Shown one piece after another: positions 1 to 37,276 of a stretch of DNA of 37,276 bases (positions are counted from its first letter, which is position 1; each line of letters starts with the position of its first letter). The stretch lies in NCBI GenBank assembly GCA_005797785.1, contig SYKL01000495.1, positions 1 to 37,276 of the forward strand. The letters are read 5' to 3'. The notes under the pieces were generated by a model, which saw only the letters and a program-made list of their open reading frames with translations, made no database searches and was not told the DNA's origin. The translations under genes were made by a program, and so were the position numbers. This DNA comes from Pseudomonadota bacterium. GTDB lineage: Bacteria; Myxococcota_A; UBA796; GCA-2862545.

Positions 1-50
1 ACCGCAGGATCCGCCGACGCCAGAGCGACACCCATCAACCACAGCGTCAA
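1..50 (-). CDS. Partial N-terminus of a secreted protein running off the left edge (TTG start at 50, or ATG at 35)
   Basis: Minus-strand reading gives M-T-L-W-L-M-G-V-A-L-A-S-A-D-P-A, signal-peptide-like, preceded by GGGAGG. Confidence 0.4.
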   Translation of the reverse strand, partial: MTLWLMGVALASADPA

Positions 51-79
51 AGCGCCTCCCTTCCTCGTTTATGCGTGTG

Positions 80-499
80 CTACCAGGAAAAAGAGGTCAC
101 AAGCCATTTGTCGCCCACCTTCTTCTGGGTACTCGGCGTCGGCATGCGGCTTTCTTCGCATTTGATCCAGATTTTCACTTCGGTGTCCTTGGCGGGATCT
201 CCTTCCACCCGGGTCACCTTGATCGAATCGTCCGGGGCGTGCAAGCAATGCTTCACGCCCGACTGTGCTCGGGTGAGCGCAAAGCGCTTCAAATCAGGAA
301 TTCCCGCCGGCGAGCAGAGAGTGGAGGTGTCACACCAAGAAGAGATCCATTCGTCCGATTTTCCATCGCGAAGCAGGATCAAAGAGGCTCGAACCGTGGC
401 CTCCGGGGTGCCTGCCGCGGGCGGTTCCGCAAGCGCCACCACTGGAATACTCAGCATCGAACCTAGCACAATTCCACGCAGCATTTGAACCGTCGACAT
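80..499 (-). CDS. Small secreted hypothetical protein (139 aa), start refined to MSTVQMLRGIVLGSMLSIPVVALA
   Basis: ORF 80..733; internal Met followed by a clear signal peptide (VALA|EPPAA). Confidence 0.6.
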   Translation of the reverse strand: MSTVQMLRGIVLGSMLSIPVVALAEPPAAGTPEATVRASLILLRDGKSDEWISSWCDTSTLCSPAGIPDLKRFALTRAQSGVKHCLHAPDDSIKVTRVEGDPAKDTEVKIWIKCEESRMPTPSTQKKVGDKWLVTSFSW

Positions 500-579
500 G
501 GAGACCCCCGGGCGTGTAAGCACAACCCGCGGACGAGGATAGAGCTTCCCGCATTCGAACTTCAAGTGGAATTTCCCCA

Positions 580-2046
580 ATGGCGTCCGATCCCCGGCTT
601 CTACCTGCGTCGTCCCTCCGCAACTGGGGACCATCGTTGGGCGTGGGGATCTTGTGTTTCCTGTCCTTTTTCTCGCGCACCTCGACGTTTGCTGGCGTCG
701 CCGAGAGCCTCGGGATCGCCACATGTGTGGCATTCATCGCAGCTTCAGTCCCATTTCTAATGCGGAGATGGCCCGCGCCTTCTTTTGGTTGCGCCGCCGT
801 GGGCGGCCTCGTTTCGATCCTCACGTTGTCGCCGCCAACCACACATCTGAAAGGTCAAACGCCTATTGTGTTGATCACGATCGACACCTTTCGCGCCGAT
901 CACGTCAATGAAAACACGCCTCACCTTCTAAGTTTGGCAAGCGAAGGCGTGCGTTTTACCAACGCAATCACGACCGCCCCCCTTACCGCCCCCGCACACG
1001 CCAGCCTGCTGACCGGCCTGGACGTCGACGTCCACGGTCTTCGGAAAAATGGCGGATTGACCGACTCTCCGACCATCGTCGAGCACCTCCGAGCGAAGGG
1101 CTGGCGAACGGGCGCCTTTGTTTCCGCCAATGTGCTCGGCCGACACACCCATTTAGACCGTGGGTTTGAGCACTACGACGATCGATTTTCGCTCCGGGCA
1201 CGTTGGGCCGGCGCCTTCGGACTGTTTCGAACGGGTGCCAAAAGCCGCTCAGGAGCCGACACCGTTGAACGAGCGCTTTCTTGGCTTGGTTCGGGGGAGT
1301 CCACCTTTCTTTGGATCCACTTGTACGACGCCCACCTTCCTTATGCGCCTCCCGCCGAATTCCGTCCCACACCCGATCAATTGTCCGCGCTCAAAGCGGC
1401 CGATCGCAACGACGAAAGCGTCCACCCGGAAGGACGCCATGGAAGCGAAGGAAAAGCGATGTACGCCGCTGAAACGCGATGGGTGGATGCCCTCGTCGGC
1501 CGCATCGTTGCCGGAACATCGCGAGAAACCCGCGTGATCGCCGTTGCCGACCACGGTGAAGCTCTGGGTGAGCACGAATATTGGTTCAACCACGGCGCCA
1601 TGCTTCACGAACCTGCCGTTCATATCCCGATGATCGTGCGTTGGCCTGGCACCCTCGCCGCCGGTTCCTCCAACCCGCAGCTCACCAGCATCACCGCTGT
1701 GCATGATTGGATCGGCGCTATGGCCGGTCTCAACGCCCCTCCAATAGCCATACAAAAAGTCTTGGCGTTCACGCCGGGCCAACAGAACCGTCGTTCCAAA
1801 AACAGGGAAGCACCTAAACCACAAGTCATAGCGGGCTTTCGGTACGCGGACTCCAAATTGGTGGCCGCAGCCGGATCCGGGGCGCAGTTCTTCGATCTCT
1901 CCCTGGATCCTTATGAACTGTCCCCCCAGCCCGTGCCCGCAGGCCTAACGGACGACGCGGCAGCGTTGGCGCTGCACCTCGATGCCCCCCTCTCCGCATC
2001 CTCCGAAGAAAAAGAACGCTTGAAGGCTCTAGGCTACGTGGAGTAA
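580..2046 (+). CDS. Sulfatase-fold (alkaline phosphatase superfamily) hydrolase/transferase with N-terminal TM helices
   Basis: Motifs VLITIDTFRADHV, TAPAHASLLTGLDVDVHG, VADHGEALGEHEYWFNHG, HIPMIVRWPG. Confidence 0.88.
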   Translation: MASDPRLLPASSLRNWGPSLGVGILCFLSFFSRTSTFAGVAESLGIATCVAFIAASVPFLMRRWPAPSFGCAAVGGLVSILTLSPPTTHLKGQTPIVLITIDTFRADHVNENTPHLLSLASEGVRFTNAITTAPLTAPAHASLLTGLDVDVHGLRKNGGLTDSPTIVEHLRAKGWRTGAFVSANVLGRHTHLDRGFEHYDDRFSLRARWAGAFGLFRTGAKSRSGADTVERALSWLGSGESTFLWIHLYDAHLPYAPPAEFRPTPDQLSALKAADRNDESVHPEGRHGSEGKAMYAAETRWVDALVGRIVAGTSRETRVIAVADHGEALGEHEYWFNHGAMLHEPAVHIPMIVRWPGTLAAGSSNPQLTSITAVHDWIGAMAGLNAPPIAIQKVLAFTPGQQNRRSKNREAPKPQVIAGFRYADSKLVAAAGSGAQFFDLSLDPYELSPQPVPAGLTDDAAALALHLDAPLSASSEEKERLKALGYVE

Positions 2047-2080
2047 TGTCGACCGGCTCCGACAGCGATACACCCTGAGC

Positions 2081-2917
2081 ATGGGCATTTTCTCCACGCT
2101 TGGGAAAATTCTGGGACTTTCGAGGCCGGTCGAGGCGTCCGACCTGGATGATTTCCACCTGACGGATCGGGCAAGAGCGCACCTGAAGGCGCTGACCGAT
2201 GGCCATACCCTGAATGTGGCCACTGCCCCCGCCGACCGCGGCCGGGTGGTTCGGGTCCAGGAAGGTCCCCCTCTGGCTTCCCTTCATGAAACCTTGCGAA
2301 TTGTCATCACGCAAGCGGACGTCGAACGCCTTCGTGGTCTGAGCCTCGACTGGTTGGACCAACGTTGGACGGTGGTTCTTAAACTCCGCTTGGACGCTTC
2401 CGAAACGCCCAATCCGAATGGACGCATGTACACGGTCGATCGTGTCCTTAATCTCGGCCCGCCGCGTTTTTTTGTAGCGGGCACCGCTGCTCCCGACCTG
2501 CCACAACGGCTACTTGAAATTGACGGGGTAAAATCGGTACTTCTACGCGATCGGCACGTGACCGTCGAGCGGCGGCCCAACACCCCATGGAAAGTCATCG
2601 ATCGAGCCGTCGATGCCGCGCTCCGTGAACACTTTCTGCTCTGTGGAACGGCCTTATCGGAGGAGCCTACCTCCACCCAGCACACCGGCCTTGAGGCCAG
2701 AATCGCCGAGGTGTTGCGCACTCAAATCGCGCCCATGGTGCACAAAGACGGCGGTGATATTGAGTTCCTATCGTTTCAGGACGGCATCGTCCGCGTCCAC
2801 ATGGTGGGGGCGTGCCGAAGCTGCCCCGCCGCCACCACCACGCTGAAATTGGGCGTCGAAGCGACTCTAAAGAGGGAGTTTCCAGGTCAGGTACACAGCG
2901 TCGAGCAAATCGGATGA
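2081..2917 (+). CDS. NfuA-like Fe-S cluster carrier: degenerate A-type domain + Nfu N-terminal domain + NifU C-terminal domain
   Basis: C-term ...APMVHKDGGDIEFLSFQDGIVRVHMVGACRSCPAATTTLKLGVEATLKREFP (NifU CxxC); middle TPNPNGRMYTVDRVL...LLEIDGVKSVLLRDRHVTV (Nfu_N-like); N-term FHLTDRARAHLKAL (IscA-like, no Cys). Confidence 0.85.
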   Translation: MGIFSTLGKILGLSRPVEASDLDDFHLTDRARAHLKALTDGHTLNVATAPADRGRVVRVQEGPPLASLHETLRIVITQADVERLRGLSLDWLDQRWTVVLKLRLDASETPNPNGRMYTVDRVLNLGPPRFFVAGTAAPDLPQRLLEIDGVKSVLLRDRHVTVERRPNTPWKVIDRAVDAALREHFLLCGTALSEEPTSTQHTGLEARIAEVLRTQIAPMVHKDGGDIEFLSFQDGIVRVHMVGACRSCPAATTTLKLGVEATLKREFPGQVHSVEQIG

Positions 2918-3834
2918 TCCTGATCACCGGTGGTGCAGGATTTATTGGGTCTCACCTCGTTCATCGCCTGGTCAACGACGGACATCGCGTCCGGATCCTG
3001 GACCTCCTCTGGGACACGCCCGAGGACCCGTCCAGCCGACAGATCGCCAACCTCGCGCACTTTCCCGTGGGGGTAGAGTTCATCCGTGGAGACGTCCGCG
3101 ATCCGCTCGCGGTTCGGCAGGCCATGACCGGGGTTACTACTGCCTTTCATCTCGCTGCTTTGGCAGGCGTGCACGCCAGCACCATCAACCCCGCACCTTA
3201 CTATGACGTCAACGTCGTGGGTACCGAACGAGTGCTCGAAGCCGCAACCTTTGCCAAGGTGCACCAGGTTATTTTCGCCTCGTCATCGTCGGTCTACGGC
3301 AACGCACCGACACCAACGCCTGAAAGCACGCCCACTAAACCCGAAAGCCCCTACGCTCACAGCAAGATCCTCGCGGAGCAACGCGTCCGGGACTGGGCCA
3401 CGTCGCACGGAAACGCGACGATTATTCGGCCTTTTACCGTCTACGGCCCAGGTCAACGTCCCAACATGGCCGTTTCACGGTTCATGAATGCACTCCGAAA
3501 CGGACAACCTATCCCTATTTTCGGTGATGGCACCATCACCCGCGACAACACCCACGTGCACGATGTCGTAGACGCACTTCGCATCCTACTCAAACACCCC
3601 GCTCCTTTTTCCACTTTCAACGTGGGAAGTGGAACTTCCGTCAGCCTGCTCGAATTGGGCGAGGAAGTGGGGCGCGCACTCGGTCTCAAACCCATGTTCG
3701 AATTTCATCCGCCGCAGCCCGGCGATGCGCAACACACCCAAGCGGACCTTGCTCACATTCAAAGAGAACTCCATTGGAAACCAAAATATTCCCTGCGTGA
3801 GGGCCTACGGCACACCCTGAAGGCCTCCCAGTGA
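2914..3834 (+). CDS. NAD-dependent epimerase/dehydratase (extended SDR, sugar-nucleotide type)
   Basis: MILITGGAGFIGSHLVHRLV, SSSSVYGN, YAHSKILAEQ, IRPFTVYGPGQRPNM; ATGA overlap with the upstream stop sets the start at 2914. Confidence 0.92.
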   Translation: MILITGGAGFIGSHLVHRLVNDGHRVRILDLLWDTPEDPSSRQIANLAHFPVGVEFIRGDVRDPLAVRQAMTGVTTAFHLAALAGVHASTINPAPYYDVNVVGTERVLEAATFAKVHQVIFASSSSVYGNAPTPTPESTPTKPESPYAHSKILAEQRVRDWATSHGNATIIRPFTVYGPGQRPNMAVSRFMNALRNGQPIPIFGDGTITRDNTHVHDVVDALRILLKHPAPFSTFNVGSGTSVSLLELGEEVGRALGLKPMFEFHPPQPGDAQHTQADLAHIQRELHWKPKYSLREGLRHTLKASQ

Positions 3835-4019
3835 ATCTGCACTGGCCGGCCAGCCAGCGCGCGTTACATTGGGCCGCCAACCGGCATTGCAAAAAAAAAA
3901 CGGTGTGCACATAGCGCATGCAACGCCCGTTGTGGCTTGTTGGCGTTCGACAACCGGGTTTCCTGCTCCGCATCCTGCTGAATCCGGCGTTAAGAGCGCG
4001 CGCTCCGAAAGGAACGCCG

Positions 4020-5630
4020 ATGTTGCAGCACACTCCGGAACCGCAGGGCCACTTCGTCCCCGCAGGGCCGCTCCAATGGGGCAAATCCGCGGTGCTGGAG
4101 GCGATCCAACACCTTGAACAGCCGTTCGCGCTGGTTCGTGGAGAATCTGGCGTTGGAGCGGGTTTTCGAGGAGTCACAACCCTCGGCGGCCCCCCCACTT
4201 CGGGCGCACTCCCTTTGCTGGCCTGGGTTCCCGCGCTTCCTCCGGAACGCCTCGGAGATCCCAGCTTTCAGATGGTTTACGGCACCCGGTACAGCTATGT
4301 CGCCGGAGAAATGGCCAACGGGATCGGATCGGCCGAAATGGTGATCGCGATGGCCAAAGCCGGGATGATCGGCTTTTTTGGCTCAGGCGGGCTTTCGACC
4401 GAGCGGGTGCGAACGGCGGTTGAACGCATCCAGTCAGAACTCGGCGATCTCCCTTATGGATTCAACCTGATCCACTCGCCACAAGATCCGCGGCAAGAGC
4501 AAGCTCTGGTGGATCTCTACCTCGAAAAAGGCGTTCGAACCGTATGTGCGGCAGCGTTCATGTCGCTCACACCCGCCGTCGTGCACTACCGCGCCGCTGG
4601 CCTCAGCCGAAATGGCTCTGAAATTCACGTTTCCAACCGCCTGATCGCCAAGGTCAGCCGGGAAGAAGTCGCCACACATTTTCTCGCGCCCGCCCCCGAG
4701 AAGATCCTGCGAGCGTTGGTCGAACAAGGAAAAATCACCGCTGAACAAGCGGAACTTGCCCGCCAAGTTCCCATGGCGGACGACCTCACCGCTGAAGCCG
4801 ATTCCGGCGGGCACACCGATAACCGTGCTTCGTTCGTATTGATCCCGCTGATGCTCATGCTCAGGGATCGGATGCGCGCCGAACATGGCTACACCCAAAT
4901 CGTGCGAGTGGGCGCTGCAGGCGGTATTTCAACCCCTCAAGCGGTGGCGGCAGCCTTCGCGCTGGGCGCCGCCTATGTGGTCACCGGTACCGTCAACCAG
5001 GCCTGTATTGAAGCGGGAACTTCGGATTTGGCGAAATCGCTGCTCGCCCAAGCGGGAGCCGCGGACGTCGACATGGCGCCAGCCTCGGACATGTTCGAAG
5101 CTGGCGTAAAAGTTCAGGTATTGAAGCGCGGGACGATGTTTTCCCGGCGCGGCGAGCGGTTGTACGAAATCTGGAGGGAATATTCCTCCCTGGATGCGAT
5201 ACCATCAGACGAACGCCAGAAATTGGAAGAGCAAATCCTCCGCAGACCGGCCGAAGACGTGTGGAAGGACTGCGTCTCCTTCTTCTCAGAACGGGATCCC
5301 GCCCAACTGGAGCGCGCGGAACGAGAGCCAAAACATAAATTGGCGTTGATTTTCCGCTGGTATTTGGGGATGTCGTCGCGCTGGGCGATCGCCGGCGTCG
5401 AAGATCGCAAGCTCGATACTCAAATTTGGTGTGGTCCGGCGATCGGTGCGTTCAACGCCTGGACCCGCGGAACTTTCCTCGCTGAACCCGCGAACCGCCG
5501 TGTTGCCACGGTGGCCGCAAATCTGCTGGCGGGGGCTGCCGCGATCACTCGATCGCGCTGGTTAAACGCCCAAGGCATCGATCTCGGACCGGAAGCGCTG
5601 GCGTGGACCCCGCGCCCGATCAACGAATAA
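4020..5630 (+). CDS. pfaD-like: PfaD-family enoyl reductase (nitronate monooxygenase/FMN TIM-barrel fold)
   Basis: ORF 3918..5630; PfaD hallmarks GFNLIHSPQDPRQEQALVDLYLEKGVRTVCAAAFM, VRVGAAGGISTPQAVAAAFALGAAYVVTGTVNQACIEAGTS, CGPAIGAFNAWTRGTFLAEPANRRV; ATG at 4020 precedes the conserved part. Confidence 0.93.
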   Translation: MLQHTPEPQGHFVPAGPLQWGKSAVLEAIQHLEQPFALVRGESGVGAGFRGVTTLGGPPTSGALPLLAWVPALPPERLGDPSFQMVYGTRYSYVAGEMANGIGSAEMVIAMAKAGMIGFFGSGGLSTERVRTAVERIQSELGDLPYGFNLIHSPQDPRQEQALVDLYLEKGVRTVCAAAFMSLTPAVVHYRAAGLSRNGSEIHVSNRLIAKVSREEVATHFLAPAPEKILRALVEQGKITAEQAELARQVPMADDLTAEADSGGHTDNRASFVLIPLMLMLRDRMRAEHGYTQIVRVGAAGGISTPQAVAAAFALGAAYVVTGTVNQACIEAGTSDLAKSLLAQAGAADVDMAPASDMFEAGVKVQVLKRGTMFSRRGERLYEIWREYSSLDAIPSDERQKLEEQILRRPAEDVWKDCVSFFSERDPAQLERAEREPKHKLALIFRWYLGMSSRWAIAGVEDRKLDTQIWCGPAIGAFNAWTRGTFLAEPANRRVATVAANLLAGAAAITRSRWLNAQGIDLGPEALAWTPRPINE

Positions 5631-5640
5631 CGGAGAGCCT

Positions 5641-7010
5641 GTGGAACCCATTGCTATCGTCGGAATGGCCTGCCTTCTCCCCAAAGCGCCCGATTTGGCG
5701 TCGTACTGGCGCAACATCCTCGATGCGTCGGATTGCACTTCGGAACTCCCCGACGACCACAGTTGGCGAGCGGACGAGCATTTTGACGCCGACCCCGCAG
5801 TGCCCGACAAAACCTATTGCCGACGCGGCGGCTTTATCGACAAAGTCCCCTTCGATCCGATGGCGTTTGGTCTTCCGCCGAACATTCTCGATGCGGTGGA
5901 CACCTCTCAGCTGCTGTCGTTGATCGTCGCCCGCGAAGCCCTGAAAGACGCTGGGATCGACCCCGACAAAGACAATTGGCCTCGCCAACGCACCAGCTGC
6001 ATCATGGGGATCACCGGCACCCAAGAGCTGGCGATCACCCTCGGTTCCCGTTTGCACGGCCCGACCTGGCGAAAAGCGATGCTCCGTTGCGGCGTCGACG
6101 GCGCCCTGGCCGATCGCGTGGTTGAAGACATTGGAAAGCACTTTCCGGAATGGCAGGAGCAGAGTTTCCCCGGCCTGCTCGGAAATGTCGTGGCCGGACG
6201 GATCGCCAACCGCCTCGATTTGGGCGGTACCAACTGTGTTGTAGACGCTGCATGTGCGTCTTCGCTCGCCGCAATCCAGCTGTCCATCGCCGATCTTCAG
6301 GCCGGAAAGTCCGATCTGGCAATCTCCGGCGGGGTAGACACGCTGAACGACATCTTCATGTACATGTGCTTCAGCAAGACGCCGGCCCTGTCCAAAACCG
6401 GCCATTCTCGCCCGTTTGACGCCAACGCGGACGGCACGCTGATCGCCGAAGGCATCGCGATCGCGGTCATGAAGCGACTCTCTGACGCCGAGCGCGATGG
6501 CGACCGGGTCTACGCGGTGATCAAGGGGCTCGGAACCTCCTCCGACGGCCGATACAAGAGCATCTACGCTCCAAACAGCTCCGGCCAAGCTGTCGCCCTC
6601 CGTCGCGCCTATGAAGACGCCGGTTTCCCCTTGGAAACCATCGAATTGATCGAAGCACATGGCACCGGCACCAAAGCCGGCGACATCGCTGAGATCGAGG
6701 GTCTCAAAGCCGTATTTGCGGATTCTCCCCGCCCCAACCGCCACATCGCGATCGGATCGGTCAAGTCGCAGATCGGGCATACCAAATCCGCCGCTGGAGC
6801 GGCCGGCCTGCTCAAAGCGGCGCTCGCCCTTCATCAACGCGTGTTGCCGCCCACCGCGAAGGTGACCACCGTCAACCCCAAAATGGGCTTGGAAAAGAGC
6901 AAGTTGTACGTCAATTCGTTCGCGCGGCCATGGATCCGCAGCAACGATTTTCCTCGCCGCGCAGGGGTGAGCGCCTTCGGATTCGGCGGTTCAAACTTTC
7001 ACTTGGCGTT
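5641..7010 (+). other. Ketosynthase domain (approximate bounds)
   Basis: Cys in VDAACASSLAA; HGTGT and GHT histidine motifs. Confidence 0.9.
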
Positions 7011-10000
7011 GGAGGAGCATGGTTCCGCCGACGCAGCCCCAGCGTATGGCCCTGCAACTGAGGAATTGTTCCTGTTTGGAGCCGAAAGTTCCCAGGATCT
7101 ATCATCGGCGTTGCAAGCCGGTGGGACCACTCTAGCCCAAGCCTCCCGCGACGTCTTGAGCCGTTGGAAACCGGCTTCTTGGGTGGCGGCATTTACGGCA
7201 GAAACCCTCGCGGACCTTCAGCAAAAGTTGGAGGTTGCCCGCAGCTTACTCGCCAATGGCGGCGGTGAAAAAGGCGGAGTCTTCGTCGCTCAGCCGAAAG
7301 CTGACGCGCGTCGCACCGCAGTGCTGTTTCCTGGCCAGGGATCCCAGTATACATCGATGGGGCGCACCCTGGCGCTCCGCCACGCCACCTTCCGAAGCGC
7401 GCTCGATCGCGCGGAAACCGCATTTGTCGCGAACGGAAAATCGTTGGCGGAGGTGGTCTACCCGATCCCCGCGTTCAACGAGGACGATCGTCAAGCCCAG
7501 GAAGCGCACCTGACCGCCACCGAATGGGCGCAGCCTGCGATCGGAGCCATCTCCAAGGCCATGTTCGAGCTGCTTCGGAGCTTTGGCGTCCAGGCCGAGG
7601 CCTTCGCTGGCCACAGCTACGGCGAGCTCGTCGCCCTGCATGCAGCGGGAGTGCTCGATGAAGCTTCGTTCTTTGCGGCATCGATCGCTCGCGGCGAGGC
7701 GATGTCGGATCGCGGCGGGGACCGCGGCACCATGGCCGCGGTGGCCGGCGATCCCGCGACGGTCGATTCAGCCCTGCTCGGAATCCCCGATGTGGGCGTT
7801 GCCAACCGCAATCACCCTCGGCAGACGGTGATCTCCGGAACGAAGACCGGAATTGCGTTGGCGATGCAAGCGCTCACCAAAGCTGGGCTTACCGTCAAAG
7901 CGCTGTCGGTTTCCGCGGCCTTCCATTCGCCGTTGGTCGCCGACGCCAAAGTGCCTTTCGCACTGTGCCTTCAAGCGCTGACGTTTGCGGCACCCGATGT
8001 ACCCGTGTACGCAAATACCTCTGCTCGACCCTACCCTTCTGAGCCCGACGCCATGCGCCAGACGTTGGCCGACCAGATCACGGCGCCGGTCGACTTTGTT
8101 GGAATCGTCAAGTCGCTTTACGAATCGGGGGTGAGAACCTTCGTCGAGTGCGGTCCGAAAGGGGTTCTCGCTGGCCTGCTTCGACAAAATCTGCGCGGTA
8201 AGGACGGGGTAGCCATCGTGAGCATCGACGCTGAGGCCGAGAGGGTCGACGGCGATGCCCAATTCAAGCGCGCCCTGGCCCATCTGGCGGCCCGCGGCGT
8301 GCCCGTCGACATCGCACCGCTCCTCCGCGACAGCCTGCCCCAGGAACCCCGCACGGCGGGCAGCAAGGCCACGGTCTGGTTGGGCGGTGCAAACTACCGA
8401 AAGCCGGAAACCATCTCGCCACCCGCGCCGAAAGACCTGCCGGTCGCTCCCAAGCCGGTGGTCGAAACCGTGGCCCAGGCCCCGGTCCCCAAAGTTCCGG
8501 TTCAAGCCGTGGAGAAGCGTGAGGCCCCACCCGTGCACGCTCCAACGCCGTCCATTTCTACACCGACCGCGGCCAGCACTTTAGTTCCTTCTTCCTCATC
8601 TTTTTCACCTCCCCCTGGAGACGAAATGTCCAACGCACCGGTGGATCCGACCCTTTTGGCCGCCCTTCTCGACAGCACCCGACAGGGGTTGTTGGCGTTC
8701 CAGCAGACACAAGAGCGTACCGCGCTCGTTCACGCGGAGTTCCTCAAGGCTCACGCCCGTGCAAACGATAGCTTCTCGGTGCTGTTTGCCTCGCACGCGC
8801 GATTGGTGGAACTCGCCGCGGGCGCCGATCTCGGTGAAGTAGCGCCAGCACCGCGAGCTTTGCCGGTCGCTGCTTCTGCGCCGCGCCCCGCAATGCCTGA
8901 CACCTCCGCGGTTCTTAGCTTCCAAGAGTCTTTTTTGAACGCCCGCCCCGCACCTGTGGATTCCGGCAGGGTGCAGATGCCGCAAACGGCTCGGCCGAAC
9001 GTCGCTTTGGAGAATGATCTTCCACAGATCGTCAGCGCCGGTGCTCCGGTGGCCCGCCCGGTCGCACGCTCGGAGGCTCCTCCTGCACCAGCCCCGAAAG
9101 CCGCCGCGAAGCCCACATCTTCCAGCCGCGACGCCATTCTTTCCGCAATGTTAGATACTGTCGCCGAAAAGACCGGCTACCCGAAGGATATGCTCGAACT
9201 CTCCATGGATTTGGAGGCCGATCTCGGCATCGATTCCATCAAACGCGTCGAGATCCTCTCCGCGGTTCAGGAGCAAATTCCTGGGCTTCCAGAGCTCGAC
9301 AACGACAAGATGTCCGCGTTGCGCACCGTGGGCGAGGTGGTCGAGTATTTGAGCGCCGCTGTCGGAGGTACGCCGGTTGTACCTTCCGTTTCCGCGCCGG
9401 TTGTACCTTCCGTTTCCGCTCCCGTCGCTGCTCCCGCCACCGGCGGTTCCCGCGATGCCGTCGTCGCAGCGATGTTGGAAACCGTTTCCGAAAAAACTGG
9501 ATACCCGCTGGAAATGCTCGAGCTCTCCATGGATTTGGAGGCCGATCTCGGCATTGATTCCATCAAACGCGTCGAAATCCTCTCGGCGGTCCAAGAAAAG
9601 GTTCCTGGACTTCCAGAACTCGACAACGAGCAGCTTTCCGCCCTGCGAAGCGTCGGCGACGTGGTCGATCACTTGGCGGCAGCACTCGGTGCCACTCCTC
9701 AAGAATCCGTTGAATCCTCGCTTCCTTCGCGCAAAGAAGTCCACCTTCAGCCGGCCCCACTGGGCCAACGGAGGTTACTTCACGGACTTCAACTCATCAG
9801 CGCTGATCGAAAGCAAGTAGCGGCACAACTCGCTGAGGCCTTGGAACGCCGCGGCGTCCAGGTTCAGGTGATCGATCCGGACTGGACCGATCCAACCCAG
9901 GTTCGTGCGGCAGTATTCGAGGGAGCTGCCGGAGTGATCCACTTGGCTGCTCTGGGCGAATCTGGACCCGATTTGCTTCAACGCGTCAAAGGCGCGCTGT

Positions 10001-11982
10001 GGCTCGCCCAAGGGCTCGGCCCGAACGGCTTTTTTTGCACGATCTCCGGCCTCGGTGGCGGATTTGGATACGATCGCGTCGTCGGCTCTCCGGTGGAGGG
10101 CGCGCTCGCCGGCCTCACCAAGACCCTCGCTCAAGAGTGGCCTTCCGCCTCTCTCTTGGCATTGGACATCGATCCCAATGCGGAGATCGACGCGATCGCC
10201 GACGAGCTGCTGACCGATCGCTCCACCCTGGAAATTGGGCTTTCCGCGGCAGGTCCGGTCACGCCGACCACGGTGGCTCGCCCAGTTCCTCCTCGAAATT
10301 CGGCTCCCATTCGCCCTGGTGAAGGGGTGGTGGTCACCGGCGGTGCGCGCGGCGTCACCGCGGCGGTCGTTTTGGAAATGGCACGCCGCTGGAAGCCAGC
10401 CTTACTCCTATTAGGTCGCTCACCCCTGTCCGCAGAACCTTCGTGGGCGACCGGCGTGCCGGAAGCCCAACTCAAGGCCACCTGCATGGCCGACGCCCGT
10501 TCCAGCGGCCGAAAACTCACTCCAAAAGAGCTCGATCAGCAAGTCTCCGCCGTGCTCGCCACCCGCGAAGTTCAGCAAACCTTGGCCGGGGTGCGCGCAG
10601 CCGGCGCAACCGTCGCCTATGCCGCTGTCGACGCCCGCGACGCCGCCGCCGTGGGTACCGCAATTCAGTCGTTTTCAGCTCCGATTGTCGGTATTGTGCA
10701 TGGCGCCGGCGTGCTCGCCGATCGCTTGGCAATGGACAAGACGGTTGACCAATTGGACGCGGTGTTCGGCACCAAGGTCGATGGCCTCGACGCCCTCCTC
10801 GCCAATGTCGACATCGAAAACCTGTCTATGTTCGCCATTTTTGGCTCTGTTGCCGGTCGATATGGTAACAGAGGCCAGTGCGACTACGCGATGGCCAACG
10901 AAGCGCTGGCAAAGACGTCGGAATTCCTCGTTCACTCTGGAGTTCCGCGGGTTCGCTGCTTCGCCTGGGGTCCATGGGAAGGCGGGATGGTCACCCCCGC
11001 CCTGAAAAGGCAGTTCGAAGCCCGGGGCATGGAGTTGATCAGCCTGGCGGGCGGCGCACGCCTGTTCTGCGACGAGCTGGAATCCTCGTCCAACGCCGTT
11101 GAAGTCGTTGTCGGCGGGCCCGATCACGGCGGACCGCTGGTTGCGCCTTCGCCCACCAAGCTCTCTGGACAACGCGCCTTTTCGGTCGATCCGAAGGTCG
11201 ACCCCTTCCTCACCTCCCACCAGATCGGTGGAAAGGCCGTTCTGCCCATGGCGATGGCCCTAGAGTGGATCGTGGCCGCCGCCGCCCACAAGGGACTTCA
11301 TACGGTCGCCGTACGTCAATTTCAGGTTCTACGTGGGGTTGTCCTCGATCGACCAGAACAACTCCGCCTGGACTGGGCGGAAGTGGAACCTGCTCGCCCC
11401 GGGGTGCGCACGCTCAAATTTGAACTGACCACCGGCACCAATGGCACGACCATTCGGCACTACCAAGCGATGGTCGATCTCTCGGACCAACCTGCACCTG
11501 CGATCGCCGCCCTCCCCTCGGCCGATTCCGAGGTTCCCTTTCCACTTTCCATCGAAGAGGCCTATCGCCAGTACCTGTTTCACGGCCCTGCGTTCCGTGC
11601 CATCGAAGCCATTTCCGGCTGGTCACCCTCCAGCATTTCCGCATCGATCGCAGGTTCACCTCCCTCCCGTCTCGGGAAAAGTGAACCCTGGACGACCGAT
11701 CCCCTTGCCGTCGACAGCTGCCTCCAGCTGCTCCTGTTGTGGGCCCGAGAACAGCGGGGATCTGCTGCTCTACCCAACGGTTTCGACGAATTCGTTCAAG
11801 TCGCCCCCTTCCCCGCCGATGGCGTGCGCTGTCAGTTGGAGCTGCTTCCTACCCGAACCGCGGGTGGTAAGTTCAACGCCTGCTTTCAGGACCGCAGCGG
11901 TCGGGTCATCGCCCGCATCAACGGCGGAAGCTACGCAACGAATCCTGCTCTCAACGCCACTTTTCAATCCATCGAGGCCTAA
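5641..11982 (+). CDS. pfaA-like: PfaA-like PUFA/secondary lipid synthase subunit: KS-MAT-ACP-ACP-KR-DH
   Basis: KS (VDAACASSLAAIQ, EAHGTGTKAGD, KSQIGHTKSAAG), MAT (FPGQGSQYTSMG, GHSYGELVALHAAG), two ACPs (LGIDSIKR x2), KR (GVVVTGGARGVTAAVV; FGSVAGRYGNRGQCDYAMANEAL), C-terminal double-hotdog DH; GTG start with GGAG upstream. Confidence 0.95.
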   Translation: MEPIAIVGMACLLPKAPDLASYWRNILDASDCTSELPDDHSWRADEHFDADPAVPDKTYCRRGGFIDKVPFDPMAFGLPPNILDAVDTSQLLSLIVAREALKDAGIDPDKDNWPRQRTSCIMGITGTQELAITLGSRLHGPTWRKAMLRCGVDGALADRVVEDIGKHFPEWQEQSFPGLLGNVVAGRIANRLDLGGTNCVVDAACASSLAAIQLSIADLQAGKSDLAISGGVDTLNDIFMYMCFSKTPALSKTGHSRPFDANADGTLIAEGIAIAVMKRLSDAERDGDRVYAVIKGLGTSSDGRYKSIYAPNSSGQAVALRRAYEDAGFPLETIELIEAHGTGTKAGDIAEIEGLKAVFADSPRPNRHIAIGSVKSQIGHTKSAAGAAGLLKAALALHQRVLPPTAKVTTVNPKMGLEKSKLYVNSFARPWIRSNDFPRRAGVSAFGFGGSNFHLALEEHGSADAAPAYGPATEELFLFGAESSQDLSSALQAGGTTLAQASRDVLSRWKPASWVAAFTAETLADLQQKLEVARSLLANGGGEKGGVFVAQPKADARRTAVLFPGQGSQYTSMGRTLALRHATFRSALDRAETAFVANGKSLAEVVYPIPAFNEDDRQAQEAHLTATEWAQPAIGAISKAMFELLRSFGVQAEAFAGHSYGELVALHAAGVLDEASFFAASIARGEAMSDRGGDRGTMAAVAGDPATVDSALLGIPDVGVANRNHPRQTVISGTKTGIALAMQALTKAGLTVKALSVSAAFHSPLVADAKVPFALCLQALTFAAPDVPVYANTSARPYPSEPDAMRQTLADQITAPVDFVGIVKSLYESGVRTFVECGPKGVLAGLLRQNLRGKDGVAIVSIDAEAERVDGDAQFKRALAHLAARGVPVDIAPLLRDSLPQEPRTAGSKATVWLGGANYRKPETISPPAPKDLPVAPKPVVETVAQAPVPKVPVQAVEKREAPPVHAPTPSISTPTAASTLVPSSSSFSPPPGDEMSNAPVDPTLLAALLDSTRQGLLAFQQTQERTALVHAEFLKAHARANDSFSVLFASHARLVELAAGADLGEVAPAPRALPVAASAPRPAMPDTSAVLSFQESFLNARPAPVDSGRVQMPQTARPNVALENDLPQIVSAGAPVARPVARSEAPPAPAPKAAAKPTSSSRDAILSAMLDTVAEKTGYPKDMLELSMDLEADLGIDSIKRVEILSAVQEQIPGLPELDNDKMSALRTVGEVVEYLSAAVGGTPVVPSVSAPVVPSVSAPVAAPATGGSRDAVVAAMLETVSEKTGYPLEMLELSMDLEADLGIDSIKRVEILSAVQEKVPGLPELDNEQLSALRSVGDVVDHLAAALGATPQESVESSLPSRKEVHLQPAPLGQRRLLHGLQLISADRKQVAAQLAEALERRGVQVQVIDPDWTDPTQVRAAVFEGAAGVIHLAALGESGPDLLQRVKGALWLAQGLGPNGFFCTISGLGGGFGYDRVVGSPVEGALAGLTKTLAQEWPSASLLALDIDPNAEIDAIADELLTDRSTLEIGLSAAGPVTPTTVARPVPPRNSAPIRPGEGVVVTGGARGVTAAVVLEMARRWKPALLLLGRSPLSAEPSWATGVPEAQLKATCMADARSSGRKLTPKELDQQVSAVLATREVQQTLAGVRAAGATVAYAAVDARDAAAVGTAIQSFSAPIVGIVHGAGVLADRLAMDKTVDQLDAVFGTKVDGLDALLANVDIENLSMFAIFGSVAGRYGNRGQCDYAMANEALAKTSEFLVHSGVPRVRCFAWGPWEGGMVTPALKRQFEARGMELISLAGGARLFCDELESSSNAVEVVVGGPDHGGPLVAPSPTKLSGQRAFSVDPKVDPFLTSHQIGGKAVLPMAMALEWIVAAAAHKGLHTVAVRQFQVLRGVVLDRPEQLRLDWAEVEPARPGVRTLKFELTTGTNGTTIRHYQAMVDLSDQPAPAIAALPSADSEVPFPLSIEEAYRQYLFHGPAFRAIEAISGWSPSSISASIAGSPPSRLGKSEPWTTDPLAVDSCLQLLLLWAREQRGSAALPNGFDEFVQVAPFPADGVRCQLELLPTRTAGGKFNACFQDRSGRVIARINGGSYATNPALNATFQSIEA
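7309..8240 (+). other. Malonyl/acyl-CoA transferase domain (approximate bounds)
   Basis: RTAVLFPGQGSQYTSMG; active-site FAGHSYGELVALHAAG; AAFHSPLV. Confidence 0.9.
9130..9360 (+). other. Acyl carrier protein domain 1 (Ser codon at 9235)
   Basis: DLEADLGIDSIKRVEILSAVQEQIPGLPELD. Confidence 0.93.
9372..9419 (+). repeat. Perfect 24-nt tandem duplication in the inter-ACP linker (PVVPSVSA x2)
   Basis: gccggttgtaccttccgtttccgc occurs twice in direct succession. Confidence 0.95.
9445..9690 (+). other. Acyl carrier protein domain 2 (Ser codon at 9559)
   Basis: DLEADLGIDSIKRVEILSAVQEKVPGLPELD; near-identical DNA to ACP1. Confidence 0.93.
10310..11110 (+). other. Ketoreductase domain (approximate bounds)
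   Basis: EGVVVTGGARGVTAAVVLEMA; GIVHGAGVLADRL; FGSVAGRYGNRGQCDYAMANEAL. Confidence 0.88.
11185..11979 (+). other. C-terminal polyketide-type dehydratase (double hotdog) domain, approximate bounds
   Basis: DPFLTSHQIGGKAVLPMAMALEW; YRQYLFHGPAFRAIEAI; DPLAVDSCLQLLL. Confidence 0.7.
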
Positions 11983-11984
11983 AC

Positions 11985-14900
11985 ATGGCATGGGCGGTGG
12001 TCGGCATGGACGCCCTGCTCCCGGGGGCATCATCCGCCGAAGAGTGGATCGCGAACTCCCGTGTGGGAACGCCCTCTTTACGTGAGGTGCCCGCGGGGCG
12101 ATGGCCGTTTTCAACCGCTGAAGCGCTCAGCCTGCAAGAAGGCGCCGCCGACAAAACGCTGACGTTGAACGGCGGTTTTGTCGAAGGTGTTCCCGCCGAT
12201 CCCTGCGCCTGGGTTCGAAGGGTGGTGCGCAACGCGCTTGGCGATGGGAAGCGCGATCATCAGCGTACCGACCTCATTTTGGCGAGCCTCGGCCTACCCT
12301 CTACAGGGTCCTCGCGAAAAGCCTGGAGTTCTCTCACCCATGCGGTCCGATTTCCAGAGGTGGACGGCCCGCTCCTTCACCAAGAGCAGCCCGCTACCGA
12401 AATAGCGCTTGAACTTGGCTTTGGCGGCGCGGTCGTCAGCCTCGATGCCGCCTGCGCCTCCGGCCTGTACGCGGTGGGAGTCGCCTGTGAACGCCTGAAA
12501 GCGCGAGAATGCGATCTCGCGATCGCAGCGGCGGTGAACGCGGCCGACAGCGCCTTTCTATTTCTCGGATTTTCTCAACTTCGCGCGCTTTCCAAGTCCG
12601 GTTTATCGCGACCTTTCGACGAACGCGCTGACGGATTGTTGGTCGGTGAGGGCGCGGCCGCGGTGGTCGTCAAACGCCTTGAAGATGCGATCCGGGACAA
12701 AGATAAGATCCACGCGGTTATCCGCGGCACGGGTTTCGGAAATGACGGGCGAAAGGGCAATCCACTGGCTCCGGATTCCATCGGCCAACGACGCGCCATC
12801 TCCCGAGCCTGGGAAACCGCCGGTGTATCCCCAGCTTCGGTTGGATTGATCGAGTGCCATGCCACCGGGACCGCTCTCGGCGATGCATCCGAAGTATCGG
12901 CGTTAAATCAATGGTTGCAGCAGAGTACCGACGCTCCCACCCAACCGGTGGTGCTTGCCTCGGCGAAAGCGCTGATCGGCCACACGGTCACCGTCGCCGG
13001 ACTCGCAGGGTTGATCCGGACGATCGGCGCGGTGCGAGACGGATTTCTCCCGCCTACCACCTGCGAACAGCCGATGGCTCAATTACAACCACACTTCCGG
13101 CTGGTTTCGGCGCCCTCCGCCTGGGAAAGTCCGATCCGCCGCGCAGCGGTAAGCGCCTTCGGTTTTGGCGGAACCAACGCACATGTGGTCGTCGATAATA
13201 TCGTTATATCGCCACCGTCCCGCGTATCAAATTCGATACCCCTCGTAATTCGGTCCGCGGCGGCCACCCTCGGCAAAGCGGAATCCCAATCCGAGCTCCA
13301 GCAAGCGCTGCTGGAAGGCCGTGATCTACGAGAACCAGCCTCCGTTCAGCTTCATCGCGGCCCAGGCATGGCGGACGGCACCTACGTTGAGAACATTCGC
13401 CTCAACCCTTCCCTCTGGCGAGTTCCGCCCAAAGAACTCGAAGAGTGGCTTCCACAGCACCTGCTGTTTCTAGAGGTTGCACGCCGGGCCTTGGATGCTG
13501 TACCCGAAGTCGACCGCGAACGCATGGCCTCCATCGTGGGAATGAGCGTCGATCCGCGTATCTTCGATCATGTCGCCCGCTGGGGCGCGACAGAGCCCGA
13601 TCGGATTTCCCCACCTCTGTCGGCAACGCGCGTTCAAGGCCTACTTCCGAACCTCGTGGCGAACCGCATCGCCGGCCTGCTCGATCTACAGGGTCCCTCA
13701 TTTACGATCGCCGCAGGCGGACTTTCGTTTGCGCATGCTCTGGCGCATGCCCAAAAATTGATCGCTTCCGGTGAGGTCACCTCGGCGCTAGTGGGTGCGG
13801 TCGATCTCCGCGCCCATCCTGGATTGTGGCGCCTTTCCCCAGACGAACCCATCGCCGAAGGCGCCGTCGCCGTCGTGGTCACGGCGACGGGAGGTGGGCC
13901 GAAGATCGTTCAAATCAGCTTCGATCGCGGAATCACCGACACCCCCGCTCATCACGACACCGCCGGGCACGTCGGCGCCGCGGATGGCGCTTTCTCCTGG
14001 TTGGAAGCTTGTTGGCGAGGAAAAGAGCAACTGAGCATCGGAGATCTCCGGCTCGGCGATTTCCGCGCACACCTCGGCTTGGTTCCGGGACAACTCGCGT
14101 TTGCCGATCCGATGGAACCGCGACCGTTGACGGTACCTCACTCGCTCCCAACGCCGCTGTCCGACGGCCTCGCGCCGCCAATGCCTCGAAAGTCCGCTGT
14201 AAAAGCAATGTTGGTACACGAGCCGGTGGACCTTCCCATGGTCCCTCTCTCCTGGCCGGTGTTGACTCCGACCAAGCCGATCGCCAAAGAGCCGATGGTA
14301 AAGAGCCTTCCGTCGAGCGGAGCCCCGAAGCCGATCCAGACTCCGGCGATCGCCGCGAAGGCAAATAGTAAACAGACATTACCACTTCCCACGCCGCCAA
14401 TCCCTCTTCAAAGAAATCGACCTTCCAGCGATATTCTTCAACAAGGGATCGCCAGCCTCCAAGATTTGATGGCCGCCGTCGCCAAGACCTCCGCGGCGGT
14501 AACCTCGGCGCAAGCGGAGTTTCTGGCCAACGAGCATCAGGCGCTCGCCCAGTTGGAGCAGCTGACCCGGTCGCCCGCGCTTTCCAAAGCGCCTTTGCGA
14601 CCCACTTCTTCGGCGGACAGGACGATCGGGACTCCGGAACGGCCGAAAACCGTCACTCCACAAAAAATCGCGGCTCCACAGAAAGCCCCTCTTCCAGCGC
14701 CACAACCCGACGCTCCACTGCGAGCCCCTCGTCAATTCGATCGGGCGGCCCTCGAAAAGTTCGCCACCGGCAAACTCTCCGAGGCGCTTGGTCCATTGTA
14801 CGCCGATCTCGACGCCTATGAGCCCCGCACCCGCCTGCCCAGCGATCCCCTGTTGCTGGTCTCCCGAGTGCTCGATGTCGAGGGGGAACGCGGACACTTT

Positions 14901-17900
14901 GGCAAGAGCCGCATCATCACCGAATACGACATTCCCGCCGATGCTTGGTGGTCGCACGACGGAAAGGCCCCTCCCTGCATCATTGTCGAGTCCGGACAAG
15001 CCGATCTATTTTTGGTCTCCTACCTCGGGATCGACGAACAATGCCGCGGAAAACGGATCTACCGCCTGCTCGACTGCGATCTCACCTTTCACTCGTCGCG
15101 CCCCCCAGTCGGTGAAACCCTCCGTCACAACATCCGAATCAACCGGTTCGCCCGTCTCGGCGAAACCACCCTGTTCTACTTTGAATACGATTGCACGAAT
15201 CAGGGAGTTCCAACGCTAAGCATGCGGCAGGGCGTGGCCGGATTCTTCACCCCGGAGGAACTGAAAAAGCCCCAAGGCGTGCGAACGGTCGACGAGCCGT
15301 ACACCACCACGAACCCCTTCTCTCCAAGGTTTGCCGGTGTTCCCCGGGTACTCACCGACTCCTCGCTGCGCGCTTTAGAAAATGGCGACTACGCAGCCGC
15401 ATTCGGATCTGGCTTTTCGCTGGTACAAACCGATCTCCGGCTGCCCTCCGCTCCGTGGCGGCTGCTACACCGAGTGAAAGATCTCCGCTTTGAAGGCGGT
15501 CCCCACGGCTGGGGAGGCCTCCGCGCCGAACAAGACCTCCGGGACGACGACTGGTTCAACCCCTGCCACTTCCAAGGTGACCCTTGTATGCCGGGAACAT
15601 TGATGTTCGACGGCTGCATGCAAGCGTTGACCGTATGGCTGATGGGCATGGGTTGGGTCGCCGACTATCCAAATGCCACTTTTGAACCGATCCTTGAGCT
15701 GACCACCAAACTCCGCTGTCGCGGTCAGGTCGTCCCCGGCCACAGCCGGTTGGAATACGAAGTTCGCGTAAAATCCGCCGGAATGGAGCCCGCTCCTTAT
15801 GCGATCGCCGATGTGATCTTGCATGTGGACGGCGTCGCCGTCGTCCGGGCCGAAGATGTGGGCGTGCGCATCGAGGGAGAACGCCGAATCCCGCGCACGT
15901 TTGATGAGGCCAAGGTTCTGGAGTTTTCGGTCGGCCTCCCGTCCAAGGCATTTGGACCGGCATTCCTTCCTTTTGATCACGGGCGTAGAACCTCCCGCAT
16001 GCCCGGCCCACCCTACTTGACCATGAGTCGGGTGGTCGATGTGGACGGTGAGCCCGGAAAACTGGCCGCCGGACGCTCGGTTACCATCGAATACGACCTC
16101 CCGCCCGATGCTTGGTACTTTACCGCCTCCCCAGGAACCTCGCTCGCGTTTGCGGTCCTCACCGAAATCGCACTCCAACCTTGCGGATGGTTGACCGTCT
16201 ATCAACACGCCTCCCTGCCCGCAGGCGGGGATCTGTACTTCCGGAACCTAGGCGGAACCGGTAGAATGATCCGAAACGTCCAATCCGATGCCGGAACCCT
16301 CACCACCCGGGTGGTCCAGACTTCCGTTTCCAAGTCCGGCGGAATGTTGCTTCATTCCTTCGTTCTTTCAGTGAACGACCGAATCGGCCCCATCTTCGAA
16401 GGGGAAACCCAATTCGGGTATTTCACCGCCGACTCTTTGCTGAATCAAAAGGGACTCCCCCCTGACCCAAAATGGGACATCCTGTTCGCCGATCCGATGG
16501 AAAGCATCGATCTGAGCGCCTTGCCCCAATGGGGCATTTTGCCCCGTTCTGATCTGCGGATGATCGATCGCGCTTGGTCGGGCACCAATGGCGTTTGGCG
16601 CGCAGAAAAGGACGTCAACCCAAGGGAATGGTTCTTCACCGCCCACTTTCACCAGGATCCGGTCATGCCGGGATCCTTGGGGTTGGAAGCTCTCTGTCAG
16701 TTGGCTCGCGTAGCTCTGGCAAAAAATGGAATTACTCCCGAGTGGATCGAGCCCATCGCCAGTGGATCCACCGTCACCTGGAAATACCGCGGCCAAGTTC
16801 CGCCCACGCGCAAAATGCTCGCCTTTGAACTGAAAGTTCACTCGTTGGTGGACGGGGTGCTCACCGCCGACGGCCGCGTGCTCGGCGATGGATTGCCGAT
16901 CTACGAACTGAAAAACTTGGTCGTTCGGGCCGTTTCCGTTCCAGCGCCGGTCGTCCCCCAACTCCCCGTCCGTTCCTCTCCTGCCTCCGCGTTGATCGAC
17001 CGGTTCACCGTCACCGGAAACATCGGCGAAGGCTCGCTTCTTCTCGACGAACGCCTGCATCCCTGGCTCGCCGATCACCGCCCCACGGTCACGATCCCCG
17101 CGGTTCCTTTGGCATTTTCAGCGGAGATCGCGGCCGAAGCCGCCGCTCTGCTTTGCCCTGGCGAGGTCGTTTCCGGGATCACCTCGATCGAAGCCAAGAA
17201 ATGGTTGATCGCCGACGGTCCCACCGAGCTTCGAATCCACGCGCAGCGCGACGAAAACACCGTCCAAGTTACTCTCTCACAATACAGTGAAAATCGGCGA
17301 TTTCCGAAGCTTTCGGGATGGGTACCTCATGTGGTCGCCAAGGTCACCGTCGGCCCGGCGAGCCAGGCTCCCGCGGTATTCTTCCCGGGAAACCAGGCGA
17401 AAATCAAGCTCTCCCCCGAAGCATACTACTCCGGCGGGCTCACCTTTCATGGCCCCACCCTCCAAGCGATGACACAGGTCGGAACCCGCGGACAAGCGGG
17501 TGCAACCGCCACGCTACGCACGCGCTCCGACGCCGATCTGCTTCCTGAGGGTTCACCGAAATTCGTCCTGGACCCGCTGCTGCTCGATGCAGCCACACAT
17601 CCGATGTGGTCGGGTGAACCCGAGGTTTGGAACCCGGATATCCCCGCTGGGCAGCTCGCCTACCCGATCGCCTGCGAAAACCTTCGCATTCATGGCCCTC
17701 GCCCCGAAGGGGAAATCGAATGCCGACTCTTCCTGGTTGAAGCCAGCCTTTCTCGGCTGATCTTCGACGTTCAGCTCGGCTCTTGGTGCAGTTTCCGTTG
17801 GACGGAAGCGATTCTTCCCGGCGGCCCCATCTTGGGTGCGCCCTCCGCCCTTCGCCGCCGGTTCTGTTGGGAGAAACAGGCGGATCCATCGGTGGCCATC

Positions 17901-18242
17901 GGTCGCCCGACGCCCGACGGTTGGGAGGTCACCGACAGCGATCTCGTCGAACCTCTGGAAGGAACGTTGATTCGTCTCTACCGCTCCTCCAACGAACCCG
18001 TTCATCCGGCCCGATCGGGGATCGCCGTCAAGGAGGCCGTACGCCTTTGGTTTCGGGAGCGTCTACATCGCGAGGTTCATCCTGCGACTTTCACCGTCGC
18101 CTGCCTCGAACCACACCGGTGGATCGTCACCGACGCCTCCACCCTCACCGCCGACGAATTCATCGAACACCTCGGTCCTACCCGATTCTTCGTCCAGGTG
18201 GACGAGACAACGACGCGGACCGTCGCCCGCATTCACCGGTAG
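11985..18242 (+). CDS. pfaC-like: PfaC-like subunit: KS-CLF-DH-DH (FabA-type) plus C-terminal polyketide-type DH
   Basis: KS (VSLDAACASGLYAVGVA), Cys-less second KS (GPSFTIAAGGLSFAHALAHA), two FabA motifs (HFQGDPCMPGTLMFDGCMQAL; HFHQDPVMPGSLGLEALCQL), PS-DH motifs (LHPWLADHRPTVTIPAVPLAFSAE; FVLDPLLLDAATHP). Confidence 0.93.
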   Translation: MAWAVVGMDALLPGASSAEEWIANSRVGTPSLREVPAGRWPFSTAEALSLQEGAADKTLTLNGGFVEGVPADPCAWVRRVVRNALGDGKRDHQRTDLILASLGLPSTGSSRKAWSSLTHAVRFPEVDGPLLHQEQPATEIALELGFGGAVVSLDAACASGLYAVGVACERLKARECDLAIAAAVNAADSAFLFLGFSQLRALSKSGLSRPFDERADGLLVGEGAAAVVVKRLEDAIRDKDKIHAVIRGTGFGNDGRKGNPLAPDSIGQRRAISRAWETAGVSPASVGLIECHATGTALGDASEVSALNQWLQQSTDAPTQPVVLASAKALIGHTVTVAGLAGLIRTIGAVRDGFLPPTTCEQPMAQLQPHFRLVSAPSAWESPIRRAAVSAFGFGGTNAHVVVDNIVISPPSRVSNSIPLVIRSAAATLGKAESQSELQQALLEGRDLREPASVQLHRGPGMADGTYVENIRLNPSLWRVPPKELEEWLPQHLLFLEVARRALDAVPEVDRERMASIVGMSVDPRIFDHVARWGATEPDRISPPLSATRVQGLLPNLVANRIAGLLDLQGPSFTIAAGGLSFAHALAHAQKLIASGEVTSALVGAVDLRAHPGLWRLSPDEPIAEGAVAVVVTATGGGPKIVQISFDRGITDTPAHHDTAGHVGAADGAFSWLEACWRGKEQLSIGDLRLGDFRAHLGLVPGQLAFADPMEPRPLTVPHSLPTPLSDGLAPPMPRKSAVKAMLVHEPVDLPMVPLSWPVLTPTKPIAKEPMVKSLPSSGAPKPIQTPAIAAKANSKQTLPLPTPPIPLQRNRPSSDILQQGIASLQDLMAAVAKTSAAVTSAQAEFLANEHQALAQLEQLTRSPALSKAPLRPTSSADRTIGTPERPKTVTPQKIAAPQKAPLPAPQPDAPLRAPRQFDRAALEKFATGKLSEALGPLYADLDAYEPRTRLPSDPLLLVSRVLDVEGERGHFGKSRIITEYDIPADAWWSHDGKAPPCIIVESGQADLFLVSYLGIDEQCRGKRIYRLLDCDLTFHSSRPPVGETLRHNIRINRFARLGETTLFYFEYDCTNQGVPTLSMRQGVAGFFTPEELKKPQGVRTVDEPYTTTNPFSPRFAGVPRVLTDSSLRALENGDYAAAFGSGFSLVQTDLRLPSAPWRLLHRVKDLRFEGGPHGWGGLRAEQDLRDDDWFNPCHFQGDPCMPGTLMFDGCMQALTVWLMGMGWVADYPNATFEPILELTTKLRCRGQVVPGHSRLEYEVRVKSAGMEPAPYAIADVILHVDGVAVVRAEDVGVRIEGERRIPRTFDEAKVLEFSVGLPSKAFGPAFLPFDHGRRTSRMPGPPYLTMSRVVDVDGEPGKLAAGRSVTIEYDLPPDAWYFTASPGTSLAFAVLTEIALQPCGWLTVYQHASLPAGGDLYFRNLGGTGRMIRNVQSDAGTLTTRVVQTSVSKSGGMLLHSFVLSVNDRIGPIFEGETQFGYFTADSLLNQKGLPPDPKWDILFADPMESIDLSALPQWGILPRSDLRMIDRAWSGTNGVWRAEKDVNPREWFFTAHFHQDPVMPGSLGLEALCQLARVALAKNGITPEWIEPIASGSTVTWKYRGQVPPTRKMLAFELKVHSLVDGVLTADGRVLGDGLPIYELKNLVVRAVSVPAPVVPQLPVRSSPASALIDRFTVTGNIGEGSLLLDERLHPWLADHRPTVTIPAVPLAFSAEIAAEAAALLCPGEVVSGITSIEAKKWLIADGPTELRIHAQRDENTVQVTLSQYSENRRFPKLSGWVPHVVAKVTVGPASQAPAVFFPGNQAKIKLSPEAYYSGGLTFHGPTLQAMTQVGTRGQAGATATLRTRSDADLLPEGSPKFVLDPLLLDAATHPMWSGEPEVWNPDIPAGQLAYPIACENLRIHGPRPEGEIECRLFLVEASLSRLIFDVQLGSWCSFRWTEAILPGGPILGAPSALRRRFCWEKQADPSVAIGRPTPDGWEVTDSDLVEPLEGTLIRLYRSSNEPVHPARSGIAVKEAVRLWFRERLHREVHPATFTVACLEPHRWIVTDASTLTADEFIEHLGPTRFFVQVDETTTRTVARIHR
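13410..14130 (+). other. Chain-length-factor-like domain (condensing fold without active Cys), approximate bounds
   Basis: LPNLVANRIAGLLDLQGPSFTIAAGGLSFAHALAHAQKLIASGEVTSALVGAVDL; Gly where KS has Cys. Confidence 0.75.
14740..16980 (+). other. Tandem FabA-like dehydratase didomains (active His codon of first at 15567, second near 16644)
   Basis: Two hotdog pairs, each ending with HFxxDPxMPGxL...(D/E)...CQ/CMQ. Confidence 0.85.
16980..17870 (+). other. Additional polyketide-type dehydratase domain
   Basis: LLLDERLHPWLADHRPTVTIPAVPLAFSAEIAAEAA; YYSGGLTFHGPTLQAM; FVLDPLLLDAATHP. Confidence 0.75.
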
Positions 18243-18267
18243 ATCCCCGAGCGGGTTACAGCGAAGC

Positions 18268-19368
18268 ATGCCCCTCGACATCGCGCCCGACGTTCACCTT
18301 GCTCGTACGCCCGATCCTACGTTTTATCGGGATCCTGCGTGGTACCTTCGCACCGTCCGCGAGGTCTTCCCCGCGACTTGGAACTTCCTCCACGATCAAA
18401 CCGATGCTCCCAAAGACGGCGTTTTCCCGCTGACCTGGATGGAGGGCTCGATCGACGAGCCGCTGCTTGCGGTTCGGGAAAACGGAGCAACCTCGATCCT
18501 CTCGAATGTGTGCACCCACCGTTCGGCGCTCGTCGTGCCCACTGCGACGGATCTGCCTACCGTTTTGCGTTGCCCCTACCACGGCAGGCGGTTCTCCCGG
18601 GACGGCCAATGCCTGAGCATGCCCGACTACCCGGTACCCGGATTTCCTTGCTCTGACGACCATTTGTCTCGGGTATCCACCGAGACGTTCGGCCCGTGTG
18701 CCTTTGCAAACCTTCGGCCGTCCACACCGCTCTCCGAATTGTTGAGCTCGCTTGAACCGATCGTGGGTTGGCTCCCCTGGGACGAGTACGTCCCCGACCC
18801 GACCGGAACCGTCGAGTATGACGTCGCCTGCCACTGGGCACTTTGGTGCGAAAACTACCTTGAAGGGTACCATATTCCCTGGATTCACCCGGGTCTGGCC
18901 AAAACCATCGACTACAAATCGTACCGCAGCGAAATCGGCCCGTATGGATCGCTACAAACCGCCTACGCCCTCGACGGCGAGCCGGCTTTTGAACTCCCGG
19001 AAGGCCATCCCGAGTCTGGGCACCGCGTCGCCGCGTGGTACATCGCGTTGTTTCCCACCACGATGATCAACCTGTATCCTTGGGGACTTTCCCTAAATCT
19101 CATCCGGCCGCAAGGACCAACCTTCACGAAAATCCTCTACCGACGTTATCTCTGGCGGCCCGATCTCATCGAACGCGGCGCGGGCGCCGGATTGGCGGGC
19201 GTCGAGGAAGAAGACGATCAGATGAATGAGCAGGTTCAAAAGGGTGTTCGCGGCCTTCTCGCCGGACGCGGCCGGTACCAACCCGAACGCGAAATCGGCG
19301 TCTGGCACTTTCACCGACAGCTTCAAGCGCTTTTGGGAACGTCCAATTCAGCGACCACGCCAAAGTGA
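18268..19368 (+). CDS. Rieske-type non-haem iron oxygenase alpha subunit
   Basis: Rieske CTH...CPYH (SNVCTHRSALVV...LRCPYHGRRFSRDGQCL) and mononuclear iron motif CENYLEGYHIPWIHPGL. Confidence 0.92.
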   Translation: MPLDIAPDVHLARTPDPTFYRDPAWYLRTVREVFPATWNFLHDQTDAPKDGVFPLTWMEGSIDEPLLAVRENGATSILSNVCTHRSALVVPTATDLPTVLRCPYHGRRFSRDGQCLSMPDYPVPGFPCSDDHLSRVSTETFGPCAFANLRPSTPLSELLSSLEPIVGWLPWDEYVPDPTGTVEYDVACHWALWCENYLEGYHIPWIHPGLAKTIDYKSYRSEIGPYGSLQTAYALDGEPAFELPEGHPESGHRVAAWYIALFPTTMINLYPWGLSLNLIRPQGPTFTKILYRRYLWRPDLIERGAGAGLAGVEEEDDQMNEQVQKGVRGLLAGRGRYQPEREIGVWHFHRQLQALLGTSNSATTPK

Positions 19369-20147
19369 TCTGAGCACCAGACGCCTACGGCGATCGCCTC
19401 GGTGCCGACCAATTCCGTCCGGCGCACTTTCGCATTGCGCGCATATACCCGGTCATACCGCACATCCCGTGGTGCACCTTTGTGCGCCAACGCCATTCCA
19501 TTGCGGGCGGTATCCACCGTCGCTCCTGCACCTTCTCCTTTTTTCTCCCATGCATCCACATAACCCGCATCGATCCGACCCGATTCGTGTGGCCAGCTCG
19601 GATCGAAATTGAAATCCCCCAGCCATACCGCCCAAGAGTACCGCGATAAGGTGGTTTGAATCGCAATCAGTTGCTCACCACGCTTGGCATGGTTGTCCCG
19701 CTGGCTTTCCAGATGCGCGGTGGCCACCACACCGGAACCGATCTCCGCGGCGCACAGTTGCCGGCCTTTTTCGGAGGGAAGATCTTCGATAAATACGCGG
19801 GCAGGCCGCCGACCCCACAATACCGTCGCATAGGGTTCCACCGAATCCGGAAAGCCGTGCGAAACCCACCCTTGACGCACCCAGTCGGTCGACAAAAACT
19901 GAAGAAGAAAGCTCGGAGTCACTTCTTGAAGCGCAATCACATCCGCGCCCGATGCCCCCAGCGCGTCGATGGTCGCCCGCGTGCGTTCCTCCCGTTCGAA
20001 GCGATCAAACCACACATTCCAGGTGGCGACTTTCAGCTTCGTTGAAAGCGATGCTTTTACCTGCCCCCGGCACCAACCGTCGCGCCATACCCAAGGCAGA
20101 GATGAGGAAACCAGTGATTCGTTCAAACCTGTTCGCTCCCCGCTCAT
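19323..20147 (-). CDS. Endonuclease/exonuclease/phosphatase (EEP) family protein
   Basis: KVATWNVWFDRFEREERTRATIDAL, DVIALQEVTPSFL, AVWLGDFNFDPSW, YDRVYARN, SDHFGVVAEL. Confidence 0.88.
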   Translation of the reverse strand: MSGERTGLNESLVSSSLPWVWRDGWCRGQVKASLSTKLKVATWNVWFDRFEREERTRATIDALGASGADVIALQEVTPSFLLQFLSTDWVRQGWVSHGFPDSVEPYATVLWGRRPARVFIEDLPSEKGRQLCAAEIGSGVVATAHLESQRDNHAKRGEQLIAIQTTLSRYSWAVWLGDFNFDPSWPHESGRIDAGYVDAWEKKGEGAGATVDTARNGMALAHKGAPRDVRYDRVYARNAKVRRTELVGTEAIAVGVWCSDHFGVVAELDVPKSA

Positions 20148-20195
20148 TGTAAGCGGTCCGATGAAATATTCATCCCCCTTCCGCGTCTAAGCGCC

Positions 20196-23100
20196 GTGTT
20201 CGAACGTGCACCGCTGCTGCCGCCCGCTCTGGTCGCCACCGCTTTGGTCGGCGCTTTCCTCCTTGGTTTACCCTGGGGCAGCTGGCGATTCGGACCTGCG
20301 CTGACCGACGAGGCCCCTTATGTGGAAATTGTGGGCCACTATTCACCCGATCGTTGGGGTTCTAGCGGTACCATCGGCTCGGGCCCCGGTTCCGACATCC
20401 GACTCACCGAAGCGGACATTCCTCCCCAATTGGGGCGATTTGAGGCCACAGAAGCCGGTATCCACTACATCCACGACACCACATCCAATAATGCGGCATT
20501 CTATCCTATTGGAACGGGCCCTTTTGCACGCGTCCGGCCGGTGGCCGACGCTTTAGAACCCGTTCAATCCGGCGATCGGGTGTTGGTCTCGAAGGAGGCG
20601 ATCGCCGAAGCCGAGCTTCCCAGCCGATGCGACACCGCGACGCCTTTGCAGTTGGTCGATGCCACCGGATTATGGCTGTCCGAAAGCGGTGAACCGCGCA
20701 CTTGGGAGATTCCAGCCATCGGCGGCACCACCTCCACCTCGGGCGATGAAACCTTGGTTCTGCTGGAGAGTGGGCTTTGGAGGGTGCCTTCCGCAGAAGT
20801 CAAAAATGCCGAGGCCGTCGGAACCAAGATCAACGATTTCTCCGGCCGCTTCGAAAAGCCCGACGCCTACGTGCAAATCGGCGATGGCTCGCCGGTACCG
20901 ATCGGAATCACCGGCCGCTCCACCCCCTTGGACCCCGCTTTTCATGTCTTTCGACGAAAGCCGATGTCGGAATCGGCCTCCCCCTGGGCGTGGCGGATCG
21001 CGGACGCGCTCGCCTGGGTCGGTTTTGAAAGTGGGTTTTCGCCGCACATCGGGCGAGCCGACGGTTTCACCGGCCATTTGTACCGCTGCAACGAGCAGCC
21101 CCGGCCGATCGGAGAACAAGCTCTAAAGTCCGGCGACGTTCTACTCGCGGGTCACACCACTTTCGGCTTGAGAACGACCGAAAACCACGCCGTGGAGTTC
21201 ACTCCGACCGAACCTCCCGCTCACCGAGTTCACGCACTAAGTTCCGTTTCTCTCGGCAGAATCCGCAGCGTCAATCCGCACTGGTCGGTTCCGACCTGCG
21301 GTTCCGGCACCCTCCTGTTCCGTGGAACCACCGATGAAACGCTACTTCCAGAGGGCGTCGCCCCCGCAACCCCCAACCGTTGGTTGGCGTCGGAGCAATC
21401 CCTCATCGAAGTGCCGCTTCCCGCTTGGGCGGCACGCCACCATCCGCAGATTCAGGAACAAGGACTGCTTCGCGTCGATCTCTTGGAGATCTGCGTTGAA
21501 CATGGAAGACTGCGCATCGTCGATGATTTTGGACCTCCTTCGCTCAATTTGAACGAGCTGCACGGCAATTTCGTGGTCTCCGGCAGTTCCATCGGATTAG
21601 CCGGTCACAATCTACGCTTTTCCGCGCACCGACCTTGGTTGGAACGTGCACTGCCGTTGTTGTTGTTTCTACCGATCTTGTTCGCAACCACCTTGGTGAC
21701 CGCACGAAAGTTGCTCGGCGAGTCGGTCGCCCGCTCTCCTGAAGCCCGATTGGACCGTCTGTTTCCCATCTGGACGGTGGCCGCCGTGGGGGCGTTGATC
21801 GGCATTGGCGCCGTGGTGCAGACCCGGCTCGCCACCAGCCCCGCGTTGCTGGGCAGCGGCGACTACCTCCAACGGCACCTTTTAACCTCGCTTCTGGCCA
21901 GTTTTGCATTGCTCGCCGCTGTGGAAATCGGGCTGCACGCGCGAAATGGGTTTATCGATTCCCTACATCGCTCGGTTAAAGTTGCCCGTTCGGGGGCGAT
22001 CACGCTCACCCTGTGGCTGCTGGCCGACCGGGCCCTCTGGAGTCTATGGGGCAGGTCCGATGCGGACATTGCCGCATCGGTGTACGGAGATCTCAACCGC
22101 AGCCTGCTCACCGCCATCGTTCTTGCGGCGCTCCTCACCGGGCTGTCGTTTGCGCTGGGACGCAAGGTCGTTCAGGACAAGATCGCGGAGATCCTTGAGA
22201 ATCTCCGCATCCGTTGGGATAAGCTCCGCCCGACCGATCCCGCACCAGACAGCCGATGGGCTCCGGTGTTTGCCGCTTTCCAAGCGACTCCGCGCTCAGC
22301 GCTCATTCCCATGGGGGTCGGCCTCGCGCTCCTGGTGACGGGCGTTGTGATCGGCGGCACCGGGCGAGGATTGTTTGGCTTCGATCTCAAACTCGCCGAG
22401 TTTGCTGCCTGGCCGATCGGGCTTGCACTGGCGGCATTGTTGGTGTCCTGGTCCCGGACGGGCACCTCACTCGGCCGATTCGCAGTTCCGATCGGCATTG
22501 TGCTGTGGTTGGCATCGGTGACCGCCACGGTGGTGATCTGCTACGCGCTTCGCGGCGACTTTGGGCCGTTGATGGTGCTCGTTCCTGCCATGTTTGGCGG
22601 CGTTGCCATTTGGGTGCTGCCGTGGCGCCTTCCCGGCGACTCCACCTCGCCAACGATGCGGTGGGCGGTTTTGGCCGGATACGCCTCCTGTATCGCGATG
22701 GGGATCGGCCTGGTACTGTTGTTTGTGCCGTTCCTGGAGGCGCATTTTTCCGAGATCCCCGGCATCGGCACCCACGTTCAACGCGCGCTCGGCCGGGTCG
22801 AAACCCACCAGGAAACCTGGTATACGCAGGGCGGACACTGGTCCACCACCGCGAATTGGATGGCCGCAGGCTATTTCGAAGATCGCGAGCGCTACGTCAG
22901 CAACCTCCACTCCGATCTGGCGTTTGTCGCGGTGATGCAAAGCTTCCATGCGGTACGCGCCGCGGGAATCCTCGGACTCTTCCTGGCGGTGATCGCCCTG
23001 CTTGGGGCGATGGGAGAACGCCTGCTGAACGCTGCGGAACTGCAAAGCCTCCCGACGAACGTCGATCCCGATGAAAAGCGGCGAATGGTCCGAAAGCGCA

Positions 23101-23342
23101 TGCCCACACTGCTTCGGGCCGGGGCCGCGGGGTACGCCTGCCTGTTTGCTTCGATGTACCTGGGTTGTGAGCTGATCGTTCATTTGGGGACGTGTTTCAA
23201 TACGCTGCCGCAAACGGGGTTGACGTTGCCGTGGATCAGCGCGGGTGGCTCAGCGTCCGTCGGGTTTGCGATCCTGGTGGGAGCGGCATTAGCGACGTTT
23301 GTGTCGAATCGGAAGGGGTTGGAGGATGGTCAAGTCCATTGA
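20196..23342 (+). CDS. SEDS (FtsW/RodA-like) membrane protein with large (~480 aa) N-terminal extension, possibly FHA-like at its start
   Basis: C-term LGTCFNTLPQTGLTLPWISAGGSASVGFAILVGAAL resembles FtsW/RodA PxTGxxLPFxSxGGS; LHSDLAFVAVMQSFHAVRAAGILGL; N-term GSGPGSDIRLTEADIPPQLGRFE. Confidence 0.78.
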   Translation: MFERAPLLPPALVATALVGAFLLGLPWGSWRFGPALTDEAPYVEIVGHYSPDRWGSSGTIGSGPGSDIRLTEADIPPQLGRFEATEAGIHYIHDTTSNNAAFYPIGTGPFARVRPVADALEPVQSGDRVLVSKEAIAEAELPSRCDTATPLQLVDATGLWLSESGEPRTWEIPAIGGTTSTSGDETLVLLESGLWRVPSAEVKNAEAVGTKINDFSGRFEKPDAYVQIGDGSPVPIGITGRSTPLDPAFHVFRRKPMSESASPWAWRIADALAWVGFESGFSPHIGRADGFTGHLYRCNEQPRPIGEQALKSGDVLLAGHTTFGLRTTENHAVEFTPTEPPAHRVHALSSVSLGRIRSVNPHWSVPTCGSGTLLFRGTTDETLLPEGVAPATPNRWLASEQSLIEVPLPAWAARHHPQIQEQGLLRVDLLEICVEHGRLRIVDDFGPPSLNLNELHGNFVVSGSSIGLAGHNLRFSAHRPWLERALPLLLFLPILFATTLVTARKLLGESVARSPEARLDRLFPIWTVAAVGALIGIGAVVQTRLATSPALLGSGDYLQRHLLTSLLASFALLAAVEIGLHARNGFIDSLHRSVKVARSGAITLTLWLLADRALWSLWGRSDADIAASVYGDLNRSLLTAIVLAALLTGLSFALGRKVVQDKIAEILENLRIRWDKLRPTDPAPDSRWAPVFAAFQATPRSALIPMGVGLALLVTGVVIGGTGRGLFGFDLKLAEFAAWPIGLALAALLVSWSRTGTSLGRFAVPIGIVLWLASVTATVVICYALRGDFGPLMVLVPAMFGGVAIWVLPWRLPGDSTSPTMRWAVLAGYASCIAMGIGLVLLFVPFLEAHFSEIPGIGTHVQRALGRVETHQETWYTQGGHWSTTANWMAAGYFEDRERYVSNLHSDLAFVAVMQSFHAVRAAGILGLFLAVIALLGAMGERLLNAAELQSLPTNVDPDEKRRMVRKRMPTLLRAGAAGYACLFASMYLGCELIVHLGTCFNTLPQTGLTLPWISAGGSASVGFAILVGAALATFVSNRKGLEDGQVH

Positions 23343-23346
23343 CCAT
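23326..23346. terminator. Stop-overlapping hairpin H0: ATGGTCAA-GTCCA-TTGACCAT
   Basis: Perfect 8-bp inverted repeat containing the TGA of the SEDS gene; TTTCT follows. Confidence 0.6.
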
Positions 23347-23404
23347 TTCTGACCCTTGTCCCCCTGAGTCATCCATGGGATTCTAAGCTGGGCGTGGAGG
23401 CACC

Positions 23405-23659
23405 ATGTTCATCGCATCGGGCTTGGTATCCCTAACGACGTACGGGCTCTGCCTGTGGTGGTGGGCCCGAGCCCAAAACGGCATACGAAGTGTGTCGTTG
23501 TGGATTCCCATAGCCGGCGCGGCCGCGATGGCACTTCCATGGGCAGTCTTGGAAGGCGCCCCCATCGGCGGTTTCGAAGCGGTCGTCGCCGCAGTAGCGG
23601 TGGTGCTCGGTCTAACGCAAGGCATCCTCGCGAAAGTGGATTTGGTAATAGCTTCATAA
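23405..23659 (+). CDS. Small membrane protein (84 aa)
   Basis: Two hydrophobic segments (SLWIPIAGAAAMALPWAVL; AVVAAVAVVLGLTQGIL). Confidence 0.55.
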   Translation: MFIASGLVSLTTYGLCLWWWARAQNGIRSVSLWIPIAGAAAMALPWAVLEGAPIGGFEAVVAAVAVVLGLTQGILAKVDLVIAS

Positions 23660-23668
23660 ACGGCGCGG

Positions 23669-23875
23669 CCGATTGCGGACCTGATCGCGTTAGGATCTCC
23701 GCTGGTTGTGCTGGCGGTGCACCAGTTGCAAGTGGCCTCGCTCGGTGCTCCATCCCTCCTGCTTAGCGCGCTCGGACCTGTGGCCTACATTGTGGCCATA
23801 GAGACAACGGTGTGGTTCCGCGTTCGACCGAGCAATACCGAATTGGATTTTCCAGATCCCCCCAGCGTTCCTTGA
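23669..23875 (+). CDS. Possible small membrane ORF in the same frame immediately after the preceding stop; no ATG (candidate GTG/ATT/CTG start), so not in the supplied track
   Basis: Translation PIADLIALGSPLVVLAVHQLQVASLGAPSLLLSALGPVAYIVAIETTVWFRVRPSNTELDFPDPPSVP*. Confidence 0.4.
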   Translation, partial: PIADLIALGSPLVVLAVHQLQVASLGAPSLLLSALGPVAYIVAIETTVWFRVRPSNTELDFPDPPSVP

Positions 23876-24020
23876 CGATACTCTGTCCAATGCCGCTTGT
23901 GCCGAGCACCCGAACCGTGGTCGCTGAAGGAGCCCCTTGTCTGCTTCCTCATTCGTCGGATGGATCGAAAACTGCACAAAAACCTCGTTAAGAACGCGCC
24001 AGCAGACCGACGCAATCACT

Positions 24021-25022
24021 GTGAGCGAGACCCGTGCTCCTGGACTAAGAGCAATCGCGCTGGCATTCTCTCCCCTCTTGCTCATCTTCATTTATGAGCG
24101 AGGTGTTCTCCTGCTCGGACTCTTCCGCGCTTTGCCCAAAGCGCTTTTCGACCTCCTGTTTCCGAAAACGCTGAGCGACGTCGTCGTCGGCCGTCACCAC
24201 CTACAGCCTCGCCGTCGCTACCTGTTTTGGCGAGTTGCACATGGTGAACCCATTGAACTCGCCAACCTAGCGAAGCTCTATTTGCGTGAGGCCAAGATCG
24301 CGCGGGACCCCCCGTTGGATTGGATCGCGCTTCGATCCGACGGTACAGAGGTGATCCTCTACCGTTGGCGGCAAAGCGAGACCGCAAAGGCGGCCCAGAG
24401 GCAGGCCGCAGAGTGGTTACAACGTTCGGACTGGGCACACGCTCCAATAGAACGCCCGCTCGTTACTCCCACCAGTTTGGCGCGACCGAATTCCCTTTCG
24501 GTTCGCCGCAGCGGAGGAACCTCCATTCTGACGTGGGGGAACGTCGGCGTTGATTGGAGTGTTTGGGTTCAATCCACCCTCGGCATGGTCCTCAGCGCGC
24601 TGCTTGCGTACGGTGAGGCTTCCGGTTCGTGGCCAACCGAGCCCTTTTTCGCCTTGCTGTTTTGGCTGAGCGTGCCGCTCTGGCTGGGCACAGCGAGCCT
24701 GACCATGGCCGCCTCCTTCTACTTTCGAATGTTCCGCCTGGCCCCAACCTTAAGGTTGGACGAGAAGGGGATTTGGCAGATTCCGACAAAGCCCGAAGGT
24801 GAAGAAGAAAGCCCTTTGACCCAAGATCGCTTGGTGATCGCCTGGGACCGTATCGAGCGCCTCGCAGTCCGGCCCAGCGGCGCCGCCAACGTCTTTCAGG
24901 TCGTGGCGTTCGCCCTCGACGGAGAAATCGAGCTTATCGGACAATATCTCTCGGAAGGCGATGCCACCGGTCTGTTGGCGCAGTTAGAAGAGGAACATCA
25001 ACTGGTCAAGCGGGTTGACTAG
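24021..25022 (+). CDS. Membrane protein of unknown function (two central TM segments)
   Basis: ORF 23937..25022; GTG at 24021 (VSETRAPGLRAIAL) is the likelier start; TM segments around TLGMVLSALLAYG and FFALLFWLSVPLWLGTASLTMAASF. Confidence 0.65.
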   Translation: MSETRAPGLRAIALAFSPLLLIFIYERGVLLLGLFRALPKALFDLLFPKTLSDVVVGRHHLQPRRRYLFWRVAHGEPIELANLAKLYLREAKIARDPPLDWIALRSDGTEVILYRWRQSETAKAAQRQAAEWLQRSDWAHAPIERPLVTPTSLARPNSLSVRRSGGTSILTWGNVGVDWSVWVQSTLGMVLSALLAYGEASGSWPTEPFFALLFWLSVPLWLGTASLTMAASFYFRMFRLAPTLRLDEKGIWQIPTKPEGEEESPLTQDRLVIAWDRIERLAVRPSGAANVFQVVAFALDGEIELIGQYLSEGDATGLLAQLEEEHQLVKRVD

Positions 25023-25024
25023 TT
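25000..25024. terminator. Stop-overlapping hairpin H1: AACTGGTCAA-GCGGG-TTGACTAGTT (one G.T wobble)
   Basis: 10-bp arms; the TAG stop (25020-25022) lies in the right arm. Confidence 0.6.
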
Positions 25025-25034
25025 GTGCCGGTGG

Positions 25035-25370
25035 TCAAGCCGCTTTGCTACTTTTCTCCGCGAGCCGCTTCCGCAGCTCGTGCACCAACCACGCGGCGTC
25101 TCCCGCGGGAAGAGGCGGCGAAACCGCGACCACCTGATCGTTCGTTTTCGTGAGGTAGACCGTTCGCTCACTTGAATCGCCATAAGCCGCGTGGAAGCCT
25201 GCCCGCTCCGCAATTTCGAGTGAAGCTGCCCCGGGCAACAACCCTCGTCCAGCAGGTGGTCGCCGCGGTCCGCACCTGGCGCACAGTCGCAAAGTCCTTA
25301 AAGATCCCCTCGTCAGAGCAAGAACGAATGGCCCGAGCGTTCTCAGCAGCGATGAATTGCAAAGGATAGC
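25035..25370 (-). pseudogene. Possible frameshifted small gene: MQFIAAENARAIRSCSDEGIF... (25362 side) continuing in another frame as SLEIAERAGFHAAYGDSSERTVYLTKTNDQVVAVSPPLPAGDAAWLVHELRKRLAEK
   Basis: Two adjacent minus-strand frames each look protein-like over half of the interval. Confidence 0.3.
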
Positions 25371-25378
25371 GAAAGACA

Positions 25379-25401
25379 AGTAGTCAAGAAACTTGACTAC
25401 T
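25379..25401. terminator. Stop-overlapping hairpin H2: AGTAGTCAAG-AAA-CTTGACTACT
   Basis: Perfect 10-bp inverted repeat containing the TAG of the minus-strand gene 25397..25930. Confidence 0.65.
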
Positions 25402-25930
25402 CCTTCCACGCCCCCGCATCCGCGATCGCCAACAAATAGTCGTACACATCCAGATCTTGCGCGACCGCCTTCGTCTTCGCCAAGTCCTTCGCAAAATCCG
25501 ACAACCCCGCAAACGGCTCCGGCACCTGGCGAACCGACTTGGCCACCTGCTTCACCGCCGGCCGAATTTTCGCCGTAAATCCCGCCCAAACCGCGGCAGC
25601 CACCACATCGTCGAAATCAAACACCGCTTCCTCGACATCCTCGTCGGCGACGTCGCCCTCGAGCACATCCTCGATCCCTTGAAGCATCCCTTCGAGGTCG
25701 AGCTCCTCAAATGCCGCCGCCAAAAGTTCTTTTCCTTCCTCGGAGCGCGCCCACTGTTTCGCCTCATCCACCTCAGCGGTCGGAGTATCGAAGCGCGCCA
25801 ACAATCCCGCCAACACAGCCAACTCGATCGCGTCATCCTCGTCTTTGGACGCATTGTCGAGTGCATCGCGAAGCTGGTCGACGAGAATGCCCCGCTCGTC
25901 TTTGGTGGAATCGATCGATGAGTCCGGCAT
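25397..25930 (-). CDS. Acidic hypothetical protein (177 aa)
   Basis: Low-bias ORF MPDSSIDSTKDERGILVDQLRDALDNASKDED...; no motif recognised. Confidence 0.65.
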   Translation of the reverse strand: MPDSSIDSTKDERGILVDQLRDALDNASKDEDDAIELAVLAGLLARFDTPTAEVDEAKQWARSEEGKELLAAAFEELDLEGMLQGIEDVLEGDVADEDVEEAVFDFDDVVAAAVWAGFTAKIRPAVKQVAKSVRQVPEPFAGLSDFAKDLAKTKAVAQDLDVYDYLLAIADAGAWKE

Positions 25931-26019
25931 GACGCCTCCAAACCCCCTACCTACCCCGGTTCCCGAGCAAGGACCACTCCGCGTTCGCAGCCCCTCTCGC
26001 GCCGAGGTATCGATCCCGC

Positions 26020-26607
26020 ATGCGCATTCTCATCGCCACCCGAAACGATCACAAACTCCACGAGATCCGAGCGATCTTGGCAGATTCCGGCATGGAAATC
26101 TCCGATCTGCGTTCGGTGGAAGGGGCGCCGGAGGAGCTCCCCGAAACCGGCTCCACCTTCGTGGACAACGCCATCGAAAAAGCCCGCTTCATCTATGAGC
26201 TTACCGGACAAGTAGCGGTGGCCGACGATTCCGGGATCGAGGTCGACGCTTTGGGTGGGGCACCCGGCGTATTCAGCAAGCGGTTTTCGCCCGAAGGCAC
26301 AGACCAAGCCAACAATGCCTTCCTCCTGCAGAAGCTCGCCGGCGTCTCCGACCGACGCGCCCGCTACCGCTGTGTGATCGCCGTGGTTGGCCCAAAGGGA
26401 GAGTTCGTCGCCGAGGGCCGCTGTGAGGGCTCCATCGTCGAAGGTCCTCGCGGACACGGAGGCTTCGGCTACGATCCATACTTTGTTCCAGAAGAATTCC
26501 CCGACCGCACCATGGCCGAGCTGACCCTCGACGAAAAGAACGCCATCAGCCACCGGGGACGCGCCTTTCGTCAGCTTCCAAGCCTCCTCACGCGGATCCA
26601 CTCATGA
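26020..26607 (+). CDS. rdgB: RdgB/HAM1 family non-canonical purine NTP pyrophosphatase
   Basis: MRILIATRNDHKLHEIRAIL, ENTGSTFVDNA-like (ETGSTFVDNAIEKA), ADDSGIEVDALGGAPGVFSKRFSPE, GFGYDPYFVPE, SHRGRAF. Confidence 0.97.
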   Translation: MRILIATRNDHKLHEIRAILADSGMEISDLRSVEGAPEELPETGSTFVDNAIEKARFIYELTGQVAVADDSGIEVDALGGAPGVFSKRFSPEGTDQANNAFLLQKLAGVSDRRARYRCVIAVVGPKGEFVAEGRCEGSIVEGPRGHGGFGYDPYFVPEEFPDRTMAELTLDEKNAISHRGRAFRQLPSLLTRIHS

Positions 26608-28025
26608 CATCAGCGCTGCACGTCGATCTCTACCAGTTGACCTCGCTCATCCCTCATGTTTCGCGCGGGCACATCGATGACCGTGTGGTGATGACGTTCT
26701 TTTCGCGGCGTTTGCCACAGAATCCGGTCACCGGCGAAACGGTCCGAGGCTACCTGATTTGGGCGGGCCTCCAGCGTTGCCTGGATTACCTCGAGTCTGC
26801 GCGATTTTCGGAGGAAGGACTCGCCTGCCTGGAGCGACACCCCTCCCTCGGCCCCGCCCTCATGGACATGCCAAGCCTGATTCAGCGTTTACGGCGATGG
26901 CAGTTCAGCGGGACAGTTCACTCGCCCCCGGAGGGAACGCCGATTTTTGCAGGTTCCGCGCTACGAATGGACGGCACCCCTCTCGAAGCACATGGTGTCA
27001 AACCCGCCGCCTACATCCCCTATTTGGTGATCGAAACGGATCTTTTGTCCGCAAAGTTGATTGAAACGCCCTTGTTGTCGATCATCAACCACATGACCAT
27101 GGTCGCATCCAAGGCCGCACACATCGTTTCCGCGGCGAGGGAAGGCGGAAACCGGCCGGTGGTCGAATTTGGTTCACGGCGTACGCATCCCGCCGCCGCC
27201 GTAGATGCCGCTCTGGCCGCGTACATCGGCGGGTGTTCGGCAACCAGCAATGTGGAAGCACATTTTCGGTATGGGATCCCCGCCACCGGCACCATGGATC
27301 ATTTTGCCGTTCAAGCCTGGGAACAGCCGGACCAGCCCCGTCACGAGACCGAATTCGCGTTTTTCCAGGCCTTTCATCAACACTATCCCGACAAGGACAC
27401 CTTGTTGGTGGACACCTACGACACCTTCGGCGAAAAAACCGGCATTCGAAATGCGGTGGCCGCGACCAACGGCGGCCCAGTCGCCATTCGCATCGACTCC
27501 AACATTACCAAAGGTAATCTCTGGAAAGCGAGGCAGTTGCTCGACGGCCTCGGAGCGATCGATACGAAGATCCTTGTTTCCGGTGGGATCGACGAAAAGG
27601 TGATTCGCGAATTGGCCGATGCCGCCGTAGATGGGTTTGGTGTCGGAGAAAACCTCGTTGTATCCTCGGATGCACCGGTGGGCGTTGGGGCCGTGGGCAA
27701 GCTGTCCATGATCCGCGGCCACCCCACTACCAAGTTAGCCAAAGGCTCAGGAAAGGCCCATCTCCCTGGTATTTTGCAGGTATGGCGCACGCCCGAGTTC
27801 GACCTTGTCGGCCTGCACGATGAGCATCAACGAGGCGAGCCACTCCTGCAGGTCGTCTGGGACAAACACGGCAGAAAACCTGCTCCCTCGTGGGCAGACG
27901 TTCGCCGTTTCGCCATCGATCAGCTCAGCCTGTTGCCGACAGAGCGCAAGCAACCTCGATCCATCGGGCTTCCCGTCACGGACGCGCTGGCCCAGCAGCT
28001 GGAAGCGCTCGCATCCCAGATTTGA
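26604..28025 (+). CDS. pncB: Nicotinate phosphoribosyltransferase
   Basis: LHVDLYQLTSLIPHVSRG, VEFGSRRTHP, GCSATSNVEAHFRYGIPATGTMDHFAVQAW, LLVDTYDT, IRIDSNI. Confidence 0.93.
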   Translation: MTSALHVDLYQLTSLIPHVSRGHIDDRVVMTFFSRRLPQNPVTGETVRGYLIWAGLQRCLDYLESARFSEEGLACLERHPSLGPALMDMPSLIQRLRRWQFSGTVHSPPEGTPIFAGSALRMDGTPLEAHGVKPAAYIPYLVIETDLLSAKLIETPLLSIINHMTMVASKAAHIVSAAREGGNRPVVEFGSRRTHPAAAVDAALAAYIGGCSATSNVEAHFRYGIPATGTMDHFAVQAWEQPDQPRHETEFAFFQAFHQHYPDKDTLLVDTYDTFGEKTGIRNAVAATNGGPVAIRIDSNITKGNLWKARQLLDGLGAIDTKILVSGGIDEKVIRELADAAVDGFGVGENLVVSSDAPVGVGAVGKLSMIRGHPTTKLAKGSGKAHLPGILQVWRTPEFDLVGLHDEHQRGEPLLQVVWDKHGRKPAPSWADVRRFAIDQLSLLPTERKQPRSIGLPVTDALAQQLEALASQI

Positions 28026-28152
28026 TCGTTCGATAAACCCGTTTGGACGAAAATTCACGTCGGGGACCACCAGAAGTTCAGCGGATCGATGCAGCCTCGG
28101 CTAATTTGGGGGCCTCGGGATCGGCCATTGCCGAACGGGTTCTGGATGATTT

Positions 28153-29451
28153 ATGAAGTATTCTACTGCGTTTCCACTGTTTTTGGTCGCGGTCACCGGG
28201 TGTCAGACGTTGACCGCGGTCGACACCGATTTTGGTGACACCAGCGATACCTCCGAGGTTACGGATACCTCAGATACCGAAGACACCGTAGATACCCAGG
28301 ATACGGAAGACACCGCCGACACGGAAGACACCGCCGACACGGCGGATACTCAGGACACGGACGACACCGGCCCCATCCCCGACGGCTGTAGAGCGGATCC
28401 CGGCAGCGCCAACAAAGACCGTGCGATCGCCATCAATTTCAACTGGGCGACTGGAGACAATTGGACGATCTACGAGTTGGACTCCGCGGGCGACATCACC
28501 GAAGGCGACACTTTCGCCATGGGGAACGCCTACAATCAGAAGGTGTCGTTTACGCCGGACGGCAGCCTCGGCCTCGTCGCCCAAGACGATGGAACGTTGG
28601 GAATCTTTACGTTGGATAGCAATCTGAACCCCACGGTCGTGACCCAAGCCTGGAACGACAATGGCGCCTTCTACGCTTCCTCCGTCACGATCGACCCCAG
28701 CGGCGAAAGAGCCTGGGTGATCGACGGGAATTGGGAGAACAACGGCGGTGGCGTCTACGAAATCGCCCTCGATTGCGATTCGGGCGTTCCCACCTTGGTT
28801 GGACAGACCGTCAGCGCCAAACTCCCCTCCGATCTCGTACTTCAGCCCGATGGCTCCGCATTCCTCTTCGCCGAGGCGATCGACGGCGACGACAGCGCCG
28901 ATGTCTGGTGGTTTGACTGGTTAGACGAGGAATATCCCTGGGTTCAGGAGTCCGTTTCCTTGTTCGAAAATGAGGACGCGATGATCGGCGCTGGCGTTCG
29001 CGTCGACAATGTCGTGTTGGTCGCGGACAATTCGTTTTTCAGCTCGGATCCCAACACGGTGACCTTCGCTCGGATCAGCAACGATAACCTCTATGCCGCG
29101 GGCGCTTTGGAGATCGACAGCCCCGTCGATCTGATCGCCTCGCCGTATGGCGATTCCGTGCTTGTGATCCAGGACTATGACAATGCGGTCCGATTGTTGG
29201 TTCCAAACGGAAACAATGACGTTCCTTTCGACGATATGGGCCAGCCCGACTACCTGGTGGACGAGCCCGAGCTCCCCGGCAAAAGCGTCGTGATCACCCG
29301 CGGAAACTTGAAAGGGTTGGTGCTCGTTCCCGAAGTCACCGCTCTCCATCAGTTCCAGTTCGACGGCAACGAAAGCATCGAAGATCTTGGTATTTTCGAC
29401 TTCGGCAGTGGGGATGCCAACATCCCCACCGCCATCGGCGTCCAGCCGTAG
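28153..29451 (+). CDS. Lipoprotein with Thr/Asp-rich low-complexity linker and beta-propeller-like C-terminal domain
   Basis: Lipobox VTGC; (T-[DE]-D)-rich linker; repeats such as VTIDPSGERAWVIDG, LVLQPDGSAFLFAE. Confidence 0.75.
   Translation: MKYSTAFPLFLVAVTGCQTLTAVDTDFGDTSDTSEVTDTSDTEDTVDTQDTEDTADTEDTADTADTQDTDDTGPIPDGCRADPGSANKDRAIAINFNWATGDNWTIYELDSAGDITEGDTFAMGNAYNQKVSFTPDGSLGLVAQDDGTLGIFTLDSNLNPTVVTQAWNDNGAFYASSVTIDPSGERAWVIDGNWENNGGGVYEIALDCDSGVPTLVGQTVSAKLPSDLVLQPDGSAFLFAEAIDGDDSADVWWFDWLDEEYPWVQESVSLFENEDAMIGAGVRVDNVVLVADNSFFSSDPNTVTFARISNDNLYAAGALEIDSPVDLIASPYGDSVLVIQDYDNAVRLLVPNGNNDVPFDDMGQPDYLVDEPELPGKSVVITRGNLKGLVLVPEVTALHQFQFDGNESIEDLGIFDFGSGDANIPTAIGVQP
28303..28338 (+). repeat. 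18-nt tandem duplication acggaagacaccgccgac x2 within the DT-rich linker
   Basis: Perfect direct repeat 28303-28320 / 28321-28338. Confidence 0.95.
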
Positions 29452-29521
29452 GCGACGAGCGCTCCGACGACCACTCCGTTCGACGACGCGTTACAGGCGG
29501 GATCACCCGTCTGGATGCGTC

Positions 29522-31180
29522 ATGTCTGAGCCTACCGCCACCGAAGCCCTGTCCAATTTCATCGCCGATCGAATCACCGACGATCGGAGCCAGGGCAAAC
29601 ACGGCGGCCGCGTGGTCACGCGTTTTCCGCCGGAACCCAATGGCTACCTGCACATCGGGCACGCTAAGTCCATCTGCTTAAACTTTGGTTTGGCGCGCGA
29701 CTTTGGCGGACGCTGCAACCTACGTTTCGACGACACCAACCCCTCCACCGAGGATATCGAGTACGTCGACGCGATTCAGGAGGACATCCGCTGGCTTGGA
29801 TTTAATTGGGACGAGCTACACTTTGCGTCTGACTATTTTGAACAGTTGTATGAATGGGCCCAGAAGCTGATTCGCAGCGGCCATGCGTACGTCGATGAGT
29901 CCTCCGCCGAGGAAATCGCCGCCTATCGAGGGGATTTTCGTACTCCAGGTCGGCCGACCCCCTACCGCGATCGGCCGGCGGCGGAGAGCCTCGCGCTGTT
30001 TGAAAAGATGCGCGCCGGGGAAATCGACGAAGGAAAAGCGGTTTTACGCGCCAAGATCGACACCAATCATCCCAACATGAACCTCCGCGATCCGGTGATC
30101 TACCGGATCAAGAAGGCTCACCACCACCGCACCGGCGATAAGTGGTGCATCTACCCCATGTATGACTATGCCCATCCCCTGTCGGACGCGGTGGAGGCGA
30201 TCACCCACTCGATCTGTACACTGGAGTTTGAGGATCATCGCCCATTCTACGATTGGTGCATCAATACCGTAGACACCCCAGCCAAACCCAATCAGATCGA
30301 ATTTGCTCGACTCAACCTTAACTACACGGTGATGAGCAAGCGAAAGCTGTTGCAGCTGGTCAACGAAAAACTCGTGGACGGCTGGCACGACCCTCGCATG
30401 TTGACGATTCGCGGCTTGCGTCGCCGGGGATACACGCCAGCATCGATTCGTGCGTTCGCCCATCAGATCGGCGTCAACCGCACCAACAGCTGGATCGACA
30501 TGGGCGTGCTCGAAAATGCCGTTCGTGAGGACCTCAATGCCAGCGCTCCTCGCGCGATGGCGGTTTTGCGTCCACTGAAAGTCACGCTGACGAATCTCCC
30601 CGAAGAACGCGCCTGTTCGCTGTCCAACCACCCGCAGAAACCGGAGCTCGGCCATCGCGAAGTTCGGCTCACCCGCCAGATCTTCATCGACCGCGAAGAC
30701 TTCGAGGAAGTCCCGCCCAAAGGATTCTTTCGACTGGTTCCCGGCGGTTGGGTTCGCCTGCGCGGTGCAGGTTTCATCAAGTGCGACAGCGTCGAGAAGG
30801 ACGCTTCCGGCAATGTTACCGGGGTTTCCTGTACTTGGCACGCACCCATCGAAGGAAATGAAGGTCCGGGCGGCGGAAAGGTCAAGGGCACCATTCACTG
30901 GGTACCGGGAGACTCACCCGCCGCGACCGTTCGCCTCTACGATCGCCTGTTTTCGGTGGAGCATCCAGATGGCGATGACTGGAAAGCCCACCTCAACCCC
31001 AACAGCCGCGAGATCCTCGTGGACGCGCGGGTCGAGCCCTCTTTGGCGCACGCCAAATCCGGCGACACCTTCCAGTTTGAGCGCACCGGGTACTTTTGTG
31101 CCGACTCGATCGACTCAACACCCGGAAAACCCATATGGAACCGGGTCGTCACCCTTAAGGACTCTTGGGCAAAGCGCTAG
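29522..31180 (+). CDS. glnS: Glutaminyl-tRNA synthetase
   Basis: VVTRFPPEPNGYLHIGHAKSICLNFGLA, LRFDDTNPSTED, VMSKRKLLQLV (KMSKS-like), DPVIYRIKKAHHHRTGDKWCIYPMYDYAHPLSDA. Confidence 0.97.
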   Translation: MSEPTATEALSNFIADRITDDRSQGKHGGRVVTRFPPEPNGYLHIGHAKSICLNFGLARDFGGRCNLRFDDTNPSTEDIEYVDAIQEDIRWLGFNWDELHFASDYFEQLYEWAQKLIRSGHAYVDESSAEEIAAYRGDFRTPGRPTPYRDRPAAESLALFEKMRAGEIDEGKAVLRAKIDTNHPNMNLRDPVIYRIKKAHHHRTGDKWCIYPMYDYAHPLSDAVEAITHSICTLEFEDHRPFYDWCINTVDTPAKPNQIEFARLNLNYTVMSKRKLLQLVNEKLVDGWHDPRMLTIRGLRRRGYTPASIRAFAHQIGVNRTNSWIDMGVLENAVREDLNASAPRAMAVLRPLKVTLTNLPEERACSLSNHPQKPELGHREVRLTRQIFIDREDFEEVPPKGFFRLVPGGWVRLRGAGFIKCDSVEKDASGNVTGVSCTWHAPIEGNEGPGGGKVKGTIHWVPGDSPAATVRLYDRLFSVEHPDGDDWKAHLNPNSREILVDARVEPSLAHAKSGDTFQFERTGYFCADSIDSTPGKPIWNRVVTLKDSWAKR

Positions 31181-31181
31181 G

Positions 31182-31207
31182 CAAATAGTAAATCACTTTA
31201 CTATTTG
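31182..31207. terminator. Hairpin H3: CAAATAGTAAA-TCAC-TTTACTATTTG
   Basis: Perfect 11-bp inverted repeat starting 2 nt after the glnS stop. Confidence 0.7.
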
Positions 31208-31343
31208 ATCGACCACCAGCGCTTTGTGACCTTCAGTGCACGCCAATGCAAATGGTAACGTTTCTCCTTGGTAATGGTCTCACCAAGCTTTTGACTTTGC
31301 ATCGCCGCCCCACAGGCTAGAGTGGACCCGTTCTGGGGGGCGC

Positions 31344-32510
31344 ATGCAGCGTTGGATGTTTATGGCGGTGTTGGGCTCGGGTTGCACCCTTGCGGCTGAC
31401 CAGGCGGACGACATTGGCGCGCCCGCAGACACATCACAGCCCGACGACACCGGTCTGCCCGAAGACAGCGATCTCCCTGAAGATACCACCGCCGAAGATA
31501 CTTCAGAGGACACGCAGGACACGCAGGACACCTCCGTCCCTGACGTCGAGTGTCCCGAAGGCATGATCTGCCCGACCGAATTTCCTTTTGTCGACGCCAA
31601 CGACACCACCGACGGCACCACCGATCTCGATGCCTACAGTTGCTCACCATCCACGAATGAGTCCGGTCCAGAGCGCACCTACCAAGTGACGCTCGATAAG
31701 GCCGGTTTCCTCGCGGCCACTCTCGACAACCTCGGCACCTCCGTCGATGTCGACGTGCACATTTTGGAGGCCCTCGACGCCGACGATTGCATCGATCGCG
31801 GAAATTGGGATTCCGGCGCGCTCTTATCCGCAGGCACCTACTACGTTGTCGTCGACAGCTGGGTTTCGGGCTCAGGTGCAGTCAAGAGCGGCGACTACGA
31901 ACTCACCTTGGGGTTCACCCCTTTCGATGCCTTCGAAGCGGAGGATCTCGATCCGGACGTGCTCAGCGCAGGCCTGTTTGCGTTCGATGCCGCCTGGATG
32001 TGGGGCGACACCGACCGCCTCGAATACACCATCATCGATTTTTCCTTGTTCTCTGGGTACAAACGCTGGTGGACCATCGACCTCCGTACGGGAGACCTGC
32101 TGTTCAACGAGTGGGTCACGCACGGCTCCGGATCCGAAGACGAAGACAACCTTGGTTATGCAGATTCGTTCTCGAACATCGTGGATTCCCACCAATCCAG
32201 CCTGGGGCTGATGCGCACCGACTCGCGGTACACCGGCGACAATGGCCTTTCGTTGCGCCTCGATGGCCTGGAAGACGGGATCAACGACCGGGTTCGGGAG
32301 CGCGCCATCGTGGTGCACGGCGCATGGTACACAGGCGCGGATTTCGTCGCAGAGTACGGTTACAGCGGCAACAGTTGGGGCTGCACCGCGGTCGACGACG
32401 ATGTGATCGAGGATGTGATCGACACCCTCGAAGGCGGCGCCCTGATGTGGAGCTGGTACCCCGACGATAGCCTGGCGGCCTCGGAATACCTCGACGGGTG
32501 GGCACCCTAG
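31344..32510 (+). CDS. Lipoprotein with YkuD_2-type murein L,D-transpeptidase catalytic domain
   Basis: Lipobox LGSGC; DT-rich linker; DSHQSSLGLMRTDSRYTGDNGLSLRLDGLEDGINDRVRERAIVVHGAWYT...GNSWGCTAV. Confidence 0.85.
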   Translation: MQRWMFMAVLGSGCTLAADQADDIGAPADTSQPDDTGLPEDSDLPEDTTAEDTSEDTQDTQDTSVPDVECPEGMICPTEFPFVDANDTTDGTTDLDAYSCSPSTNESGPERTYQVTLDKAGFLAATLDNLGTSVDVDVHILEALDADDCIDRGNWDSGALLSAGTYYVVVDSWVSGSGAVKSGDYELTLGFTPFDAFEAEDLDPDVLSAGLFAFDAAWMWGDTDRLEYTIIDFSLFSGYKRWWTIDLRTGDLLFNEWVTHGSGSEDEDNLGYADSFSNIVDSHQSSLGLMRTDSRYTGDNGLSLRLDGLEDGINDRVRERAIVVHGAWYTGADFVAEYGYSGNSWGCTAVDDDVIEDVIDTLEGGALMWSWYPDDSLAASEYLDGWAP

Positions 32511-32656
32511 GTCGGCCGTAAAAAACGCGCCAACCCTAGACTTCGCGCTCACCGAGAATCGACCCCGCCTGTAGGGTTTTGAGAGTTCTTGCGTTCAGGT
32601 CGCAGGCGCCTTGCGTGCGTGCGGCAACCCATTATCTTACCGACACGGGTGTCATT

Positions 32657-34105
32657 ATGTTTATCATTTCTTTATTGCTTGCCTGCAAAGCGTTCACTCC
32701 CCAGGTTCGCCCGATTCAAGATGACACATCCGTCGAAACGGATGAGGAAACCGGAGACTCCACCCCGACGACCGAAACCGATTCCCCGCCCAACGATTCC
32801 CCGGTGGCGGACTGTGACGAGGCCGATTGCGGCGAACATGCCTCCTGCTCCGACGAAACCAACCAATGCGAGTGCGATCTCGACTACAGCGGCGACCCCT
32901 ACGAGGGCTGCGAACCCGTCGACGCCGTTTCGGGCTGGATTGGCAGCCCCTGCGACAACGACAATGATTGCGATTACGACGGAGGTGACTGCCTTACCGA
33001 CGGATTCCCGGAAGGGATGTGCACCCAAGACTGCACCTCAACCTGCCCCGATTTGGATGGGACACCCGTCACTTACTGCATTGATCCCGTTGAACCCGAG
33101 GGTGGGCACTGTTTTTCCAAGTGCGACTTTGGGTTGTACGCCAGCTCCAACGGTTGCCGCTCCGGCTACGCCTGCGTGGAATGGGACCGGTACAACCAAA
33201 ATGGCAGCGACTACGTCTGCGTTCCCGACGGTTGGGCCGAGGAAGACCCCTGCCTTCATCCCACCAACTTTGGCGGAAATGACGATTGTTATTTAGATAT
33301 GGTGAGCTACGGCGATCCCGAGTTGGCGGCGTTGACCCTCAAGATCCTCCAGGGCACCGCGGACGAGGACGAAGCGGAAGAATTCCTCGATCTCAACTAC
33401 GAGTATTCCCAAGACTTCATGACCGACGATCTCGGGATCGATACGATCTACGGCAACTATACGTCGGGACACTCAGCAAGTTCTCCAATGCGCGGTATGA
33501 TCGTTCACTATACCGCGTCACAGCGAGAAGATGGTACCATCGCCTACTTTGTCGGCGACGAGCCTCACGCCTCCACGCACTTTATCGTTGGCAGCTATCG
33601 AAACGGGCTGATCGTTCAGCTGTTTTCTCATCGAAACCGAGCCTGGCACGCCGGCAATACCTACAACATTGACCGGTTTGGGTTCGATTTCGCCAATGCC
33701 GGATACCTCCTGCCAGCAGGCTCCGGATACGAAGATTATGCCGGTCGGGACTACACTCTAGCGCTCCCCCTGCACGGAAACGAACCCATCCACGTCGAAG
33801 GCGGGATTCCGAGCGCGCCGGAAAACAAGTACGACGCCTACGAGGAGTGGCAGCCATTCACCTACTACCAAGTATTAAGCTGGATTGCCGTTTCTCGCGC
33901 GCTGGATCTCGTCTACGCGCTGGACGAAGACGCGATCGAACGCCACGGCGATGTGTCCGACAGCCGCGTCGATCCCGGGCCGGCGCTGCCATTGACCTAC
34001 ATGAAGGAACAAGTGTGGTCTGGCGACGACGTATTTCAGGTCGACTGGCTGAACGCGTACAAGGCCGATCCGGACTGGATTGCGGACCACCCCGAGGCCC
34101 GGTAG
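32657..34105 (+). CDS. Lipoprotein with EGF-like region and N-acetylmuramoyl-L-alanine amidase (amidase_2/PGRP) domain
   Basis: Start refined to MFIISLLLACK; DCGEHASCSDETNQCECDLDYSGDPYEGC; MIVHYTASQ...ASTHFIVGSYRNGLIVQLFSHRNRAWHAGN. Confidence 0.85.
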   Translation: MFIISLLLACKAFTPQVRPIQDDTSVETDEETGDSTPTTETDSPPNDSPVADCDEADCGEHASCSDETNQCECDLDYSGDPYEGCEPVDAVSGWIGSPCDNDNDCDYDGGDCLTDGFPEGMCTQDCTSTCPDLDGTPVTYCIDPVEPEGGHCFSKCDFGLYASSNGCRSGYACVEWDRYNQNGSDYVCVPDGWAEEDPCLHPTNFGGNDDCYLDMVSYGDPELAALTLKILQGTADEDEAEEFLDLNYEYSQDFMTDDLGIDTIYGNYTSGHSASSPMRGMIVHYTASQREDGTIAYFVGDEPHASTHFIVGSYRNGLIVQLFSHRNRAWHAGNTYNIDRFGFDFANAGYLLPAGSGYEDYAGRDYTLALPLHGNEPIHVEGGIPSAPENKYDAYEEWQPFTYYQVLSWIAVSRALDLVYALDEDAIERHGDVSDSRVDPGPALPLTYMKEQVWSGDDVFQVDWLNAYKADPDWIADHPEAR

Positions 34106-34118
34106 CGCCACGCACCAA

Positions 34119-34144
34119 CAGATAGTAAATCTCTTTACTATCTG
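34119..34144. terminator. Hairpin H4: CAGATAGTAAA-TCTC-TTTACTATCTG
   Basis: Perfect 11-bp inverted repeat 13 nt after the amidase stop; same as H3 except one compensated base pair. Confidence 0.7.
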
Positions 34145-34221
34145 GTTACCAAAATGTACCGGATTCCGCATGCGGATTCCTGCTTTCGCCAATCTGCGGT
34201 ATCGTGATCGACGGAGGGGCG

Positions 34222-36942
34222 ATGCCGCGGTCGATCCTGCTGGCGTTGGTACTGACAGGCTGCTTCGTGTCCAAAGACGACGTCTGTCTGGAGTTGGACC
34301 GCGACGAAGACGGGATCGCCCTTGGGCCTTCGGACGGTGCTTGCCCGAACATCGTCGGTACCTCGGACTGTGACGACGAAGACCCTTCCGTGGGCGCACC
34401 CCTTCGTTACCGCCTCGACGGCGACGACGACGGCTACCCCAACCCTGACGCCAATCTCGACGTGGTCGACCAATGCAGTCAACCTGCGCATTATTGGCCG
34501 GCGGACGACTTCATCGACGTGGCCAACGACTGCAACGATTCCGATCCGGGCACCGGGGCGGCGAGCATCGAGGCGTGGCCGGATGCCGACGACGACGGAT
34601 ACGGAGACCGCGAAAAAGACGAGGAGCTCCAGTGTCAACTCCTCGACGGCTTCGCAACCGTATCCGGCGATTGCAACGACAACGATGAAATGGTCCACCC
34701 CGACACGCCCGAGATCTGCAACGACGGCATCGACAACGACTGCGACGAGCTTCAGGACGATGAGGATCCGGGTAGTCACTCCGGAACTGCGACATTTTAC
34801 CTGGACAACGACCTCGACGGTTTTGGGTCGGCGGACCTCTCGGTAGCGGACCTGTGCGACGCCCCCGACGGGTACGTGCCCAACGCCGCCGATTGCGACG
34901 ACAGCGATGGCACCATCCACCCGGGAGCGGACGAGATTTGCAATGCGACCGACGACGATTGCGACGGCGAAGTCGACGACGAACCTCTGGATGGAACTCC
35001 CTATTTGGTAGACGGTGATGCCGACGGATACGGCGTTGTTGGGGTTGAAGTCGACACTTGCGACGGAGTGGTGGGGTATTTTGAAGGAGCCTGGGTTTCC
35101 GTCACCCTGGAAAGCGATGACTGCGACGACAGCCAAGCCTCGGTGCATCCCGATGCCACCGAGACGTGCAATGAAATCGACGACGATTGTGACGCGACAA
35201 TCGACGATCACCCTCCGTTAAACGAAGACAGCGTGCAGACCTACCCCGATCTGGACAGCGACGGTTTCGGTGACAAGGACGCCCCTTTCCTCATTCAGTG
35301 CTTAGCGATCGACTATGGGCTGCGTGAAGACAACAAGGGAGATTGCGACGATACTTCCGCCGCGGTCAATCCCCTTGCGACCGAGACCTGCAACGACGGG
35401 ATCGACGACGATTGCGACGGCTTGCCCGATGACGCCGATGCAGCCGTGGACGGGCAACTTTCGTGGAGGGTGGACGCGGACGAGGACGGCTGGGCCGTCA
35501 ACACCAATCCTTTCTCAGCATGCAACCCAGGTTCTGGCTATGTTATTCAGTTTGGTCCGCCATGGGATTGTGACGACGATCGCCAGGAAGTCAATCCCGG
35601 CGAAACGGAAACCTGCAACGGCTACGACGACAACTGCAATGCAAGTTCGCTGGCCGCCACCAATTCCCTGATTCCCATCGAGCAAGACGCGGATGTCGCC
35701 GAAATGGTTGCCCGGTACGCCGACGTCGACGGCGATATGTACGGGGATTCGACCTCCGTTGTGATGCGCTGCCCGAACGATTGGACGCGGTACGACGGCT
35801 CCTCAATCCCAGCCCTCGTGGACTACATCGCCGCTGACGGCGATTGCGATGACGCAGATATGGAAGTTCATCCCAACGCCGACGACGCCTGCGGCGACGG
35901 GTTCGACGCCGATTGCGACAGTGGCAGCGACAGCTGCGACGACATCGACATCATATTGCAAGAGGATCCTCCGGCCGGTACGCAATGGAGGCTTGGAATC
36001 TTTTCTTTCCGCCTGGTGGGTGCACCCAATGCCACCCAAGGACCTACGATCACGGACGCACAACTGGTGGAAAGTTGGCCGGCAAAAACCTCAGGCGAAG
36101 CGCAGAAATTTAGCCCAGATCCGACCGACCGTGGCACCTTTTTGGTCGGGGGCGAAGGGATCGCTTGGCTCGCCATCCTTTGGAACGACACCAACAACAG
36201 CCACACTCTGGATGCATTTGAAGAAATCGAGCGCCAAAGCAGGACCATGCCCCTGTGGTTGTCCGGCCCCTTGGACCTGTGGGAGGACAGCACCGCCGGC
36301 CTTCAGACGTTGTCGTTTCCGGGGGGAGTCGCCCACGTTTCACCCATCGACAAGGTGTTGGTGGCGGACGTTCCCGAGGTGGAGAGTATAAATTTCGATG
36401 TCGGATTGGGCTCGCTCACCGTCAATGCGGCCAACCGCCTCGCAACCGCCACCCGCGGCGAACTCGACACCACCGCGACCACCCAACGCGAAGTGAACCT
36501 CGCTTGGCCCACCGCCTCAAACCTGTCTTTCTCCTTGTCTGGCACTCCTAGCTTGGCAACCAATCGCACGGTGTACGGGACAACGGTGTACAGCCGCAGG
36601 CTGTCATTGATCACCTACCGCGACACCCGACCGACGGGAGCCCACGATGGGCTTTGGCAGTGGACTTCAGGCGACGAAGCAGTCAGCGAACACACCGCCG
36701 TTGCCCGGCACCTCTCCGGCTCCGGCGACGAGGAAGTGGTGATTTGGTGGCGCGAACGCCCCTCCACTCCCGAAGGGGCCGTGGTCATGGCGATCGAGGA
36801 CGCTCCGCCGGGGTGGCAGGTGCGCGCCGAAACTCGCTCAGGAGCCGAGATGCTACATTCGACGCCTTATGACGCCGATCAGACCATCCAAGTCAATGAG
36901 TGGTTTGTCTGCGCGGCCGGGTCTTTGTGCCCGGCCCCCTAG
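34222..36942 (+). CDS. Lipoprotein with multiple MopE-type 'putative metal-binding' Asp/Cys repeats
   Basis: Lipobox LTGC; repeats DCDDEDPSVG, GDCNDNDEMVHPDTPEICNDGIDNDCDE, DCDDSDGTIHPGADEICNATDDDCDGEVDD, GDCDDTSAAVNPLATETCNDGIDDDCDG etc. Confidence 0.9.
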   Translation: MPRSILLALVLTGCFVSKDDVCLELDRDEDGIALGPSDGACPNIVGTSDCDDEDPSVGAPLRYRLDGDDDGYPNPDANLDVVDQCSQPAHYWPADDFIDVANDCNDSDPGTGAASIEAWPDADDDGYGDREKDEELQCQLLDGFATVSGDCNDNDEMVHPDTPEICNDGIDNDCDELQDDEDPGSHSGTATFYLDNDLDGFGSADLSVADLCDAPDGYVPNAADCDDSDGTIHPGADEICNATDDDCDGEVDDEPLDGTPYLVDGDADGYGVVGVEVDTCDGVVGYFEGAWVSVTLESDDCDDSQASVHPDATETCNEIDDDCDATIDDHPPLNEDSVQTYPDLDSDGFGDKDAPFLIQCLAIDYGLREDNKGDCDDTSAAVNPLATETCNDGIDDDCDGLPDDADAAVDGQLSWRVDADEDGWAVNTNPFSACNPGSGYVIQFGPPWDCDDDRQEVNPGETETCNGYDDNCNASSLAATNSLIPIEQDADVAEMVARYADVDGDMYGDSTSVVMRCPNDWTRYDGSSIPALVDYIAADGDCDDADMEVHPNADDACGDGFDADCDSGSDSCDDIDIILQEDPPAGTQWRLGIFSFRLVGAPNATQGPTITDAQLVESWPAKTSGEAQKFSPDPTDRGTFLVGGEGIAWLAILWNDTNNSHTLDAFEEIERQSRTMPLWLSGPLDLWEDSTAGLQTLSFPGGVAHVSPIDKVLVADVPEVESINFDVGLGSLTVNAANRLATATRGELDTTATTQREVNLAWPTASNLSFSLSGTPSLATNRTVYGTTVYSRRLSLITYRDTRPTGAHDGLWQWTSGDEAVSEHTAVARHLSGSGDEEVVIWWRERPSTPEGAVVMAIEDAPPGWQVRAETRSGAEMLHSTPYDADQTIQVNEWFVCAAGSLCPAP

Positions 36943-36950
36943 CGAATCGA

Positions 36951-37276
36951 CTAGCCTTCCAACAGTTGTCGAAGAACGAACGGCAGAATGCCGCCGTGCT
37001 GGAAGTAGTCGACCTCGATGGGTGTATCGACGCGCAACAGCAACGTCACCCTTTGTTCAGAGCCATCCTTGCGTTTGATGACAAGGACCACATCCTGCTG
37101 CGGCCGGATCGCACCTTCAACGCCAATCAATTCGTAGGTCTCTTCGCCGGTGATCCCGAGCGACTCCACCGAATCCGTGCCCTTGAATTGCAGCGGCAGC
37201 ACGCCCATTCCCACCAGGTTCGACCGATGAATGCGCTCAAAACTGCGGGTGATCACCGCTTTGACGCCCAGCAGCT
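36951..37276 (-). CDS. acnA: Aconitate hydratase C-terminal fragment (gene continues beyond right edge)
   Basis: [47 protein letters not shown] is AcnA/IRP-type C-terminus. Confidence 0.9.

Follow-up and report, generated by a model that had tools for sequence, protein, structure and literature searches.

A gapped dyad confined to one species among sampled relatives recurs genome-wide and favors gene ends

Results

Two hairpins flank L,D-transpeptidase and amidase genes

The window, i.e., the whole 37,276-nt stretch of DNA analyzed here, carries a class I tRNA synthetase gene followed by genes for an L,D-transpeptidase and an amidase, with one hairpin (H3 and H4) on either side of the latter two (Table 1). 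Each hairpin has 11/11 pairs and arms separated by 4 nt, and both fold far better than their dinucleotide shuffles (z = -3.4 for H3 and z = -5.6 for H4). The two near-identical hairpins of the original prediction are thus present, and the single A:T versus G:C pair by which they were said to differ is confirmed. Positions and domains also bear out that they flank two peptidoglycan-enzyme genes, but the claim that they do so "exactly" has no special meaning, given four further copies of the same element in the window. Five of the six window copies lie at gene 3' ends.

Other features of the window deserve mention. A second inverted repeat, CAAAGCGCT ... AGCGCTTTG, surrounds H3 (positions 31170-31226), and a nested stem is possible. 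A near-palindrome that misfits the dyad family, GGATTCCGCATGCGGATTCC, lies 16 nt past H4 and ahead of the next gene (34161-34180). The gene at 34204-36942 has repeated MopE-type metal-binding motifs (PF11617), and positions 5641-18242 hold two adjoining genes with very large products of 2113 and 2085 aa, the former being polyketide-synthase-like according to a PDB match.

Table 1. Dyad copies in the window and genes next to H3 and H4
Feature	Position	Strand	Sequence or domains	Context
Intragenic dyad copy, spacing 5	8101..8127	.	GGAATCGTCAAGTCGCTTTACGAATCG	polyketide-synthase-like gene; codes IVKSLYE
Dyad copy, spacing 5	23323..23349	.	AGGATGGTCAAGTCCATTGACCATTTC	right arm includes stop TGA of gene 20196-23342
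Dyad copy, spacing 5	24999..25025	.	CAACTGGTCAAGCGGGTTGACTAGTTG	right arm includes stop TAG of gene 24078-25022
Dyad copy, spacing 5	25377..25403	.	CAAGTAGTCAAGAAACTTGACTACTCC	3' end of minus-strand gene 25397-25930
Class I tRNA synthetase gene, Glu/Gln type	29522..31180	+	PF00749, PF03950, PF20974	upstream of H3
H3	31182..31207	.	CAAATAGTAAA-tcac-TTTACTATTTG	full match to family consensus; tRNA synthetase stop 1 nt before
L,D-transpeptidase catalytic domain gene	31344..32510	+	PF13645	between H3 and H4
Amidase_2 gene	32615..34105	+	PF01510	between H3 and H4; exact start uncertain
H4	34119..34144	.	CAGATAGTAAA-tctc-TTTACTATCTG	amidase gene stop 13 nt before

A dyad with hundreds of copies

The genome assembly (G000; 514 contigs) is 81% complete, and about one-fifth of it was read directly; contigs L053, L089, and L096 consist of N throughout. 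Its gene content suggests Myxococcota. Consecutive contigs C1-C72 (649 kb) served as the unbiased set, and gene calling relied on a simple custom codon-usage caller, so that individual gene ends are approximate. The dyad has the core TNGTMAA-N4/5-TTKACNA and the full consensus CARATNGTMAA-N4/5-TTKACNATYTG. By half, the consensus reads CARATNGTMAABY / RVTTKACNATYTG; each half-site carries about 14 bits, an upper estimate because the search pattern fixed the core positions. The sequence TAGTAAANNNNTTTACTA occurs exactly 36 times in the 4.87-Mb assembly and, with up to two mismatches, 316 times against 2 for the reversed control; the shorter pattern GTMAA-N4-TTKAC occurs 508 times against 10 in the control. 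Extrapolation from the 649 kb gives about 700 copies per genome, or roughly one per 7 kb.

Spacing is tightly restricted: C1-C72 hold 58 copies with N4 and 36 with N5, and the remaining spacings between 0 and 11 have 0-4 each. Lone half-sites are scarce, which together with the restriction to spacings 4 and 5 identifies the symmetric pair as the unit. Neither loop nor flanks are conserved among copies, and base composition outside the arms is flat and alike on the two sides of the dyad, whatever the direction of transcription.

These counts bear on the supposition that the 31.2-34.1 kb block moves as a unit, which finds no support. Among 18 relatives, the same-genus genome included, no full-length homologue of the amidase was found; partial matches in five of them cover only about 120 N-terminal residues, and homologues of the L,D-transpeptidase are scattered. 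A two-gene cassette bracketed by hairpins was accordingly rejected, there being six copies in the window and some 700 in the genome, and an amidase with no full-length homologue in the relatives. H3 and H4 are two of these dispersed copies, which suggests an undescribed signal of genome-wide scope rather than one serving the pair of genes they flank.

Species restriction

Across 57 relatives, one from the same genus, GTMAA-N4-TTKAC occurs 0-15 times per genome, with similar control counts, versus 508 here. A longer motif, with 396 matches here, occurs 0-5 times in 376 of 378 other genomes of the phylum. The two exceptions (G126 and G153, from another family) have 18 and 23 matches against 5 and 4 in their controls, a slight surplus that common palindrome bias may explain. 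A de novo search for an analogous dyad, run on 400 kb from the same-genus genome, which is not closely related (75% identity for the two orthologous proteins that were compared), returned only signals at codon-periodicity-like spacings; the 50-80 kb searched in each of the other family members is too thin to judge. Among 84,980 species genomes, the long consensus has 55 scattered matches, never more than two in one genome and mainly in unrelated taxa; this is weak evidence, because the full consensus is rare even in this genome (4 in 1.04 Mb). Viral contigs gave 18 single matches. That the dyad is confined to one species among the sampled relatives is well supported. A literature search on the arm sequences retrieved no relevant paper by title.

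Placement along genes

Dyad density in C1-C72 is highest in convergent gaps (2.24 per kb), followed by tandem gaps (0.75) and the last 30 nt of coding sequences (0.58), and is lowest in divergent gaps (0.35) and coding interiors (0.06). Correspondingly, 21 of 86 convergent gaps but only 5 of 82 divergent ones hold a copy. The stop codon lies inside the dyad in 24 of 45 3'-end copies, and about a third of all copies are intragenic. Copies are slightly over-dispersed among the contigs, which are unordered (p = 0.015). At L062:5908-6035, a pseudouridine-synthase-like gene is preceded by a divergent gap with two dyads, 102 bp apart; the genes flanking this double site include no clear candidate for an autoregulated binder.

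Intragenic copies and their origin

Copies overlapping coding sequences number 50, versus 0.75 expected from codon-shuffled genes. Two were compared with their orthologs. The cystathionine lyase gene (L013) aligns without gaps across the dyad in 10 of 11 relatives, the 11th having gaps only at the edge of the compared region, and the pyruvate kinase gene (L088) does so in nine relatives. Relative to its same-genus ortholog, the latter has changed AGC>AGT, AAG>AAA, CGG>CGT, CTT>TTA, and CCG>CCA; this dyad was built almost wholly by synonymous changes. Mis-annotation of either gene is excluded because both encode conserved enzymes, and the gapless alignments together with the point substitutions rule out transposition as the origin of these two copies. 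An inserted repeat was discarded as a candidate on the same gapless alignments. The existence of a genome-wide, species-restricted dyad that is biased towards gene ends and, in the two genes tested, built by substitution is well supported.

Pairing and primary sequence

In C1-C72, mirror positions of 3'-end copies match 187 times, versus 154 +/- 7 for independent arms, a value reached in none of 4000 permutations, and mutual information (MI) is 0.124 for mirror positions but 0.053 for non-mirror ones. Intragenic copies give 105 mirror matches versus 99 (p = 0.20) and an MI of 0.082 versus 0.084. These figures depend on the choice of set: one assembled around exact copies inflates the core positions, and one stripped of contigs with near-exact copies has the opposite bias and little coupling.

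The original prediction took the A:T/G:C difference between H3 and H4 as a sign of selection on pairing rather than on primary sequence. The difference itself proves little, because the position is simply R in the family (A 57%, G 30%). Covariation does indicate extra pairing at gene ends, so that part of the claim holds; its second part is wrong. Conservation of primary sequence is by far the stronger: hundreds of unrelated places carry the same dyad, and A:T pairs are retained where G:C would be stabler. The lack of coupling in intragenic copies and the flat, symmetric flanks make sequence recognition the common denominator, with pairing as an extra at 3' ends. This 3'-end excess may reflect selection on a transcribed stem-loop or template-switch correction of near-palindromes, a known mutational process (PMC7202029, PMC3820800). 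On the transcribed strand of tail copies, G-U mismatches outnumber A-C ones by 23 to 15, which is not significant.

The stem is AT-rich, and flank composition reveals no U-tract or T enrichment beyond the arms. No Rfam RNA family matches the window. A classic intrinsic terminator was rejected on the lack of a U-tract and on a terminator scan that remained at shuffle level and reported neither H3 nor H4.

Discussion

For a palindrome of about 26 bp to occur hundreds of times in a single species while sampled relatives stay at background, either drive or selection must be strong and operate across the chromosome. Sequence alone suffices to measure this pressure, as intragenic copies have replaced codons of conserved enzymes through substitution. 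We tentatively favor, at a little short of even confidence, a species-specific chromosomal signal read by a putative symmetric DNA-binding protein; copies of the signal at gene 3' ends can fold into stem-loops as well. Copy number, spacing, placement, and origin by substitution are observed; the mechanism, i.e., a dedicated symmetric protein that marks the chromosome, is what we infer. Such a putative protein, presumably dimeric, would read the double-stranded dyad as a chromosome-scale mark, like Noc, SlmA, or MatP, and this reading would keep the sites in place. Copies would arise at the places of lowest cost, namely stop codons and convergent gaps, and only rarely in divergent promoter gaps or within genes. 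Those in 3' untranslated regions might be pushed further towards perfect stem-loops, either because a hairpin at the mRNA end is useful or because replication slippage corrects near-palindromes.

The independent variation of intragenic arms is as expected of a protein-bound dyad. Sites of Noc (NBS), SlmA (SBS), and MatP (matS) are likewise palindromic, double-stranded, and dispersed over one chromosome, but they number in the tens and lack the 4/5 spacing flexibility and the 3'-end bias of the dyad. For Noc and SlmA, 24-70 sites have been reported (PMC4726725), and a total of about 700, far above that range, counts against a chromosome mark. Covariation at 3' ends and the hugging of stop codons also speak against it, as they suggest an mRNA-end function that a neutral mark does not need. 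The search for candidate binders in this 81%-complete genome found no MatP and a single ParB-family protein. The dyad predicts a specific putative DNA-binding protein, open to search. An extended version, on which we are slightly more reserved, is that of an undescribed signaling system in a single lineage: after the split from the sampled genus-mate, a putative dedicated binder may have imprinted about 700 dyads by substitution, rewriting codons of conserved genes and sitting astride stops, to organize the chromosome or insulate convergent transcription.

Alternatively, the dyad might be primarily a 3'-end RNA stem-loop, either a bidirectional terminator or a protein-recognized hairpin that protects or processes mRNA ends, with intragenic copies as by-products. 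The marked bias towards 3' ends of convergent and tandem genes, the significant pair covariation restricted to 3'-end copies, the good folding of the window copies, and the slight G-U excess all agree with this scenario. We nevertheless consider it unlikely, although it is the strongest of the competitors. The U-tract is absent, and the flanks show no asymmetry with respect to transcription direction; in about half of the 3'-end copies the arms include the stop codon, so that ribosomes terminating there would melt the stem; stabler G:C pairs have not replaced A:T pairs; and intragenic copies are far above chance, substitution-built where tested, and devoid of pair covariation.

Less probable still is a putative self-recognition signal of the DNA-uptake type, which would spread through biased-uptake transformation and recombination, its inverted 3'-end copies doubling as terminators. 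Like DNA uptake sequences (DUS/USS), the dyad is over-represented, species-specific, and present in hundreds of copies in both coding and noncoding DNA; it is substitution-built even within genes, and intergenic stem-loop copies are enriched. Over-representation, intragenic copies, and intergenic stem-loops have all been described for DUS dialects (PMC3630211). DUS are, however, single directional words that pair only sometimes, whereas here the unit is an always symmetric pair with fixed spacing and scarce lone half-sites. At about one per 7 kb, its density is roughly ten-fold or more under DUS counts (PMC3630211).

Only a small probability attaches to a highly iterated palindrome akin to HIP1, kept by DNA modification and biased repair, with a putative orphan methyltransferase reading part of the dyad. 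HIP1 and its alternates are also palindromes far above chance, lineage-specific, highly iterated, and found within genes, the dyad shares with them the substitution-built character, and alternate HIPs differ between related genomes (PMC4390886). Yet they are short, contiguous, GC-rich words tied to known methyltransferases, whereas the dyad is long, gapped, and AT-rich, has two spacings, and is strongly biased towards 3' ends.

The placement of REP elements is the same as that of the dyad: they lie between convergent and unidirectional genes, less than 20 bp from 3' ends, often supply a TAG stop, and are sometimes intragenic (PMC3733652). REPs of the GTAG and CGTC families are, moreover, short palindromes with hundreds of species-specific copies. 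A REP/MITE-type mobile repeat spread by transposition is even so very nearly dismissed, as both tested intragenic copies are gapless and derived by substitution instead of insertion, loop and flanks are unconserved, the symmetric flanks bear no one-sided GTAG or CGTC tag, and Y1_Tnp/RAYT (PF01797), the partner of GTAG-type REPs, was not found in the 81%-complete genome. With REP-like placement and an uptake- or HIP-like origin, the dyad uncouples two properties that tend to be treated as one.

A last observation concerns the encoded proteins. Intragenic dyads in one reading phase repeatedly code for [ILVM]-V-N-x-x-T (L061, L065, L066, L078, and L013), which is a recurrent peptide in unrelated proteins, imposed by the DNA word.
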